64,000 nucleotides of DNA. It comes from Cruoricaptor ignavus. Its GTDB lineage: Bacteria; Bacteroidota; Bacteroidia; Flavobacteriales; Weeksellaceae. Shown piece by piece: positions 1 through 64,000 of this stretch. A model generated the notes under the pieces. That model ran no database searches. It was not told the DNA's origin and saw only the letters and a list, made by a program, of their open reading frames with translations. Both the position numbers and the translations under genes were made by a program. Numbering within the stretch: the first letter of the stretch is position 1; the number at the start of each line of letters is the position of its first letter. Location: the NCBI RefSeq assembly GCF_900141665.1, contig NZ_FQYI01000005.1, forward strand, positions 1-64,000. The letters are read 5' to 3'.

Positions 1-152
1 TCAATGGACTTAAATTCAGCCAAAATAATCAAGCCAATCAACTCTATATCAGATAGTTTTGGTTTTATAGGTTTAAAATAAAAATCTTCAGTTTCGGAAA
101 TGTCTCTTAAATTATTTAAAATTAAGTTGTAACTTGCCTCAAGGTTGCTCAT
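1..152 (-). CDS. IS982-family transposase, N-terminal part (cut by window edge)
   Basis: Reading the minus strand from an ATG at 152 gives an open frame that leaves the window at base 1, about 50 residues. It begins MSNLEASYNLIL and continues with the segment LSDIELIGLIILAEF, which matches my memory of the N terminus of IS982-family transposases in Bacteroidota (the 'SD.EL..L....EF' pattern). The catalytic DDE part lies outside the window. The frame is followed upstream by about 80 non-coding bases that probably include the IS end. Intactness cannot be judged. Family assignment is from recognition of the N terminus only. Confidence 0.7.
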   Translation of the reverse strand, partial: MSNLEASYNLILNNLRDISETEDFYFKPIKPKLSDIELIGLIILAEFKSI

Positions 153-235
153 AATTGTATTTGATTGGTAGTCAATACAATATACTAATTTTTAGTCACT
201 TGAGCAACCTTTTTTATAATGCACTACGGGTTAAA
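153..235. mobile_element. Probable end of the IS982-like element
   Basis: The 83 bases between the transposase start and the end of the STAND gene hold no gene. On the minus strand the sequence ACCCGTAGTGCATTATAAA (231 down to 213) looks like an IS terminal inverted repeat and would place the IS tip at about 231. The neighbouring gene stops at 236-238, so the insertion lies almost exactly at its 3' end. The partner repeat and target duplication are outside the window, so the boundary is inferred. Confidence 0.4.
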
Positions 236-3200
236 TTAGTACGATGCTTGTTCAATAAAGTCCCTTTTCAATTCTTGCTCTATTTCTTCCTGTTTCCAGC
301 GGATACACTGTTCAAAATGCTTTATATGCGCTGCATAGTCTAAAAGGTTTGGTAAAGTTTTAATCGTTGCCACAACCTTTTCTAGAAAATTAATTTTTGA
401 CTGAATAATTGGTACACGGCTTCCTGACCAACTTTCCGTTCGGCTAAAGCTTATTTCTTTTAATAATTCCGTGTCCTTATTAACAAGCAATAATTCCCTG
501 AAAAACTCAAAAAACCAATCATTGAACTTATCGTAAACCACATTGAGTAAAGCTATAACAACAAAATTGTCCTTCGCGTGTTTGCGTAGCATTTGTAAGA
601 TGAAGAACTTCATTTTTTCAATTAGATTAACGGAGTTTTCATTGACATTAAACAACGCATTCATTTCTTCCTCTCTCACAAAACCATAGGTATTCGAATC
701 CCTTATCAAAAAAATAAGCCCTTCAATTATCTCGAAACAGTTTTCTAAACGCCACAAAGCCTGAAGCTTCATCCGTTCAAAGCCTGAACCATATCCGAGA
801 CTTATTTTCCCTCGTTTAATTCCATCATTTATAGCTTTACTATTAATTCTTAAAACCGCTTCAAGTTCTTTTCCCTCAAAATCAAATCCCGGATCCACTT
901 CTACGATTTTCCAATAAACATCTGTGAGTAAGTCTTTTTGGTCACCAAAATAGTTGCTATAATCCTGAAAGATGCGCCATCCGAAGTTCGATCGATTGAT
1001 AATTTCTTTATCCAGAATTAGTGAAGTTAAATAGGTAATTATGTTATGAGAAACTAGTTCTATCTTTTCCACTTTATATTTTTCAAATTGGTCACTATAT
1101 TTTAAAAAATCGGACATTTGAGAAATATATATTTTTCCTTTTGCTGTTTTAAAAACATATATTAATCTTTCAAGCATCAACTGATTTATCTCATTTTGAG
1201 GAAGGTAAGATAAAACAGCGGAAACCCAAAAATCACTGCCATTAACATTATTAGCGTCAATAATATTTAATATGTCCTTACCCGCGCAAAGGCTCTCACC
1301 CAAAGGTATTCTAACGATATTAGAAGTCAAAACAAATTCAATTTTACTCTCAAAAAACAAATGCAAAGCTTTTAAATAATCGGCCATGCTCTTTCTTGCA
1401 AGCAAAATAAAAATTTCAGTAATCGAATAATCAATATCCCAAAAAGTTCGGTCTAACTGCTGCTTATTTAGATTACTTGCCGAAATAAAAAATTTAGAAA
1501 TATTCGACCAGTTATTTTCTTCAACAAATTTTCTAAAATTCTCTTTCCGTTCGACTTCGCACTCATCTAATGATTTTGTTCTGTCAATTTTAAAAGCCCA
1601 AGCTGGTCTCAAAAAATTTGAAAGTTTTACCACATCCGAATGCGTAAAAACCTCCCAATCGTCTGGAGGAGTTCCTTTAGCGTCTATTATTCTGTCGCTG
1701 AGTTCTACCACAAATTTGCAGTGTGAGTACTGATTTACATTCAGTTGAGAGATTATCTTGTCATAAAAAGGAATTTCATTCAAATACAGTTGTGCATCAA
1801 AATTTCCCCGAGGATTTGTAATAACCTGCAAATAACTATTCGTCGTCAATTCACTAAAGTTCACATTTTCTGCAAAATGACTTAGAATTTTCCCGCGGAG
1901 CAATTCTAAATTTGCTGTTCTATAGAGTGAGAAAGTGTAGGAAGTAAACGCCATTCCTTTGCTTTCAAAATCGTTAAAATGCCACTTCAAAAAATCGGAA
2001 CCGATTCCCAGTAATATGAGATTACAGATTTCTTTATACTTCTGCTCTGTTGCTAAATTCTTAAAAACTTCATAAAATCTTAACTGTCTTTCATAATCAA
2101 GATAAGGGTCTGTATGCCGATAAATAGTACAGTCTGTTATGAATTTCAACACTTCTGTAAAGCGTGACGGTTGTTTGCTTACAAGATCTAATGCAAGTTG
2201 AATCGAAGATTCAAAGTAGTCATTTTGTTGGTTCCAAAAACGAGATAAAAAAACAAGATACTTGCCCGGTTGTTGATAATCGTTTGTGTTATATTGTAAA
2301 GAATATCCCACTTCATTCGTTTTCTGTTCCAAAGAATCAATCCAATCCTTTACAAAAGTTAGACAGTCTAATTGACGATAAAGCCAGAAGATATCAAAAA
2401 ATTGATATCTTTCGTTGACACCGGAAATATTTTGTTCCAGATATGTCAAATGAGGTTCTATCTGATCTTTTATATGGGAAAAACCAAAAGTATTATTTAC
2501 ATCTACCAATGTATTTCTTATTTTATAAAAATAATTTTCAATAAAACTTTCAACCCATTTTCCATAATTTATAGCGGCGCTTTTTCTATCAATAAAACAT
2601 TTATAAAAAACATAAGTTCCCAATACTTGATCCGAAATTCTTGCAACTTCATCGCTGTATAAATCTACCAGTTCCTTTTGGTGCAATTCTAAAATAGACG
2701 ACCACAATTCGTTCCAATTGATAGAAAATTTACTTTGAAGCAATTCTTGAAGCTTATGATCTTGACGGTCAAGTACACCGAAAAATGAAATAATCGCCAA
2801 AGCTTGAAGATTAATTGGGTTGGTTAGAATTTTTGTCTCAGTTGCTATTTTTTCAAAATATTCTTCGTAAAGCAGTACAGGATTCTGAAGATAATTGTTC
2901 TTTGCTCCGGGTTGTACGGAAGCCGTAGCCATTAAAGCAATTCGGGCATTTCCTTTTGCTATAGCGACTATAGCTTTTTTTATATCATAGTAATATTGGA
3001 GATTGGGTAGCGAAGCCAAAATAATTTTTTCAATATCCTCGTCTTTAAATACTGGGATATTTAGTTCATTGAATGCATAATTCTTAAGCTCGCCCTCAAC
3101 AATATTTTTTACATAATCGCGAGAAGTAACCACGATTTTAAGTTCATAGGATTTTTTCTCCGTGGTAGTGTTAAGCAAATAATTGAAATTATTCATTCCT

Positions 3201-4009
3201 TTATTAGCATCATCGAGCAAAACGATATACTTCTCCCCAGCAGAAAAAGCATTCTTTAAATCTTCCCAAATCGGCGGAGATGATCCTTCAATTACAATCG
3301 GATGATAGCCCTCCTTGCCGAATTCTTCAAGAATTTTCACAGCTAGTCTGGATTTTCCGACACCAGCGCCACCTGTTAACAATAACTTATCGACACTACG
3401 GAGCAAAGCCATAGTTTGATTAAGCTGATCTTCACGGCCAATAAAAGGATTGGTAAGTGACGGTTGAATTGCTTTCTTTGTCTTTTCTAAATAATCAGCC
3501 AAAGGATAAATAGCGCCTATGGTGGAATGAATATTCAAATAGGCAGAAAGCAAGTAAGGATGACTTGCCAGTTTGAAGCTTAATTTCTGAATGCTGTAAA
3601 TTTCAAACTCTGTTAACTTATTGTGTGATGCGACCTTTTCTTTTAGCAGAAAATCTTCCTCCGGTTTTATGATTTCATTACAGGCTAAAATTATTTTATG
3701 AACCTTATTTTTAGGAATTTTGGTTACAGTCTCATTAAAACAATGGTCAATATCAGATAATAATTTATAAATAAAAGACCGAGAATTTCCAACTCTTTCC
3801 TTTGTAGTATATTCTACAAATAGATAACCACTTTTGTATTCAAAAAAGGAGTCTGGCGATCCCTTTTTATTTTTTTCTTTTGCCTCTACCGTTCCCGGAG
3901 CAGAAATAAAATTGTAGCCCTCCAATTGTAACAAGTGGGTTACTAATATTGGAAATTTGGCATCGTTAATGGATTTGAGGGCTTGTTCTATTTTCGGGAT
4001 TAGATTCAT
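236..4009 (-). CDS. STAND-type NTPase with nuclease-like N terminus, probable anti-phage (Avs-like) protein
   Basis: A 1257-residue protein. Residues about 1-170 resemble a PD-(D/E)XK-type domain: S-P-D at 51-53, then E66-Y-T on a predicted strand (LFVEYTT), followed by helices. The linker NPFIGREDQL (about 187-196) starts a STAND/AAA-like ATPase with Walker A GGAGVGKS (213-220) and Walker B YIVLLDDA (261-268). The remaining 850 residues are helix-rich without recognised motifs and would suit a target-sensing repeat region. Known Avs proteins share this plan: N-terminal effector, central NTPase, C-terminal sensor. The gene starts 33 bp after ptuB, so it is probably the last gene of the defence operon. 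It ends a few bases from an IS end, so its native C terminus may have been altered. Function is inferred from architecture and neighbours. Confidence 0.7.
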   Translation of the reverse strand: MNLIPKIEQALKSINDAKFPILVTHLLQLEGYNFISAPGTVEAKEKNKKGSPDSFFEYKSGYLFVEYTTKERVGNSRSFIYKLLSDIDHCFNETVTKIPKNKVHKIILACNEIIKPEEDFLLKEKVASHNKLTEFEIYSIQKLSFKLASHPYLLSAYLNIHSTIGAIYPLADYLEKTKKAIQPSLTNPFIGREDQLNQTMALLRSVDKLLLTGGAGVGKSRLAVKILEEFGKEGYHPIVIEGSSPPIWEDLKNAFSAGEKYIVLLDDANKGMNNFNYLLNTTTEKKSYELKIVVTSRDYVKNIVEGELKNYAFNELNIPVFKDEDIEKIILASLPNLQYYYDIKKAIVAIAKGNARIALMATASVQPGAKNNYLQNPVLLYEEYFEKIATETKILTNPINLQALAIISFFGVLDRQDHKLQELLQSKFSINWNELWSSILELHQKELVDLYSDEVARISDQVLGTYVFYKCFIDRKSAAINYGKWVESFIENYFYKIRNTLVDVNNTFGFSHIKDQIEPHLTYLEQNISGVNERYQFFDIFWLYRQLDCLTFVKDWIDSLEQKTNEVGYSLQYNTNDYQQPGKYLVFLSRFWNQQNDYFESSIQLALDLVSKQPSRFTEVLKFITDCTIYRHTDPYLDYERQLRFYEVFKNLATEQKYKEICNLILLGIGSDFLKWHFNDFESKGMAFTSYTFSLYRTANLELLRGKILSHFAENVNFSELTTNSYLQVITNPRGNFDAQLYLNEIPFYDKIISQLNVNQYSHCKFVVELSDRIIDAKGTPPDDWEVFTHSDVVKLSNFLRPAWAFKIDRTKSLDECEVERKENFRKFVEENNWSNISKFFISASNLNKQQLDRTFWDIDYSITEIFILLARKSMADYLKALHLFFESKIEFVLTSNIVRIPLGESLCAGKDILNIIDANNVNGSDFWVSAVLSYLPQNEINQLMLERLIYVFKTAKGKIYISQMSDFLKYSDQFEKYKVEKIELVSHNIITYLTSLILDKEIINRSNFGWRIFQDYSNYFGDQKDLLTDVYWKIVEVDPGFDFEGKELEAVLRINSKAINDGIKRGKISLGYGSGFERMKLQALWRLENCFEIIEGLIFLIRDSNTYGFVREEEMNALFNVNENSVNLIEKMKFFILQMLRKHAKDNFVVIALLNVVYDKFNDWFFEFFRELLLVNKDTELLKEISFSRTESWSGSRVPIIQSKINFLEKVVATIKTLPNLLDYAAHIKHFEQCIRWKQEEIEQELKRDFIEQASY

Positions 4010-4042
4010 TTTATCAAGTAATAATTTTTTTAAGATATTTTA

Positions 4043-4711
4043 CTATTTCAAACTATTTAATTTTTTATCCAACAAATAAAGCGCAACACCAAAAAATTCT
4101 TTATGTTTATTTTCTGATCGAGAACTCCAAAACTCTATCTCTTTTTTAATAAAGCTTTCTTTTAACCGTTTATTTCCAAGATATTTACATTCATTATGAA
4201 TTCTATCTTTTACATTTTTATACACTTGGCTTCTTGCCTTTTTTAAAGATTGCATATTAAGATTAAGAATTTCGTCAATCTCTAACACAGTTTCCTTACT
4301 TTCCCCTGTAATTGTACCATCTGCTTGATAAGTGATTATAGCACTACATAAGGGTGATGCAGACAAGATATCAATAGTTTGCAAATCTTTATCACCTTTC
4401 TTACTGTCGCAAGTTTGCAACTGACCTCCTTTACCTTGATTGCCAGTACAAGCAGCGAATAGATTTTTATAATCCAAACCTAAATCACTATAATTATTTT
4501 GACATTTAAAATGTTCAATTTTACAGCCTGGTGAAGTTTCTTTTTCGGGAATCCTTTTCATGCAATAGCAACAAACAAATCCCTGTTCTTTCATTAAACT
4601 TTCACGCAATTCCTCTTTTGCATCGGAAGGAATATTGCTATAATTTGAATGTGGTCGTGATCGATGCTCCGCTAGTGATCTTGGTTCCCTGCCTTTATTT
4701 ATTTTCCTCAT
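4043..4711 (-). CDS. ptuB: PtuB-like HNH endonuclease of a Septu system
   Basis: A 222-residue protein of the HNH family found with PtuA. Visible motifs are CCYCMKRI (zinc/HNH cysteines, about 48-55), KIEHFKCQ (the EH of the HNH core), LDYKNLFAACTGN and the later CDSKKGD, in the usual order for PtuB and for the HNH partner of retron-linked PtuA. In Septu the ATPase PtuA and nuclease PtuB form a complex that degrades DNA after infection. The start overlaps the end of ptuA by 17 bp, which indicates translational coupling. No reverse transcriptase is seen nearby, so this is Septu rather than a retron-Septu system. Confidence 0.85.
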   Translation of the reverse strand: MRKINKGREPRSLAEHRSRPHSNYSNIPSDAKEELRESLMKEQGFVCCYCMKRIPEKETSPGCKIEHFKCQNNYSDLGLDYKNLFAACTGNQGKGGQLQTCDSKKGDKDLQTIDILSASPLCSAIITYQADGTITGESKETVLEIDEILNLNMQSLKKARSQVYKNVKDRIHNECKYLGNKRLKESFIKKEIEFWSSRSENKHKEFFGVALYLLDKKLNSLK

Positions 4712-6164
4712 TTAAGTCAGACTCTAAATAATCAATTTGAATTTTTGCATTTATCAATTCAGGGTCATCTGTACCGAGTAATTTAACTAATTCGTCATAT
4801 TTCTTTTTTGAATCATTCAAATTTTCATTTTCAATCAATCCAAATAATTCAGTAAGCATTTTCGTAACCTCGGGTATTCTTTCTTCAACATTCATAAGTT
4901 CATATAGAATGGTACTAATATCTTTTCCATAGTAATTTGGTGTATAGTTTAAAACTTTGGCGTTTTCAACAATTTTCACTTCAGAATATTTGTTATCTGA
5001 ATTACTTAATAATTGAGGTGAATGTGTTGTAATTATAAAATGTGATGTATTATCTTCAGATATATTATTCTTAATGAGTTCTATATATTTCCGTTGCCAA
5101 GAAGGATGAAGATAGGTATCAGGTTCGTCAAATAGGAATAAAGTGTTTTCTCTACCCGATAATTCAATCAAACCTTTCGCAATTATTAATTGTTGTTCAC
5201 CCTCACTTAAATGAATAAATTTAGCGTCATCATTATTTTTAAAAGTAAATGAAAATTCAGGTTGAAAACCATCTATAATTAATGTATTGAGAATTTCAAA
5301 AAATCGTTTTTCTTCAACAAAATACTCACGGATTGAGTAGATCATTTCACCACCTAAAATTGTAATGTTTAACGCAGTATCTTCCCATGCTTCCATCACC
5401 ACATTTCCTGATTTTGAATACTCAACAGGAGCTAAATGTAAAGGTTCCTCCAAACTGTCCAAAAATCTCAATAACAGTTCTACTTCACCTTCTGCACCCC
5501 AAAATTCATTAATTTTTTTCCTTGCCCATTTTGGTTTCCGAAGTTTAATTTTTACGCTTACAACATTTTTAATCTTTGCAATTTTGAGAAGAAAACCAGG
5601 AACATCACCAAATTCATAGGATAATAATGATAATAAAATAGTTCCGAACAATTTTGGTTCGTAGTATAAAAAAGGACGATCTAAATGCTTATCTTCAGAA
5701 CGTAGATTAAATGATAGCTCCTTATTGAAAGGCTCACAAACTCGCTCCATAATATGAGATTGACCAGAATAGTAGATAACAATATTGCTGGGTAAAATTC
5801 GTTCAAAACTACCGTAAATTTCAGCAATCTCTTCCCTTTTTAATTTCCTTCCATTTACAATATATTCTTGGTTAGAATTTTCTTTTTTGTTAAAAATTTC
5901 AACCTTAATATAATCCGTCTTGAAATCAGAAGTCATGGAAGTTTGTTCCAGAATTTCCTCTAACCGCAACTCGTACTCTAACTTAAATTGAAATTTTGTC
6001 TTTTCATTTCGAAATGCATCACTGAATATCTGAGCAATACTTTCTAAAATGGTTGATTTGCCTGAACCATTGATCCCAATAACTATGGAAATATACTTTT
6101 GAAAATCTATTTCAAAATTCTCGAAGATTTTATATTTCTTAATAAATAATTTGGTAATCTGCAT
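4695..6164 (-). CDS. ptuA: PtuA-like ABC/SMC-type ATPase of a Septu system
   Basis: A protein of about 489 residues with an ABC/RecF-like ATPase fold: Walker A INGSGKST near the N terminus, signature LSEGEQQLI, Walker B LFLFDEPDTYLHPSW and the H-loop TTHSPQLL. This split ATPase next to an HNH gene is the hallmark of Septu (PtuAB). An upstream start at 6200 is open, but the ATG at 6164 (MQITKLF) begins one base after the hsdS stop codon and gives the usual N terminus, so I chose it. It sits between hsdS and ptuB with no room for its own promoter, so Septu expression is tied to the restriction-modification genes. Confidence 0.85.
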   Translation of the reverse strand: MQITKLFIKKYKIFENFEIDFQKYISIVIGINGSGKSTILESIAQIFSDAFRNEKTKFQFKLEYELRLEEILEQTSMTSDFKTDYIKVEIFNKKENSNQEYIVNGRKLKREEIAEIYGSFERILPSNIVIYYSGQSHIMERVCEPFNKELSFNLRSEDKHLDRPFLYYEPKLFGTILLSLLSYEFGDVPGFLLKIAKIKNVVSVKIKLRKPKWARKKINEFWGAEGEVELLLRFLDSLEEPLHLAPVEYSKSGNVVMEAWEDTALNITILGGEMIYSIREYFVEEKRFFEILNTLIIDGFQPEFSFTFKNNDDAKFIHLSEGEQQLIIAKGLIELSGRENTLFLFDEPDTYLHPSWQRKYIELIKNNISEDNTSHFIITTHSPQLLSNSDNKYSEVKIVENAKVLNYTPNYYGKDISTILYELMNVEERIPEVTKMLTELFGLIENENLNDSKKKYDELVKLLGTDDPELINAKIQIDYLESDLNEENK

Positions 6165-6165
6165 T

Positions 6166-7515
6166 TTATTGGGTTTTAAATACGGTTTCTTCAAATTCAA
6201 TTTCCGCGTTTTCTTTTAAAGCACTTGCTTCATTCTTCAACATTTCAATTCTGTTTTTCATGTCAGAAATATGATGCGAAATTTCTTTTTGCTTTTCGAG
6301 TGTTGGAACAGGAATTATAAAATCCTCCAAAAATGCCTTAGGAACTCTTTGCTGTCCAGCAGAACCTGTAAAAAACAACGTTGCATACTGTAGAAGCTTT
6401 GGCAATCTAAGAATATGATAAATAAATTCTAAATCTACGCTCTTACTGCTATTTCTTAAAACATGATATTCAGTAGAGCCACAACCAAAACCATTTTTTA
6501 GATTATTGACGATCGCTGATTTTCCATTCTGCATACATGGTGTGATACGAGCCCAGATCAGATCACCGTCCTGAAATTTTGTATATCCTTTTGAATTCAA
6601 TACTGTTTTTTCTCGCAACTCAACCACTTTACCATATTCATCAGAAATACACTCCATTGGGATAAAGGAAATAACAGTATCTTTATCTGGAAGTATTGTT
6701 GTAGGATTTATATCTACGAGATTTTTTAATCTTTCGTTTTTGTACTTATTTGAATGAAAAAATAAATCTTCGCCTTTATTATTATAATCAAACCCCCATT
6801 TTTCAACATTCTTAAAATCTACTAAATGTAAAAGAGAATCATTTTTAATAGAAATTTTATTTTTTTCAATCCCCAATTCCTCAAATAAATATTTTTCTAT
6901 ATCTGCTTCTAAGTTTTGGGCTTTTAGTTGCAATTCTTGGGCATCGTTTATCTTTCTCTCGTAGGCTTCCACAATCTTTTGTTGTTCTGAAAGGGGAGGA
7001 AGAGGAATTAGTAATGAGGAAATAAATTCGTAAGTCGCCTCGTTTTTTATACCCTCAGCTCGTAAAAAAGACAAATGATTTTTAAAGTTTTGACTACGAA
7101 TTGCCATTACTAAATATTTATCATTAACAATATCCCGATTAATATGATAAGGTTGATAGTGTGTAGTACACACTAATTTCCCGATTGTGTTTATTGCTAA
7201 AGCTCCTTGATGAAAATTAATTTTTGAAACTAATAAATCTCCCTTTTCCAAAGCATATAAATCCATATTGGTTTCCAATTCATCCCTCAAGTGAATAACA
7301 CCATCAGCAAAAGAAATTTTTTTTACTACTGGAAAGTCCTTTTTATAATCAATTTTTCTAATTTTATTTTTGATTGGAGATATAACATTTCTTAACTCCA
7401 CCAAACTAAAAGTTGAATCAAAATTATTGGGGTTTATATAATAACTTACAAACCATTTATCAAATTTTGAATAATCTACAAATTTTAGCCAGGAAAAATT
7501 TTGTACTGTTCTCAT
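6166..7515 (-). CDS. hsdS: Type I-like restriction-modification specificity subunit (HsdS)
   Basis: A 449-residue protein with two target-recognition domains, each closed by a conserved coiled-coil entry: IPLPPLSEQQKIV (around residue 170) and IPVPTLEKQKEI (around residue 405). Each domain would recognise one half of a bipartite DNA site and the helices set the spacing. The start codon overlaps the stop of the methylase gene in a TAATG junction. The two recognition domains differ in sequence, so the predicted target is asymmetric. It should work with the upstream methylase-nuclease protein. The recognition site cannot be read from the sequence. Confidence 0.88.
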   Translation of the reverse strand: MRTVQNFSWLKFVDYSKFDKWFVSYYINPNNFDSTFSLVELRNVISPIKNKIRKIDYKKDFPVVKKISFADGVIHLRDELETNMDLYALEKGDLLVSKINFHQGALAINTIGKLVCTTHYQPYHINRDIVNDKYLVMAIRSQNFKNHLSFLRAEGIKNEATYEFISSLLIPLPPLSEQQKIVEAYERKINDAQELQLKAQNLEADIEKYLFEELGIEKNKISIKNDSLLHLVDFKNVEKWGFDYNNKGEDLFFHSNKYKNERLKNLVDINPTTILPDKDTVISFIPMECISDEYGKVVELREKTVLNSKGYTKFQDGDLIWARITPCMQNGKSAIVNNLKNGFGCGSTEYHVLRNSSKSVDLEFIYHILRLPKLLQYATLFFTGSAGQQRVPKAFLEDFIIPVPTLEKQKEISHHISDMKNRIEMLKNEASALKENAEIEFEETVFKTQ

Positions 7516-9776
7516 TAATTATAAAAAATTTCAGGTTCAGAAACTTCACCGCTTTTTTCGGCAATCGGCAATCGATAGATATTGTCTTCTATCACTTCAT
7601 ATTTCACCTCTCTAAACTTGTTTTCCCAAAGGTGGTTTTGTTCACGGTATTTTTTAAACTCCTCCGCCAAAGGTTCCAGTTCATTTTCAATTTTAGCACC
7701 CGTTGTGCTTATACCAGCTTTTTCTACTTCTGCTATAGGAATTTCGTAGTTAAAACCTTCCTTAATTTCTGCTTTTATATCTGCTGAAATTTTCTCCACA
7801 ATTTGTTTTAATTCTGTGCGTAGTTTTTTCTTTTCGTCTGCGGAAACTGCATCTTTTCCTTTCAGGGAAAGTTGGTTATTTATTTCTTCAGTTCTTGTAT
7901 TGTATTTTGCCTTTACTTTTTTTTCAGCCCTTGTTTTTATGTTTTTATATTCTTTGGCTTCTTCTTCTGTAAATTTTTTGAAGAACAGCAAACTCGGCTT
8001 CACCGTTGCACCCGAAGCAATGAATACATCCTGCGGAATGGAAGTAATCAGCACAATTTTCGCCTGACTTTCCACAAAATCCCGGATCTTTTGCAAATTG
8101 GTATTGTTCAGTACGCCTTCCGGCAAAACAATTCCCATTCTTCCTCCGGGTTTTAGCAAATTCAAGCAACGCTCAATAAAAAGGACTTCCGTCAAAGTAC
8201 TCATAGCTCCAGTTTTATAGAGACTGATTAAAGATTTACCGATGTTGTTATTCACCTGTTTCAGCGCTTCATCATAGGCTTTGCCGTAGCGTTCTCTATA
8301 TTTTAAAATTCTTGCGGTGTCGGTATATTTATCAGCTTCGGTTATTTTTAAAGATTTTTCTACTCTTGCCCCAAAAGGTGGATTGGTAAGGATAATATCA
8401 AACCTGTTTTCAAAAATTCCGTTCACATTCAGCAAACCGTCGTTATGATGAACGCCACCGTGACCGTCACCGTGCATAATCATATTCATTTTCGCAGTCC
8501 GGCTCATTCTCGGGTTGGCATCCGTCCCGAAAATACAGTCGTAACTCAAAACGCGCAACCTGCTTTTTTCGTTGTTAATATCCAGTTCTGCATTTAGTTT
8601 TGTAAACAAATCGTTTACCGTTTCATCAACTTTAGCTTTATCAGATTCCGACATTTTTTCATATTCAGCAGTATAAAATTGAGTTTTAATTTTTTCTTTT
8701 TGCTCCTGAATTTCTTCCTCAATTTTCGCACGGACAAATTCAAATGCTTTAATCAAGAAACCACCACTGCCGCAGCATGGGTCGCAAATCACTTCGCCTT
8801 CCTGCGGATCCAATACATCCACCATAAAATCTACCACAGTTCTTGGCGTAAAGAATTGACCAAGTTCGCCCCTAAAAGTTCTTCCTAAAAATTGCTCAAA
8901 AGCAATCCCTTTTACATCATCAGAAGTAGTGGAAAGGTTATAAATTTCAAGTTCCTTTACGATAGCTTCAAAACTGTTTTCACGAATTCTAATGATCTCA
9001 CTTTCTTCAAATAAATCATCATCCTTAAAATCCTTTTTGGTTAGTTCAAATAGTTTCTGATAAAAAGGACTGTCCGATTCTGCACGATATAAATCATCGT
9101 ATTTTTTTGCTTTTTTGAATTCCTCCAAAGAAAAAATCTGCCCTTCTGAATTTGATCTTTCATATCTGATTTTTATAAATAAAATCTTGCTGATCTCATC
9201 AAAAGCTGCCTCCGGTGAAAGTTTATCATTATTTCTAATGATGTTATGACATTTGAAAAGCAGTTTTGAAAATTCATCTCTAGTAAAAGCTTTTGTTTGC
9301 TTCAACAGGGCATTGATTTTCTTATCATCCTTGATTTCATCTGCAGTAGGAATATTGACAATCTCCTCTAATGATTTTGGAATATGTCCTTTTACAACTT
9401 TAAAAATTCGAGTTTCTTTTTGATTGGTGGTTACAAAAAAGTCGGCTCCAGCCCAGGAAGCATAATTATATCCCTGGAAATAATCTTCCTCGTGAATTGT
9501 GATATGTTCTGCCTTGCATTCAACAACAATTACTGGGCTTTTACGCTCAAGTTTATCTTTTTCATTCTTGAAAATGGCAATATCAGCCATTGCTCTTCCT
9601 TGGCCTCTTTGGGAATTATTCACCTTAATTTCCTGCTCCATCTGATTGAGCTCATACCCATATGATTTTACGAGTCGAGCGATATATTCCTGCCGAACTT
9701 TTTCTTCGGGTTTCAGAACTAACCATTTATCTTTTAAAGGGGCAAATATTTTATTATCCTTAATTTGTATTTCCAT
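7515..9776 (-). CDS. N6-adenine methyltransferase with fused N-terminal nuclease domain
   Basis: A 753-residue protein. Residues about 25-115 form an HSDR_N-like PD-(D/E)XK domain: D65 in ADIAIF and E86-C-K88 in VVVECKAE-like context. A helical HsdM N-terminal region follows (about 170-300), then the methylase domain with motif I DPCCGSGGF (332-340) and the catalytic motif NPPF (465-468), which defines an N6-adenine MTase. The C terminus is charged and helical. No helicase-type HsdR gene is visible in the operon, so cleavage probably depends on the fused nuclease. This resembles BcgI-like (type IIB) enzymes, where one chain cuts and methylates and a second chain gives specificity. Two bases separate it from the upstream regulator. 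Confidence 0.85.
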   Translation of the reverse strand: MEIQIKDNKIFAPLKDKWLVLKPEEKVRQEYIARLVKSYGYELNQMEQEIKVNNSQRGQGRAMADIAIFKNEKDKLERKSPVIVVECKAEHITIHEEDYFQGYNYASWAGADFFVTTNQKETRIFKVVKGHIPKSLEEIVNIPTADEIKDDKKINALLKQTKAFTRDEFSKLLFKCHNIIRNNDKLSPEAAFDEISKILFIKIRYERSNSEGQIFSLEEFKKAKKYDDLYRAESDSPFYQKLFELTKKDFKDDDLFEESEIIRIRENSFEAIVKELEIYNLSTTSDDVKGIAFEQFLGRTFRGELGQFFTPRTVVDFMVDVLDPQEGEVICDPCCGSGGFLIKAFEFVRAKIEEEIQEQKEKIKTQFYTAEYEKMSESDKAKVDETVNDLFTKLNAELDINNEKSRLRVLSYDCIFGTDANPRMSRTAKMNMIMHGDGHGGVHHNDGLLNVNGIFENRFDIILTNPPFGARVEKSLKITEADKYTDTARILKYRERYGKAYDEALKQVNNNIGKSLISLYKTGAMSTLTEVLFIERCLNLLKPGGRMGIVLPEGVLNNTNLQKIRDFVESQAKIVLITSIPQDVFIASGATVKPSLLFFKKFTEEEAKEYKNIKTRAEKKVKAKYNTRTEEINNQLSLKGKDAVSADEKKKLRTELKQIVEKISADIKAEIKEGFNYEIPIAEVEKAGISTTGAKIENELEPLAEEFKKYREQNHLWENKFREVKYEVIEDNIYRLPIAEKSGEVSEPEIFYN

Positions 9777-9778
9777 AG

Positions 9779-9976
9779 TTATTTTGTCGAGTTCAACAAA
9801 TCTTTTATATCTATATCAAGAAGTTTCGCAATTTCAAGTAAAGTTTCCGTGGACGGTTGAATTTCGTTTGTTACCCAACGCGAAACTGTAACCTCACTTT
9901 TGCCAAGTTGCTCAGCCAGCCATTTATTTGTTTTTGACTTTTCTGCAAGAATAACTTTTAATCTATTGATTTTCAT
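9779..9976 (-). CDS. XRE-family helix-turn-helix regulator of the defence operon
   Basis: A 65-residue protein that is almost entirely one HTH_3 domain. The recognition region reads WLAEQLGKSEVTVSRWV, followed by PSTETLLEIAKLLDID. Small XRE proteins encoded just upstream of restriction-modification genes often act like C-proteins that time nuclease expression. It is the first gene of the operon and its stop lies 2 bp before the methylase start, so it is probably co-transcribed and autoregulatory. The operator is likely in the AT-rich 50 bases upstream (9977-10050), but I could not fix a specific site. Confidence 0.85.
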   Translation of the reverse strand: MKINRLKVILAEKSKTNKWLAEQLGKSEVTVSRWVTNEIQPSTETLLEIAKLLDIDIKDLLNSTK

Positions 9977-10274
9977 TATTTGTTATTTGATTAACATTTA
10001 GCGATAAATATACACACTATTTCTAAAATTTCATACTTTTGCTATACTAAAATAAAAACGCAAAGCGTAGTCTATCGTTGGGTAACTGAAAACCGCGAAT
10101 TTTCAAAAAAAACATCCATCTTCGATAGACTTACGCCTGTGCCATATAGGCGTGGGCTGTAAGTCAAATCCTGGATGTTTGGTTCTTCGCGGTACCACAG
10201 TTACAGATTGGCTTCAGTTCCACGCTTTGTTATTTAATAAATGCATTTTGGAACGGATGCAAAAAAATAACACT
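9977..10274. other. Intergenic region between defence operon and unknown accessory gene
   Basis: About 300 bases without a convincing gene. The left 60 bases are AT-rich and should contain the defence operon promoter on the minus strand. The rest is dominated by the multi-stem inverted-repeat locus listed separately. The open frame from 10152 runs through that structure, but its N terminus is not protein-like and the signal peptide begins only at 10275, so I treat the region as non-coding. Confidence 0.6.
10061..10229. repeat. Multi-stem nested inverted-repeat locus with a crossing pairing
   Basis: Nested complementary arms seen directly: CAAAGCGT 10061-10068 with ACGCTTTG 10222-10229; GTAACTG 10082-10088 with CAGTTAC 10198-10204; ACCGCGAA 10092-10099 with TTCGCGGT 10186-10193; AAACATCCA 10110-10118 with TGGATGTTT 10172-10180; GACTTAC 10128-10134 with GTAAGTC 10159-10165, closed by GCCT/AGGC. 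A further pair, TCTATCG 10071-10077 with CGATAGA 10123-10129, crosses the nested set and shares bases with the innermost stem, so two alternative folds are possible. Candidates are a structured RNA, a folded single-strand recombination site (integron attC-like) or a protein-binding cruciform. The arms are seen; the role is unknown. Confidence 0.75.
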
Positions 10275-10826
10275 ATGAAAAGATTTAGTCTATTAGTCGT
10301 GATTGCCATTTCCACAGTCACATTCGCTCAGAAAATTGACTGCTCAAAAATCAAAGATGAGCTAACAAATGTTAAAACTGAAATTGCAGAACTTACCAAG
10401 CAAAACCTCTACTACAAAGAAACACTCGATTTGCTTAAACCACTTGCATCAAATTCCGCCAATAATCTTGATATTAGCATTATCAGCGCTGTCGGAAATA
10501 AGGAGGGCAAAACGATCACAATTTCCTATCTTTATCAAAATACTGCGACAGAAGCTAGGAAGTACTTTCAGGCATCACAATCATATTTTGTCGATGCACG
10601 TGGAAATCAATCCGAAACCTATGAGGTATATGCATCTGCCAATAGATTGCGAGTTGAGCAAATACAACCCAACATCCCAATGAAAGGATTTATCAAATTC
10701 AAGGTTGAAGAAGTTGATTTTCCAATCATCAAACATCTTAATTTAAAGTTTAGCTATGTTGGGAATCAAATAGGAAAACCCGAGGAAAATGTTATTTTTC
10801 AAAATATTCCTGTTACTTGGAAATAA
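10275..10826 (+). CDS. Secreted protein of unknown function
   Basis: About 183 residues from the ATG at 10275. It begins MKRFSLLVVIAISTVTFAQ, a standard Sec signal peptide with cleavage after the AQ. A short coiled segment follows (about 25-50), then a beta-rich region with ISIISAVGNKEGKTITISY and LKFSYVGNQIG, suggestive of an immunoglobulin-like or FxLYD-like fold. I do not recognise the family. It stands immediately downstream of the inverted-repeat locus and 21 bp before another unknown gene in the same direction, between the defence operon and the mobility genes, so it is accessory cargo. Confidence 0.6.
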   Translation: MKRFSLLVVIAISTVTFAQKIDCSKIKDELTNVKTEIAELTKQNLYYKETLDLLKPLASNSANNLDISIISAVGNKEGKTITISYLYQNTATEARKYFQASQSYFVDARGNQSETYEVYASANRLRVEQIQPNIPMKGFIKFKVEEVDFPIIKHLNLKFSYVGNQIGKPEENVIFQNIPVTWK

Positions 10827-10847
10827 TTAATATAAAAACTTCAAATT

Positions 10848-11138
10848 ATGAAAAGACAAAATCCGACCGGAAAAACTTACTTGATTGGATCTTCGAATCC
10901 ATCCATTCTCACACCTCCTACCGAATATTACAACGGTCAAAAAATAGAATTTCGCACTTTTGTTTTAGATGAAAATTCAAACAGCACCTCTTATCAAGAT
11001 TGGTTAAAAATGGATATGGAACATTCAAAAAACGCATGGTACATCCCTGATACCGAATCGGAAACTAGAATTAAACGCAGACGAATCAATAGAAAACAAG
11101 TACGAAATTTTTTAGATTTTCGATATTTGCAGAAATAA
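10848..11138 (+). CDS. Small basic protein of unknown function
   Basis: A 96-residue protein starting MKRQNPTGKTYLIG and ending with a basic stretch (RIKRRRINRKQVRNF). No signal peptide or membrane segment is seen, and no family is recognised. It follows the secreted protein by 21 bp and is closed by a strong terminator at 11156-11188, so the two form a small transcription unit. The conserved-looking middle (SSNPSILTPPTEYYNGQKIEF) could be a short domain, but this is a guess. Coding status rests on an intact frame between a plausible start and a terminator. Confidence 0.5.
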   Translation: MKRQNPTGKTYLIGSSNPSILTPPTEYYNGQKIEFRTFVLDENSNSTSYQDWLKMDMEHSKNAWYIPDTESETRIKRRRINRKQVRNFLDFRYLQK

Positions 11139-11155
11139 AAAAACTAGTTTTCATT

Positions 11156-11188
11156 AAAAAAATCCGCATTTTTAGTGCGGTTTTTTTT
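11156..11188. terminator. Bidirectional intrinsic terminator
   Basis: CCGCA (11164-11168) pairs with TGCGG (11176-11180), flanked by an A-run on the left and eight T on the right. It lies between the plus-strand gene ending at 11138 and the minus-strand relaxase ending at 11254, so it can end transcription from both sides. Confidence 0.85.
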
Positions 11189-11253
11189 AGTCAGAAAAAT
11201 TGTTTCAGTAAATGGCGGTTCTTTATTTATTGTTCTTCACGGGCTTTCAAAGG

Positions 11254-12492
11254 TTATCTTCTTATTTTTTTATGATTATGCTCTTCATTTCTTGAATTAC
11301 TAATCCTCAAACTATCCTTATATTTCTCTTCCAGCCATTTTTGACTTTGAGTACCTTCAATTTTTAAAATCTTGTTTTTTTCCGTAGTGTCATATTCAAT
11401 ACTCAATTTAAGACTTTCAACCTTGAAACTTTTAAAGTATCGTGAAGAATAGATTTCACCGCTTATATGGATTTCTTGCTTTTCTAACAACTTTTTAATC
11501 AGTTCCGGCGGCAACCTCATTTTTTCACATTCGGTAACAATAGGAAGAGAATCTTTGACTTCAGGGTGATATTTCAATACTTTGTCAAAAACCTTATTCT
11601 GCTTTTCTAATGTATTTTCAAGTTTTGAAACTGAATCCTGCATCTTTCCTTTTTCTCTGTCATTATCAATCCTAAGAATGTTTATTTCTTTTTTCATTTG
11701 TTCATTTTCCTTTTCCAATTTCTTAGTTTTAGAACCCGTTATAGCATTCGCAAAATTTTCAATTATTCTTTTTGAAGAAATATTCTTCTCAATGGCTTTC
11801 AATTCAGATTGCTTTTGATTCTTTTCCTTTTCCAACTGTTGATTTTGGAGATGAAGGTCTCGGTAATATTCAGATGTGGAAATATGTTTGGCTTCCGAAC
11901 CCTCTATCCCTCTTCTTAATCCATATTTTGCCATTGCTGCAGCATAGGTATTCTGATAGTGCTTCAGCTTATTTCTTGCCATTACATCATCGGCACAAAG
12001 CCTGTTGGCATTTGAATTTTTCTTTTTATATGTATGAGGATTATTGTCTTTTTTTGCTTTTCTTCTTTCTCCTGTGACTATTGGAATTATAGTAGCGTGA
12101 ATATGAGGTGTTTTTTCATCCATATGCAATACCGCGGAAACCAAATTCTCTTCTCCGAAAGTTTCTTTAATCCAATCGAGATTATCTTTACACCAATTGT
12201 CTAATTGTTTGTTTTTCTCGATGGCTTTCATCGTTTCATGAGTTCCGGACAACATTATGCGAATGGCTCTCACCTGATTGATTCCTATCTTTCTTTTGAG
12301 ATTGGCATTGTCCAACCTGTATTGTATTGCCGAAGTCCTGTTTTTGATTCCTTCAGGATAGGCAATCATTTCTTTATTGAGATGAGTTAGTGAAGCATCT
12401 GCGTTTTTCGGATGGATGGTTCTTTCTATATGGGCTGACATTCCGGAATCATTACCTTTGGCTTTTTCTAAATGTAGAACGGTATATGACAT
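11254..12492 (-). CDS. MobV-type relaxase (Mob_Pre family)
   Basis: A 412-residue protein. The N-terminal half carries the relaxase domain, with the metal-binding histidine motif HMDEKTPHIHATIIPI at about 123-138 and an N terminus (MSYTVLHLEKAKG) typical of Bacteroidota Mob_Pre proteins. The C-terminal half is a long lysine/glutamate-rich coiled coil (about 215-300). Such relaxases nick oriT and lead the strand into a recipient with help from a conjugative element supplied in trans. No type IV secretion genes are seen, so the element would be mobilizable and not self-transmissible. A candidate oriT is directly upstream. Confidence 0.9.
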   Translation of the reverse strand: MSYTVLHLEKAKGNDSGMSAHIERTIHPKNADASLTHLNKEMIAYPEGIKNRTSAIQYRLDNANLKRKIGINQVRAIRIMLSGTHETMKAIEKNKQLDNWCKDNLDWIKETFGEENLVSAVLHMDEKTPHIHATIIPIVTGERRKAKKDNNPHTYKKKNSNANRLCADDVMARNKLKHYQNTYAAAMAKYGLRRGIEGSEAKHISTSEYYRDLHLQNQQLEKEKNQKQSELKAIEKNISSKRIIENFANAITGSKTKKLEKENEQMKKEINILRIDNDREKGKMQDSVSKLENTLEKQNKVFDKVLKYHPEVKDSLPIVTECEKMRLPPELIKKLLEKQEIHISGEIYSSRYFKSFKVESLKLSIEYDTTEKNKILKIEGTQSQKWLEEKYKDSLRISNSRNEEHNHKKIRR

Positions 12493-12529
12493 TGCTTTTT
12501 AATTTAATTTTTAAACAATTCGGGGGTTT

Positions 12530-12611
12530 CCAAAGGGGGAGTATCCCCCTTGGCTTATTGGGGCTTTTTTAGTGAAGTGCAACGGAGCGTTAAGAAAAAG
12601 CCCTAATAAGC
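12530..12611. other. Candidate oriT of the mobilizable element
   Basis: Two inverted repeats lie directly upstream of the relaxase gene. The first is CCAAAGGGGG/CCCCCTTGG around AGTAT (12530-12553). The second has 18-base arms, GCTTATTGGGGCTTTTTT (12553-12570) and AAAAAGCCCTAATAAGCT (12594-12611), with one mismatch and small offsets, around a 23-base loop rich in GC steps. MobV oriT sites are usually found in this position with such repeats. The second repeat could also act as a terminator for the primase transcript. The nick site is not identified. Confidence 0.5.
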
Positions 12612-12647
12612 TATGGCTTTTCTTTTCAAAAGCCTTCCGTGCAGCCC

Positions 12648-13601
12648 TCACCTTTTTCTCCTGTAGGTATTGGCTTGTTCAGGAATTCTACTCTCATCAA
12701 CATCATTAGCCAAATTATTGTTAAGGATATTTTTGCTTTTGAGATAATCGTTCAGGTCTTTGTGGTCGGAATAGGTTACTGAAAAATCTTTTGCTTCCGG
12801 AAATTCTTTCAATAATTTCGAAGTAGCTTTTTGTCCGGCAGCATCATTGTCAAGTATCAGGCTTGGTGTAAGTTTATTTTCCCTTATCCATTCTATGGCT
12901 TTATTCAAATTCGAAAGGGAATTCAGAATGATACAATCTACTTTAAACTGTTTTTCATTCTTCAAAGTGAGATGAGACAGAAAATCAAACATCCCTTCGT
13001 AGACCATGCATATTGTATTTTCCTGATTGCAGCCACTTCCGTCAACCACAGAAATATTCTGCGAAGTGCAGCCTTTGAAAAATTCGGAACGAAGATGATA
13101 GCTCCCATTATTATCGAGCCATCCCAATGCCTTATATTTCCTGTCATCTACAGAATAATGAATCTCCTGTAGATATTTCCGAGCAGTATCAATATTGATG
13201 TTGCGCTCCTTTAAATAGTGCAACAATTTTGAATCGTGAAGAGATTGTATCTTTTCAATTTTAATGCTGGATTCTCTTGTGTTATTTTGATTTCCTATTT
13301 TCTCTCTCATGTTATTGAAAACAAAATCGGTGTTCAGATTTAAGCCTTTCAGGAAAGTAAGTGCCTCAGAAACATTTATTGCTTTTTGCATGGCAATAAT
13401 AAGGTCTATGATGGTTCCACCTTGGGCAGAGCCATGGTCGTACCATAGATTCAGTTTGTCATCAACTTTCATCGATGCCGTTTTTTCCGTTCTAAATGGA
13501 GAATAGTAAAAATAGTTGTATCGAATAGTTCTTTGCGGTTCATGCCCTAAAGCATTAAGAAAATCAATGATTCTGATATTTTTTGCTGTTTTTGTATTCA
13601 T
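12648..13601 (-). CDS. Mobile-element primase with toprim domain
   Basis: A 317-residue protein. The N terminus (about 1-100) resembles a CHC2-type primase domain without clear zinc cysteines: FRTEKTASMKVDDKLNLWYDHG, shown here in part, matches the fold's DNA-binding segment. The C-terminal toprim domain shows VYEGMFDFL (catalytic glutamate) and LILDNDAAGQKA (the DxD-like acidic motif), then DLNDYL. Such primases serve replication of Bacteroidota mobilizable elements and plasmids and may prime the transferred strand. It lies between the candidate oriT and the palindrome, in line with a replication role. Confidence 0.8.
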   Translation of the reverse strand: MNTKTAKNIRIIDFLNALGHEPQRTIRYNYFYYSPFRTEKTASMKVDDKLNLWYDHGSAQGGTIIDLIIAMQKAINVSEALTFLKGLNLNTDFVFNNMREKIGNQNNTRESSIKIEKIQSLHDSKLLHYLKERNINIDTARKYLQEIHYSVDDRKYKALGWLDNNGSYHLRSEFFKGCTSQNISVVDGSGCNQENTICMVYEGMFDFLSHLTLKNEKQFKVDCIILNSLSNLNKAIEWIRENKLTPSLILDNDAAGQKATSKLLKEFPEAKDFSVTYSDHKDLNDYLKSKNILNNNLANDVDESRIPEQANTYRRKR

Positions 13602-13693
13602 GTATTTTGGATTTATTGGGTATTTTTTTCTTTCACCAGCAATCTTGCTATTGAAAAGAAAAAATCAGTATTGGATTATTGGGATTCGATGAC

Positions 13694-13741
13694 TGGTTTA
13701 GTCTGGTTTACTACTATATAGTAGTAAACCAGACTAAACCA
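13694..13741. repeat. Perfect 48-bp palindrome
   Basis: A gap-free palindrome centred between 13717 and 13718 (TACTACTAT|ATAGTAGTA). Each arm is 24 bases and contains two tandem 10-mers, TGGTTTAGTC and TGGTTTACTA, so the whole site is four related half-sites. It lies in the only gap between the primase and the RepA-like ATPase. It may be a replication origin, an operator or a single-strand initiation hairpin. It lacks a T-run, so it is not a standard terminator. Confidence 0.9.
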
Positions 13742-13766
13742 AATAGCCCATTGAATGATTTTGGAA

Positions 13767-14804
13767 TTAATAGTAGAAGCTGGGGTTGAATTTGTAAAAT
13801 CTCCCCTCCTTAAAAATCATCGTTTTGTTTTGACAAAAGACCTTCAGTTTTTTAGCCTTATTGGTTCCGAAATCATATCCGAAATGAGCATAGGATTCTA
13901 TCAATTTTGAGATAAGCTCTCCATAGGAAAGTGATTTTTGGTCTTTGAAAGCGAGTGATAGTGCTTCCCGATGGTTTTGCTCTGAAATTTCGTGATAATC
14001 AAATCCCTTGGCTTGACCTGTCTGTATATGATAGTCATCCACAGGCTCAGGTAAACCATCGTCATCAATCCTGAAGGCAAAAGGTTCAAACTCAACATCA
14101 CGAATACTCATCGGTTTTACAATAGAGATATTCGGGTCTTTTTCATCTCTTACCACTTGTAGTATAGTTTCGGCTTTATTCAGTAGTTCAGTTCCCAAAT
14201 GTCCCCGTGCATTATCATCCGTTTTATTCACATGCAAAACAGTGTGAATATGCAACTGATAGACTTCTGTCCAGATCATCAGTTTAGAAATAATCTCGGT
14301 AGATTCATTCGGGGAATTGATATCGAATACCAAATCTCTGATTCCGTCAATAATGACCAACCCCAATGAAGTGGTGCTTTTAATTGCTTCTTCGATAATC
14401 TGTATACGGATAGAAGGATTGAATCTTCTCAGACAGACGAATTCAAGATTCTCGGGTTGAATCTCCTTGCTCATTCCCGATAGTTCAATTATCCTTGACA
14501 AGACTTTCTGACTGTGATACGGACTTTGTTCGGTATCGAAGTAAATGATTTTCCTCTTATCATCCGGCATAGCCGCATTATAATTGAGCATTAATCGACA
14601 GACCAGAGCAGCTGCGGTCATCGCTGTAACACTAAAGGTCTTTCTGCTTTTGGCTTTTCCAACGGTAGCGGAAAAATTACCCAATGTTCCCACAACAGAT
14701 TCATCAATACGGATGACCACAGGCGGATATTCAAATTTGTCGGTAATCAAAAGCCTTGACGAATGCCATAGACTCTTAATGTCTTTGTTGTTATCCATCA
14801 TCAT
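13767..14804 (-). CDS. RepA-like RecA-fold ATPase of a mobile element (AAA_25 type)
   Basis: A 345-residue protein with a RecA-like core: Walker A variant GKAKSRKTF (about 42-50, R in place of the last glycine), IIYFDTEQSP (about 89-98), Walker B LVIIDGIRDL and VLHVNKTDDNARGHLG resembling motif 3/4 of RepA and KaiC-like helicases. The C terminus is small and helical. Proteins like this are found as RepA/helicase homologues in Bacteroidota integrative elements and probably help replicate the excised circle. Its start overlaps the stop of the DUF3853-like gene by 4 bp (translational coupling). Confidence 0.78.
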   Translation of the reverse strand: MMMDNNKDIKSLWHSSRLLITDKFEYPPVVIRIDESVVGTLGNFSATVGKAKSRKTFSVTAMTAAALVCRLMLNYNAAMPDDKRKIIYFDTEQSPYHSQKVLSRIIELSGMSKEIQPENLEFVCLRRFNPSIRIQIIEEAIKSTTSLGLVIIDGIRDLVFDINSPNESTEIISKLMIWTEVYQLHIHTVLHVNKTDDNARGHLGTELLNKAETILQVVRDEKDPNISIVKPMSIRDVEFEPFAFRIDDDGLPEPVDDYHIQTGQAKGFDYHEISEQNHREALSLAFKDQKSLSYGELISKLIESYAHFGYDFGTNKAKKLKVFCQNKTMIFKEGRFYKFNPSFYY

Positions 14805-15103
14805 TTTCTTCCTCCGATTTTACGTCCTGCCAATTCTAATGCAAGGTCTGCATCCACGATGATTTTACGACCTATCTGCGTGATGGCTTTATCTATTTTT
14901 CCACTCTGCTTGATGCGGTTGGCTGTAGGAATGCTGCACCCGAAAAGGCGTGCGATTCCGGAAATTCCGTAAACGTGTTTTTTTATGGAATTATTGAGAG
15001 GAACTGGTGCATCTTCTTTATGCCCATCGGTCTTCTGAAGATAGAGAAATTCTTCGCCTGTCATCTGCCAAAGCGGTTTCTGCTTAAGTTCGTTTAAGTT
15101 CAT
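14801..15103 (-). CDS. DUF3853-like HTH protein of the mobile element
   Basis: About 100 residues from the ATG at 15103 (MNLNELKQKPLWQMTGEEF). The C-terminal half reads YGISGIARLFGCSIPTANRIK, then GKIDKAITQIGRKIIVD, an excisionase/MerR-like winged helix-turn-helix. I recognise it as DUF3853, a family common in Bacteroidota integrated elements. It may regulate the replication genes or assist excision. An upstream start at 15163 is open but adds an uncharacteristic, poorly structured 20 residues. It is the first gene of the RepA unit. Confidence 0.75.
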   Translation of the reverse strand: MNLNELKQKPLWQMTGEEFLYLQKTDGHKEDAPVPLNNSIKKHVYGISGIARLFGCSIPTANRIKQSGKIDKAITQIGRKIIVDADLALELAGRKIGGRK

Positions 15104-15279
15104 ATTTTTTACAATGTTATGGTTAAACAAGCCTTGTACTTCGGCGTTATTGTTCGAACACATTGCAAATCTAGGATGGGAAAAGAGTGGTAAGGTGGTG
15201 GATTTATGAAATTTATATCATTGATAATCAATGAGTATTAAATATATTTTAAGTGGTAAAAGTGGTTGCTTATGGGATA
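15104..15279. promoter_or_regulatory. Regulatory gap with dyad and direct repeats
   Basis: The gap upstream of the DUF3853-like gene contains a dyad TCATTGAT-A-ATCAATGA (about 15218-15234) and two related direct repeats, AGTGGTAAGGTGGTGG (from about 15187) and AGTGGTAAAAGTGGTTG (from about 15252). These look like operator or iteron sites. No binding protein can be assigned. Confidence 0.4.
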
Positions 15280-16323
15280 TCAGGAAATAGTATTGAATAT
15301 TGACTCAATAACGTCTTTAAATTCTTTATTTTTCTTATTGCCTTCTTCAGAACTTACCGCTACGGTTTTATATTTGGAATTATAAGTCTCCCATTTAATT
15401 CCTAATTGATTGAGTAGGGCTGTTCTCCATTCTTTATTTTCATCAGACTGAAGACAATCATATAGTTTTGAAATTAAATGATAGGTTCGCTCTTTTTCAC
15501 GATTCCTAATGATCAGCTTAGCATTTGATGGTCGCAGATTGAGAATGTTATAAAAATCTATAACACCCAAATTCTCGAATTGCATTCCATTACATTCTTT
15601 ATGAATGGATGATATTAATTGCATATCAAAATATTCTCCATGTTTTAGTTCGGAATTTTCCTCGGAATTTGGTCTTATTTCATCAAAAAAATAATTATTT
15701 AAGACCAAAAGAAAAGAACTTTCCAATTCGCAGATCTTTCCAAAAACATTATCGGCAAACTTTAGGGATTCTTGACGCAATTTTTCTTTCTCCCGATAAA
15801 GTTCATCAAGTTTTCCTGGTTCGATCTTATATAAATTGGAAAATTTGTTTACTTTTTCTTCAAACGCCCTAACTCTCACTTCATCACCTTTCCAACTTGC
15901 CGATTCCAAAGAATTTTTTGCATCCCTTAATTCTATATACTGATTATTGGTATATTTTTCTTGAGCTTTTATTTTGGAGTCGAAGGAATTGGCTCTATCC
16001 CAGCAAATTTCAAATGTATCTATATTATCTAAAGAATTTATATGGTCATTATACTTTTCGATATTCTTTTTTATCACTTTCCGCAATATCGAAAAAAACT
16101 GTACTTGTTTTTCCTTGTCTTTGGAAGTGATGAAATTTAAAACTGCTTTTTCAAAATTTTCAAGATTTCTGAATTGATTGAAAAAAGCAACAATTTGCTG
16201 TTGTTCTTCAAAATGCAATATTTTGTTTTTCAGTATGTTTTGATATATTTCGTCTAATTTTGTGTATTTCGGCAATATATCCATAATTTGATATAGAGAA
16301 CCATGAGTTTTATTTTCTTCCAT
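15280..16323 (-). CDS. Mobile-element protein of unknown function, coiled coil
   Basis: A 347-residue, highly charged and helical protein with no signal peptide or membrane segment. The centre (about 105-200) is a likely coiled coil. The C-terminal part holds LNLRPSNAKLIIRNREKERT followed by HLISKLYDCL, a block that I associate with hypothetical proteins next to integrases in Bacteroidota elements and that loosely recalls the RteC C terminus. It ends close to the regulatory gap and starts 8 bp from the integrase gene, with which it is probably co-transcribed. Function is unknown; regulation of excision is one possibility. Confidence 0.6.
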   Translation of the reverse strand: MEENKTHGSLYQIMDILPKYTKLDEIYQNILKNKILHFEEQQQIVAFFNQFRNLENFEKAVLNFITSKDKEKQVQFFSILRKVIKKNIEKYNDHINSLDNIDTFEICWDRANSFDSKIKAQEKYTNNQYIELRDAKNSLESASWKGDEVRVRAFEEKVNKFSNLYKIEPGKLDELYREKEKLRQESLKFADNVFGKICELESSFLLVLNNYFFDEIRPNSEENSELKHGEYFDMQLISSIHKECNGMQFENLGVIDFYNILNLRPSNAKLIIRNREKERTYHLISKLYDCLQSDENKEWRTALLNQLGIKWETYNSKYKTVAVSSEEGNKKNKEFKDVIESIFNTIS

Positions 16324-16331
16324 TTGTCAAA

Positions 16332-17621
16332 TTATAATTGATTGAATTTGTCCATTGCACTGGCTTTGATTTCGTCAGCAATATCAATATAGGGTTTCAT
16401 CGCCTTATAATCACTGTGTCCCGTCCATTTCATGACAACCTGCGCAGGAATACCAAATGAAAGGGCATTACAAATAAATGTCCGCCTTCCTGCATGAGTT
16501 CCCAAAAGAGCATACTTTGGTGTCACTTCATCGATTCGCTTATTTCCTTTATAGTAGACCTCCCGTACAGGCTCGTCAATTTCCGCCAATTCCGCCAGTT
16601 CTTTCAAATAATCGTTCATCTTCTGATTGGTGATGACCGGAAGAACTTTATCATACTCAAAATGAACTTCTTTATACTTGTCCAGTATTGCTTTGCTGTG
16701 GTTGTTTAACTCGATAATTAAACTGTCCGCAGTTTTTACAGTGGTAATTTCGATATGGTTGTCTTTTACATCACTGCGCCTCAAATTGAATACATCTGAA
16801 TATCTAAGCCCTGTAAAACACTGGAACAAAAAAACATCACGAACTCTCTCTAAGTATTTTTTTGTTTCCGGAATTTTGTATTCTCTCAATTTCGTCAATT
16901 CTGCCCAGGTCAAAAATATAACCTTCTTTTGAGTGGTCTTTAATTTTGGTTTAAATAATTCAAAGGCAAAATTGGAGGTGTATCCTTTCTTTTTGCTCCA
17001 GCGAAGAAACCATTTTAGAAATCCTATCTGCTTACTGATGGTACTATTTCGAAAGCTCTTCTTGTCACGGAGATAGTTTACAAATTCAGTGAGTTTGTTC
17101 TCGTCCCATGATTCGAAAGTCAAATTTTTATCAAAATCTTCCAAATGCTTTTTCGTGGTGGCAAATTTTTCATAGGTTGCTTCTGTCCAATTGTTATGAA
17201 CTCCGCATTCTCGTACAAATTCATCAAATTTACCCATGAACGAAAGTATTGAGGATTCTAATTCAAGACTATTAGGCAAATCCTTATTTTGCCGATTATT
17301 GAATGCTGCTTTAAGTTGTTCAGGAGTAGGAATGATTTCGTTTACTTCACATTCTTTGAAAATATCCTGTATATCCGAATAATATTTTAAAAGATCTGAA
17401 TTGATTTCGGCTGCGGTCTGCTTAAGTTTATTGGTACAGCCATTTTTTACACGCTGCTTGTCTTTATCCCATTTGGAAAAATCGATACGGTAGCCTGTGG
17501 TAAATTCTATCCTTTTATTATAGTAAATAACACGCATACGGATAGGTACATTTTCAATCACAGGAAGACCGTCTTTCTTTCTTCTTTCAAGCGCAAAAAC
17601 TATATTTCGTTTGATATTCAT
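16332..17621 (-). CDS. Tyrosine recombinase (Bacteroidota-type integrase)
   Basis: About 429 residues from the ATG at 17621 (MNIKRNIVFALERRKKDG). It has an arm-binding N terminus (about 1-90), a SAM-like core-binding domain (about 130-220) and a catalytic domain. The catalytic residues are visible: R in FTGLRYSDV, H and R in HAGRRTF, H in KWTGHSDYKAM and the nucleophile Y in KPYIDI. It integrates or excises the element by cutting and rejoining at att sites. The longer frame from 17678 runs into repeats and was not used. A tRNA-Ser remnant 160 bp beyond its start fits a tRNA-directed integrase. Confidence 0.92.
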   Translation of the reverse strand: MNIKRNIVFALERRKKDGLPVIENVPIRMRVIYYNKRIEFTTGYRIDFSKWDKDKQRVKNGCTNKLKQTAAEINSDLLKYYSDIQDIFKECEVNEIIPTPEQLKAAFNNRQNKDLPNSLELESSILSFMGKFDEFVRECGVHNNWTEATYEKFATTKKHLEDFDKNLTFESWDENKLTEFVNYLRDKKSFRNSTISKQIGFLKWFLRWSKKKGYTSNFAFELFKPKLKTTQKKVIFLTWAELTKLREYKIPETKKYLERVRDVFLFQCFTGLRYSDVFNLRRSDVKDNHIEITTVKTADSLIIELNNHSKAILDKYKEVHFEYDKVLPVITNQKMNDYLKELAELAEIDEPVREVYYKGNKRIDEVTPKYALLGTHAGRRTFICNALSFGIPAQVVMKWTGHSDYKAMKPYIDIADEIKASAMDKFNQL

Positions 17622-17779
17622 GGGTGTATAACATATTAATCGACACCCAAATTTACACCCAATTATTGAGATATACAAAGATTTTTTATGATACTCAACT
17701 ATAACAGCAAATTCGTATTATACCTGATTATCAATATTTTGATATTCTATAATCATCTAATAGGGTTCAGGAGAAAGAG

Positions 17780-17792
17780 CCTCTCTCTCCGC
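17780..17792 (+). other. Putative attR: 3' end of a tRNA-Ser gene
   Basis: CCTCTCTCTCCGC equals the 3' acceptor end of many Bacteroidota serine tRNAs (T-arm end plus acceptor strand). Only this end is present: the preceding bases do not fold into a tRNA body, although GGGTTC at 17763-17768 may echo a T-arm. A terminator hairpin follows 8 bases later, as expected after a tRNA. This is what remains on one side when an element integrates into a tRNA 3' end. No second copy was noticed in the window. Confidence 0.65.
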
Positions 17793-17799
17793 TGATATT

Positions 17800-17829
17800 C
17801 CTGTAAGTCATTGATTTACAGGTTTTTTT
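17800..17829 (+). terminator. Intrinsic terminator, probably of the disrupted tRNA-Ser
   Basis: CCTGTAAGTCA (17800-17810) pairs with TGATTTACAGG (17812-17822), allowing one G-T pair, with a one-base centre, followed by seven T. It lies just after the tRNA-Ser remnant and marks the chromosomal side of the junction. Confidence 0.85.
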
Positions 17830-17952
17830 ATTTTTAGGTGCTAATTAATATTTTGGATATTTTCTGTTTCCCAATTGACTCTGGCCCATTTATTTTCTTA
17901 AATTTACGACGGGTAATCCGCACATTTAGTTTTAATTAAATTCTTAAAATTT

Positions 17953-18864
17953 ATGAAAATAAGGAAGAATTTTCTGTTCTTTTTTCTGTTCGCTTTTTTT
18001 AGTTTGAAGTCGCAATCCGTTGATATTCGGGATAACGACGATTATGTGTTTGTATCTGCACACAGAGGTGATTGGATTTTTGCGCCGGAAAATTCGCTAA
18101 AGGCGCTTGAAAATGCCATCACTTTGGGAGTGGATATTATGGAAACAGATGTGTGGCTTACCAAAGACGATCAGCTGGTTATTATGCACGACAAAACACT
18201 GGACAGAACTACCAATGGCACTGGTAAGATAGCGGAAAAAACTCTAGCTGAAATAAAAACGCTTAGATTAAAAAACGGACAAGGCATATTGACTAATGAA
18301 ACAGTACCAACACTGGAAGAATATATTCTGGCGGCAAAAGGTAGAATTTATCTATATCTCGACAAAGCCGGGCAGGTAAATTCTGATAAAACAGTAGAAT
18401 ATAAACTTCAGGCGATACTTGCACTTTTGAAGAAACATCAGGCGCTGGGCCAGGCGATATTTGTATTGGATATGCCTTACAGCAAAGCATACAATATTTT
18501 TGGTGAAGATTTGAAAAAGATTATTTATTGTCCTGTAGTGGAAGATGGGATAAAAGATTTGGACAATTATATAAGTGAATACCGAAAAAAACTGAAACCG
18601 TTAATGTATCAGTTCAGAATCAAAACATTAGAGGATAAATCCTATTCCTACATTCCAAAGCTTAAGGCAGATGGAACCAAGCTGTTTGTCGCTGCTACCT
18701 GGGCTCACCATACTGCTGGGCACGATGACTTCATCAGTATAGAAAAGGGTGGTGCCTACGGCTGGCAATGGCTGATTACTCAGGGCTTTACTGTGATTGA
18801 AACTAACTATCCACATAATTTGATTGATTACTTAAAGACCACGGGAAGAAGAGCAAGACATTAG
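17953..18864 (+). CDS. Secreted glycerophosphodiester phosphodiesterase (GDPD family)
   Basis: A 303-residue protein with a signal peptide (FLFFFLFAFFSLKSQS). GDPD TIM-barrel motifs: SAHRGDW (catalytic His-Arg, about 37-43), PENS, METDVWLTKDD (metal-binding E and D), IMHDKTLDRTTNG (second catalytic His) and LYLDKAG. It should hydrolyse glycerophosphodiesters, for example deacylated phospholipids, to glycerol 3-phosphate and an alcohol in the periplasm. It is the first chromosomal gene after the integration junction and converges with a paralogue at 18941. Whether it belongs functionally to the SusCD locus is uncertain. Confidence 0.88.
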   Translation: MKIRKNFLFFFLFAFFSLKSQSVDIRDNDDYVFVSAHRGDWIFAPENSLKALENAITLGVDIMETDVWLTKDDQLVIMHDKTLDRTTNGTGKIAEKTLAEIKTLRLKNGQGILTNETVPTLEEYILAAKGRIYLYLDKAGQVNSDKTVEYKLQAILALLKKHQALGQAIFVLDMPYSKAYNIFGEDLKKIIYCPVVEDGIKDLDNYISEYRKKLKPLMYQFRIKTLEDKSYSYIPKLKADGTKLFVAATWAHHTAGHDDFISIEKGGAYGWQWLITQGFTVIETNYPHNLIDYLKTTGRRARH

Positions 18865-18876
18865 GAACAAAAGAAA

Positions 18877-18912
18877 AAAAGCCCCAAAAAGCATTAGCTT
18901 TAAAGGGCTTTC
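18877..18912. terminator. Bidirectional terminator between convergent GDPD genes
   Basis: AAAGCCC (18878-18884) pairs with GGGCTTT (18905-18911), with an inner AAAGC-ATTA-GCTTT stem. A- and T-runs flank it. It separates the stop at 18864 from the opposing gene end at 18941. Confidence 0.75.
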
Positions 18913-18940
18913 CGAAATATATAAAGAAAATGATGAATGC

Positions 18941-19813
18941 TTAATATTTTTTATTCCTTGCTTTCAGAAACTTTATCAGCTCTAATGGTCTGTCGGTTTG
19001 TATGATGTTAATGTTGTTTTTCAGAAACCAATCGTAAATATTTGGATTATCCAAAGCCACATCATCATTATGTCCTGCATTATGGTGCGGCCAAAGTGAA
19101 TTTACCCAAACTTTTACACCTCTTTTCCTTAGTTTGCCAAAGTCGATTAGATTTTCTTCAGTTTCACCTACGGTGAATTCAAAGCCGTAGACTTTATAAT
19201 TTGAGAGGTACTCATCTATTTTCCCCCAGCCTTCTTTTATTTCCAGTCTTATTATTGGCATAAAATGGATTTCGTTCTTTAGATGGCCGTATTTTCTATC
19301 AAAATCTTTGTAAGTCTCTGTGCCTTTAATTAAAACTTCATCCAGCATTTTCCTCTTTTTCAATATGGGATATACCAAATCAATGTAGTCAAAAGCCTTA
19401 TCAAGATTAACAAGCACCTTTCCCTGAGTCTCATCAAGTGCCTCTTCCAAAGTTGGCACTTTCATTTGTGTTTTCACGCCAAGGCCATCTCTCAGATAGA
19501 ATTCTTTGATTTCGGCGAGCGTATAATCAGACGGCTTACCTTTTCCAGTTGTAGTTCGGTCGATAGTCTTGTCGTGCATCAAAATTAAGACGGAGTCTTT
19601 TGTCAATGCTAAATCGATTTCCACCATATCAACACCTTTTTCAATAGCTTTTCTAATAGCCCAAATGGAATTTTCAGGTGCGTTTCTCCAGTCAGCTCTG
19701 TGGCTTACCACCATCACTTTATCGTCCGGAAATTTGGACAGCGAAATTGGTTTCTGAGCGTAAACCTGGAAGATTAAAATGTGAAGTATTAGAAGAAAAA
19801 ATTTTTTAAACAT
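18941..19813 (-). CDS. Secreted glycerophosphodiester phosphodiesterase paralogue
   Basis: A 290-residue GDPD-family protein with a signal peptide ending VYAQ. Motifs: SHRADW (H-R kept, the usual glycine replaced by alanine), PENS, MVEIDLALTKD, LMHDKTIDRTTTGKG and VNLDKAF. The catalytic His pair and metal ligands look intact, so activity is expected. It starts one base from the EEP-family gene stop and is the last gene of the unit that begins with SusC, so it should process a substrate handled by that transporter. Confidence 0.87.
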   Translation of the reverse strand: MFKKFFLLILHILIFQVYAQKPISLSKFPDDKVMVVSHRADWRNAPENSIWAIRKAIEKGVDMVEIDLALTKDSVLILMHDKTIDRTTTGKGKPSDYTLAEIKEFYLRDGLGVKTQMKVPTLEEALDETQGKVLVNLDKAFDYIDLVYPILKKRKMLDEVLIKGTETYKDFDRKYGHLKNEIHFMPIIRLEIKEGWGKIDEYLSNYKVYGFEFTVGETEENLIDFGKLRKRGVKVWVNSLWPHHNAGHNDDVALDNPNIYDWFLKNNINIIQTDRPLELIKFLKARNKKY

Positions 19814-19814
19814 T

Positions 19815-20651
19815 TTACTTGATTTTTAGATTAACTAATAAAGGCAAATGATCCGAAATTTTAGTATGTAGTCTCTGTTCGGCATAGGCTGCAAATTTTG
19901 CAACTTCCAATTTATCATTTATAAATATGTAATCAATGATGTTATTGTCTTTTACTGGCCATTCGAAAGGTGTTCCTGTATAATTGGGCGCATATACCTT
20001 CTTCGCAATTTTTCTAGAGTCAATCAATGCTGAAGTTATGTAATTGTAAGTCGGCGAATCCGGCTTAGTATTGAAATCTCCGCAAAGTACCACAGGCTGC
20101 CCTTTTGCTATATTTTTGATTTTATCCAAGATAACTTGCGAAGCATTCCTCCTAGCATTTTCACCAACATGGGACAGATGAGTGTTAAAGAGATAGAATG
20201 TTTTTCCGCTATTGCTGTGCTGAAATTTCCCCCAAGTGCAGATTCTGTTATAAATCGCATCCCAGCCCTTGCTCGGCTTTTCGGGAGTTTCAGAAAGCCA
20301 GAATGTTCCGCTGTCCAGCAATTTCAGATTTTCCTTTTTGTAGAAGATTGACACCGCTTCATATTCTCCATTTGGTTTGCCCGTATCGCTCGGCATATGG
20401 ATGGAAGAGTATCCCGGCATTAAAGATTGCAGCTCGGGATACATATCATCCATTACTTCCTGAAAACCTACAATATCGGTGTCTTGAAAATCTACGAAAT
20501 CAGCTATCCATTGCTTTCTAAACTTCCATCCGTTGATTCCGTCGTGGTTGTTGCTGTATCGAATATTAAAACTCATCACAGTCAACTCCTGCGCAAAGCA
20601 AGAAGCTGAGAAAAATATGAAGATTAATATTACAAAAGCAACTCTTCTCAC
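19815..20651 (-). CDS. Secreted endonuclease/exonuclease/phosphatase-family enzyme
   Basis: A 278-residue protein with a signal peptide (FIFFSASCFAQ). It has the EEP fold motifs in order: MSFNIRY, VGFQEV (metal-binding Glu), NTHLSH, LCGDFNTKPDSP (catalytic Asp-Asn) and a final SDHLPL (catalytic Asp-His). This family includes DNase I, sphingomyelinases and inositol phosphatases. Secretion and the position between SusD and a GDPD favour a role as a phosphodiesterase or phosphatase on an external nutrient. Signal-peptide cleavage before QELTVMSF is clear. It follows the SusD gene by 6 bp. Confidence 0.85.
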   Translation of the reverse strand: MRRVAFVILIFIFFSASCFAQELTVMSFNIRYSNNHDGINGWKFRKQWIADFVDFQDTDIVGFQEVMDDMYPELQSLMPGYSSIHMPSDTGKPNGEYEAVSIFYKKENLKLLDSGTFWLSETPEKPSKGWDAIYNRICTWGKFQHSNSGKTFYLFNTHLSHVGENARRNASQVILDKIKNIAKGQPVVLCGDFNTKPDSPTYNYITSALIDSRKIAKKVYAPNYTGTPFEWPVKDNNIIDYIFINDKLEVAKFAAYAEQRLHTKISDHLPLLVNLKIK

Positions 20652-20657
20652 AATCTG

Positions 20658-22169
20658 TTATTTTACATCCCACCACAGTCTTGTGGCACCGGAATCCTTT
20701 CCATTAAGCGCGTTGATGCCCGTCTTCACACCATCTGGATTCAAGGTGTACTCAGTGCCTGGGAATTGTAGTCTCTTGATTTTTGATGTTGTTGGAATAT
20801 CCGCGTTGTCAGAATTGATGACATCATAAATCTTAGGGTAATCGCTTTTTCTCAGACTGCTCCAGGCTTCCCAGCCATTCGGGAACAAGGCAAGCCATTT
20901 TTGCATTGCTACCTGATGTTTCTGCTCCTCAAGATCATTTGAAAACTTCACTGGTACAGATGACACTGCCGGACTATTAAACTGGTCGTTCAGTGCTTTC
21001 GGAGTGGCGGTGGAATTTACATAGGTATTTGCTGCTGCACCAGTAATTCCCCATTGCTGTAGGGATTTCTTTATGCCTTCTTCGTAGAGGTCTTTGGCGG
21101 TGCCGTTCATATTCCAGCCAAGCAGTGCACCTTCGGCTCTTAGGAAATAAGCCTCAGCTGCAGGCATTACGATAAATTTCTGCAATTTACCCGGCTCACC
21201 GTAGAAAAATGTGCCGATTCTTGAGACGCTGTTTTTGTTGTACTTATTCATCTGAGTGTTATTAACACCGTTGCGTACGCCATGGTATTCGCCATTTTGT
21301 GCAGGCTGAAAGTACACGGGGAGCCTCGGATCACTATATCCTACTAAGATACTTTCCATAGCGGCACTCATCCGATATTCATCCCATTGCGATGTCCAAC
21401 CAATCGGGTTATTAGAGCTTGCCGTAGCTTTAAACCAAGCTTCATCGGCCACATCCGTAAACACGCCATCTGCAACAGCCTGTTCAGCAAATTTCCGTGC
21501 TTCGGCAGGACTCACATCGGATATGCGCATTGCCAGTCTCAGCTTTAATGTATTGGCATATTTTAGCCATTTTTTCACATTTCCCGAATAGATTTGATCG
21601 TTTGCACCAAATACAGTAGCCTGACTGGAATTTTTCAAAATAACGATGGCTTCATCGAGCTCCTTAAAAAACTGTGAATAAATATCCTTCTGACTGTCGT
21701 ATTCGAAAGATTTTCCAGGTGTGCCTATGGAAGAGTATGGAATTGGCCCGAAGTAATCCGTCATTCTGTGAAACATCGTAACTTTCCAAATTAAAGCTAA
21801 AGCGTATTCTTCACTCAGTTCCAGCTCTTTCGATTTATTCAAGACCTCGTAAATCTGCGGAGCACCTTTCTGATAGAAAAAATTCCAAGTGTTATTAAGC
21901 CAACCTCCAGGCATGGTATAGCGGTCTGACGCAAAGCTTTGAGAAAAGTTCGCAAAATACTGACTGTAGAAATCGCCAAACAAACTTTGCGAAGTTTGAT
22001 ATCTAAATCGGTTCAGTATCAGTCCATTAAACTGAGAGGAAGCATACAGCTGCCCAACTGTAGATTTATCTACAATAGTAATTTTCGTTTCGTCCCTGTT
22101 GATTTCATCAAAATCACCGGTGCAGCTTATTACGGATAAAATAATTGCGGTAGAAAGTATTTTTTTCAT
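20658..22169 (-). CDS. SusD/RagB-family outer-membrane lipoprotein
   Basis: A 503-residue protein with a lipoprotein signal: hydrophobic N terminus and cysteine in SVISCTGDFDEIN, matching a lipobox. The body has the features of the SusD-like_2 subfamily: ALIWKVTMFHRMTDYFG (TPR helix), KWLKYANTLKLRLAMRI and AEAYFLRAEGALLGW. It caps the SusC channel at the cell surface and captures the substrate. It begins 12 bp after the SusC gene end, in the conserved order. Confidence 0.93.
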   Translation of the reverse strand: MKKILSTAIILSVISCTGDFDEINRDETKITIVDKSTVGQLYASSQFNGLILNRFRYQTSQSLFGDFYSQYFANFSQSFASDRYTMPGGWLNNTWNFFYQKGAPQIYEVLNKSKELELSEEYALALIWKVTMFHRMTDYFGPIPYSSIGTPGKSFEYDSQKDIYSQFFKELDEAIVILKNSSQATVFGANDQIYSGNVKKWLKYANTLKLRLAMRISDVSPAEARKFAEQAVADGVFTDVADEAWFKATASSNNPIGWTSQWDEYRMSAAMESILVGYSDPRLPVYFQPAQNGEYHGVRNGVNNTQMNKYNKNSVSRIGTFFYGEPGKLQKFIVMPAAEAYFLRAEGALLGWNMNGTAKDLYEEGIKKSLQQWGITGAAANTYVNSTATPKALNDQFNSPAVSSVPVKFSNDLEEQKHQVAMQKWLALFPNGWEAWSSLRKSDYPKIYDVINSDNADIPTTSKIKRLQFPGTEYTLNPDGVKTGINALNGKDSGATRLWWDVK

Positions 22170-22181
22170 GTTTTCAAATTT

Positions 22182-25100
22182 TTAGAATGTTACATTAAGA
22201 TTAACACCATAGCTTCTGGTATTCGGCAGCGCGAAGGATTCAATACCCTGCGCGTTACCGGTGCTTGGTGCAAGTTCCGGATCAAAATTCTTAGCCTTGT
22301 TCTGGAAGAAGAACAAGTTTCTGCCGCTCAGCGAGAGTTTAAGGTTCTGAACAGGAGTCCCCTCAAATATCCTCTTCGGGAAATCATAACCGAGGCTGAT
22401 CTCTCGCATCCTGATTGTAGATGCATCGGAAACAAACGCCTCTCCCACCGGATTGCTTCTTCCCCCGATGTTTGTCCAGTATTGTTCTGCCGTAATTTTT
22501 GTCTCGTTCGGGCTGCCATTCGCTGTCACGCCACCTATAACGAAGCCATCCCTTCCGTTCAGGGTTTCCTCTGTTACACCGGCATAATTTAGCATTGCGT
22601 TGGTAAATGAAACCACCGTTCCGCCTTGTTTAAAATCTACCAGGAAGTAGAGATTGATGTTTTTATAATTCAGGCTGGAACTGATACCGCCCGTCCATTT
22701 AGGGTTAAAATTCCCCGCATATACACTTTTTGATGATGTAAGTTTCGGCAAGCCATTGTTCAGTACGATAATGTTACCGTTGGCGTCTCTTTCAAAACCT
22801 CTTACATACAATTCGCCGAAAGGCCTGCCAACCATTAGTACATTATCTACAAGATAGTCTGATGCTATGGTATATTTATTCAGGTTTTCAGAAATTTCAA
22901 TGACCTTGCTTTTGTTTTTATTGAAATTAAAACTGATATCCCATTTAAAATCGGAAGTCTTTACAGGCACTACATTGAGCGCAACATCCACACCTTTATT
23001 CTCAACCTCGCCGGCATTGATATATTCCGATGAGTAAAGTGATGCCGCAGGAAGATTCACCAATAGCAGCTGATTCCGGCTTTTAGAATTGTAGTAGCTG
23101 GCATCCAAGCTCAGTCTTCTGCGGAAGAAGGATGTTTCGATACCTACTTCAACCGAGTTTGTTTTTTCGGGCTTCAGATTTTCGATAGGCTTAATGTTAT
23201 CAATCGTTACATAACCGTTGTTTCCGCCTGCGGCAAATGTATAAGTCTGGTTTATAAGGTATGGTTTGGCATCATTCCCTACTGTAGCCCAGTTGGCACG
23301 CAGTTTTAAAATATCAACCATTCCAGATTCCATTGAAAACAATTTATCCAGTAGAACTGAACCACCGACAGACGGATACAAGTACGACCTTTCAGATGTA
23401 GGCATTGTAGAAGACCAGTCGTTTCGCAGCGTTCCGTTCAGGAAAAGGTAATTGAAGATTTCAAAATCTGCCATGGCATACAAAGACTGAATTTCCCTTT
23501 TGAATGGTGTATTATTCACCTGATAGAGGAAACTTGCATTGGCGTGATTGAAGAAATTTTCTTTCAGCAGGGAAGTGTTATTGAAGGATTTTAAAGAATT
23601 ATCCTGCTGAAGGAGATTTCCTCCTATATTCAAGGTGTATTTGAACGCATCAAAACCGTTATTATAGGTAAGCAGGAAATCGTAGTTGGTTTCTAATTTT
23701 TCGTAATCTGAAGTGATGTAATTTCCGTTTGTCGCTCTTATGTAGGTATCATTGTTAAGGGAAGTTTCGGATGATGTAAAGGACTTATCCAGTGCCGAGC
23801 GGAGCATCAAATTCAGATTATCCAAAATTTTATAATTGATCTTTGCATAGCCGTACAGTCGGTTTTGTTTTTCGGTTACATTTACATTGTGTATCACCCA
23901 ATAAGGATTTTGGCCGAGGTTTCCTCCGCCACCGCCACCAGGCGTCCAGTAATGCTGCCTGATAAAGCCGTCTGGCGTAGTATATTGATAATCTTTAGCT
24001 TGAGAAAGAGGAATGTTACGCGGAATTCGGCTGATCTGCCTCCAAGCATTGAATGTGGATTCTCCTGTGAAAGGCTTGTGCTGAATGTCACTCATTACCC
24101 CGGATAATTTTACATCCGCATTAATTTTCGGGCTGATTTTGAATTCTGTTTTAAGATTTACAAAGTGGCGCTTCATATTATTTTGCTCCACGATGCCTCT
24201 TACATCCTCGTTTTTATAGGAGAAATATCCGTTTACTTTATCGCCTACCAGGTTAGCCGCTACAAAATTTGAAAAACTTACACCCGTTTTAAAAAAGTCT
24301 TTCACATTATTTGGCTGCGGCAGATACTGATAAGTTTTTTCCCCGGTATAGTTTGGGTTGTTCGACCAGGCATCCACTAGCTGGCCGTCCATTACAGGCC
24401 CCCAGCTAGATATAGCATTTTTATCATACTTTCCTCCATAGCCCTGCCCGTAAATATTTTGGAATTTTGTAAGAATTACAGGGAAATTCCAGGTGGTAGA
24501 ATTCGAATAAGAAACGCCGAGGCCTTTTCTTCCCTTTCCTTTTTTAGTTGTAATGACAATCACACCGTTTGCCGCCCTGCTACCGTAAAGCGCGGCTGCA
24601 TTGGCACCTTTCAGTACATTTACGGATTCTATATCATCAGGGTTAATTGTGGAAATACCGTCTGCGAAAGCATTCTGTCCATTTACTCTGTTGGTAGCTA
24701 CCTCATTACCGTCTTCCAAAAGATTTACAGAAGAATTGCTGATCGCAACGCCGTCCACCACGATGAGCGGCTGGTTGTTTCCAGAAATAGAGCGGTTACC
24801 CCTGATCAAAATTCTCGCATTGCTGCCCACTCCTGCAGAGCCTTCCGTAATCTGAAGACCTGCCACCTTTCCGGATAAAGATTTGGCGATATTATCCTGC
24901 TTTACTCTGGTAAAATCCTCTTCCTTCAGGTTCTGAGTGGAATATGCTAGCGTTTTTTTCTCCTTGGAGATACCGAGAGCTGTGATTACAACTTCTTCCA
25001 GCGCACGCTCTTTACCGCTTGGTTTTACAGTATCCTGTGCAGAAGCATTTCTGTTTGCAGTTCTCGCTTCGCTTTCAAGCTGAGAAAATGCAACAGGCTC

Positions 25101-25421
25101 ACCCTGCCTTGCAGCAGACCTTTTTACGATGATTGTATTGTTTCTATTTTCAAACTGCAGTGGATAATTTCCCTCTAAAAACTCCAATGTTTCCTGCACT
25201 GCACGGTAGTTGATTTTGTTTTCATCTACTTTTAAATCAGCGACATCAGATTTTGAGTAGAAGAATTTTAAATTGTTTGCCTTGCCTAGCTTCTCGATGA
25301 CTGTTCCTACGGGAACTAACTGGCCTGATTGCTGATAGGTGGTTGTCTGTGCTTTTGCCAACTGAACTTGCGGCACAGAAAGAATTCCCAACATGCAGAT
25401 ACTGATGATGGTTTTTTTCAT
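22182..25421 (-). CDS. SusC/RagA-family TonB-dependent transporter with STN domain
   Basis: A 1079-residue outer-membrane protein. Signal peptide to about residue 25, STN domain about 40-100 (FYSKSDVADLKVDEN), TonB box EEVVITAL (142-149), plug with VAGLQITEG and the RGNRSISGNNQPLIVVDGV region, the NVLKGANAAALYGSRAANG hallmark and a 22-strand barrel ending in the aromatic VNLNVTF. The STN domain signals to the FecR protein encoded upstream. The carboxypeptidase-D-like domain usually found before the plug of SusC proteins is missing, with a short linker instead. It should import a substrate captured by the adjacent SusD. Confidence 0.95.
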   Translation of the reverse strand: MKKTIISICMLGILSVPQVQLAKAQTTTYQQSGQLVPVGTVIEKLGKANNLKFFYSKSDVADLKVDENKINYRAVQETLEFLEGNYPLQFENRNNTIIVKRSAARQGEPVAFSQLESEARTANRNASAQDTVKPSGKERALEEVVITALGISKEKKTLAYSTQNLKEEDFTRVKQDNIAKSLSGKVAGLQITEGSAGVGSNARILIRGNRSISGNNQPLIVVDGVAISNSSVNLLEDGNEVATNRVNGQNAFADGISTINPDDIESVNVLKGANAAALYGSRAANGVIVITTKKGKGRKGLGVSYSNSTTWNFPVILTKFQNIYGQGYGGKYDKNAISSWGPVMDGQLVDAWSNNPNYTGEKTYQYLPQPNNVKDFFKTGVSFSNFVAANLVGDKVNGYFSYKNEDVRGIVEQNNMKRHFVNLKTEFKISPKINADVKLSGVMSDIQHKPFTGESTFNAWRQISRIPRNIPLSQAKDYQYTTPDGFIRQHYWTPGGGGGGNLGQNPYWVIHNVNVTEKQNRLYGYAKINYKILDNLNLMLRSALDKSFTSSETSLNNDTYIRATNGNYITSDYEKLETNYDFLLTYNNGFDAFKYTLNIGGNLLQQDNSLKSFNNTSLLKENFFNHANASFLYQVNNTPFKREIQSLYAMADFEIFNYLFLNGTLRNDWSSTMPTSERSYLYPSVGGSVLLDKLFSMESGMVDILKLRANWATVGNDAKPYLINQTYTFAAGGNNGYVTIDNIKPIENLKPEKTNSVEVGIETSFFRRRLSLDASYYNSKSRNQLLLVNLPAASLYSSEYINAGEVENKGVDVALNVVPVKTSDFKWDISFNFNKNKSKVIEISENLNKYTIASDYLVDNVLMVGRPFGELYVRGFERDANGNIIVLNNGLPKLTSSKSVYAGNFNPKWTGGISSSLNYKNINLYFLVDFKQGGTVVSFTNAMLNYAGVTEETLNGRDGFVIGGVTANGSPNETKITAEQYWTNIGGRSNPVGEAFVSDASTIRMREISLGYDFPKRIFEGTPVQNLKLSLSGRNLFFFQNKAKNFDPELAPSTGNAQGIESFALPNTRSYGVNLNVTF

Positions 25422-25491
25422 ATTTTTACAAAAATTTAATTATTTCACATGGTTAAGTTTTCATTTCCGGCAACCCCCATTGCCGGATTTT

Positions 25492-26307
25492 TTATTTCAT
25501 TTCAATCGTTCTGTTTTTTTCATTTAAACGCACTTGCAGGTTGTAAGGATAAGATATAACCTCTAAAATCTCTTCCAGATTTCCTGCTATTTTCCCCGAA
25601 ACCATCTGGTTTTTCAAATTTTTCGGATAGTTAATTTTCATCCCATATATTCTCTCCAGATCCGCTATGACTTTTCCAAAAGTCTCATCTTCATAATCGA
25701 ACGATACTTCATAGTCCTTTGAGAAAAACTGTTTCACCTCTCCATTCGTCCTTTCCCATATTTCTTTCGGCTGCAGTTTCCAGGTTTTGTTTTCTGATAA
25801 AATTTCAACCAAACCTTTCTTCAGATTTACCTCTTCACGATTGCCATCGCTTATAAGTAAAAACTGCGTACCCAAAACTTTTACCTCAAAACCTTTAGCA
25901 GCTATCACAAACGGATGTGCTGCATCTTCCGTGATTTTGAAATCTCCACTTCCGAAGAACTCTGCTGCCCGAGTTTTTCGGCTGAATTGCTTGTGAAGTA
26001 CCAGCTTGCTGTGCGGCAGCAACAGGACTGTAGAGCCATCCTTCAAATTTAGGCTCAGCTGCTTTTCCCCACTTTCAAAGACCATCTGCTCTTTAAACTG
26101 ATCGGCAAAAGAATTTCTTAAAAAAAATCCCAAACCGAAAAGTAGCGCGGCAGCAGCTGCAATGCCAGCATATTTCCTTCTCCGGCGGAAACTCTGAATC
26201 CGTTGGAAAATTCTTCCCCAAACTCTTGCCACAGTAATCTCATCTAAATGATGATTTTCTCCAGCTTCTTTCCAAACCTTTTCAGCTTCCGTTTGTTTAT
26301 TTGACAT
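25492..26307 (-). CDS. FecR-family anti-sigma factor
   Basis: A 271-residue inner-membrane protein. N-terminal cytoplasmic region about 1-42, one membrane helix (YAGIAAAAALLFGLGFFL, about 46-63), periplasmic FecR domain (about 90-185, with LKDGSTVLLLPHSKL and VKVLGTQFLL) and a C-terminal DUF4974-type domain (about 200-271, FDYEDETFGKVIADLE). It holds the ECF sigma factor and releases it when the STN domain of SusC reports substrate. It lies between sigma factor and SusC, the usual order. Confidence 0.93.
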   Translation of the reverse strand: MSNKQTEAEKVWKEAGENHHLDEITVARVWGRIFQRIQSFRRRRKYAGIAAAAALLFGLGFFLRNSFADQFKEQMVFESGEKQLSLNLKDGSTVLLLPHSKLVLHKQFSRKTRAAEFFGSGDFKITEDAAHPFVIAAKGFEVKVLGTQFLLISDGNREEVNLKKGLVEILSENKTWKLQPKEIWERTNGEVKQFFSKDYEVSFDYEDETFGKVIADLERIYGMKINYPKNLKNQMVSGKIAGNLEEILEVISYPYNLQVRLNEKNRTIEMK

Positions 26308-26403
26308 TGCATTCTATTTTTAATTACGGCGGAACGTTAGAATCGTCCACCCCAAAATCCCATTGTTAATGATTTGTTAATATTGCTTGTGAATTATAGT
26401 AAA

Positions 26404-26919
26404 TCACCTATAAAAAACTGTCTGTATTGCGATAACGATAGATGCGAAATTTTCACGGATAAACTTCAGCGCTCTATTGATGTGTTTCTCCACGGCACTT
26501 TTGGAAATATTGTATTCTTTTGCTATGGATGCATAACTTCGCCTCTCGAGCTTGTTTTTTAAGAAAATCTCGCGGGTTTTTAAGGGCAACTTATCAATAA
26601 GATGAGTAACCTTGTTGAATTGTTCCCTCTGCAATTCCTCATCGAAAACATCAGATTCTTCGGCAATCTCTTCAAAAATCCCCTTAGGCACAGCACTTAT
26701 CTTGTTCTTGCGGTAGAAATTGGCAATTTCCTGTTTTGCGGTTTTGAATACAATTTGATCCAAGAGTTCTCCCCGAGATTTGAAGCTTTGGTATTTCCAT
26801 ATGTGCACGAAAACATCTTGCACTACATCCTCGATATCCTGACCGTCAGAAATATACCGACTTACGAAATGGTAAACTTTACCGACATATAGATCGTAAA
26901 ACTCTCTAAAATCTTGCAT
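26404..26919 (-). CDS. ECF RNA polymerase sigma factor (FecI-like)
   Basis: A 171-residue protein with sigma-70 region 2 (FREFYDLYVGKVYHFVSRY, IEDVVQDVFVHIW) and region 4 (LPLKTREIFLKNKLERRSYA, then IAKEYNISKSAVEKHI as the recognition helix-turn-helix). It should switch on the SusC/SusD operon when released by FecR. Region 3 is absent, as in ECF factors. It is the first gene of the locus; 97 bp separate it from fecR. Confidence 0.93.
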   Translation of the reverse strand: MQDFREFYDLYVGKVYHFVSRYISDGQDIEDVVQDVFVHIWKYQSFKSRGELLDQIVFKTAKQEIANFYRKNKISAVPKGIFEEIAEESDVFDEELQREQFNKVTHLIDKLPLKTREIFLKNKLERRSYASIAKEYNISKSAVEKHINRALKFIRENFASIVIAIQTVFYR

Positions 26920-27388
26920 CGCTTGTGCCTATATATTTTAGCATTCTCCCGTATTCATTAGAATTGATAAGAAATAACGGTTATCACGGTCGAAATTTAT
27001 ATAATTTAAATGTTTATAGTTTTCCCTCTACGGCATAGGTCCTGTTCAAAATTACGTAAATATTTCTGGAAATTTTCTCTGGCAGCCATATACATTGAGC
27101 ACCATTCGTAAGTCGTTTCTAAAATAAACTATATCTTAAAAAATGAAAATTGAGTTCCGAAATTTTCCAACCCTTTTTCTGAAAAGAAAAAGGCGAGGCG
27201 TATTTTACGGGGATGTAGCGCAGCGAAATCCTTCCGAATAAATACACACCTTGCAGGAGCTCCAAAAAATCCCCTTAAACAAAAAACTAAAAAAATGGGC
27301 CTGGCTAACTGAGAGAAAAAACCTATTTATCGCAGCAGATGCGCCAAAATTGGTAAAAAATTTAACTACGCTATTTACCCGATAAGTA
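26920..27388. other. Gap without a convincing gene; possible coding remnant
   Basis: About 470 bases. The right part of the sigma-factor promoter lies at its left end. On the minus strand an open stretch of roughly 40 codons near 27130-27260 reads RKDFAALHPRKIRLAFF in part, a phrase I associate with dispersed, degenerate sequence in flavobacterial genomes. It has no start codon in a sensible place. I see no RNA gene. Confidence 0.35.
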
Positions 27389-27751
27389 TCACTTCATTAG
27401 AACACCGCCAAAATGATGGTGGCTCCCAATGTTAATGTGAAATTTCAATTGAGATTGAAAAAAAATATCGTAGCCCAAAATATAGAATGCTTCGTGCACT
27501 TCCGCGCAGTTTTCTATCTCCGTTGTTAGATTGTCAAATGGCATCTTTAGTTTCTTTGCAAGCTCCTGAAAACAGTGCCAGGCTACGAAAAAACCGTCAA
27601 AACATTTTATTGGCACCCCGTTTAACAAAACTTCATACTCCTCAAAGCCATCAAATTCAATAATTAAGGTATTTATATCATCTGAGATTGTAACTCTTCC
27701 GTCATTGAGTAAAACATTCCTTAAGAATTCTTCGTGGGATTCAATCAACAT
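27389..27751 (-). CDS. Small protein of unknown function
   Basis: About 120 residues from the ATG at 27751 (MLIESHEEFLRNVL). It is acidic, without signal peptide or membrane helix, and ends SHHHFGGVLMK. The pattern VTISDDINTLIIEFDGFEEYEVLLNG followed by helices recalls small immunity or SMI1-like folds, but I cannot assign a family. The frame is open up to a GTG at 27850, but that extension translates the tandem repeat behind tRNA-Leu and has no natural N terminus. Lying in the tRNA-Leu integration zone, it may be horizontally acquired. Confidence 0.5.
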   Translation of the reverse strand: MLIESHEEFLRNVLLNDGRVTISDDINTLIIEFDGFEEYEVLLNGVPIKCFDGFFVAWHCFQELAKKLKMPFDNLTTEIENCAEVHEAFYILGYDIFFQSQLKFHINIGSHHHFGGVLMK

Positions 27752-27830
27752 TTTTTCCAAACAAGGTTTTGATGTAGAATTACAAAATTCACTTTTAGAA
27801 AAACAAAGGATAAATAAAGCAGATGTAAAT

Positions 27831-27854
27831 TTAGCCACCCTTTTAGCCACCCTT
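27831..27854. repeat. Perfect 12-bp tandem repeat behind tRNA-Leu
   Basis: TTAGCCACCCTT occurs twice without a gap. Reading away from the tRNA 3' end this is GGGTGGCTAA repeated, a kind of tandem often found just upstream of Bacteroidota tRNA-associated integrase genes. No integrase follows, so it may be a leftover of a lost element. Confidence 0.6.
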
Positions 27855-27862
27855 AAAAATAT

Positions 27863-27896
27863 AAAACGCTGATAATCAAAAGATTAACAGCGTTTT
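27863..27896 (-). terminator. Terminator of tRNA-Leu
   Basis: On the minus strand AAAACGCTGTTAATC pairs with GATTATCAGCGTTTT around a TTTT loop, with one mismatch, starting a few bases after the tRNA 3' end. The stem ends in a T-run. Confidence 0.75.
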
Positions 27897-27899
27897 TAG

Positions 27900-27979
27900 T
27901 ACCCAGGACCGGGATCGAACCGGTACTCCGAAGAACTGGTGTTTGAGACCAGCGCGTCTACCAATTCCGCCACCTGGGC
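27900..27979 (-). tRNA. tRNA-Leu (anticodon CAA)
   Basis: On the minus strand: acceptor GCCCAGG pairs with CCTGGGT, D-arm region with GGTAGACGC, anticodon stem CTGGT/ACCAG around CTCAAAC (anticodon CAA), a variable arm TTCTTCGGAGTA and T-arm CCGG-TTCGATC-CCGG. Discriminator base A. The CCA is not encoded. Boundaries may shift by one base. Confidence 0.95.
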
Positions 27980-28032
27980 TTTTTTGAAGACTGCAAATAT
28001 AATCATTTTTACCCAAAAGAATGACGGTTTGG

Positions 28033-28797
28033 CTAAAATTTTATTTCCTGGCCATCATACGCGGGGAGAATACCTGCCGGCAGAATTTTGATGAGCTCCG
28101 AATGAAAACCTAGGTGGTGGCTGATGTGCGTTAGGAAAGTTTGCCTCGGCCGAAGCTCTTCCACAAGTTTCAGAACATCCGGCAAAATGAAATGAGCGGG
28201 GTGCGGCTCGGTTTTGCGAAGGCAGTTGACTATCAAAATTTCAAGATTCCGGAGCTTGCGCTTTTCTTCTTCCGAAATAAAACTTGCATCGGTGATGTAA
28301 GCCAAGTCTTTCAGCCTGTACCCGTAAATATCGATAGCCCTATGCCGTACGGTGACGGGAAGGATTTTCTCACCGCAAACCTCAAACTCTCCATCCACCG
28401 CGTGGAGGTCAAAGGTAGGGGCTCCCGGGTATTTTTCTTGGGCGAAGGCATATGGGAAGCGCGCGCGTATTTCGTTGCCTACACGCTCCCGACAGTACAA
28501 CGGCATCCCGGCACCGTTCTGGAAAATGAGCGGCCGGAGGTCGTCCAGCCCGATTACATGGTCGTTATGTTCGTGGGTGATGAGCACTGCGTCCACTCTG
28601 GATTCCCTGTTGGCGAGCATCTGCTGGCGGAAGTCGGGCCCGCAATCTATCAGGATTTTTTTCCCCGAATCCGTGGTGATGATGGCGGAGGTGCGCAGCC
28701 GCCGGTCGCGCGGGTCGCGGGACAGGCATACTGGATGCGTGCAGCCGATAGGCGGAACCCCCTGAGATGTGCCGGTGCCAAGGAATTTTAGCGTCAT
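28033..28797 (-). CDS. MBL-fold metallo-hydrolase (PhnP-like)
   Basis: A 254-residue cytosolic protein with the metallo-beta-lactamase metal motif THEHNDHVIGLDDLRP, an early LGTGTSQGVPPIGC (typical of the PhnP branch with extra cysteines), YITDASFI and the closing LTHISHHLG. PhnP is a cyclic ribose phosphodiesterase, and other members act on octanoyl or nucleotide substrates, so the substrate here is open. Its start lies 123 bp from the divergent gene at 28920, leaving a shared promoter region. Confidence 0.87.
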   Translation of the reverse strand: MTLKFLGTGTSQGVPPIGCTHPVCLSRDPRDRRLRTSAIITTDSGKKILIDCGPDFRQQMLANRESRVDAVLITHEHNDHVIGLDDLRPLIFQNGAGMPLYCRERVGNEIRARFPYAFAQEKYPGAPTFDLHAVDGEFEVCGEKILPVTVRHRAIDIYGYRLKDLAYITDASFISEEEKRKLRNLEILIVNCLRKTEPHPAHFILPDVLKLVEELRPRQTFLTHISHHLGFHSELIKILPAGILPAYDGQEIKF

Positions 28798-28879
28798 ATC
28801 TAAATTTCGTGCGGTGCAAATTTACTCTATCCTATTGAATTCTTGCAGAATTTTCTCCCTTTGCTTCGCAATCATTTCA

Positions 28880-28906
28880 TTGCCTCAGCCCAAAATTTTA
28901 TCTTTG
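28880..28906 (+). promoter_or_regulatory. Bacteroidota-type promoter of the 28920 gene
   Basis: TTG (28880-28882) and TATCTTTG (28899-28906) with 16 bases between them match the Bacteroidota -33/-7 consensus. The ATG is 14 bases after the -7 box, so the leader would be very short. Confidence 0.6.
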
Positions 28907-28919
28907 GGCAAAAATTTCC

Positions 28920-30338
28920 ATGGCAGAGATCCGGCAGTACCTCACCGCCCGCCAAAAGGCGCTGGCTATCAACCTCAACCCAGATATTTACGGCACCCTT
29001 GCGGAGATAGGGGCGGGGCAGGAGACGGTGCGCCACTTCTTCCGTGCAGGCGGCGCATCGGGGACTATTGCCAAGGCAATGTCCGCCTATGATAAGGATT
29101 ACAGCGACGCCATCTACGGGAAAGAGGAGAAAAACAGGTATGTGACGCGCAGCCGGCTTGATAAGATGCTGAAATATGAGATGAGCCTGATAGAGGAGCG
29201 GCTGGACAATTCTGAAAACCCGCGCCGGAAATTTTTCTCCTATGCGAATACCGTAACCACGATAAACTACGCCAAAACCTTTAAGGGGCACGGCTGGGTG
29301 GGCATTATTTTCCAGGATAACCCCGGGGAGGAGCCGAGCGAAATCACGCTGCACATCCGCTTTAAAGAAAATGATGCCACCCTGCAGCAGGAAACCCTCG
29401 GCAACCTGGGCGTAAACCTGATTTATGGGGCTTTCTATCATTCTGATGACCCGCGCGTGCTGCTCCGTAGCCTGTATGACGATATATCGGTGGATAAAAT
29501 TGAGATTGATATGATCGACTTCCGCGGGCCGGCTTTCCGCTATGTGGACAACCGCCTTATGAGCCTGCAGCTGGTAAAGCTGGGGATGACGGACGCGGTA
29601 ATTTTCGACCACGAGGGGGCAAACATCCTCCCGTCGGATTTCCTTTACAAAAAAAATGTCTATGCCGTGCGCGGTAGCTTCCGCCCGGTTACCCGCCTGG
29701 TGATAGATATGTTTGAAACCGGGATGCAGATGTTCCGAAAGGATGCGGAAGCAGACCCGGAAGATGTGCGCGTGGTGTTTGAGATTACCACTTCCAACCT
29801 GAGCGCGGAGGGGGTGATCGATGAGCGCGACTTTCTCGACAGGGTTGATATTCTCGGGCAGCTTGGCTACACCGTGATGATTTCCAACTTTTCAGAATAT
29901 TACCGCCTCGTAGATTATTTTTCGGGCTATACCAACGGGTACATCGGCATAGGCATGGGGGTGAACAATCTTCTCCTGGTATTCGAGGAGCAGTACTACC
30001 AGCATCTCTCGGGCGGTATTCTGGAGGCGTTCGGGAAGTTTTTCCGCAAGGATATGAGGGTTTATCTTTATCCTTTCTACGACAAGGAAAGCGGCATCTT
30101 CCTAAATTCCAGTAATTTAAAGGTGGATGATAATTTGAAGGAGCTTTACAAATATTTTAAGAAAAACAGGAGAATTGTGGATATCGATGATTTTAATGCG
30201 AGCCTTGCCAATATTTTTTCAAGAGAAATACTGCAAAAAATCTCAAACGGCGAAAAGGGCTGGGAGGCCGGCGTGCCAGATGGAGTGGCAGAGCTGATAA
30301 AGACGCGCGGAATGTTTGGGTATAAAAGAAATCTTTAA
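28920..30338 (+). CDS. Conserved flavobacterial protein of unknown function
   Basis: A 472-residue cytosolic protein. The start MAEIRQYLTARQKALAINL and the block YGTLAEIGAGQETVRHFFRAGG are familiar from Bacteroidota genomes, where homologues carry unreliable names such as TonB-dependent receptor or nicotinate-nucleotide adenylyltransferase. No signal peptide or barrel is present, so the former is wrong, and I see no nucleotidyltransferase HxGH motif. The conserved stretches GHGWVGIIFQ and VIFDHEGANILPSDFLYKKN suggest an enzyme. It is followed 12 bp later by the fRMsr gene. The gene is clearly richer in GC than those to its left. Confidence 0.8.
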   Translation: MAEIRQYLTARQKALAINLNPDIYGTLAEIGAGQETVRHFFRAGGASGTIAKAMSAYDKDYSDAIYGKEEKNRYVTRSRLDKMLKYEMSLIEERLDNSENPRRKFFSYANTVTTINYAKTFKGHGWVGIIFQDNPGEEPSEITLHIRFKENDATLQQETLGNLGVNLIYGAFYHSDDPRVLLRSLYDDISVDKIEIDMIDFRGPAFRYVDNRLMSLQLVKLGMTDAVIFDHEGANILPSDFLYKKNVYAVRGSFRPVTRLVIDMFETGMQMFRKDAEADPEDVRVVFEITTSNLSAEGVIDERDFLDRVDILGQLGYTVMISNFSEYYRLVDYFSGYTNGYIGIGMGVNNLLLVFEEQYYQHLSGGILEAFGKFFRKDMRVYLYPFYDKESGIFLNSSNLKVDDNLKELYKYFKKNRRIVDIDDFNASLANIFSREILQKISNGEKGWEAGVPDGVAELIKTRGMFGYKRNL

Positions 30339-30349
30339 GGAGTAAGCAA

Positions 30350-30796
30350 ATGAATATTTTAAAGGAAAAATTAACAGAAGTTTTAACTTCGGGCGGCGCA
30401 GTAGAAGAGAGATTACTGCAGATCTGCCAAGTGCTGGATTCTGAGCTGCCGCATTTCAACTGGACGGGTTTTTATTTCAAAAACGAGGATAAGGATGAGC
30501 TCATCCTGGGGCCGTATGTCGGCGAGCCTACCGACCATAGAATAATACCTTACGGGCGCGGCATCTGCGGGCAGGTGGCGGTTTCGGGAGAAACCTTTTT
30601 AGTTCCCGATGTGCACGCACAGGAGAATTACCTTAGCTGCTCCGCAGATACGAAATCCGAGATAGTAGTGCCGATTTTCAAAAATGGAGAAAATATCGGG
30701 CAGATTGATATCGATTCCCATACGGCCAACGCATTTAATGATGGGGATCGGGAATTGCTGGAGTGGCTCTGTGAAGAGCTGGGTGCTCAGCTTTAG
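30350..30796 (+). CDS. GAF-domain protein, probable free methionine-(R)-sulfoxide reductase
   Basis: A 148-residue single GAF domain with the fRMsr signature: WTGFYF, ELILGPYVGEP, GRGICGQVA, VPDVHAQENYLSCSADTKSEIVVPI and IGQIDIDS. The family reduces free methionine-R-sulfoxide. Enzymes of this family have three conserved cysteines; here those in GRGICG and LSCSAD are present, while the position before (VACQMI in yeast) reads PTDHRI. The remaining two could form the catalytic/resolving pair. It follows the 28920 gene by 11 bp. Confidence 0.82.
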   Translation: MNILKEKLTEVLTSGGAVEERLLQICQVLDSELPHFNWTGFYFKNEDKDELILGPYVGEPTDHRIIPYGRGICGQVAVSGETFLVPDVHAQENYLSCSADTKSEIVVPIFKNGENIGQIDIDSHTANAFNDGDRELLEWLCEELGAQL

Positions 30797-30815
30797 TTTA
30801 TTAGTAAATTTAAGC

Positions 30816-32135
30816 CTAAAGTAGTTTCCCCGCGAGGAAGAGCCCGGCTACGGTGAAGTAAATAATAAGCCCGGTAACATCCACCAATGTCGCTACGAAT
30901 GGTGCCGAGGAAGTAGCGGGGTCCAGGTTCAGTTTTTTCAGGATAAACGGAATCATCGAGCCGCTAAGGGTACCCCAAAGTACGATGGCCACGAGAGAGA
31001 AGGATACCGTAAGCCCCACAGAGCTCCAGTATTCTCCATAGTCGTACAGGCCTGTTTTTTGCCAGACTAAAATCCGTATATACCCGATGATGCCGAGAAT
31101 CAGGCCGAGCAAGATACCGGAAACAATTTCCTTGCGCATTACATACCACCAGTCTTTCAGAGTGATTTCCTGCAGGGCCATAGCGCGGATGATAAGCGTG
31201 GCAGCCTGGGATCCCGAGTTGCCCCCGCTGGAGATTATCAGCGGTACGAAGAGTGCCAGTACCACGGCTTTTTCGATTTCCTTATCAAAATAGCCCATCG
31301 CAGATGCGGTGAGCATTTCTGAAATAAAGAGTATCACCAGCCAGGTACCACGCTTGCGCACCATCTCGGCGAGGGAGGTTTGCGTGTATGGTAGATCGAG
31401 GGCATCCAGACCTCCGAATTTCTGGATGTCTTCGGTGTTTTGCTGTTCTATCTGGTCAAGGATGTCGTCAATGGTCACAATCCCTACCAGCACTCCGGCT
31501 TCTGTGACGATGGGCAGGGCATTCCTGTCATATTTTTCGAAATACTGAACGGCATCCTCACGGCTTGTTTTCGTATGGATGGCTACAAAATTATTGTCCG
31601 TAATCTCGGACACTAGCTGCTCCCGGTCGGCAAGCAGTAGGTTACGGATATCCAGGTCGTCTATCAGGATATTGTTCTGATCCACCACATACAGGTAGTT
31701 CAGGGTTTCCACCTTGCCCCCGATTTTTTTTATCTGAGCAAAGCACCGCTCCACAGTCCATTCCTTACGGATCTGCACATAATAAGGCGTCATCATCCTG
31801 GCGATGGATTCCTCCGGGTATCCCAAAAGCTCCAGTGCTACGCGCCTTTCCTGCGGGTTGAGGTGGTTGATGGAATATTTAATAAGCTCGTCCGGGAAAT
31901 CTTCGAACAGCGCCGTACGGTCGTCCGGGGGCATGGCGTTGAGGATTTCTGAGACCTCGCTGCTAGTAATGCTCCGTATCGTATCTTCCTGAAAATCAGG
32001 ATCGAGATGAGAAAATACTTCGGCTTTAAATTCTTTGGGAACTTTCAGAAATTCCATTACACGGCGCTCTACATCCAGCTCCGAGAGGTGCTCAGCGATA
32101 TCAGCAGGGCTTAGTATGGACTGATTTTCTTCCAA
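30816..32135 (-). CDS. mgtE: MgtE-family magnesium transporter
   Basis: A 439-residue inner-membrane protein with the full MgtE layout: N-terminal superhelical domain ([27 protein letters not shown]), a pair of CBS domains ([13 protein letters not shown] and [20 protein letters not shown]) and five membrane helices with the pore segment [19 protein letters not shown]. It imports Mg2+ and is gated by intracellular Mg2+ binding to the N and CBS domains. It is transcribed alone and converges with the fRMsr gene 19 bp away. Confidence 0.95.
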
Positions 32136-32199
32136 AGAATTTTACAGAATTCGGCTGCAAAAATAAACGAAAAAATGCAATCCTCACAGGTATATTTTA

Positions 32200-32760
32200 T
32201 TAACTTTTAAGATTCTTCCTTGTAGCTCTTCGAATTTCTTTCTTTATGTCGTTCATTGCGCCACTTGTACCTATCTTCACGGAGTTTTCAGTGCTGCCAA
32301 GCACCCGGTACTTGCGCCGGAGCGTATCATAGCTGCTTTCGGAAATTAAATTCCCCTCTTTGTCAAAAAGTTTCATGCTTACTACGGCCTGGTTTGAGAA
32401 GACATACTGCCCTATCCCTACCTTAAAGTATTGAATTTTTGGGACTATGGCAAAATCCGCATCGTTATTTTCACAGAAAATTTTCACAAGTTCGTCATCC
32501 ACATCGTCATAGTTCAAGGGATCCTCCACGCGCAGCATCGACCTTTTTTTAAACTGCTCCGCATGGTCAGAAACGGCGGAGAAAAAAGCTTCGTAGGTGG
32601 GTGCCTTCAATTCATCAATATCCGGCTCTATCTCCGGGCTGAAGTAGAGAATGCGGCTGAAACCCTTTCCCTCCGGCAGTGCGTGTCTTTGGCCCGCCGC
32701 GAGCTGAAAGGAAAGTACGGCAAGGAAAAGCGGTATGACAGGGGATAGCCTTATTTTCAT
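32200..32760 (-). CDS. Secreted or periplasmic protein of unknown function
   Basis: A 186-residue protein with a signal peptide (MKIRLSPVIPLFLAVLSFQLAAGQ). The mature part has VKIFCENNDADFAIVPKIQYFKVG and QAVVSMKLFDKEGNLIS, a mixed alpha/beta pattern like proteins that assemble lipoprotein or secretion components (a TolB-N- or GNA1162-like layout). No family is assigned with certainty. The C terminus is basic. It stands alone between mgtE and the rpsO promoter. Confidence 0.7.
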   Translation of the reverse strand: MKIRLSPVIPLFLAVLSFQLAAGQRHALPEGKGFSRILYFSPEIEPDIDELKAPTYEAFFSAVSDHAEQFKKRSMLRVEDPLNYDDVDDELVKIFCENNDADFAIVPKIQYFKVGIGQYVFSNQAVVSMKLFDKEGNLISESSYDTLRRKYRVLGSTENSVKIGTSGAMNDIKKEIRRATRKNLKS

Positions 32761-32844
32761 TTATAATCTTGCACAGCAAATATTTAACCAATTGATGTGA
32801 GTTATGGGGTAAAGGTAATGGGAAAAAAATAAACCAAAAAGTTT

Positions 32845-32873
32845 TTGTAATTCAAAAATAATTTTTAATTTCG
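32845..32873 (+). promoter_or_regulatory. Promoter of rpsO
   Basis: TTG (32845-32847) and TAATTTCG (32866-32873) with 18 bases between match the Bacteroidota -33/-7 pattern, except C for T at the seventh position. The rpsO ATG follows 37 bases later. Confidence 0.6.
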
Positions 32874-32910
32874 CGGCTTGTTACATAATAATCATTAAAA
32901 TAATATTGGC

Positions 32911-33180
32911 ATGTACTTAGCACCTGAAAAAAAGGCGGAAATTTTCGCAAAACACGGAAAATCTGAAAAAGATACCGGCAGCGCAGAAGGACAGATTGCG
33001 CTGTTCACCTACAGAATCAATCACCTATCTCAGCACCTGAAATCGAACCAAAAGGATTTCGTGACGGAGCGCTCGCTGGTGGCATTGGTAGGTAAGAGAA
33101 AAAGGCTTCTGGATTATCTGAAGAAAAAGGATATCGAGCGATACAGGGCCATCATCGCAGAATTGGGCTTAAGAAAGTAA
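32911..33180 (+). CDS. rpsO: 30S ribosomal protein S15
   Basis: An 89-residue protein of normal S15 length. Motifs: DTGSAEGQIALFTYRINHLS, HLKSNQKDFVTERSLVALVG and KRKRLLDYLKKKD. It binds 16S rRNA in the central domain and joins the platform of the small subunit. A terminator follows directly. In many bacteria pnp comes next; here a toxin-antitoxin pair is between them. Confidence 0.98.
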   Translation: MYLAPEKKAEIFAKHGKSEKDTGSAEGQIALFTYRINHLSQHLKSNQKDFVTERSLVALVGKRKRLLDYLKKKDIERYRAIIAELGLRK

Positions 33181-33188
33181 GCACAAAG

Positions 33189-33217
33189 GCAACTCGGAAA
33201 TCGGGTTGCTTTTTTTG
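33189..33217 (+). terminator. Intrinsic terminator after rpsO
   Basis: GCAACTCG pairs with CGGGTTGC (one T-G pair) around GAAAT, 33189-33209, followed by T-rich 33210-33217. Confidence 0.85.
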
Positions 33218-33239
33218 TTTTAAATTTTATAAATTCGTG

Positions 33240-33464
33240 GCTATGGAAACCGTAAAGATTTCATTTGAAATTCTGGACGATGCAGATCTGGTGCAGGTGA
33301 AAAAGGTAATTCGTGCCATCGGCGGAAAAAAAATCAGAACCGAAAATCCGAAAATTCCCACAAAACTTGAACGCCGCATCGCAGAAGCCGAAAAGGAAAG
33401 AGCCGAAGGAGAATTAATCCCTGTGGATCCCGAAAATTTATGGGAAAGTTTAGGATTAACCTGA
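33240..33464 (+). CDS. Antitoxin of a YoeB-like pair
   Basis: About 74 residues from the start METVKISFEI (an upstream GTG at 33237 is also possible). The protein is small and charged, with an N-terminal beta segment (VKISFEILDDADLVQVKKVI) and a C-terminal acidic tail (LIPVDPENLWESLGL), as expected for an antitoxin that covers a toxin. I do not place it in a named family. It overlaps the toxin gene by 25 bp, the typical antitoxin-first order. It probably binds the toxin and represses the shared promoter. Confidence 0.7.
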   Translation, partial: AMETVKISFEILDDADLVQVKKVIRAIGGKKIRTENPKIPTKLERRIAEAEKERAEGELIPVDPENLWESLGLT

Positions 33465-33721
33465 GTAAAGGCGCTGCGCAGGATTTGAAAAAGCTTTACA
33501 AATCCGGCAGGAAGGCAGATGTTTCCAAAGTTCAGAAAATTTTCGTAGAACTGGAAGAAAACCCGAGAGAAGGCACGGGAAATCCGGAGCAGCTAAAGCA
33601 CTACGAAATCCCAACCTGGAGCAGGCGCATCAATAAGAAGGATAGATTAGTTTATCAGATTTTTGATGAAGAAGTGGTAGTTACCGTGCTTCAGGCACTT
33701 GGTCATTATAATGACCGGTAA
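33440..33721 (+). CDS. Txe/YoeB-family mRNA interferase toxin
   Basis: A 93-residue RelE-superfamily protein. YoeB-specific features: ENPREGTGNPEQLKHYEI (the glutamate and GxG segment), WSRRINKKDRLVYQI (catalytic arginine region) and the final LGHYND (catalytic His and Tyr). YoeB cleaves mRNA in the ribosomal A site. The residues needed for activity look present. It starts inside the antitoxin gene, so the two are translationally coupled. Confidence 0.85.
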   Translation: MGKFRINLSKGAAQDLKKLYKSGRKADVSKVQKIFVELEENPREGTGNPEQLKHYEIPTWSRRINKKDRLVYQIFDEEVVVTVLQALGHYNDR

Positions 33722-33888
33722 AATCATAAAATCTAATTACTTTTTTCTGAACAGCCGTTTCTTCAATGGCAGTTTTGTTTGGATGCCCAATCTCTAAACG
33801 CCATTTTTTCATTACCTTTGCCGGTGAAAATTTAAAAAGTTTAAATAGGTAACGCGTGCAATACGGCGCGCAAAATTCAAACAGTTTT

Positions 33889-36090
33889 ATGAATGCTCCC
33901 GAAGCAATTATTGAAAAATTTCAGCTGAAAGATGGGCGAGAAGTGTCCATAGAAACGGGCAGGCTGGCTAAACAGGCCAATGGCTCCGTAGTTGTAAAAT
34001 GCGGCGGCACGATGCTGCTGGCAACCGTGGTGGCGAATAAGGATGCCAACCCCGGTGTGGATTTCCTTCCATTGACGGTGGATTACCGCGAAAAATTCTA
34101 CGCCGGCGGAAAAATTCCCGGCAATTTTTTCAGAAGAGAGGCGAGGCCTTCCGATGAAGAAATTCTGACGATGAGGCTGGTGGACAGGGTTCTGAGGCCG
34201 CTGTTCCCAAGCGATTTCCACGCAGAAGTTCAGGTGATGATTTCCCTGATTTCTTACGATAAAGAGACCCTGCCGGAAGCATTGGCAGGTTTGGCAGCTT
34301 CCGCAGCGATAGCGATTACCGATATCCCGTTCAACGGGCCTATGTCCGAAGTTCACGTCGTTCGTATTGATGGGCAGCTTTCCGTGAACCCAAGCCTTGA
34401 AAACCTGAAAAAAGCCGACCTTGATATTATGGTGGGCGCTACGAAGGATTCCATCGTAATGGTGGAAGGCGAAATGAAGGAAATCACCGAGCAGGAAATG
34501 CTCGAGGCGATAAAATTTGCACACGAGGAAATCAAAGTGCAAATCGAGGCGCAGGAAAGGCTGGCGGCAAGAATTCCGGCTGCTGCGGTGAAGAGAACTT
34601 ACGAGCACGAAACGCACAACGAAGAGCTTCGTGAGCGCATTACGAAAGAGCTTTACGATAAGGTTTACGAGGTTGCCAAAACGCCTTCTGCAAAGGAAGA
34701 GCGCCACGAGAAATTCGGAGCCGTTCTGGCGGATTTCCTTGCGCAGTATTCCGAAGAGGAACTGCTGGAGTACGAGGCATTAGCAAAAACTTACTACCAT
34801 GATGTGGAAAAGGAGGCGATGCGCCAAATGATCCTGAACGAAGGCGTAAGGCTGGATGGCAGGGATCCGAAAACCATCCGCCCTATTTGGTGCGAGGTGG
34901 ATTATCTGCCTGGTGCACACGGCTCGTCCATTTTCTCACGCGGTGAAACTCAGTCCCTTACAGCCGTAACCTTAGGCTCGATGAAGGATGCCAACCTTGT
35001 GGATTCCGTAGCTGCGGAATTTGACGAGAAATTCTTCCTACACTATAACTTCCCGCCGTTTTCAACCGGCGAAGCAAGGCCTTTGAGAGGAACATCGAGA
35101 AGGGAAGTAGGGCACGGCAACCTGGCTCAAAGGGCGCTGAGCAATATGATTCCGGAGGAAAATCCTTATACAATCCGTGTGGTTTCGGACATTCTGGAAT
35201 CCAACGGTTCATCATCTATGGCTACGGTTTGCGCCGGAACTTTGGCACTGATGGATGCCGGCGTTCAGATTAAGAAACCAGTTTCCGGAATTGCGATGGG
35301 ATTGATTACCGATCCAAAATCCGGGAAGTTCACCGTGCTTTCCGATATTCTGGGTGATGAGGATCATCTCGGCGATATGGATTTCAAGGTGACGGGGACT
35401 GCGGATGGAATTACGGCTTGCCAAATGGATATAAAAATCCAGGGACTAACGATGGATATAATGGAAACAGCGCTGGAACAGGCCAGGGAAGGTAGGCTAC
35501 ACATCCTAAATGAAATGATGAAGACGATTTCTGAACCGAGGGAAGATGTGAAACCACACGCACCGAAGATGGAAGTGCTGGAAATTCCGAAAGACTTCAT
35601 AGGCGCCGTGATTGGCCCTGGCGGAAAAATCATTCAGCAGCTGCAGAAGGATACCGATACGGAAATTGCGATTGAAGAAATCGGTGAAATAGGCCGCATT
35701 GAAATTGCGGGCGTTGACCGTGAGAAAATCCGCGCAGCGATTGAGGCCATTAATGAAATTACCTTCGTACCGGTTGTTGGCGAAGTTTACAAAGGCAAGG
35801 TGGTGAAGGTGATGGATTTCGGTGCGTTCATCGCTTTGGCGAAAGGTACGGAAGGCCTTCTGCACATTTCTGAAATCGACTGGAAGCGCACGGAAAAAGT
35901 GCCGTACGCTGAAGGAGACGAGGTGGAAGTGAAATTCCTGGGCTATGATGACCGCAAGAAAATGCGCCTTTCCCGGAAAGTGCTCCTGCCAAGACCACCA
36001 CGACCAGAGAAACCGAAAAATGAGCGCCCGAAAAAAGACAGCGGCAATCCTGAAAGCAGCGAGCAGCAAAACGAAAGCAGCGAAGTATAA
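33889..36090 (+). CDS. pnp: Polyribonucleotide nucleotidyltransferase (PNPase)
   Basis: About 733 residues from the ATG at 33889 ([12 protein letters not shown]). Two RNase PH domains (first about 10-230, second about 310-540, with [16 protein letters not shown] and the phosphate-binding [18 protein letters not shown] region), an all-alpha linker, a KH domain ([17 protein letters not shown]) and an S1 domain ([18 protein letters not shown]). It degrades RNA 3'-5' using phosphate. The tail is rich in Pro, Lys, Glu and Ser. A GTG-initiated extension from 33856 is open but has no conserved residues. A terminator follows. Confidence 0.97.
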
Positions 36091-36092
36091 AC

Positions 36093-36125
36093 AAAATCCC
36101 TGGGAATTCTCAGGGATTTTTTTCT
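36093..36125 (+). terminator. Intrinsic terminator after pnp
   Basis: AAAATCCCTG (36093-36102) pairs with CAGGGATTTT (36111-36120), followed by further T residues. Ten perfect base pairs. Confidence 0.9.
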
Positions 36126-36158
36126 GTTTCTAAATTAATTTTGGTGCAACTTTTGATT

Positions 36159-36188
36159 TTGAGCAAACCGCAATTTGTCTTAATTTTG
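36159..36188 (+). promoter_or_regulatory. Promoter of the glucokinase-like gene
   Basis: TTG (36159-36161) and TAATTTTG (36181-36188) are separated by 19 bases, a full match to the Bacteroidota -33/-7 consensus. The ATG is 16 bases after the -7 box. Confidence 0.7.
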
Positions 36189-36204
36189 AACAAAATTTTC
36201 AGCT

Positions 36205-37242
36205 ATGGCAGTTCAGTTCCCGCTCTATTTTCCCGGTAAAAGTTCCGATGCGAAGGATGCAATAAAGGTGCTTGCGGTGGATCTCAGGAAAACGCGTTCC
36301 ACATTTGCAATTTATCAGGTGGAAAACTGCAACCTGAAACTTGAGTGCAGGAATGAGCTGAAAACCGACGAGTTTTCGTCCTTTACAGAAATGGCGAAGG
36401 CTTATCTTTCAACCTGCGATTTGCCTTTTGACCGAGTTTCCATCGCAGTTCCTGGTCCGGTAATTCTGGGCAAGGTGGAAACGGCGAACCTTCCGTGGCC
36501 ACTAGATTTACAAGAAATAACGCAGGAATTAAAGAACGAAAAAGTATGCCTGGTGAACGATATGGAAGCCACGGCCTACAGCCTTGGCGATCTTTCAAAT
36601 TCTGAAGTCATCACAATTCACGCGCCGGAAGAAATAATGCCTGGCAATGTAGCGCTTTTGTCGCCTGGAAACGGTTTAGGTGAAGCCGGTTTGTTTTGGG
36701 ACGGTGCTACGCTTCGCCCTTTTGCAACGGAGGGTGGGCACACGGAATTTTCGCCGAGGAATCCTTTTGAAGTGGAATTTTACCAGTTTCTCAACAAAAT
36801 TTACGGCATCGTAAGTTGGGAGAATGTACTCACAAAATCCGGAATCTACAATATCTACCGCTTCCTTCGTGATGTTGGGAGGCACGAAGAAAAACCAGAA
36901 TTATCCGGCACAATTACGCAGGGCGATTTCATCAAAAATTTGGCAGCAGCAGGAAATGACGAGCCTTCAAGGCTGGTGCGCACAACCTTGGAATGGTTTG
37001 CGGAATTTTTGGCAAGGGAAGCGAATTATCTGGCGTTAAAATTAAAATCAACCGGCGGACTTGTAATCACCGGAGATTTGGCGAAAGAGCTGAGGCATTT
37101 CATCGACGCAGAGCAGTTTTACAAATCGTTCAAAATTTCGGACAAGATGGATAAACTGCTGAAAGACATACCGTTATATTTCGTTTTCAACGACGATGCT
37201 ATTGCAGAAGGTGCCGCACTTTATGGCGCATATTATGAATAA
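36205..37242 (+). CDS. Glucokinase-family protein
   Basis: A 345-residue protein of the ASKHA fold matching the Glk family (PF02685 type): VPGPVILGKVETANLPWPLD, LVNDMEATAYSLG (catalytic Asp), SPGNGLGEAG and TEGGHTEFSPRNPFE (sugar-binding His/Glu). Expected reaction: ATP + glucose to glucose 6-phosphate. The first phosphate motif, normally DxGGT, reads VDLRKTRSTFAIY, so the glycine pair is lost; activity or nucleotide use may differ. It overlaps nothing and is followed 5 bp later by a hydrolase gene. Confidence 0.82.
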   Translation: MAVQFPLYFPGKSSDAKDAIKVLAVDLRKTRSTFAIYQVENCNLKLECRNELKTDEFSSFTEMAKAYLSTCDLPFDRVSIAVPGPVILGKVETANLPWPLDLQEITQELKNEKVCLVNDMEATAYSLGDLSNSEVITIHAPEEIMPGNVALLSPGNGLGEAGLFWDGATLRPFATEGGHTEFSPRNPFEVEFYQFLNKIYGIVSWENVLTKSGIYNIYRFLRDVGRHEEKPELSGTITQGDFIKNLAAAGNDEPSRLVRTTLEWFAEFLAREANYLALKLKSTGGLVITGDLAKELRHFIDAEQFYKSFKISDKMDKLLKDIPLYFVFNDDAIAEGAALYGAYYE

Positions 37243-37247
37243 TTCCG

Positions 37248-37889
37248 ATGAAAGTTTACATGGTGAGCGGACTTGGCGCTGATTTCAAAGCGCTGGAAAA
37301 GCTGCAATTCAACGAAAATATAGAGCCGGTTTTTCTCGATTGGCTAATGCCAGAAGAGCGCGAATCCTTTAACCATTATGTGGAAAGGATGGCAGCCAGG
37401 GTGGATGATTCAGAGCCGTTTTACTTGCTGGGCTATTCTTTCGGCGGCATCATCGTTCAGGAAATTCACAAGCGGAAAGCCGCGGAAAAAGTGGTAATTT
37501 TGGCAAGCATTAAAGCCGGGAAAGAGCGTTCCAGATTTATGGAACTCGGCAGAATTACGATGATTCCAAAGTATTTGCCGGCACGCTTTTACAACCAGAA
37601 AAGTGCGGCGGCCTATGCGGTTGTGCGCCGGTATTTCGATCCTACAAATCCCAAGCTTCTGGAATATTTTACGGTGAGGGAGCCTTATTATCTGAAATGG
37701 TCAGTGGAAAAAATCGTGGAATGGAACGGTGCGGAAAACCCTGAAATCATACAGATAATGGGCGATAAAGACATCGTGTTTCCCATCAAGAATTCTTCGC
37801 CGGATTTCGTGATAAAGGGCGGCACGCATCTTTTTCCCGTGATGAAACCGAAGCCTGTGTCCAAAATCCTGGCGGATATTTTTGTGTAA
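37248..37889 (+). CDS. Alpha/beta-hydrolase
   Basis: A 213-residue small hydrolase. N-terminal VSGLGADFKAL, nucleophile elbow GYSFGGIIVQE (Ser at about 66) and the late MGDKDIVFPI and GGTHLFPV, which supply the Asp and His of the triad. No signal peptide, so cytosolic. The substrate is unknown. The start codon is 5 bp after the glucokinase-like gene, so the two share a transcript. Confidence 0.8.
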   Translation: MKVYMVSGLGADFKALEKLQFNENIEPVFLDWLMPEERESFNHYVERMAARVDDSEPFYLLGYSFGGIIVQEIHKRKAAEKVVILASIKAGKERSRFMELGRITMIPKYLPARFYNQKSAAAYAVVRRYFDPTNPKLLEYFTVREPYYLKWSVEKIVEWNGAENPEIIQIMGDKDIVFPIKNSSPDFVIKGGTHLFPVMKPKPVSKILADIFV

Positions 37890-37941
37890 ACCATTGGATC
37901 AATAAGTTATGAAAAGGCGGAAATTTTAATATTTTTGTCTG

Positions 37942-39360
37942 ATGCAATCCATTAGTGTTTTTGAGATTATCAAGGTGGGCATCGGCCCTTCCAGTTCGCA
38001 TACGATGGGCCCTTGGAACGCCGCCGAACTTTTCATCCAAAAAATTAAACGCGAAAATTCCATTGAAAATGTTCAGGAAGTTTTCGTGGAATTTTTCGGC
38101 TCATTGGCAAAAACGGGAATTGGCCACGGCACCGATATTGCCGGTATGCTGGGACTTTGCGGCTATGATTTTCGCACGATAGATACCGGAAGGATTGATG
38201 AATTCATCGCCGAAATCAAAAATTCGCAAAAACTGAATTTAAACGGTGAGAAAATTCTGCCGTTTGTTTACGGTCATCATCTGATTTTAAACAAGGAAAA
38301 AACTTTGCCGTATCATCCTAACGGAATGATTTTCAGGGCATTGCTGAAAGATGGCTCGGAAATTTCCCAGGATTATTATTCGATTGGGGGTGGCTTTGTA
38401 GCAACGCAGGAGCATACGACGATTGAGAAGCACTGCACGAGAACGCTTTATCCTTGTCATCGTGGCGGTGATATTTTGTTTTTCGCCGAAAGGCTCGGGC
38501 TGAAACGCGTTTCGGATTTGGTTTACCTGAACGAAGAAAGCTGGCGGACAAAAGCGGAGACCGATGAACAGGCGCTTTACATCTGGCAGCAAATTCGGGA
38601 ATGCATATATAAAGGTGTGAACCGCGAAGGAATTTTGCCTGGCGGTTTGAATGTGGTGCGGCGTGCACCGGAAATCAACCGCAGGCTTTTGGGCGGAAAA
38701 AAGTATGGCAACGCTGATGAATGGTTTGAACTTTTGAAGGAGAGTGACGGCAGTTTCAACACGATAAACAAGTGGGTGTCCTGCTTTGCGCTGGCTGTGA
38801 ACGAAGAAAATGCGAGTTTTGGCAGAATCATCACGGCGCCAACGAACGGGGCAAGCGGCGTAATTCCGGCGGTTTTAGCTTATTCGCAGGTTTTCACATC
38901 GTTCAATTCCGATGAAGATGTGGTGAGATTTTTGCTTGTAGCCGGAGAAATCGGAACTTTATTCAAGAAGAACGCCACGATTTCCGCAGCGATGGGGGGC
39001 TGCCAAGCTGAAGTGGGCGTTTCTGCATCGATGGCTGCGGCAGGCCTTACGGAAATAATGGGCGGAACTCCGGCGCAAGTTTTGATGGCGGCGGAAATTG
39101 CGATGGAACATCATTTGGGCTTGACCTGTGATCCGATTGGTGGGCTGGTGCAAATCCCTTGCATCGAACGGAATTCGATGGGTGCGATGAAGGCGATAAC
39201 CGCCGCCAACATTGCGATAGACAGCGACCCTGCGAAAGCGAGAGTGAGCCTGGATGAAGTGATACAATCGATGTGGGATACCGCGCAAAGTATGAATGAA
39301 CGGTTTAAAGAGACTTCGGAAGGTGGGCTGGCCATCGCTGTAAATGTAGCTGAGTGTTAA
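37942..39360 (+). CDS. sdaA: L-serine ammonia-lyase (serine deaminase), single chain
   Basis: A 472-residue protein combining the beta (about 1-160: GPSSSHTMGPWNAAELF) and alpha (about 200-470) parts as in bacterial single-chain enzymes. The Fe-S cluster cysteines are in GGCQAEVGVSASMA, HHLGLTCDPIGGL and VQIPCIERNS. It converts L-serine to pyruvate and ammonia. A -7-like TATTTTTG lies just upstream (about 37929-37936). It starts 52 bp after the hydrolase. Confidence 0.96.
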   Translation: MQSISVFEIIKVGIGPSSSHTMGPWNAAELFIQKIKRENSIENVQEVFVEFFGSLAKTGIGHGTDIAGMLGLCGYDFRTIDTGRIDEFIAEIKNSQKLNLNGEKILPFVYGHHLILNKEKTLPYHPNGMIFRALLKDGSEISQDYYSIGGGFVATQEHTTIEKHCTRTLYPCHRGGDILFFAERLGLKRVSDLVYLNEESWRTKAETDEQALYIWQQIRECIYKGVNREGILPGGLNVVRRAPEINRRLLGGKKYGNADEWFELLKESDGSFNTINKWVSCFALAVNEENASFGRIITAPTNGASGVIPAVLAYSQVFTSFNSDEDVVRFLLVAGEIGTLFKKNATISAAMGGCQAEVGVSASMAAAGLTEIMGGTPAQVLMAAEIAMEHHLGLTCDPIGGLVQIPCIERNSMGAMKAITAANIAIDSDPAKARVSLDEVIQSMWDTAQSMNERFKETSEGGLAIAVNVAEC

Positions 39361-39377
39361 CGAAAATTTAAAATATT

Positions 39378-39734
39378 ATGAAATTAATTGTGAATTTGTT
39401 AATTACGGCGGTTTCTGCCGTTTTGCTTGAGCAGATTTTGCCGGGCATTCAATTTGATAATTTTGGGAAGGCCTGCATTTTCGCTTTGGTGCTGGGGCTT
39501 TTCAATGTTACGATTACGCCTTTGCTGAAGATTTTAGGACTGCCTTTGACGATTTTAACCTTCGGGCTTTTCTCATTGGTAATCACAGCAGCGGTTACGC
39601 TTTTTACGGCTAATATTCTGAACGGTGTGTTTATAGACGGCTTCTGGTGGGCATTGCTGTTCAGTATTCTGCTGTCGTTCGTTACTTCTTTAATCAACAA
39701 AATAATTTATCCCAATAAAAAGTCGTATCGATGA
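39378..39734 (+). CDS. Small membrane protein of the YvlD/'phage holin 4' family
   Basis: A 118-residue protein with four predicted membrane helices (NLLITAVSAVLLEQILPGI, ACIFALVLGLFNVTI, ILTFGLFSLVITAAVTLF, FWWALLFSILLSFVTSLI). The pattern with NxTITPLLKILGLPLTILT matches the YvlD group, often called phage holin, though it is a chromosomal housekeeping protein of unknown role. Its stop overlaps the S9 peptidase start by 4 bp. Confidence 0.85.
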   Translation: MKLIVNLLITAVSAVLLEQILPGIQFDNFGKACIFALVLGLFNVTITPLLKILGLPLTILTFGLFSLVITAAVTLFTANILNGVFIDGFWWALLFSILLSFVTSLINKIIYPNKKSYR

Positions 39735-41734
39735 AAATTAAATTTTTTCTGAGTTTTATTGCGATTTTCATAATATCGGTTTTTAATGGGCAAAATGTGA
39801 TGACACCGGAAAAACTGTGGTCGCTGAACAGGCTGAGCGTGCAGGCTGTGGCACCGGATAATTCTGCGCTGATTTATTCCCTGGCGAAAACCGATTTGCA
39901 AACTGAGAAAAGCAGCAGCGAAAAATTTTTGCTGAACCTGGAAAATAATAGGGCTGAAAAATTGGATTTGGGAAAAAAATCCGTGATACAGTGGGATGCC
40001 AACGGAATTTATGCCAAGGAAAACGGCGTGCTTTTCCTGAGCAAAGATGCCGGAAAAAGCTGGACGGTATTTTATAAAATAGGTGATGATGCGGGGAATA
40101 TCGTGATTTCGCCGGATGCTAAAAAGGTGGCTTTCAGCAGAGAGGTTTTGCTGGAAAAAATTTTGGCGAAAGACAAATACAGCGATGTTCCAAATTCCAC
40201 GGCGCACATTTACACCGACCTAAATCACAGGCATTGGGATGCGTTCAGCGAGGGAAAATTCAACCATATATTCGTCGTGGAAACTTCGCAAAGCGTTGAA
40301 AATGCGACGGATATTCTTGCAGGGAAAAAATGGGATACGCCACAAAGACCCTTCGGAGGAAGTGAAGATTTTATTTTCAGCCCGGATTCTTCGCAGCTAA
40401 TTTTCGTGCTGAAACCATTGAGCGGAATAGAATACGCCAAATCCACCAACACGGATATTTTTGCTTACGACCTGAAAACCAAGGCGTTACGAAATTTATC
40501 GGCATTCAACAAGGGCTACGATGTGAAGCCGAAATTTTCGCCGGATGGAAAATATTTGTCCTGGCTCTCAATGCCGAGAGACGGTTTTGAATCTGATAAG
40601 AATAATCTGATGCTAATGGATTGGAAATCAGGGAAGTACCGGAATTTAACACAGAATTGGAATGAGAGCATTACCGGAGATTTTGCCTGGAACGCGGACA
40701 GCAAAGGTCTGTTTTTCACGGCGGCTTTTCGCGGTTCCAAGCAGCTTTTCGGTGTGGAGATTAATCAGCCAAAAGTAAGGAAAATAGCTGGCGGAAATTT
40801 TGACATCAACAGCATTCACGCGCAAACGAAAAATGCGCTGATTATTGGCAGAACGGACTTTAACCATAATAATGAACTTTTTTCAGCGGATGTAAAAAGC
40901 GGAAAGATGCTGCAGATTTCCGATGTGAACCGTGAAAATTACAGCCAAATTTCGCCATCGAAATCGGAAATGAAAATGGTGAAAACGAGCGACGGAAAGG
41001 AAATGGGTGTTTGGTTCATCTACCCGCCGAATTTTGACCCGAATAAAAAATACCCCGCATTACTGTATTGCCAGGGCGGTCCGCAATCTGCATTAACGCA
41101 GTATTTCTCAATGCGCTGGAATTTCGCTTTGATGGCAGCGCAAGGCTATGTCGTCATCGCGCCAAACCGCCGTGGAATGCCAGGTTGGGGCACCGAATGG
41201 AACGAGGCGATTTCCAAAGATTGGGGCGGGCAACCGATGAGAGATTACCTTGCGGCAACGGATTTTGCGAAGACTCTGCCATTTATCGACGGTGAAAGAA
41301 TCGGAGCTGTGGGTGCAAGCTACGGCGGATACAGCGTGCTGATGCTGGCAGGAATTCACGAGGGAAGGTTCAAAACTTTCATTTCGCACAACGGGCTTTT
41401 TGATATGAAAATGTGGTCGCTGACCACGGAAGAACTTTGGTTTGCAGATTGGGATGCGGGCACGATTTTCGATAAGCCGCTGCCAAAATCCTTCACGGAT
41501 TATAACCCTTCAAATTTCGTGGAAAAATGGAACAGGCCGATGATGATCATTCAGGGGCAGAAGGATTACCGCGTGCCTTACGAGCAGGGGCAGGCAGCGT
41601 TTCAGGCGGCGAAACTCCGCGGATTGAAGGCGAAATTCCTGTATTATCCTGATGAAAATCACTGGGTGCTGAAGCCGCACAATGCGATAGTTTGGCAGCG
41701 GGAATTTTTCGATTGGCTGAAGGAAACGCTTTAA
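39731..41734 (+). CDS. S9-family prolyl oligopeptidase-type peptidase (DPP5-like)
   Basis: A 667-residue secreted protein with a signal peptide (FFLSFIAIFIISVFNGQ). An N-terminal WD40-like propeller (about 30-400; FSPDGKYLSWLS, FSPDSSQLIF) regulates access, and the C-terminal alpha/beta-hydrolase domain holds the triad: Ser in VGASYGGYSVLM, Asp in GQKDYRVPYEQG and His in DENHWVLKP. Such enzymes release dipeptides in the periplasm, useful for protein-degrading Bacteroidota. Its start overlaps the preceding membrane-protein gene. Confidence 0.92.
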   Translation: MKIKFFLSFIAIFIISVFNGQNVMTPEKLWSLNRLSVQAVAPDNSALIYSLAKTDLQTEKSSSEKFLLNLENNRAEKLDLGKKSVIQWDANGIYAKENGVLFLSKDAGKSWTVFYKIGDDAGNIVISPDAKKVAFSREVLLEKILAKDKYSDVPNSTAHIYTDLNHRHWDAFSEGKFNHIFVVETSQSVENATDILAGKKWDTPQRPFGGSEDFIFSPDSSQLIFVLKPLSGIEYAKSTNTDIFAYDLKTKALRNLSAFNKGYDVKPKFSPDGKYLSWLSMPRDGFESDKNNLMLMDWKSGKYRNLTQNWNESITGDFAWNADSKGLFFTAAFRGSKQLFGVEINQPKVRKIAGGNFDINSIHAQTKNALIIGRTDFNHNNELFSADVKSGKMLQISDVNRENYSQISPSKSEMKMVKTSDGKEMGVWFIYPPNFDPNKKYPALLYCQGGPQSALTQYFSMRWNFALMAAQGYVVIAPNRRGMPGWGTEWNEAISKDWGGQPMRDYLAATDFAKTLPFIDGERIGAVGASYGGYSVLMLAGIHEGRFKTFISHNGLFDMKMWSLTTEELWFADWDAGTIFDKPLPKSFTDYNPSNFVEKWNRPMMIIQGQKDYRVPYEQGQAAFQAAKLRGLKAKFLYYPDENHWVLKPHNAIVWQREFFDWLKETL

Positions 41735-41766
41735 AAATCAATTGTTTAACTTTGGAAAAAAGTACG

Positions 41767-42348
41767 ATGGAAATCACGAGCCTGAATCAGCTGGATCTGG
41801 ATAAAACCTACACCTATGCCGATTATCTTCTTTGGAAATTTCAGGAAAGAGTGGAGCTTTTGAAAGGGCGGATTTTCAAGATGAGCCCCGCGCCAAACCG
41901 AAAGCATCAGCGTTCGGCGCAATACATCAATCAGGTTTTGTATAGGTATTTTGAAGGTAATTGTTGCGAAGTTTATTTTGCGCCTTTCGATGTGAGATTG
42001 CCGAGCAAATCGGGTGAAGTTATCACGGTGGTTCAGCCGGATTTGTGCGTGATTTGTGACAGGACAAAACTTGACGACAAAGGCTGCAACGGTGCACCGG
42101 AACTGATTGTGGAAATTCTTTCGCCGGGAAATTCCGCTAAGGAAATGGGCATAAAATTCAATCTCTACGAAGAAAGCGGCGTGCAGGAGTACTGGCTTGT
42201 GCAGCCAGCGGAAAAGGCCATCCTGGTTTACACTTTGGAGGAAGGAAAATTCATCGGGCTGCAACCTGTGACTTTGGGAATGACGGCGAAATCGCGGAAA
42301 TTCGATGGGTTGGAAATTTCTGCCGATGAAGTTTTCCGTGATTTTTAA
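41767..42348 (+). CDS. Uma2-family (DUF820) putative endonuclease
   Basis: About 193 residues from the ATG at 41767. The Uma2 fold is a PD-(D/E)XK-like nuclease: VVQPDLCVICD (the Asp), ELIVEILSPGN (the Glu-x-x pattern), then KFNLYEESGVQEYWLVQP, all in normal order. Function of this family is unclear and no target is known. The earlier start at 41692 lies inside the peptidase gene and was not used. It ends 12 bp before the glycosylase gene. Confidence 0.85.
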   Translation: MEITSLNQLDLDKTYTYADYLLWKFQERVELLKGRIFKMSPAPNRKHQRSAQYINQVLYRYFEGNCCEVYFAPFDVRLPSKSGEVITVVQPDLCVICDRTKLDDKGCNGAPELIVEILSPGNSAKEMGIKFNLYEESGVQEYWLVQPAEKAILVYTLEEGKFIGLQPVTLGMTAKSRKFDGLEISADEVFRDF

Positions 42349-42360
42349 ACCCGAAAATTA

Positions 42361-42855
42361 ATGAGCGAAAATCGGGTTTGTTCGTTTCCGCCGATTATTT
42401 TTCCGGATTCAAAAATTTTGATTCTGGGCTCAATGCCTGGCGTAAAATCGCTGGAAATGCAGCAGTATTACGCTCATCCGCAAAATAAATTCTGGAAAAT
42501 TCTCTTTGCAATCTTCGGTGAAGAATTCACCACGGATTATGAATTGCGCAAGGAATTTTTGGCCGAAAATAAAATTGCAGTGTGGGACACCATCGAAAGC
42601 TGCACGAGGAAAGGCAGCCTGGATGCTGATATCAGGAATGAGGAAGCGAACAAAATCCGTGAGCTTCTGGAAAATCATCCGCAAATCCGGGCGATTTATT
42701 GTAATGGTCAAAAATCTTTTGCCAACACCTTAAAATTACTCGGTAAAGATTTCAGACTTCCAATTTTTGCGATGCCTTCCACAAGCCCTGCCAATGCATC
42801 AATCCCTTACCAAACCAAGCTGGAGCGCTGGAAGGGAATTTTGGAGTTTGTCTGA
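42361..42855 (+). CDS. DNA-deoxyinosine glycosylase (uracil-DNA glycosylase superfamily)
   Basis: A 164-residue protein with the signature ILILGSMPGVKSLEMQQYY followed by AHPQNKFW, which defines the hypoxanthine-DNA glycosylase branch of the UDG superfamily, and the C-terminal MPSTSPANAS. It removes deaminated adenine (hypoxanthine) from DNA in base excision repair. Cytosolic. It is the last gene before a new promoter at 42890. Confidence 0.88.
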   Translation: MSENRVCSFPPIIFPDSKILILGSMPGVKSLEMQQYYAHPQNKFWKILFAIFGEEFTTDYELRKEFLAENKIAVWDTIESCTRKGSLDADIRNEEANKIRELLENHPQIRAIYCNGQKSFANTLKLLGKDFRLPIFAMPSTSPANASIPYQTKLERWKGILEFV

Positions 42856-42889
42856 GAATAACTTTCGGTTGTCCCAAATTGTCAACCGC

Positions 42890-42920
42890 TTGACTTCCGC
42901 TTTTCATTGTCGTATCTTTG
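42890..42920 (+). promoter_or_regulatory. Promoter of queA
   Basis: TTGAC (42890-42894) and TATCTTTG (42913-42920) are separated by 18 bases, a full match to the Bacteroidota consensus. The queA ATG at 42951 is 30 bases downstream. The open frame from 42918 starts inside the -7 box, which argues against that start. Confidence 0.75.
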
Positions 42921-42950
42921 CAGGCTGAATTTTTAAACCGTAATTTAAAG

Positions 42951-44000
42951 ATGAAAACTTCTGATTTTAATTTCAATCTGCCAGACGAACTTTTGGCAGA
43001 GCATCCGTCTGAGCACCGCGACGAAGCAAGGCTGATGGTGCTGGACAGGAAAACGGAAACCATTGAGCATAAGCTGTTTAAAGATGTCATCGATTATTTC
43101 GATGAGGGCGATTTGTTCATTTTCAATAATACCAAGGTTTTCCCGGCAAGGCTGTACGGCCACAAGGAAAAAACAGGCGCGAAAATCGAGGTTTTCCTGC
43201 TGAGAGAGCTGGATTCTGAAACCAGGGTTTGGGATGTGCTGGTAGATCCTGCGCGGAAAATCCGCATCGGAAATAAGCTGTTCTTCACCGAGGATGAATC
43301 GCTGGTTGCTGAGGTGGTTGACAACACCACTTCTCGTGGAAGAACGCTGCGCTTCCTTTATGACGGCAGCTACGAAGAATTCCGCCAGAAACTGAAAGAC
43401 CTGGGCGAAACGCCTCTGCCAAAGTACATCAAGCGACCTGTGGAGCCAGAAGATGCGGAACGCTATCAGACGATTTATGCCAAAAATGAAGGTGCTGTGG
43501 CAGCGCCAACCGCCGGACTTCACTTCTCGAAACACCTGATGAAGCGGATGGAAATCAAGGGCATCAATTTTGCGGAAATCACGCTGCATGTAGGTTTGGG
43601 AACTTTCAACCCGATCGAAGTGGAGGATTTGAGTAAGCATAAAATGGAATCCGAAGAGGTGATTATCACCGAAGAGCAGGCGAAGATCATCAATAATGCG
43701 GTGGACGAAAACAGGAGGATTTGTGCGGTGGGCACTACCACGATGCGTGCGCTGGAAACATCCGTTTCTTCCAACCGGAAAATCGGGCCGTACCAGGGCT
43801 GGACGAATAAGTTTATTTTTCCGCCGCACGATTTTGGCGTGGCAACATCGATGATTACGAACTTCCACACGCCGAAATCTACGCTGATAATGATGATAGC
43901 AGCGTTTGCCGGAAAGGATTTCGTGATGCACGCCTACGAAGAAGCCATCAAGGAAAAATATAAATTTTACTCTTATGGCGATGCGATGCTGATTCTGTGA
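42951..44000 (+). CDS. queA: S-adenosylmethionine:tRNA ribosyltransferase-isomerase
   Basis: About 349 residues from the ATG at 42951 ([19 protein letters not shown]). QueA hallmarks: [50 protein letters not shown] and the C-terminal [18 protein letters not shown]. It transfers the ribosyl moiety of SAM to preQ1 in tRNA, giving epoxyqueuosine. Length is normal. The gene is led by its own promoter. Confidence 0.97.
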
Positions 44001-44093
44001 AATCAAAGATTTTAGAGCCAAAAGTGAAGAATCAGAATTTAAATTAATTCTCTGCTTGTAGAACGGCTCAATTTTCACCTTTTCACTTTTTAA

Positions 44094-45128
44094 ATGGAGG
44101 ATCTTCGCAAACTTTCACTTCAGAAGCTTACCGATTTTTTTGTGCAAATCGGTGAGAAGCCGTTTCGTGCGAAGCAGGTTTACGACTGGCTTTGGAGCAA
44201 GAACCTGCATTCCATCGATGAGATGACGAATCTTTCGAAAGATTTGCGAGAGAAACTTTCGGCACATTTCACCATAAAGCCAGCTTCGGAAGATGTAGTG
44301 CAACATTCGGTGGACGGAACCATAAAAAACGGCGTGAAACTGCACGACGGATTAACGGTGGAATCCGTTCTGATTCCCACAGAAACCCGTACCACGGCCT
44401 GTGTTTCTTCTCAGGTGGGATGCTCTCTGAATTGCGAATTCTGTGCAACCGCCAAGCTCAAAAGGATGCGTAATCTTGAAGTTGCGGAAATCGTAGATCA
44501 GGTAGCATTGATTGACAAGCAGAGCAGGGAAAATTTCGGCAGGCCGCTCAGCAACATCGTGTTCATGGGAATGGGCGAGCCGATGATGAATTACAAAAAT
44601 GTGGTGGATGCCATCCGGAAAATCACCGAGCCAGAAGGTTTGGGTATGTCGCCACGAAGAATCACGGTCTCAACTTCCGGAATTCCCAAAATGATAAAAA
44701 TGCTGGCGGACGAAGATTTGAAGGTGAAACTCGCGCTTTCGCTGCACTCTGCCATCGAAGAAACGCGCAACGAAATTATGCCGTTTTCGGAGAAATTTCC
44801 GTTGACTGAAATAATGGAATCGTTGCAGTACTGGTACCGGAAAACCGGCTCTGTAATTACCTTTGAATACTGTGTATGGGGAGGAATTAACGATGATGAT
44901 GCACACATCAAGGCGCTGATAAAATACTGTAAGAAGGTGCCTTCGAAAGTGAATCTCATCCAGTATAATCCGATTGGTGAAGGGAAATTTGACCACAGAA
45001 ATCCTGAGGCGGAAGAGCGGTATTTAAGGGAGCTGCAGAAAGCGGGAATTACCGTGATGGTGCGCAAAAGCAGGGGTGGAGACATCGATGCTGCCTGCGG
45101 ACAACTGGCAAATAAAACGGCGGTTTAA
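44094..45128 (+). CDS. rlmN: 23S rRNA (adenine-2503-C2)-methyltransferase
   Basis: A 344-residue radical-SAM enzyme. The cluster motif CSLNCEFCATAK binds the 4Fe-4S center, NIVFMGMGEPMMN is the next family block, and the C-terminal cysteine in DAACGQLA forms the methyl-linked intermediate. An N-terminal helical region (FRAKQVYDWLW) binds RNA. It also methylates some tRNAs (A37). It follows queA by about 94 bp, so two RNA-modification genes are adjacent. Confidence 0.97.
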   Translation: MEDLRKLSLQKLTDFFVQIGEKPFRAKQVYDWLWSKNLHSIDEMTNLSKDLREKLSAHFTIKPASEDVVQHSVDGTIKNGVKLHDGLTVESVLIPTETRTTACVSSQVGCSLNCEFCATAKLKRMRNLEVAEIVDQVALIDKQSRENFGRPLSNIVFMGMGEPMMNYKNVVDAIRKITEPEGLGMSPRRITVSTSGIPKMIKMLADEDLKVKLALSLHSAIEETRNEIMPFSEKFPLTEIMESLQYWYRKTGSVITFEYCVWGGINDDDAHIKALIKYCKKVPSKVNLIQYNPIGEGKFDHRNPEAEERYLRELQKAGITVMVRKSRGGDIDAACGQLANKTAV

Positions 45129-45139
45129 TTAAATTTAAA

Positions 45140-46021
45140 ATGAAAAAGCTACTACTTTTCTTATACCTAACTATCTCATTCTCAGCATATTCTCAGAAGG
45201 TTGAAAATTTTGACCTGAAGAAATTCCGGGTGGCTACGCTTCCTGCGGAACTGCGCGAAACTTCCGGGCTGGCCTTTTACAAGGGCGAACTTATCACCAT
45301 CAATGACAGTGGGAATTCATCCGAAATTTTCGTGATGGATAAGCGGAACGGCGCCGTGAAATCTCGCATAAAACTACCGCTGCGGAACTACGACTGGGAG
45401 GCGATTTCCACAGATTCTGCGAATATTTTTGTGGCAGATTTTGGCAATAATGCGGGCAACAGAAAGGATCTGCAGATTCACAAGATCTCCCTGCCAATGG
45501 ATTCTTCCTCGATTAAAAGCATTAACTTTTTCTACCCTGAGCAAAAGGATTTCGCGGTGCGCTTCGGTTTGCACGATTTCGATGCGGAAGCCCTAATCAT
45601 TAAAGACGGCAAGCTTAATGTGTTCACGAAGGAATGGGCTTCAAGAGGTGTGAAACGCTACATCCTGAATGACGAAGCCGAACTTCAGCCAGCACAGAAA
45701 ATTGAGGAATTCAGCATCGGTTTTATGGTGACGGACGCTGCATATTTCCGGCAAAAACTTTATTTCGTAGGCTACACGAAAAAGCTGGAAGTTTTTATGG
45801 CCGTGTTTGATGAGGATGATAATGGCCTGTTTTTCAATACTTTACCAAAAAAATATTTCCTCGGCGAAAGCACAAATCTAGGGCAGATTGAAGGCATCGC
45901 GGTAAACGATGAGGGCATCTACATTTCCGGCGAGGAATTTAATGCGCGGCTTTTCAAGGTTCCGCAGTCGTTTTATTTCATTCCGCACGAAAAATTTCCC
46001 GTGAGCATTTCCGCCGAATAG
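45140..46021 (+). CDS. Secreted beta-propeller-like protein of unknown function
   Basis: A 293-residue protein with a signal peptide (LLLFLYLTISFSAYSQ). Repeated strands such as ETSGLAFYKGELITINDSG, YDWEAISTDSANIFVADFGNN and IEGIAVNDEGIYISGE suggest a six-bladed propeller like SdiA-regulated or gluconolactonase-like proteins. No catalytic residues are evident. It follows rlmN by 11 bp, so it is probably co-transcribed. A -7-like TATATTTG for the next gene begins right after its stop. Confidence 0.75.
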   Translation: MKKLLLFLYLTISFSAYSQKVENFDLKKFRVATLPAELRETSGLAFYKGELITINDSGNSSEIFVMDKRNGAVKSRIKLPLRNYDWEAISTDSANIFVADFGNNAGNRKDLQIHKISLPMDSSSIKSINFFYPEQKDFAVRFGLHDFDAEALIIKDGKLNVFTKEWASRGVKRYILNDEAELQPAQKIEEFSIGFMVTDAAYFRQKLYFVGYTKKLEVFMAVFDEDDNGLFFNTLPKKYFLGESTNLGQIEGIAVNDEGIYISGEEFNARLFKVPQSFYFIPHEKFPVSISAE

Positions 46022-46062
46022 CCTATATTTGTGAGATTTTTAGACAGAATTTCCGGAAAACG

Positions 46063-47040
46063 GTGGCAAGCGCGATAGAAGAAATCAAAAGGCCGATAGC
46101 TGAGGAAATGAAACTTTTCGAGAAAAAGTTTCGCGAATCGATGCGCAGCAATGTGGCTTTGCTGGACAGGGTGACGCACTTTATCGTGACCACGAAGGGT
46201 AAGCAGATGAGGCCGATGTTCGTGTTTCTCACGGCAAAACTGGTGGGCGAAGTTACGGAAAAAACTTACCGCGGCGCATCGATGATTGAACTTATACACA
46301 CCGCAACGCTTGTGCACGATGATGTGGTGGACGAAAGCTATAAACGCCGCAACTTCTTCTCTATCAATGCTTTATGGAAAAATAAAATTGCAGTGCTGGT
46401 TGGCGATTTTCTTCTGGCAAAATCCATTTTGCTGCCTTCCGAAAATGATGAGATTGATTTGCTGAAAGTAGTTTCCCGGGCGATAAAGGAAATGAGCGAG
46501 GGCGAACTGCTGCAGCTTGAAAAAGCGCGCAAGCTGGACATCACGGAAGATGTTTACTACGAAATCATCCGGCAGAAAACGGCGGCGTTGATTGCTGCGT
46601 GCTGTGAAATCGGTGCGGTTTCCAATGACTGTGATGAGGAGCTTGCCGTGAAGATGCGGAATTTCGGGACCTTTACTGGGATGGCTTTCCAGATCAAGGA
46701 TGACCTTTTCGATTATTTGAGCTCGAATGTTATCGGGAAGCCTGTGGGGATTGATATAAAGGAGCAGAAAATGACTTTGCCGCTAATTTATGTTCTTTCC
46801 AAATCGCCAGAAAAGCAGCGCAAATATTATTTTGATACCATAAAACGGCATAATAATAATTCTAAGCGAGTGAAGGAACTCATTGAATATGTGAAACTTA
46901 CGGGTGGTTTGGATTATGCTGTGGGCGTTATGAACGATTATCTGCAAAAGGCGAAAGACATCCTGAATGAATTTCCGGATTCTGAAGCGAAGACTGCTCT
47001 TCACAGTCTTTTGGATTATGTGGTAGAGCGCAAGTTCTGA
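46063..47040 (+). CDS. Polyprenyl diphosphate synthase (trans-isoprenyl)
   Basis: A 325-residue protein with the first Asp-rich motif DDVVD, GGxx-like GKQMRP near the N terminus, and the second motif DDLFDYL (KDDLFD). Substrate is allylic diphosphate plus IPP; the product, probably octa- to nonaprenyl diphosphate for menaquinone, cannot be fixed here. The start is GTG at 46063 (VASAIEEI), a few bases after the TATATTTG promoter element (46024-46031). Length is usual for the family. Confidence 0.93.
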   Translation: MASAIEEIKRPIAEEMKLFEKKFRESMRSNVALLDRVTHFIVTTKGKQMRPMFVFLTAKLVGEVTEKTYRGASMIELIHTATLVHDDVVDESYKRRNFFSINALWKNKIAVLVGDFLLAKSILLPSENDEIDLLKVVSRAIKEMSEGELLQLEKARKLDITEDVYYEIIRQKTAALIAACCEIGAVSNDCDEELAVKMRNFGTFTGMAFQIKDDLFDYLSSNVIGKPVGIDIKEQKMTLPLIYVLSKSPEKQRKYYFDTIKRHNNNSKRVKELIEYVKLTGGLDYAVGVMNDYLQKAKDILNEFPDSEAKTALHSLLDYVVERKF

Positions 47041-47145
47041 TTTCCGCTTGAATTATTCTTAAATTTTTTTCCAATAAATTATTAATTCCGCAAACTGAAA
47101 TATCGGTTTGAAATATTTTGCTATATTTGTTGGAAACTACAGCAA

Positions 47146-49575
47146 ATGTCATCCAACTATATTGAAACACAGACGCTTTCTTTTGAAGATTTCCGAGAAA
47201 ACATCCTCGATGATTACAAACTTGGCAGAATTTCTCGCGAAATGTCATTAATCGGCAGAAGGGAAGTTTTGACAGGAAAAGCCAAATTCGGAATCTTTGG
47301 AGACGGTAAGGAATTACCGCAATTGGCGATGGCAAAGGTTTTCCGGGATGGAGACTGGAGGGCAGGATATTACCGTGACCAGACTTTTGCGATGGCCATC
47401 GATGCGCTTACTGTAGAATCCTTCTTTGCGCAGCTTTACGCTGATACCGATGTAGAAAGAGACCCTGCTTCAGCAGGACGGCAAATGAACGGCCACTTCG
47501 CTACGAGAAGCCTGAACGAGGACGGCAGCTGGAAAAATTTAACAGAACAAAAGAATATTTCATCCGATATTTCGCCGACTGCTGGCCAAATGCCCAGAGC
47601 TTTAGGATTGGCCTACGCATCCAATGTTTTTAAAGAAATCGAATTTGAAGATTCGCAAAAATTTTCACGAAAAGGTGAAGAAATCGCATTTGTGACAATT
47701 GGGGATGCTTCTACTGCGGAAGGCCATTTTTGGGAAACGCTGAATGCAGCCTGTGCACTGCAGGTTCCGCTGGTTGTGGCAATTTGGGATGATGGTTACG
47801 GAATTTCTGTGCCTACTCAAAACCAAAGAGCGAAGGCGGATATTTCTGAAATGCTGAGCGGTTTCCAAAGGAAAGATGGCGAAAGGCAGGGATGCGAAAT
47901 CATTCAGGTGAAGGCCTGGGATTACCCAGCCCTGATGGATGCTTTCGCAAGAGCGGAGCAGTTTGCCAGAGGAGAAAGCGTGCCTGTAGTAGTGCATTGT
48001 GTGGAGGTTACGCAGCCGCAGGGACATTCAACTTCCGGGTCGCACGAAAGGTATAAAAATGCCGAGCGATTGGGTTGGGAAGCGGAGTTTGACGGCCTTG
48101 TAAAATTCCGGCAGTGGATTCTGAACTATGCTCAGGAAAATGAAGGCGTTACACTGAAACTGGCCACCGAAGAAGAGCTGGCAGCGATAGATGCCGAGGC
48201 AAAAAAGCGTGCGAGGGACGGACAGAAAAAGGCGTGGGAACTTTACCAGAAAAGCATTAGCGATAGTCGTGAAAAAGCACTGCCTGCCGTGGAAAAGGTA
48301 ATTGCGGAAAATTCAGGAATGGAGGAGATTCTTTCCGAATTTAATAAAAAGGTTTCCGTGGCGAAAAAGGAAATTTTCACATTGGTAAGAAAAGCCCTGA
48401 TTTTTTCACGAAATAATAAAACTGAAAACCGCGCGACTTTAGAACAAATTTATCGTGAAATTAATGAGGCAGAGCAGGAAAATTACTCTTCTCACCTTTA
48501 TTCCCAATCGGAGTGGAGCGCGCTGAATGTTGCGGAAATTAAGCCGATTTTTTCTGAAAATTCCGAGGAGCTTGACGGAAGGGTGGTGCTTCGGAACAAT
48601 TTTGACAAGATTTTTGAAAAATATCCGCAGGCTTTGGTTTTCGGTGAAGATACCGGAAACATAGGCGATGTAAACCAAGGCCTGGAAGGGCTTCAGGAGA
48701 AATACGGTGCGCTGAGAATCAGCGATACAGGAATTCGCGAAGCCACCATTCTTGGGCAGGGCATAGGTATGGCAATGCGTGGCTTGAGGCCGATTGCGGA
48801 AATTCAGTACCTGGACTACATCCTGTATTGCCTTCAGGGAATGAGCGACGATTTGGCAACGGTGCAGTACCGCACAAAAGGCGGGCAGAAAGCGCCAGTA
48901 ATCATCCGCACAAGAGGGCACAGGCTGGAAGGCATATGGCATTCCGGTTCCCCAATGGCAGGAATTCTTAACCTGGTGAAAGGCATTATGGTGCTGGTTC
49001 CCAGGGATTTAACGCGTGCCGCCGGATTTTATAATACAATGCTTCAGAGCGACGATCCGTGCGTGATCGTGGAGTGCCTGAATGGCTACCGCCTGAAAGA
49101 AAAACAGCCGGATAATATCGGAGAATTCACGGTGCCAGTCGGAAAAATTGAAATTACGAAGCCAGGCAGCGATATTACGCTGGTAACTTACGGCTCAACT
49201 TGGAAGGTTGTAACCGAGGCTGCGAACGAACTTGAGAAACTTGGGATTTCTGCGGAAGTTATTGATGTTCAATCACTTATACCTTTTGATTTGGCTTGTG
49301 AAATTGCGGAAAGCGTGAAGAAAACCAGCCGGCTTGCCGTGATTGATGAAGATGTGGAAGGCGGAGCATCGGCTTTTATTTTGCAGCAAATTCTCGAGAA
49401 GCAGAAGGTTTTCCGATATTTGGACAGCGAGCCGATTACCATAGCTGCGAAAAATCACAGGCCTGCCTATGCGAGCGACGGCGATTATTTCAGCAAGCCA
49501 TCTGCCGATGATATTGTGGAGAAAGTTTACGCGCTTTTCCACGAGAGCAATCCGGGGAAGTTTGTGAGTGTTTAA
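47146..49575 (+). CDS. Fused 2-oxoacid dehydrogenase E1 alpha and beta (thiamine diphosphate-dependent)
   Basis: An 809-residue protein joining E1 alpha (about 1-400: the TPP-binding GDASTAEGHFWE, YGISVPTQNQ) to E1 beta (about 480-805: FGEDTGNIGDVNQGLEG, IRTRGHR, DVQSLIPFD). A helical linker connects the parts. It decarboxylates a branched-chain or related 2-oxoacid and passes the acyl group to E2. The E3 gene lpdA is 500 bp away with an unrelated minus-strand gene between; E2 is not in the window. A TATATTTG box lies at 47123-47130. Confidence 0.92.
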   Translation: MSSNYIETQTLSFEDFRENILDDYKLGRISREMSLIGRREVLTGKAKFGIFGDGKELPQLAMAKVFRDGDWRAGYYRDQTFAMAIDALTVESFFAQLYADTDVERDPASAGRQMNGHFATRSLNEDGSWKNLTEQKNISSDISPTAGQMPRALGLAYASNVFKEIEFEDSQKFSRKGEEIAFVTIGDASTAEGHFWETLNAACALQVPLVVAIWDDGYGISVPTQNQRAKADISEMLSGFQRKDGERQGCEIIQVKAWDYPALMDAFARAEQFARGESVPVVVHCVEVTQPQGHSTSGSHERYKNAERLGWEAEFDGLVKFRQWILNYAQENEGVTLKLATEEELAAIDAEAKKRARDGQKKAWELYQKSISDSREKALPAVEKVIAENSGMEEILSEFNKKVSVAKKEIFTLVRKALIFSRNNKTENRATLEQIYREINEAEQENYSSHLYSQSEWSALNVAEIKPIFSENSEELDGRVVLRNNFDKIFEKYPQALVFGEDTGNIGDVNQGLEGLQEKYGALRISDTGIREATILGQGIGMAMRGLRPIAEIQYLDYILYCLQGMSDDLATVQYRTKGGQKAPVIIRTRGHRLEGIWHSGSPMAGILNLVKGIMVLVPRDLTRAAGFYNTMLQSDDPCVIVECLNGYRLKEKQPDNIGEFTVPVGKIEITKPGSDITLVTYGSTWKVVTEAANELEKLGISAEVIDVQSLIPFDLACEIAESVKKTSRLAVIDEDVEGGASAFILQQILEKQKVFRYLDSEPITIAAKNHRPAYASDGDYFSKPSADDIVEKVYALFHESNPGKFVSV

Positions 49576-49668
49576 AAACTGAGCAGAAAGCTTCAAGGAA
49601 AAAGGCGAATTTAAAATTTCTTGCCTACGCTTGCGGTGCTCTTGTGCGAAAATTTCAGCCTCACTCTT

Positions 49669-49932
49669 TCAGCTAAAATTTCCAAAAAACCCAAACTTCT
49701 TGGTTTCCTCGATTTTCAAAAGGCCGTGGGCAATAAGATCCTCTACAAACTCTTCTTCGCTGTTATGTCGCAATTTAATGTCTTCAAAAGTTGCCTTACG
49801 GTGCGCATAGGTGTCCATAAATGCCTCATTTGATTCAAAATGCTGCATATCGTGTCGCCTCATCCAGGTTACGAATTGCCTGTGGTCGGGCGCAATGGTG
49901 CTTTTGTTCCTTTTTACAAGCGTATATTTCAT
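49669..49932 (-). CDS. Small soluble protein of unknown function
   Basis: An 87-residue protein, MKYTLVKRNKSTIAPDHRQF at the start, with no signal peptide or membrane helix. Helical pattern with FVTWMRRHDMQHFESNEAFM. I do not recognise the family. It is the only minus-strand gene between the E1 fusion and lpdA. It is a plausible small gene, given a clean start and stop, but no homologue is recognised. Confidence 0.65.
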   Translation of the reverse strand: MKYTLVKRNKSTIAPDHRQFVTWMRRHDMQHFESNEAFMDTYAHRKATFEDIKLRHNSEEEFVEDLIAHGLLKIEETKKFGFFGNFS

Positions 49933-50071
49933 GGTGGAGGTTTGCAGACAAATTTACTTAAACTGATATATATCATCATATTAATTTTATATTAAAATTT
50001 GTGATGTGCATTACCAGGAAGGGATGTCTTTTAGACTGTTTTTTTCGTAAATTCGCAGAAAGTTTTTTACA

Positions 50072-51463
50072 ATGAACTACGATATCATCGTCATCGGTTC
50101 TGGTCCCGGTGGATATGTTGCGGCAATTCGTGCGGCGCAGCTTGGTTTTAAAACGGCAATCATCGAAAAGGAAAACCTTGGCGGCATCTGCTTGAACTGG
50201 GGCTGCATCCCAACGAAAGCGCTTCTGAAATCTGCCCAGGTTTTTAATTATCTAAAGCACGCCGAAGATTACGGCCTTAATAAAGTTGAAAATCCAGGCT
50301 TTGATTTTGACAAGGTAGTGCAGAGAAGCCGCGGCGTAGCGCAGAAGATGAGTGGCGGAATTTCCTTCCTGATGAAGAAGAACAAGATTGATGTGATTAT
50401 GGGAACGGCGAAGCTGAAGCCAGGCAAAAAGGTTTCTGTTTCGGATGAAAATGGCGAAACGAAGGAGTATTCTGCAAGCCACATCATCATAGCAACCGGT
50501 GCCCGTTCAAGGGAACTGCCGAATCTTCCGCAGGATGGCAAGAAAGTCATCGGTTACCGCCAGGCTCTGAATTTGCCGCAGCTTCCGAAATCGATGATTG
50601 TGGTAGGCTCCGGAGCGATAGGTGTGGAATTCGCGGATTTCTACAACTCTATGGGAACGAAGGTTACGATTGTGGAGTTTATGCCTACAATTCTTCCGGT
50701 GGAAGATGAGGAGGTTTCTAAGCATATGGAAAAATCCCTGAAGAAATCCGGCATTGAAATTATGACGAGTTCTTCTGTGGAAAGTGTGGATACTTCCGGC
50801 GAAGGCATAAAAGCGAAGGTGAAAACGAAAGACGGCGAAACCACGCTGGAAGCGGACATCCTGCTTTCTGCGGTGGGCATCACTTCCAATGTGGATGGGC
50901 AGGGCTTTGAAGAAGTGGGCATCAAAACCGAAAAAGGTAAGGTGGTGGTGAACGAGTGGTACGAGACTTCTGTGCCGGGCTACTATGCAATTGGCGATAT
51001 TCTGCCCACGCAGGCTCTGGCACATGTTGCGTCTGCGGAAGGCATTACCTGCGTTGAAAAAATCAAGGGACTTCATACGGAAAAAATCGACTACGGCAAT
51101 ATTCCTGGCTGCACTTATTGCCATCCTGAAGTGGCATCCGTAGGCCTTACGGAAAAGCAGGCGAAGGAAAAAGGCCTGGAAATAAGGGTAGGGAAATTCC
51201 CGCTTTCAGCTTCTGGGAAAGCCACTGCCAACGGAAATACGGATGGCTTCATCAAAGTGATTTTCGATGCGAAGTACGGTGAGTGGCTGGGCTGCCATAT
51301 GGTGGGCGACGGCGTAACGGATATGATTGCAGAAGCTGTGGTAGCGCGCAAGCTGGAAACTACGGGCCACGAAATTCTGAAATCCGTGCATCCGCACCCT
51401 ACAATTTCCGAAGCAGTGATGGAAGCCGTAGCAGCAGCCTACGGTGAAGTGATACATATTTAA
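50072..51463 (+). CDS. lpdA: Dihydrolipoyl dehydrogenase (E3)
   Basis: A 463-residue flavoprotein. FAD-binding GSGPGGYVAA near the N terminus, redox disulfide GGICLNWGCIPTKALL, NAD-binding GSGAIGVEFADFY, second FAD motif YAIGDILPTQALAHVAS and C-terminal HPHPTISEAVME (catalytic His-Glu). It reoxidises lipoyl groups of 2-oxoacid dehydrogenases and can serve the nearby E1 fusion. A TAAATTCG box lies shortly upstream (about 50047). Confidence 0.97.
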   Translation: MNYDIIVIGSGPGGYVAAIRAAQLGFKTAIIEKENLGGICLNWGCIPTKALLKSAQVFNYLKHAEDYGLNKVENPGFDFDKVVQRSRGVAQKMSGGISFLMKKNKIDVIMGTAKLKPGKKVSVSDENGETKEYSASHIIIATGARSRELPNLPQDGKKVIGYRQALNLPQLPKSMIVVGSGAIGVEFADFYNSMGTKVTIVEFMPTILPVEDEEVSKHMEKSLKKSGIEIMTSSSVESVDTSGEGIKAKVKTKDGETTLEADILLSAVGITSNVDGQGFEEVGIKTEKGKVVVNEWYETSVPGYYAIGDILPTQALAHVASAEGITCVEKIKGLHTEKIDYGNIPGCTYCHPEVASVGLTEKQAKEKGLEIRVGKFPLSASGKATANGNTDGFIKVIFDAKYGEWLGCHMVGDGVTDMIAEAVVARKLETTGHEILKSVHPHPTISEAVMEAVAAAYGEVIHI

Positions 51464-51543
51464 AGCGCCAAGGCTTTTTTAAGGCAAAAAAAGGCAAGGG
51501 TAAAAAGCGTTCCGCCTGGTTTTAGCTTAAAACTTTTACTTTT

Positions 51544-52383
51544 TTAGCTGACAAACTTTTCGCCGCACTTCTTGCAGTAAACGGCATCCAAATCATTATC
51601 GGTCTGGCAGCGTGGGCAGGCTTTGCAGCTCCTCGCCTGTTCCCGAAAGCGCGCCGTAACGATACCGGTAGGTACGGCGATGATGCTATAACCGGCAAGC
51701 ATCACCAAGATGGACAGGAATTTACCAATTGCGGTAGAAGGGGTGGCGTCTCCATAACCTACGGTGGTAATTGTAACCACCGCCCAGTAAATACTTTGAG
51801 GAATGCTGGTAAAACCTTCGCTACCGCCCTCTACTACATGCATGGCCGCGCCGATAATAGTTATGAAGATTATCATAAAAAGCAAGAAAACATAGATTTT
51901 CCTGGAACTTTCTTTTAATGCGGAGACGATGTAATGCCCGTCATTCATATAGTCTGCAAGATTGAAAATCCGGAAAATCCTGAGCAGGCGCAGCATCCTG
52001 AAAATCATAAAATAATGTAAATCAGGGTATACCATTCCCAGATAGAACGGCACAAGGGATAAGACATCCAGCAGACCGAGAGGGCTGAGGATATAATCCT
52101 CCTTGTTTTTTACGGAGAGGATTCGCAGTAAATATTCAATAGTGAAAATAGTGGTAATTGCCGCCTCGGTGTAGAAAAACACACGGTGGTAGAGGATGTC
52201 GATTGCCGGTACGGTCTCCAGCATAATCACCATCGTACTTATGACGATCAATATGAGGAGGATAATATCAAAAATCTTCCCGCCAGGCGTATCCGAATAA
52301 TAAATGATTCGGAAAATTTTTTTCAGAAATTTATTGTTTACGGGCACCAAGTTGTGTTCTGGCCTAATTCTATGCGTTTCCAA
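51544..52383 (-). CDS. Voltage-gated-type potassium channel with C-terminal zinc ribbon
   Basis: A 279-residue ion transporter with six membrane helices. The S4-like helix has regularly spaced arginines (FRMLRLLRIFRIF) and the selectivity filter is TTVGYGDATP. After the last helix a short cytoplasmic tail ends in a zinc-ribbon-like pattern: CKACPRCQTDNDLD followed by VYCKKCGEKF, i.e. pairs of CxxC. It should conduct K+ out of or into the cell. The ribbon may sense metal or assist assembly. It diverges from the Nif3 gene. Confidence 0.9.
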   Translation of the reverse strand: METHRIRPEHNLVPVNNKFLKKIFRIIYYSDTPGGKIFDIILLILIVISTMVIMLETVPAIDILYHRVFFYTEAAITTIFTIEYLLRILSVKNKEDYILSPLGLLDVLSLVPFYLGMVYPDLHYFMIFRMLRLLRIFRIFNLADYMNDGHYIVSALKESSRKIYVFLLFMIIFITIIGAAMHVVEGGSEGFTSIPQSIYWAVVTITTVGYGDATPSTAIGKFLSILVMLAGYSIIAVPTGIVTARFREQARSCKACPRCQTDNDLDAVYCKKCGEKFVS

Positions 52384-52430
52384 AGCAGAGGTTTTTCACT
52401 GCAAAAATATTAACTTAGCAAAAAAAACCG

Positions 52431-53528
52431 ATGACAATTCGTGATTTTTCTGGATGGCTTGACGAAAAATTCAGCATCCGGCAGGCTGAAGATTTTGATA
52501 ATGCAGGCTTGCTCTGCGGAAAAGCGGACAGGGAAATCCGTGCCGTGCTGATTTGCCACGATGCGCTGGAAAGCGTTGTGGACGAGGCTTTGCAGAAAGA
52601 TGCGAATTTTATCTTGTGCTTTCATCCCATCATTTTTTCGGGAATAAAATCTTTAACCGGGAAAAACTATGTGGAAAAGGCGGTGATGAGGGCCATCGAA
52701 AATAAGGTGGCGATATATGCGGTGCACACAGCTTTCGACAATGATTATTGGGGCGTGAATTTTGAGATTTGCGAAAAATTGGGGCTGGAAAATCAGAAGA
52801 TATTAATGCCGAAGAAGGAAAACCTGCAGCAGATAGTGGTGCATACGCCGAAAGATGCGGTGGAAAAGGTGAAGCAGGCGGCCTTTGATGCTGGTGCAGG
52901 AAACATTGGCTTTTATGATGAATGCTCTTTCAAAGTTAGTGGTGATGGCACTTTCCGGCCTTTGCCCGGTTCAGATCCTACCACCGGAGATATTGGTGAG
53001 AGGGAAGAGAGCGCGGAAGATATGCTGTTCTTCATCTTTGAAAAATTTAAGCAGAATAAAATCCTGAACGCGTTAAAAGCCGTGCACCCGTACGAAGAAG
53101 TGGCGTACCAAATTTATCAGCTGGAAAATGAAAACCAGTATTCCGGTTTGGGAAGGTACGGCGATTTTGCCGAGGAAATTTCCGCGGAAGATTTCCTGCA
53201 AAAGGTGAAGGAAACCTTCGGGCTGAAAGTGATACGGCATTCGGAAAATTTTGGCAAGAAAATAAAGCGGGTAGGTGTACTGGGAGGAAGCGGCGCGTCC
53301 GGAATTTCGGCGGCAAAGGCTGCAGGCTGCGATGCGTACCTTACCGGAGATTTGAAGTACCACGATTTTTTTCAGGCGGAAGGCAGGCTGCTGCTTTGCG
53401 ACATCGGGCATTTCGAATCGGAGCAGTGGGTAAAGTTGCAGCTTTTTAAAATTTTGTCCGAAAAATTTAGTAATTTTGCCGTCTTACAATCAGAAGTAGA
53501 TACCAATCCTGTAAAATATTACCTGTAA
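52431..53528 (+). CDS. Nif3-like dinuclear metal-centre protein
   Basis: A 365-residue member of the Nif3/YqfO/YbgI family. Metal ligands are in LICHDALESV, LCFHPIIFSG, AVHTAFDN and, at the end, CDIGHFESEQW. An insert domain (about 125-230) resembles the PII-like domain of YqfO. The family forms hexameric rings with two metals per subunit; activity is debated (GTP cyclohydrolase-like FolE2 claims are unproven). The next gene starts 2 bp after its stop. Confidence 0.93.
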   Translation: MTIRDFSGWLDEKFSIRQAEDFDNAGLLCGKADREIRAVLICHDALESVVDEALQKDANFILCFHPIIFSGIKSLTGKNYVEKAVMRAIENKVAIYAVHTAFDNDYWGVNFEICEKLGLENQKILMPKKENLQQIVVHTPKDAVEKVKQAAFDAGAGNIGFYDECSFKVSGDGTFRPLPGSDPTTGDIGEREESAEDMLFFIFEKFKQNKILNALKAVHPYEEVAYQIYQLENENQYSGLGRYGDFAEEISAEDFLQKVKETFGLKVIRHSENFGKKIKRVGVLGGSGASGISAAKAAGCDAYLTGDLKYHDFFQAEGRLLLCDIGHFESEQWVKLQLFKILSEKFSNFAVLQSEVDTNPVKYYL

Positions 53529-53530
53529 CA

Positions 53531-54316
53531 ATGGCGAAAACGAATACCGAGATTTCCGTAGAGGACAAGCTGAGAGCGCTGTATGATTTGCAAATCATCG
53601 ATTCAAGGCTGGATGAGATCCGAAATACGCGTGGCGAGCTGCCGATGGAAGTGGAAGACCTTGAGAACGAGATAGAAGGGCTGGAAAAGCGCGCCGAAAA
53701 GTTCCGCACCGAGATTAAGGAGCAGAACGATGAGATTAAAAATAAGAAAGAGGTTATTAATCATGCTAATACACTGATTGAGAAGTATAAATCTCAACAA
53801 AATAATGTGCGTAACAATAAGGAATTTGAATCTTTGGGCAAGGAGATTGAATATCAGGAGCTGGAAATTCAGCTGGCGGAAAAGCGCATCAGGGAGTTTG
53901 ATGCAAAAATTTCTTTAAAGAAAGAGAACCTTGACGAATTGACTGAAAAAATAGCGAGCTCTGCAGAACATCTCAAGTTTAAGAAAAACGAGCTGGAAGG
54001 CTTAATCAGCGAAACGCAGAAGGAAGAAGAATACCTGCTTGAAAAATCTCAAGAGTTTGCGGCAAAAATCGATGAGAGGAATCTTGCGGCATACAGGAGA
54101 ATCCGCGAAAATTCCGTGAACGGGCTTGCTGTGGTAGGTGTAGAAAGAGGTGCAGCGAAAGGCTCTTATTTTACTATACCGCCGCAGAAGCAAATGGAAA
54201 TAGCCCAGAGGAAAAAAATCATTATTGATGAACATTCCGGGAAAATCCTCGTAGATGACGAGCTTGTGAATGAAGAAAATGAAAAAATGAAGGAAGTGAT
54301 AGCATTTCGTGAATAA
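53531..54316 (+). CDS. Coiled-coil protein with degenerate C4 zinc-ribbon
   Basis: A 261-residue protein. Residues about 20-185 form a long coiled coil rich in Glu and Lys. The end is the fold of the C4-type zinc-ribbon protein that is usually encoded beside Nif3, but the zinc cysteines are gone: the usual GxCxGC turn reads RGAAKGSYFTIPPQ and the CPxCGR turn reads IDEHSGKILVD. The scaffold is therefore kept without the metal site. Possible nucleic-acid or ribosome-related role, not known. Coupled to the Nif3 gene by a 2-bp gap. Confidence 0.88.
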   Translation: MAKTNTEISVEDKLRALYDLQIIDSRLDEIRNTRGELPMEVEDLENEIEGLEKRAEKFRTEIKEQNDEIKNKKEVINHANTLIEKYKSQQNNVRNNKEFESLGKEIEYQELEIQLAEKRIREFDAKISLKKENLDELTEKIASSAEHLKFKKNELEGLISETQKEEEYLLEKSQEFAAKIDERNLAAYRRIRENSVNGLAVVGVERGAAKGSYFTIPPQKQMEIAQRKKIIIDEHSGKILVDDELVNEENEKMKEVIAFRE

Positions 54317-54320
54317 AAAA

Positions 54321-54343
54321 AACCGCTGATTTCAGCGGTTTTT
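54321..54343. terminator. Bidirectional terminator between convergent genes
   Basis: AACCGCTGA (54321-54329) pairs with TCAGCGGTT (54332-54340), with A- and T-runs at the ends. It serves the coiled-coil gene and the opposing acyl-CoA ligase ending at 54344. Confidence 0.9.
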
Positions 54344-56119
54344 TTATTTTCTGCCGTACAGCTTATTGATTTTATCTTTATATTTTTCTTTAATTACCTT
54401 TCGCTTCAGTTTCAGAGTTGGTGTCAGCTGGCCATCATCGATTGACCATACATCTGCAGTAAGTTCAATTTTTTTAATTTTTTCCCACTTGCCAAGGCTT
54501 TTGTTCAGCAATTCGATATCCTGCATTATCCGGTCCTTTAAAAGCTGATTTTCTGCAATCTCTTCCGGAGTTCGGCCGATATCATATCCTTTCCGCTCTG
54601 CCCACATTTGTGCAAAATTAAAGTCCGGCTGAATGAGCGCGGTCGGCATTTTTTCACCTTCGCCTACCACCATTATCTGTTCTATAAATTTTGAAGCTTT
54701 AGCCTGATTTTCAATTATTTGCGGTGCAATATACTTTCCTCCGGAAGTTTTAAACATTTCCTTCTTGCGGTCGGTGATTTTCAGAAAACCATCCGAGTCC
54801 AGATGCCCTATGTCGCCCGTTTTAAAGAAGCCGTCTTCAGTGAACGCTTCCTTGGTAATCTCATCGTGGTTGTAGTAGCCCATAAAGACCGAAGGCCCTT
54901 TCACAGTAATCTCGCCATCCTCAGCGATGCGTACCTCGTAGCTTTTCAGAGGCAGCCCCGTGGTCCCTATTTTGTTGTGCTGAAAAGAATTTACCGATAT
55001 TACAGGAGAGGTTTCCGTAAGCCCATAGCCTTCCATTACCGGGATTCCTGCATTGGTAAATAGCTTGTTGATGCGTTCTGAAAGCGCCGCAGAACCGCAA
55101 ATAAGAGAAACAATATTTCCGCCAAGTCCTTCTCTCCATTTGCTGAATACGAGTTTGTCGGCGATGTGCTCGCGAAGGTTGGAAGGCTTACCGGTAGTAT
55201 TGCGGCATTCGTTCACTCTAAGAGCCCAGTGGAAAATCTTTGATTTTATTCCTCCTGCCTGATCGCCCTTCTCATAAATTTTGTCATACATTTTCTCCAG
55301 CAGCCTCGGTACCACGGTCATATAATGTGGTTTTGCAAATTGGATATTTTCACTAATATTTTCGATGCTGTCAGAAAAGTTAATAGAAATACCGTTATAA
55401 ATATACAGATAATACACCATTCTCTCAATTACATGGCATATCGGCAATACACTTACCGCACGAAGATCCCTATAATCTGCATTGGCATCAATGGGGAACC
55501 GCTCGCTGCATTCCATCATATTGTTAATCAGATTTTTATGGCTCAGCATCACGCCCTTTGGCCGCCCAGTAGTGCCCGAGGTGTAAATGATTGTCGCCAG
55601 ATCTTCGTGTTTAATGTTTGCTGAAATCCCGTCGACCTCCTTCTGATTTTCCTCAGGAATACCGAGGTGATAGACCTCTTTCCAGCTTGCCGCCCCGGGA
55701 ATATCGTCAAAAGTATAAACCGCCTTCAGTGTGGGCACTTCCGACCTGATTGCCTCTACTTTTTCGTAAAGTGAAAGGTCTGAAAGAAAGCAGTAGTTTA
55801 CCTGCGCATCATTAAAGATAAATTTATAATCCTGCTCGGAGATCGTAGGGTACACAGGTACGGAGACCGCGCCGACTCTGGAAATTGCAAATTCTGCCAA
55901 TGCCCATTCGATACGGCTGGATGAGGTTATAAGCACAATTCTGTCTCCTGGTTTAATGCCGAGTTTCAGTAGGCCGCGGGCAAGCGTGTTGCCCATATTG
56001 ATAAACTCCTCTGTACTGATTTTCTGCCACACCCCGTTGAGTTTGGATGCCATCATCACGGGCTGAGGATAGCGGTTTAATGCATAGTATGCTACATCAA
56101 ATAAGCGTTCAACTTTCAT
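54344..56119 (-). CDS. Long-chain fatty-acid-CoA ligase (AMP-forming), copy 1
   Basis: A 591-residue adenylate-forming enzyme. Motifs: IIYTSGTTGRPKGVMLSH (P-loop), GYGLTETSPVISV, FFKTGDIGHLDSDGFLKITD and the C-terminal RKVIKEKY. It activates a fatty acid to acyl-CoA through acyl-AMP. It is a near neighbour of a paralogue in the same orientation, with closely matching motifs, separated by 95 bp. Start MKVERLFDVAYYALNRYP is consistent with homologues. Confidence 0.93.
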   Translation of the reverse strand: MKVERLFDVAYYALNRYPQPVMMASKLNGVWQKISTEEFINMGNTLARGLLKLGIKPGDRIVLITSSSRIEWALAEFAISRVGAVSVPVYPTISEQDYKFIFNDAQVNYCFLSDLSLYEKVEAIRSEVPTLKAVYTFDDIPGAASWKEVYHLGIPEENQKEVDGISANIKHEDLATIIYTSGTTGRPKGVMLSHKNLINNMMECSERFPIDANADYRDLRAVSVLPICHVIERMVYYLYIYNGISINFSDSIENISENIQFAKPHYMTVVPRLLEKMYDKIYEKGDQAGGIKSKIFHWALRVNECRNTTGKPSNLREHIADKLVFSKWREGLGGNIVSLICGSAALSERINKLFTNAGIPVMEGYGLTETSPVISVNSFQHNKIGTTGLPLKSYEVRIAEDGEITVKGPSVFMGYYNHDEITKEAFTEDGFFKTGDIGHLDSDGFLKITDRKKEMFKTSGGKYIAPQIIENQAKASKFIEQIMVVGEGEKMPTALIQPDFNFAQMWAERKGYDIGRTPEEIAENQLLKDRIMQDIELLNKSLGKWEKIKKIELTADVWSIDDGQLTPTLKLKRKVIKEKYKDKINKLYGRK

Positions 56120-56214
56120 TTGTTTAATTTTTCATAAAGTTAAACAATATTTTCAATATGACAAATGTCATAGAAAAATTTCGAAAAAAAATAATTTCAA
56201 TGATCCCTGCTTAC

Positions 56215-57990
56215 TCATCTTCTGCCGTACATCTGATCAATCAGATCCCTATATTTTTCTTTAATAACTTTCCGTTTAAGTTTTAGGGTAGGGGTGAGCT
56301 CTCCGCCGTCGATAGACCAGACATCCCCGGTAAGCTCAATTTTTTTAATCTGCTCCCAATTTCCAAGGGTTTTATTCAGAAGCTCTATGTCCTGCATAAT
56401 ACGGTCCTTCAATATCTGGTTTTTTGCAATTTCTTCGGGCGTATTTCCGATGTTGTGGCCTTTTCTCTCTGCCCAGGCCTTGGCAAAATCAAAGTCAGGT
56501 TGTATAAGCGCAGTCGGCATTTTCTCCCCTTCGCCCACAACCATAATTTGCTCAATGAACTTTGATGCTTTTGCCTGGTTTTCAATGACTTGCGGAGCTA
56601 TATATTTCCCTCCGGAAGTTTTAAACATTTCTTTCTTTCTGTCAGTAATTTTCAGATATCCTTCGCCGTCTATATGGCCTATGTCGCCGGTTTTAAAGAA
56701 ACCATCCTCCGTAAAAACATCGCGGGTCATTTCCTCATTGTTGTAGTAGCCCAGAAATACGGACGGCCCTTTCACGGTGATTTCCCCGTCCTCCGCAATG
56801 CGCACCAGGCAGCTCTCCAGCGGGATGCCTACGGTGCCCAGCTTTCTTTTCTGAAAAGAATTTACGGCTATTACGGGGGAGGTTTCGGTAAGGCCGTAGC
56901 CCTCCAAAATTGGGATGCCGGCGTTATTGAATATTTTATTCAGCCTTTCGGAGAGTGCCGCGGAACCACAGATCAGTGCGGCGATGTTCCCGCCCAGTGC
57001 CTCGCGCCATTTCCTGAAAACCAGCCTGTCAGCGAGGATTTCCCGCAGGTTCTTCGGTTTGGTAAATTCCTTTCTGCCCTCGTTTACTTCCAGCGCCCAG
57101 TGAAATATTTTTGATTTAAATCCGCCGGCTTCTGTGCCTTTCTGATAAATTTTATCATATACTTTTTCTACCACGCGCGGCACCACCGTCATAAAATGCG
57201 GTTTTATTTCCTGCATATTTTCGCTCATTTTATCGATACTTTCCGCGAAATACACGGAGAAGCCGTTGATCTGATACATATAGAAAAGCATCCGCTCGAA
57301 GACATGGCAAATCGGCAGAAAGCTCAGCGCCTTGGTGTCGCTAGTCTCCACACCGCGCAGCTTCGGGATCCGGTGCGAGCAGTCTTTAGCATTGCTCACA
57401 ATGTTTTTGTGAGATAGCATCACGCCTTTCGGCTTTCCGGTGGTGCCGGAGGTATAGATGATAGTAGCCAGATCTTCCTCGTGGATGGCTTTCGCGAGGT
57501 CGTCAACTTCTATTTGCGTCGTTTCATTTTTTCCAAGATCGGGGATTTCGTTCCAGTTTGGCGCGCCCTCCACCTCATCGAAGGTAAAAACGCCCATCAA
57601 TCCAGGAGCATTCCGCTTTGCGGACAGCACTTTTTCATACAGTTCAGCATCGGAAACAAAGCAATAGTTCACCCCGGAATCATTGAAAATATATTCATAC
57701 TCGTCCCGGGAGATGGTGGGGTAAATGGGCACCGTAACGGCACCTATCTGCAGGATTGCGAAGTCCATCACGGCCCACTCATTACGCGATGCGGAAGTAA
57801 TTAGCGCAATTTTGTCGCCCGGTTTTATCCCCATTTTTAAGAGGCCTCTGGAGGTGGCATTGCCTATGTTTATAAACTGCTTCGTGCTGAGCGTCTGCCA
57901 TCTGCCGCGATATTTCGAACCGAACATCACCTCTTGGGGAAATTTTTCTGCCTGAAAATATGGGATGTCAAAAAGCCTTTTTGGAGTCAT
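56215..57990 (-). CDS. Long-chain fatty-acid-CoA ligase (AMP-forming), copy 2
   Basis: About 591 residues from the ATG at 57990 (MTPKRLFDIPYFQAEKFP); a longer frame from 58059 lacks a conserved N terminus. Motifs: IIYTSGTTGKPKGVMLSH, GYGLTETSPVIAV, FFKTGDIGHIDGEGYLKITD and RKVIKEKYRDL. It is the same length as copy 1 and shares long identical stretches (for example VKGPSVFLGYYN against VKGPSVFMGYYN), so the pair arose by tandem duplication, now divergent. A divergent acyl-CoA dehydrogenase begins 125 bp away, pointing to fatty-acid degradation. Confidence 0.93.
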   Translation of the reverse strand: MTPKRLFDIPYFQAEKFPQEVMFGSKYRGRWQTLSTKQFINIGNATSRGLLKMGIKPGDKIALITSASRNEWAVMDFAILQIGAVTVPIYPTISRDEYEYIFNDSGVNYCFVSDAELYEKVLSAKRNAPGLMGVFTFDEVEGAPNWNEIPDLGKNETTQIEVDDLAKAIHEEDLATIIYTSGTTGKPKGVMLSHKNIVSNAKDCSHRIPKLRGVETSDTKALSFLPICHVFERMLFYMYQINGFSVYFAESIDKMSENMQEIKPHFMTVVPRVVEKVYDKIYQKGTEAGGFKSKIFHWALEVNEGRKEFTKPKNLREILADRLVFRKWREALGGNIAALICGSAALSERLNKIFNNAGIPILEGYGLTETSPVIAVNSFQKRKLGTVGIPLESCLVRIAEDGEITVKGPSVFLGYYNNEEMTRDVFTEDGFFKTGDIGHIDGEGYLKITDRKKEMFKTSGGKYIAPQVIENQAKASKFIEQIMVVGEGEKMPTALIQPDFDFAKAWAERKGHNIGNTPEEIAKNQILKDRIMQDIELLNKTLGNWEQIKKIELTGDVWSIDGGELTPTLKLKRKVIKEKYRDLIDQMYGRR

Positions 57991-58115
57991 ATAAATTATT
58001 TTCGATAAAATTAAACTTTTTTGCAAAATATGCAAAATGTCATAAAACCATACCGGCACAGCAGGCGGTGGAGATTTGGGGGAAAAGCCTTACATTTACC
58101 AAAATTTTTTTGAAA

Positions 58116-59258
58116 ATGAACTTTAATCTTTCCGAAGAGCAGCTGATGATACAGCAGGCTGCACGGGATTTTGCCCAGAACGAACTGTTGCCAGGCGTCA
58201 TAGAGCGAGACAGGGATCAAAAATTCCCCCAAGAGCAGGTAAGAAAAATGGCGGAGCTTGGCTTCCTTGGGATGATGGTGGACCCGAAGTACGGCGGTGC
58301 AGGGCTGGATGCCATCTCCTATGTGGTGGCGATGGAAGAAATCGCTAAGGTGGATGCTTCCGCAGCGGTGATAATGTCGGTAAATAACTCGCTGGTGTGC
58401 GCCGGGCTGGAAAAATACGCCAGCGAAGACCAAAAAATGAAATACCTGGCGCCGCTAGCTAGCGGGGAGGTGATAGGCGCATTCGCACTTTCTGAGCCTG
58501 AGGCCGGCTCGGACGCTACTTCGCAGAAAACCACGGCGGAAGATAAGGGCGATTACTACCTGCTGAACGGCACAAAAAACTGGATCACCAACGGTGGTAC
58601 GGCGCAGTACTACATCGTGATAGCACAGACAAATCCTGAAAAAAGACACCACGGCATCAACGCGTTCATCGTGGAGAAGGGCTGGGATGGTTTCCAGGTA
58701 GGGCCGAAGGAAGATAAGCTCGGCATCCGCGGGAGCGACACGCATTCCCTGCTCTTTACCGATGTGAAGGTACCTAAAGAAAACAGAATCGGGGAGGATG
58801 GTTTCGGTTTTAAATTCGCAATGAATGTGCTGAACGGCGGCAGGATCGGCATTGCCTCCCAGGCGCTTGGCATTGCGGAGGGAGCCTATCAGCTCGCGTT
58901 GAAGTACGCTCAGGAAAGAAAATCCTTCGGGACGGAAATTATAAACCATCAGGCGGTAGCTTTCAAACTTGCAGATATGGCTACAGAAATAGCCGCCGCA
59001 AGGATGCTGGTATGGAAGGCAGCAGCGGAAAAAGATGAGGGCAGGGATATCTCCGAGAGCGGTGCTATGGCGAAGCTTTACGCATCGAAAGTGGCGATGG
59101 ATACTACCGTGGAAGCCGTGCAGATCCACGGTGGATACGGCTATGTGAAGGAATACCATGTAGAGCGGATGATGCGTGATGCGAAGATTACGCAGATCTA
59201 TGAAGGTACTTCGGAAATCCAGAAAATAGTAATTTCAAGAGCAATTCAAAAAAAATAA
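58116..59258 (+). CDS. Acyl-CoA dehydrogenase
   Basis: About 380 residues from the ATG at 58116 (MNFNLSEEQLMIQQAARDFA). Acyl-CoA dehydrogenase fold: FAD/substrate motifs GAFALSEPEAGSDATSQKT and NWITNGG, then LGIRGSDTHSL, RKSFGTEIINHQAV and the C-terminal IHGGYGYVKEYHVERMMRD, then YEGTSEIQKIVI, which holds the catalytic glutamate. It desaturates acyl-CoA in beta-oxidation. The chain-length preference is unknown. It starts opposite the ligase pair. Confidence 0.96.
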   Translation: MNFNLSEEQLMIQQAARDFAQNELLPGVIERDRDQKFPQEQVRKMAELGFLGMMVDPKYGGAGLDAISYVVAMEEIAKVDASAAVIMSVNNSLVCAGLEKYASEDQKMKYLAPLASGEVIGAFALSEPEAGSDATSQKTTAEDKGDYYLLNGTKNWITNGGTAQYYIVIAQTNPEKRHHGINAFIVEKGWDGFQVGPKEDKLGIRGSDTHSLLFTDVKVPKENRIGEDGFGFKFAMNVLNGGRIGIASQALGIAEGAYQLALKYAQERKSFGTEIINHQAVAFKLADMATEIAAARMLVWKAAAEKDEGRDISESGAMAKLYASKVAMDTTVEAVQIHGGYGYVKEYHVERMMRDAKITQIYEGTSEIQKIVISRAIQKK

Positions 59259-59260
59259 AA

Positions 59261-59698
59261 ATGGCAGCAACAATTTACACAGATAACCTTGAGCCGGAAA
59301 AAAAGTCTGGAAACGGCTTCAGGAAAACGCTCATCTGGCTTAGCCTAGTGGGGCTACTGATCCTGGGTGGCTGGATTTGGTACAAATATTATTTTGTCTT
59401 TGGCACCGGGGTAAAATCCGGATACCTGAACTATGCTGTTTACAAAGGCAACATCTTTAAAACCTACGAAGGAAAGTTGATTCAGCAAGGCTTCTCCGCA
59501 GGAAGCGGAAGGAATACGCAGATAGGCGGTGTGCAGAGCAACGAGTTTGAATTTTCGATTGAGAACGAGCAGATTTTCAAGCAGTTAGAAGGTGCAAGCG
59601 GAAGATATGTGGACCTGCATTACAAGGAATACCACGCAGCGTTGCCTTGGCGCGGAAACACACGCTATGTGGTGGACGAAGTTCGAAATATGAAGTAA
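59261..59698 (+). CDS. Single-pass membrane protein of unknown function
   Basis: A 145-residue protein with a membrane helix at about 22-42 (KTLIWLSLVGLLILGGWIWY) and a periplasmic region containing GYLNYAVYKGNIFKTYEGKL and the ending ALPWRGNTRYVVDEV. I recognise the pattern as a conserved flavobacterial protein, sometimes wrongly named 6-phosphogluconate dehydrogenase; no such enzyme motifs exist. It starts 3 bp after the acyl-CoA dehydrogenase, so it is co-transcribed. Confidence 0.85.
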   Translation: MAATIYTDNLEPEKKSGNGFRKTLIWLSLVGLLILGGWIWYKYYFVFGTGVKSGYLNYAVYKGNIFKTYEGKLIQQGFSAGSGRNTQIGGVQSNEFEFSIENEQIFKQLEGASGRYVDLHYKEYHAALPWRGNTRYVVDEVRNMK

Positions 59699-59710
59699 AA
59701 ATATTGATCA

Positions 59711-59740
59711 AACCGCACGGGAAAATGGTGCGGTTTTTTT
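59711..59740 (+). terminator. Intrinsic terminator
   Basis: AACCGCAC (59711-59718) pairs with GTGCGGTT (59728-59735), followed by T residues. It ends the acyl-CoA dehydrogenase transcript. Confidence 0.88.
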
Positions 59741-59752
59741 ATTTTCGCATTA

Positions 59753-60103
59753 ATGAAAATTAATCTTCCGGATAAGCTCTATTATTCCATCGGCGAAGTG
59801 GCCGACGCATTTAAAGTAAATACTTCGCTGATACGGTATTGGGAAAAGGAATTCCCGATCATCCGCCCGAAGAAAAATGCGAAGGGCAACCGCTATTTCA
59901 CGCCGGAAGATGTGAAGCATTTCCAGATGATTTACCATTTGGTGAAGGAAAAGGGCTACACTTTGGACGGCGCAAGAATCGCACTGACAACCAATGAACG
60001 CATCCCTGAAACCATTTCGGTAATAGACCGGCTGCAATTCGTAAAAGCAGAGCTGAACAAGCTCAAAGAAATGCTTGTGGAAAAGGTTGAAGAAACGCCA
60101 TAA
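59753..60103 (+). CDS. MerR-family transcriptional regulator
   Basis: A 116-residue protein with a MerR helix-turn-helix: YYSIGEVADAFKVNTSLIRYW, then EKEFPIIRPKKNAKGNRYFT and DVKHFQMIYHLVKEKGYTLDG. A short coiled-coil C terminus for dimerisation follows, without a recognisable ligand domain or metal cysteines. Targets are unknown. It lies right after a terminator, so it has its own promoter, and converges with prfC. Confidence 0.9.
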   Translation: MKINLPDKLYYSIGEVADAFKVNTSLIRYWEKEFPIIRPKKNAKGNRYFTPEDVKHFQMIYHLVKEKGYTLDGARIALTTNERIPETISVIDRLQFVKAELNKLKEMLVEKVEETP

Positions 60104-60106
60104 ACC

Positions 60107-61699
60107 TTAATCCCTCCACTCACTAATAAAATGCAGTTTCACATTTGGAAACTTGTCCTGCGTCATTTGGATGGTGAAGGCGGAATCTGCAAGAAATACA
60201 AGCTGCCCGAATTTATCGCGAGCTAAAAAACGCTGCTTTAGCCGTGCAAATTCTTTAAACTCCTCCGATTTTTCATCGGCTTCTACCCAGCACGCTTTGT
60301 GGATGGAAAGCGGCTCATAGCTGCATTTTGCACCGTATTCATGCTCCAGACGATATTGTATGACTTCATATTGCAGCGCACCAACTGTGCCGATGATTTT
60401 GCGGCCGTTCATTTCCAGCGTGAAAAGCTGCGCCACACCTTCATCCATCAGCTGATCGATTCCCTTGGCAAGCTGCTTGGCTTTCAGCGGATCATCATTA
60501 TTAATGTAGCGGAAATGCTCCGGCGAAAATGCAGGGATTCCCTTGAAATGCAGTTTTTCTCCAGCCGTCAAAGTATCGCCGATGCGGAAGTTTCCCGTGT
60601 CGTGAAGCCCCACGATGTCGCCCGGAAAACTCTCATCCACCACCTCTTTTTTATCCGCGAAAAACGCATTCGGCGAAGAAAATTTCATCTTCTTGCCTTC
60701 CCGAACCAGCAGGTAATTTTCATTTCGGCGGAAAGTCCCTGAAACTATCTTTACGAAAGCCAGCCTGTCCCGGTGCTTCGGATCCATATTGGCGTGAATT
60801 TTAAACACAAAACCGCTAAAGTTCTTCTCCACCGGCTCTACGGTGCGCTCTTCCGCTTCCTTTGGCTGCGGCATCGGTGCAATTTCGATGAAGGCATCCA
60901 ACAATTCCCTCACGCCAAAATTATTAAGCGCAGAGCCGAAAAACACCGGCTGCAAATCGCCCCTCATATATTCTTCCCGGTTGAAAGGCGGGTAAACTGT
61001 TTCCACAAGTTCCGCTTCTTCGCGCAAAGTGGCTGCCGCTTTTTCGCCGATGAGTTCATCAACCTTGGCATCGTTCAGGTCGTCGATTTTTACGGATTCG
61101 CCTACTTTTTGCTTTTTTTCTTCCAGGAAAAATTCGATATTTTTCTCCCAAAGATTATAGATGCCTTGGAACTGCGCACCCATACCAATCGGCAGAGAAA
61201 GCGGCGTGACGGTGAGCCCAAGTTTCTGCTCCACCTCGTCCAGCAGATCGAACGCATCCTTTCCTTCGCGGTCCAGCTTGTTGATGAAAACCAGCATCGG
61301 AATTTTCCGCATCCTGCACACCTGTACCAGTTTTTCGGTTTGCTCCTCCACACCTTTTGCCACATCTATCACCACGATTACGGAATCTACCGCCGTCAAA
61401 GTTCGGTAGGTATCCTCCGCAAAATCTTTGTGGCCGGGCGTATCTAAAATATTGATTTTGTGGCCTTTATATTCAAAAGCAAGAACGGAAGTTGCCACGG
61501 AAATTCCTCTCTGCCGCTCGATTTCCATAAAGTCGGAAGTTGCGCCTTTTTTGATTTTGTTGGATTTCACGGCGCCTGCTTCCTGAATGGCACCTCCAAA
61601 AAGCAGCAGCTTTTCGGTGAGCGTGGTTTTTCCGGCATCAGGGTGAGAAATGATGCCGAAGGTTTTGCGTTTTTTTATTTCCTGTAGAAGGTCTGCCAT
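60107..61699 (-). CDS. prfC: Peptide chain release factor 3
   Basis: A 530-residue translational GTPase. G-motifs: SHPDAGKTTL (G1), ERQRGISVATS (G2 region), DTPGHKDF (G3) and FINKLDREGKD (G4), followed by domains II and III typical of RF3. It recycles RF1 and RF2 after termination. The length matches E. coli RF3. It starts 57 bp from a divergent membrane protease. Confidence 0.97.
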   Translation of the reverse strand: MADLLQEIKKRKTFGIISHPDAGKTTLTEKLLLFGGAIQEAGAVKSNKIKKGATSDFMEIERQRGISVATSVLAFEYKGHKINILDTPGHKDFAEDTYRTLTAVDSVIVVIDVAKGVEEQTEKLVQVCRMRKIPMLVFINKLDREGKDAFDLLDEVEQKLGLTVTPLSLPIGMGAQFQGIYNLWEKNIEFFLEEKKQKVGESVKIDDLNDAKVDELIGEKAAATLREEAELVETVYPPFNREEYMRGDLQPVFFGSALNNFGVRELLDAFIEIAPMPQPKEAEERTVEPVEKNFSGFVFKIHANMDPKHRDRLAFVKIVSGTFRRNENYLLVREGKKMKFSSPNAFFADKKEVVDESFPGDIVGLHDTGNFRIGDTLTAGEKLHFKGIPAFSPEHFRYINNDDPLKAKQLAKGIDQLMDEGVAQLFTLEMNGRKIIGTVGALQYEVIQYRLEHEYGAKCSYEPLSIHKACWVEADEKSEEFKEFARLKQRFLARDKFGQLVFLADSAFTIQMTQDKFPNVKLHFISEWRD

Positions 61700-61751
61700 C
61701 GTTTAATTTAAAACCGCAAAAATCGTGATTTTTACTGAACCGTAAAAGTTT

Positions 61752-61759
61752 TATATTTG
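61752..61759 (+). promoter_or_regulatory. -7 box of the CPBP gene
   Basis: TATATTTG matches the Bacteroidota -7 consensus TAnnTTTG. It overlaps the TTG at 61757 that could otherwise be taken as start, so the ATG at 61778 is preferred for the gene. No clear TTG is found at the -33 distance. Confidence 0.55.
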
Positions 61760-61777
61760 CCTGAAATCCACCAGCGG

Positions 61778-62620
61778 ATGCTGAAAAAATCGTTTCTGCC
61801 CGAATATATTTTTGATTTAAAATCGTTCCTGATAATGCTTGCAGGGATGTTTGCCGCAAGTCTCTTTCCTGCGCTGATAGCCGGGATCTGCCTTCTCGTG
61901 TTTCAGAAAGATTTGCAGACGGAGCCGTTTTTCATGATCGTCCTAAACAGCAGCGGGCTCCTTGGTGCTATCTTCGCCTTCGATTTTTTCTCATGCAGAC
62001 CGGCTATAGGCGAAGCATTAAATTTTAATTTAAAACCTTCAAAACCAGAAGTTTACCTTGTCATTTTTCCGATGATGCTCGGGATGATGCTCATCTCCGA
62101 ATTCCTAGTCTCGCTGGTGCCTGTCACCGGCCCGGTTTTTGGAAAATGGTACGACACCTTCGCCCGCGCAATGGAGATGGTCTCAATGGACACACCCACA
62201 ATGCTAGTGATGACGGTCGGTTTCGCGCCGGTATTGGAAGAAATTATTTTCCGGGGGATTATTCAAAAAGGTCTGCAGAATAAAGGCTGGCAACCAATTT
62301 CCGCAATTATATTTTCTTCGCTCCTTTTTGCCATTATTCACGGAAATCCCTGGCAGGCGATAGGGGCGTTTCTGCTCGGCTTCGTCCTCGGCTTCGTGTA
62401 CTGGCGTACGGGTTCGCTGCTGAATTCCATCTTGTTGCACGCCTTTAACAATCTGGTTTCCTGCCTTTTAATTCTCAGTTCAAATTCCGAAAGTTTTGAA
62501 ATTGCTTTTAACATAGAAGGCTGGAAGTTATTTTTTGCAGGATGTTTAATTTTTGGTGTCGCATTTTATTTTTTTAATAAACTGCCTGCTGAAGATTCAA
62601 GGGGACAACAATTTGTTTAA
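61778..62620 (+). CDS. CPBP-family intramembrane glutamic endopeptidase
   Basis: About 280 residues from the ATG at 61778. Several hydrophobic segments (LAGMFAASLFPALIAGICLL, VIFPMMLGMMLISEFLVSLV, QPISAIIFSSLLFAIIHG). CPBP/Abi motifs: EEIIFRGIIQ (the EExxxR motif), HGNPWQAIGAFLLGFVLG and the later HAFNNL. The family processes membrane proteins such as CAAX-type substrates; the local substrate is not known. Confidence 0.88.
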   Translation: MLKKSFLPEYIFDLKSFLIMLAGMFAASLFPALIAGICLLVFQKDLQTEPFFMIVLNSSGLLGAIFAFDFFSCRPAIGEALNFNLKPSKPEVYLVIFPMMLGMMLISEFLVSLVPVTGPVFGKWYDTFARAMEMVSMDTPTMLVMTVGFAPVLEEIIFRGIIQKGLQNKGWQPISAIIFSSLLFAIIHGNPWQAIGAFLLGFVLGFVYWRTGSLLNSILLHAFNNLVSCLLILSSNSESFEIAFNIEGWKLFFAGCLIFGVAFYFFNKLPAEDSRGQQFV

Positions 62621-62653
62621 AGTTTTCTAATTTTTAATTCGAAAAAAAGATTG

Positions 62654-63226
62654 ATGAAATCTATCCTTATCGCCACGCACAACGAACACAAGAAAGATGA
62701 AATCCGCCAGATTTTGGGCGATGATTTTTTGGTGAAAAGCCTCTCGGATTTTGAGCTTCACGATGAGATTGTGGAAGACGGAAATTCGTTTGAAGACAAT
62801 GCCCTAATCAAGGCGAAATATTGCTTCGAGAAAACTGGAATCCCAAGCATTGGCGATGATTCTGGATTGGTGGTGGAAGCGCTTGACGGAAGGCCTGGGA
62901 TCTATTCCGCAAGGTATGCCGGCGACCACGATTTTGATAAAAATATCGCGAAAGTTTTGGAAGAAATGCAGGGGAAAACCAATCGAAATGCATATTTCAT
63001 AACGGTACTGTGCTATTTTGATGAAAACGGCGCGCAGTTTTTCGAAGGTAGAGTTTACGGCGAACTTTTAACGGAAAACAAAGGCCATAAAGGTTTTGGC
63101 TACGACCCGATTTTCGTTCCAGAAGGCTGTGACAGGACTTTTGCCGAAATGCAGCCCGAAGAAAAAAACGCCATCAGCCACAGAAAAAGGGCGTTTGATA
63201 AGTTGATTGAGAAATTTGGAAGTTGA
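62654..63226 (+). CDS. XTP/dITP pyrophosphatase (RdgB/HAM1 family)
   Basis: About 190 residues from the ATG at 62654 (MKSILIATHNEHKKDEI). HAM1 motifs: ATHNEHKKDEI, IGDDSGLVVEALDGRPGIYS, ARYAG, GFGYDPIFVPEG and the final AISHRKRAF. It hydrolyses ITP and XTP to their monophosphates and keeps deaminated bases out of DNA and RNA. The start follows the preceding gene by 33 bp. Confidence 0.97.
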   Translation: MKSILIATHNEHKKDEIRQILGDDFLVKSLSDFELHDEIVEDGNSFEDNALIKAKYCFEKTGIPSIGDDSGLVVEALDGRPGIYSARYAGDHDFDKNIAKVLEEMQGKTNRNAYFITVLCYFDENGAQFFEGRVYGELLTENKGHKGFGYDPIFVPEGCDRTFAEMQPEEKNAISHRKRAFDKLIEKFGS

Positions 63227-63238
63227 GAAATCAGGGAT

Positions 63239-63529
63239 TTAGCGAATAAAATTAATTATCGCTAAAATCGCACCGATAATGGTGATAACTTGCCCCAAAC
63301 CTACCATCACAATAAATTTCAGCGTATCATTCTTGTTGTCCGCCATTTCCTTTCTCAGCTGGGTCATCTCAGAATGAAGGTCATTTTTTGTCACAAGAAT
63401 GTTAGATTTTTCGTCGAACTTCTGGTCAACGGTCTGCTCAATTCTCGAAACAAATTCCCGCGCTTTCTCAGCATCCGGAATAAATTCCTGAGTAAGTTGG
63501 AAAAGTTTTAAACTTGTTGCTGCATCCAT
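63239..63529 (-). CDS. Small coiled-coil membrane-anchored protein
   Basis: About 96 residues from the ATG at 63529 (MDAATSLKLFQLTQEF). A helical region (EFVSRIEQTVDQKF; TQLRKEMADNKNDTLKF) is followed by one C-terminal membrane helix (FIVMVGLGQVITIIGAILAII). The layout resembles DUF1640-like coiled-coil proteins. A longer start at 63559 is open but adds an uncharacteristic N terminus. Function unknown. Convergent with the pyrophosphatase gene. Confidence 0.75.
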   Translation of the reverse strand: MDAATSLKLFQLTQEFIPDAEKAREFVSRIEQTVDQKFDEKSNILVTKNDLHSEMTQLRKEMADNKNDTLKFIVMVGLGQVITIIGAILAIINFIR

Positions 63530-63606
63530 CGCCAAGCATTTATGCAAATATAATGACAAAAATCAAAACTTTGTTTCGTAAATTTACAGCCTTTTAACAA
63601 AAAATT

Positions 63607-64000
63607 TTGAGCGCCTTTCTCACGATCCTCGGTTTTAATTCTGCGATTCCCACCGTCAATTCTTCGCCCACAGCACAGCTGCTGGAAATGGAAGAGCGCC
63701 ACTTCCTCATCGATTGCGGCGAAGGCACCCAGGTGCAATTGCGGAAAGCAAGGGCGAAATTTTCGAAAATCAACCACATTTTCATCTCGCATCTTCACGG
63801 CGATCACTGCTTCGGTTTGCCAGGTTTAATTGCAAGCTTCAGGCTTCTGGGCAGGGAAACGCCGCTGCACATCTACGGTCCGAAAGGCATTCAGGAAATG
63901 CTGGAAACCATCTTCCGAATCACCGAAACGCAGCGCGGTTTTGAGGTGGTTTACCACGAACTTCAGGGCAGAAATTCCGAAAAGATTTTCGAAGACAAAA
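63607..64000 (+). CDS. rnz: Ribonuclease Z, N-terminal part (runs off the window)
   Basis: An open frame from a TTG at 63607 (LSAFLTILGFNSAIPTV) to the window end, about 131 residues. Motifs: SSPTAQLLEM, FLIDCGEGTQVQL and the metal-binding ISHLHGDHCFGLPGL, as in tRNase Z of the MBL family, which cuts the 3' trailer of tRNA precursors. The TTG start gives the usual N terminus and no ATG precedes it in frame nearby. The C-terminal part lies outside the window. Confidence 0.93.
   Translation, partial: MSAFLTILGFNSAIPTVNSSPTAQLLEMEERHFLIDCGEGTQVQLRKARAKFSKINHIFISHLHGDHCFGLPGLIASFRLLGRETPLHIYGPKGIQEMLETIFRITETQRGFEVVYHELQGRNSEKIFEDK

Follow-up and report, generated by a model that had tools for sequence, protein, structure and literature searches.

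A candidate bistable leader RNA preceding many unrelated genes in the Bacteroidota

The window investigated here, a stretch of 64,000 nucleotides from Cruoricaptor ignavus, contains between positions 10061 and 10229 a set of inverted repeats that are nested within one another and in part cross. The initial annotation, prepared without database searches, likened them to an attC-type recombination site, a cruciform, or an RNA with a switchable fold. Which of these, if any, is the element, and what might it do? The evidence presented below favors the RNA: the element probably forms the 5' end of the message of the gene that follows, as its leader, and, to judge from its sequence and those of its relatives, would be a cis-acting, bistable structured RNA whose two competing folds probably provide an on/off switch for that gene. 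The attC-like site and the cruciform, in contrast, did not stand.

As had been proposed, the element lies outside of any gene, between a defence operon (the HTH gene at 9779-9976 on the minus strand together with a type I restriction operon) and cargo, namely a gene for an unknown secreted protein that starts at 10275 on the plus strand. The features of this neighborhood are as follows.

9779..9976, minus strand: divergent Cro/CI-type HTH gene (HTH_26, E 1.6e-11), outside the RNA itself
10034..10041, plus strand: promoter box TAnnTTTG (-7) of the Bacteroidota type, TACTTTTG, a sequence motif
10058..10233, plus strand: whole structured RNA element as modelled (match to covariance model R1, 161.6 bits)
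10275..10826, plus strand: downstream gene, presumed to be regulated; 183 aa with a signal peptide, a long helix and an Ig-like beta sandwich

The predicted transcript start of the window copy is at ~10046. All of the nested and crossing arms reported between 10061 and 10229 are indeed present. They are listed here together with the segments, designated A, A', B and B', that are referred to throughout.

10061-10068 with 10222-10229: outermost nested pair (A:B'), 8 bp
10082-10088 (5' strand) with 10198-10204 (3' strand), plus strand: helix P2, 7 bp
10092-10099 (5' strand) with 10186-10193 (3' strand), plus strand: helix P3, 8 bp
10110-10118 (5' strand) with 10172-10180 (3' strand), plus strand: helix P4, 9 bp
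10128-10143 with 10149-10165: innermost nested stem
10069-10077 with 10123-10131: crossing pair, 9 bp and perfect, competing with the innermost stem
10065-10077 with 10123-10136: crossing pair as extended (A:A'), 13 bp with one bulge
10065..10077, plus strand: segment A (1), partner A' (10123-10136)
10123..10136, plus strand: segment A' (2), partner A or, alternatively, B
10149..10163, plus strand: segment B (3), partner A' (helix P5, loop AUAUA) or B' (10212-10226)
10212..10226, plus strand: segment B' (4), partner B, directly before the U-rich tail
10228..10272, plus strand: 3' hairpin P6, a predicted fold directly 5' of the start codon
10228-10235 with 10265-10272 and 10242-10248 with 10255-10261: helices of P6
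10249-10254: loop of P6, UGGAAC, complementary to the GUUCC of B' (10217-10221)

The crossing pair, given at first as 7 bp, does exist and does compete with the innermost stem; it is, however, longer (9-13 bp) and better conserved than had been supposed. A second crossing pair, 10149-10163 with 10212-10226 (B:B'), had been overlooked. P3 is flanked by GAAAAC and GGUACC, which form a conserved internal loop.

The plus strand of 10058-10233 folds with an energy of -65 kcal/mol. For the 169 nt from 10061 to 10229 the value is -62.8 kcal/mol as compared to -38.2 ± 4.2 kcal/mol for dinucleotide shuffles (z -5.85). Not one of the 200 shuffles folded as well as the native sequence.

The search for further copies showing covariation, which the initial annotation had suggested, yielded many homologues. 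In BLASTN searches of whole genomes, 90 of the 320 genomes from the same family were seen to contain relatives, 70-83% identical, and from 33 of these relatives the covariance model R1 was constructed. R1 detects the element in 226 of the 316 family genomes, as many as seven copies occurring in each, and in 34 of 395 genomes drawn from across the Bacteroidota. A second covariance model, R2, built from distant copies only, finds matches in 58 of the same 395 genomes. R2 also recovers the window element (45 bits, E 6e-7), which provides independent confirmation that these sequences constitute one family. Genera identified in a pattern scan and checked with the model include Chryseobacterium, Epilithonimonas, Cloacibacterium, Faecalibacter, Flavobacterium, Muricauda, Algoriphagus, Belliella, Pedobacter, Mucilaginibacter, Dysgonomonas, Parabacteroides and Prevotella, among others. 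None of the pattern matches outside of the Bacteroidota fits the covariance model, and these were employed as negative controls. One weak BLAST match, L009, was dropped given that it sits inside a mutL-like coding sequence. A second, diverged copy occurs in the genome from which the window derives (L212, G000 contig C15:198648-198816; R2 E 4e-4). It displays a TATATTTG promoter, the competing helices and a U-run, has a lipoprotein gene behind it, and suggests that the family is broader than R1 and R2 reach.

When the window copy was compared with the 4227 models of Rfam 15, nothing was found at the gathering threshold or up to an E-value of 5. The elements of ten relatives likewise gave nothing at the gathering threshold, and copy L083 showed sub-threshold noise only. 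The sole Rfam matches within the window are an S15-Flavobacteria ribosomal leader (32866-32913, plus strand) and a tRNA gene (27900-27979, minus strand). The element is not named in the main text of the RNA-discovery and transcriptome literature searched; it may nonetheless figure in supplementary lists, or among the conserved small RNAs of F. psychrophilum such as Rfp11. We file it as a family that is new and absent from Rfam but belongs to an established type, the structured leader RNAs. Other Bacteroidota motifs such as Flavo-1, Bacteroid-trp and Bacteroidales-1 were likewise found by comparison as structured RNAs in this phylum (Weinberg 2010, PMC2864571), but those of them contained in Rfam match neither the element nor its relatives.

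The homologues display compensatory changes in helices that are mutually exclusive. Two-sided changes are observed in five of the six pairs of P2, in four of the six pairs of P3, and in all five tested pairs of P4, for which 79% of the cells are paired. In A:A', 98.8% of the cells are paired and three pairs show two-sided changes. In B:B', all tested cells (100%) are paired, again with two-sided changes, and for the apical stem A':B the paired share is 97.8%. Shuffled and slid controls fall far below these values. An additional test compared the pairing energy of a segment with its own partner to that with partners taken from other sequences; note that these tests are partly inflated in that shared ancestry of subfamilies may contribute. 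A:A' (p 7e-6, 5e-4 and 6e-7) and B:B' (p 1e-8, 1e-4 and 0.0035) are significant in close and distant copies, and A':B is so in distant copies (p 4e-4 and 0.0016). A:B' displays no preference for its own partner (p 0.92, 0.92 and 0.66) and was accordingly rejected as a conserved helix. The outermost nested pair, which had been counted as part of the element, is thus present in the window without evolutionary support, and it served as a negative control.

The comparative data delineate a chain like that of an attenuator, in which A' is predicted to pair with either A or B, and B' with either B or a loop preceding the start codon. The pseudoknot-capable and highly conserved internal loops might call to mind a self-cleaving ribozyme or a processing element in the 5' UTR. 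No ribozyme family of Rfam 15 matches, however, and the covariation favors alternative folds over one rigid fold, such that a function of this type is very improbable.

The helices also bear on whether the element works as RNA or as DNA. On the plus strand the named helices contain 124 G.U cells versus 6 A.C cells (p 9e-30), from which it follows that the plus strand copy is selected as a single strand and that the element works as RNA and not as double-stranded DNA. This strand-specific bias argues against a cruciform. Taken alone it would also be compatible with a recombination site folding from the plus strand, but the genomic arrangement, tallied over 125 distinct copies, speaks against that. 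The long imperfect hairpin and a single GTTGGGT heptamer in the window copy are features that an attC site would have, yet the core sites RYYYAAC and GTTRRRY are not conserved, and the heptamer is replaced in homologues. The initial annotation had proposed to test whether homologues lie at the ends of other cargo genes, as expected for a cassette site; attC sites are located 3' of cassette ORFs, in arrays, and have no promoter to themselves. The homologues are instead situated 5' of genes and behind a promoter, and no arrays of element-gene units occur among the loci read. In addition, the integrase encoded in the window contains Arm-DNA-bind_5 and SAM_5 domains, which are typical of integrases of mobile elements. 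An attC-like site or a cruciform is, as a consequence, scarcely credible.

Nearly as hard to sustain is the idea of a MITE-like palindromic DNA element scattered by a transposase. Several copies are indeed present per genome, often in the vicinity of integrases, Tn genes and restriction systems. A MITE would be expected to leave near-identical copies in a genome, yet those found together are only 65-83% identical, as diverged as copies from different genomes, and thus give no indication of a cassette or of recent transposition. The fixed order of promoter, element and gene and the strand-specific wobble bias likewise run counter to this highly improbable explanation. BLASTN searches of plasmids with the window copy gave no match. 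With other copies two plasmids were matched, both of them mobilizable, and no phage records, and of four pattern matches in viral contigs three fit the model. The notion of a mainly viral or phage element was rejected on the basis of these few viral-contig matches and the lack of phage records by BLASTN.

The -7 promoter element of Bacteroidota has the consensus TTTG/TANNTTTG (PMC6847099). Of 121 copies, 65 contain a TAnnTTTG box between -30 and -10 (background 1.8%), and no copy has one on the opposite strand there. At the 3' boundary, 111 of the 125 copies show at least four T in a row after B', as compared to a background of 26.5%. In 115 of 123 cases the gene that comes next shares the strand of the element (p 2e-25). 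When the box was compared with the gap between element and gene, it was present upstream of the element in 67 of 109 copies, and no second box was seen between element and gene in 52 of 52 copies with a short gap and in 48 of 57 with a long one. The gene is seldom provided with a promoter box of its own and thus appears to depend on the promoter of the leader. The distance from the element to the AUG shows a peak at 40-50 nt (23 of 109 copies) and a second, broad group at 200-500 nt. The complementarity of B' to its own downstream sequence exceeds that to foreign downstream sequence at 82 of 115 loci (p 9e-9), and the complementary site frequently falls in the loop of a hairpin that immediately precedes the AUG.

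A different reading of this arrangement is that of a stand-alone small RNA of ~180 nt, which would be transcribed from its own promoter, end at the U-run, and act in trans on mRNAs or a protein, the gene behind it being simply a neighbor or reached by read-through. The promoter and the U-run do bracket a discrete unit, several copies occur per genome, and in many of them, including those of the TonB type, the AUG is 200-500 nt away. Such a small RNA is unlikely, though, in light of the same-strand gene that follows nearly every copy, seldom with a promoter of its own, and of the peak at 40-50 nt and the pairing between B' and the loop that precedes the AUG. The DonS-type RNAs of Bacteroides are cis-antisense RNAs of susC genes, 78-128 nt in length (PMC7366714). 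They act, as the element would, as RNAs that control SusC/TonB-type genes of this phylum from the 5' end; unlike them, the element is sense to its gene, and no reverse promoter box was present in the -30..-10 window of any copy.

As a 5' leader, the element contains A, A', B, B' and the U-run in an order that, with the pairings 1:2, 2:3 and 3:4, corresponds to the logic of an attenuator. Folding of successive prefixes, as in a growing RNA, shows A:A' forming first and then being displaced by A':B once B emerges. The two-hairpin state has an energy of approximately -49 kcal/mol plus -8.5 kcal/mol for the 3' hairpin, as opposed to -71 kcal/mol for the rod state with that hairpin. The rod is thereby favored by ~13 kcal/mol in minimum free energy folding, and given this gap, switching and the B:B' state must rely on kinetic trapping, a ligand or a protein. 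During transcription, A:A' would form first and leave B free for B', and the resulting B:B' stem followed by the U-run might cause RNA polymerase to stop. In those copies with a hairpin before the AUG, the start region could alternatively be hidden or exposed. Were A' to invade B, the long P2-P5 rod would arise and B' would be released, making it available to the downstream loop, and expression of the gene would follow. A ligand, a protein or a trans-acting RNA favoring one of the two states would set the level of expression. We infer from the sequences an effect of this type on expression of the downstream gene, with the termination step and the signal sensed as parts of it. In the window copy, B:B' as a putative terminator stem has a predicted energy of -17.5 kcal/mol with a 48-nt loop; in place of the run of at least four U that most copies possess, it is followed only by UUUGUUAUUU.

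The element shares with trp-type and riboswitch-type attenuators the four segments in competing pairings, the U-run after the last of them, and the position between promoter and gene. It differs in that its two hairpin loops are joined by further long helices, P2-P4, in that the genes behind it are unrelated to one another, and in that there is no conserved leader peptide. Indeed, a short ORF starting with ATG is present in only 8 of 118 leaders, and on this basis a leader-peptide attenuator was rejected.

The same leader is attached to many unrelated genes, which are often mobile or encode surface-exposed proteins. They include genes for secreted proteins, TonB receptors, RibD-like reductases and ECF sigma factors. 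Among 104 downstream proteins, 14 contain a TonB plug domain and five a RibD_C domain; a few carry redoxin/thioredoxin or ECF sigma domains, one or two have a TM2 or bacterial PH domain, and many proteins belong to no family at all. The genes are too diverse to provide a hint as to a ligand. The protein encoded at 10275..10826 has no informative family; relatives of it are encoded behind copies L003, L014, L015, L021, L030 and L031. It was folded for a functional clue, and none was gained: the AlphaFold model (pLDDT 80, built without Met 1) matches only generic beta-sandwich structures.

The ops/JUMPstart and EAR elements are generic elements that precede unrelated, horizontally exchanged operons. 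The JUMPstart/ops-RfaH, LoaP and EAR/put systems thus resemble the present family in having one conserved leader before many unrelated, exchangeable surface or secretion operons. The element, however, has no sequence match in Rfam, which includes JUMPstart; it is larger, contains covarying alternative helices, and was found here only in Bacteroidota. It might be imagined that it acts on RNA polymerase, in the manner of the put RNA of phage HK022 or of EAR, to permit read-through of terminators in long foreign operons. Both its generic position and its conserved internal loops beyond the helices are consistent with this, but a U-run that comes immediately behind the final stem, together with the conservation of the strand-exchange chain, points to local control, and some downstream units are single short genes. 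Antitermination of this kind is accordingly quite doubtful.

To our knowledge, few cis-regulatory RNAs have been described in the Bacteroidota, a phylum that lacks Shine-Dalgarno signals and employs an unusual sigma factor. A leader that is widespread in the phylum, lacks an Rfam entry, is backed by strong covariation and occurs in multiple copies before genes for TonB receptors, secreted proteins and island cargo, would demonstrate a shared layer of control for exchangeable genes. It is conceivable, and we offer it only tentatively, that the bistable leader is a hitherto undescribed, phylum-wide RNA switch in which an exchange among four to five strands, governed by one common cellular signal, controls horizontally exchanged surface, secreted and defence-linked genes as a Bacteroidota RNA counterpart of RfaH-ops. 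Sequences, controls and point mutations are at hand with which a ligand, a protein that binds the RNA, or a mechanism of antitermination might be sought.

The genes upstream differ between subfamilies. In the distant subfamily the neighbor is nearly always a small divergent HTH/XRE gene, with 26 of the 38 scanned matching HTH_3. These genes, which are diverse in sequence, are positioned ~100-140 nt upstream of nearly every distant-subfamily copy (L079-L094, L105-L170). The close subfamily is preceded by phage-type integrases (7 of 46), HsdM (5 of 46) and Eco57I-type methylases (4 of 46), which indicates that the leader often travels in islands.

Several individual copies deserve mention. L006 is truncated, with its 3' half replaced, and lies beside a vsr-type endonuclease gene with no gene close behind. 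L017, which has no same-strand gene downstream, is flanked by an HsdM gene on one side and by the 3' end of a mnmE-like gene on the other, and it apparently lies where an island ends. L018 is located between tniB and tniQ of a Tn7/Tn5053-like transposon. The palindrome TACGACAnnnTnTGTCG occurs shortly downstream of the element in L011, L038, L039 and L060 and, with changes, in L016, L023, L029 and L036. It is situated between the element and the next gene, which in several cases encodes a beta-propeller-like secreted protein.

In the window itself, the defence island on the minus strand extends from 236 to 9976. It encodes an nSTAND3 NTPase (236-4009), a Septu-type pair formed by a PtuB-like HNH protein (4043-4711) and a PtuA-like ATPase (4695-6200), a type I specificity protein (6166-7515), a methylase (7515-9776), and the HTH protein (9779-9976). 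The type I methylase begins with an HSDR_N_2 domain at the N-terminus, and the ORFs listed for 1-22000 include no separate gene for HsdR that we could see. On the other side of the RNA, the region from 11254 to 17678 (minus strand) contains genes for a Mob_Pre relaxase, a primase-like protein, an ATPase and a tyrosine integrase, and it is probably an integrative mobilizable element that adjoins the RNA.
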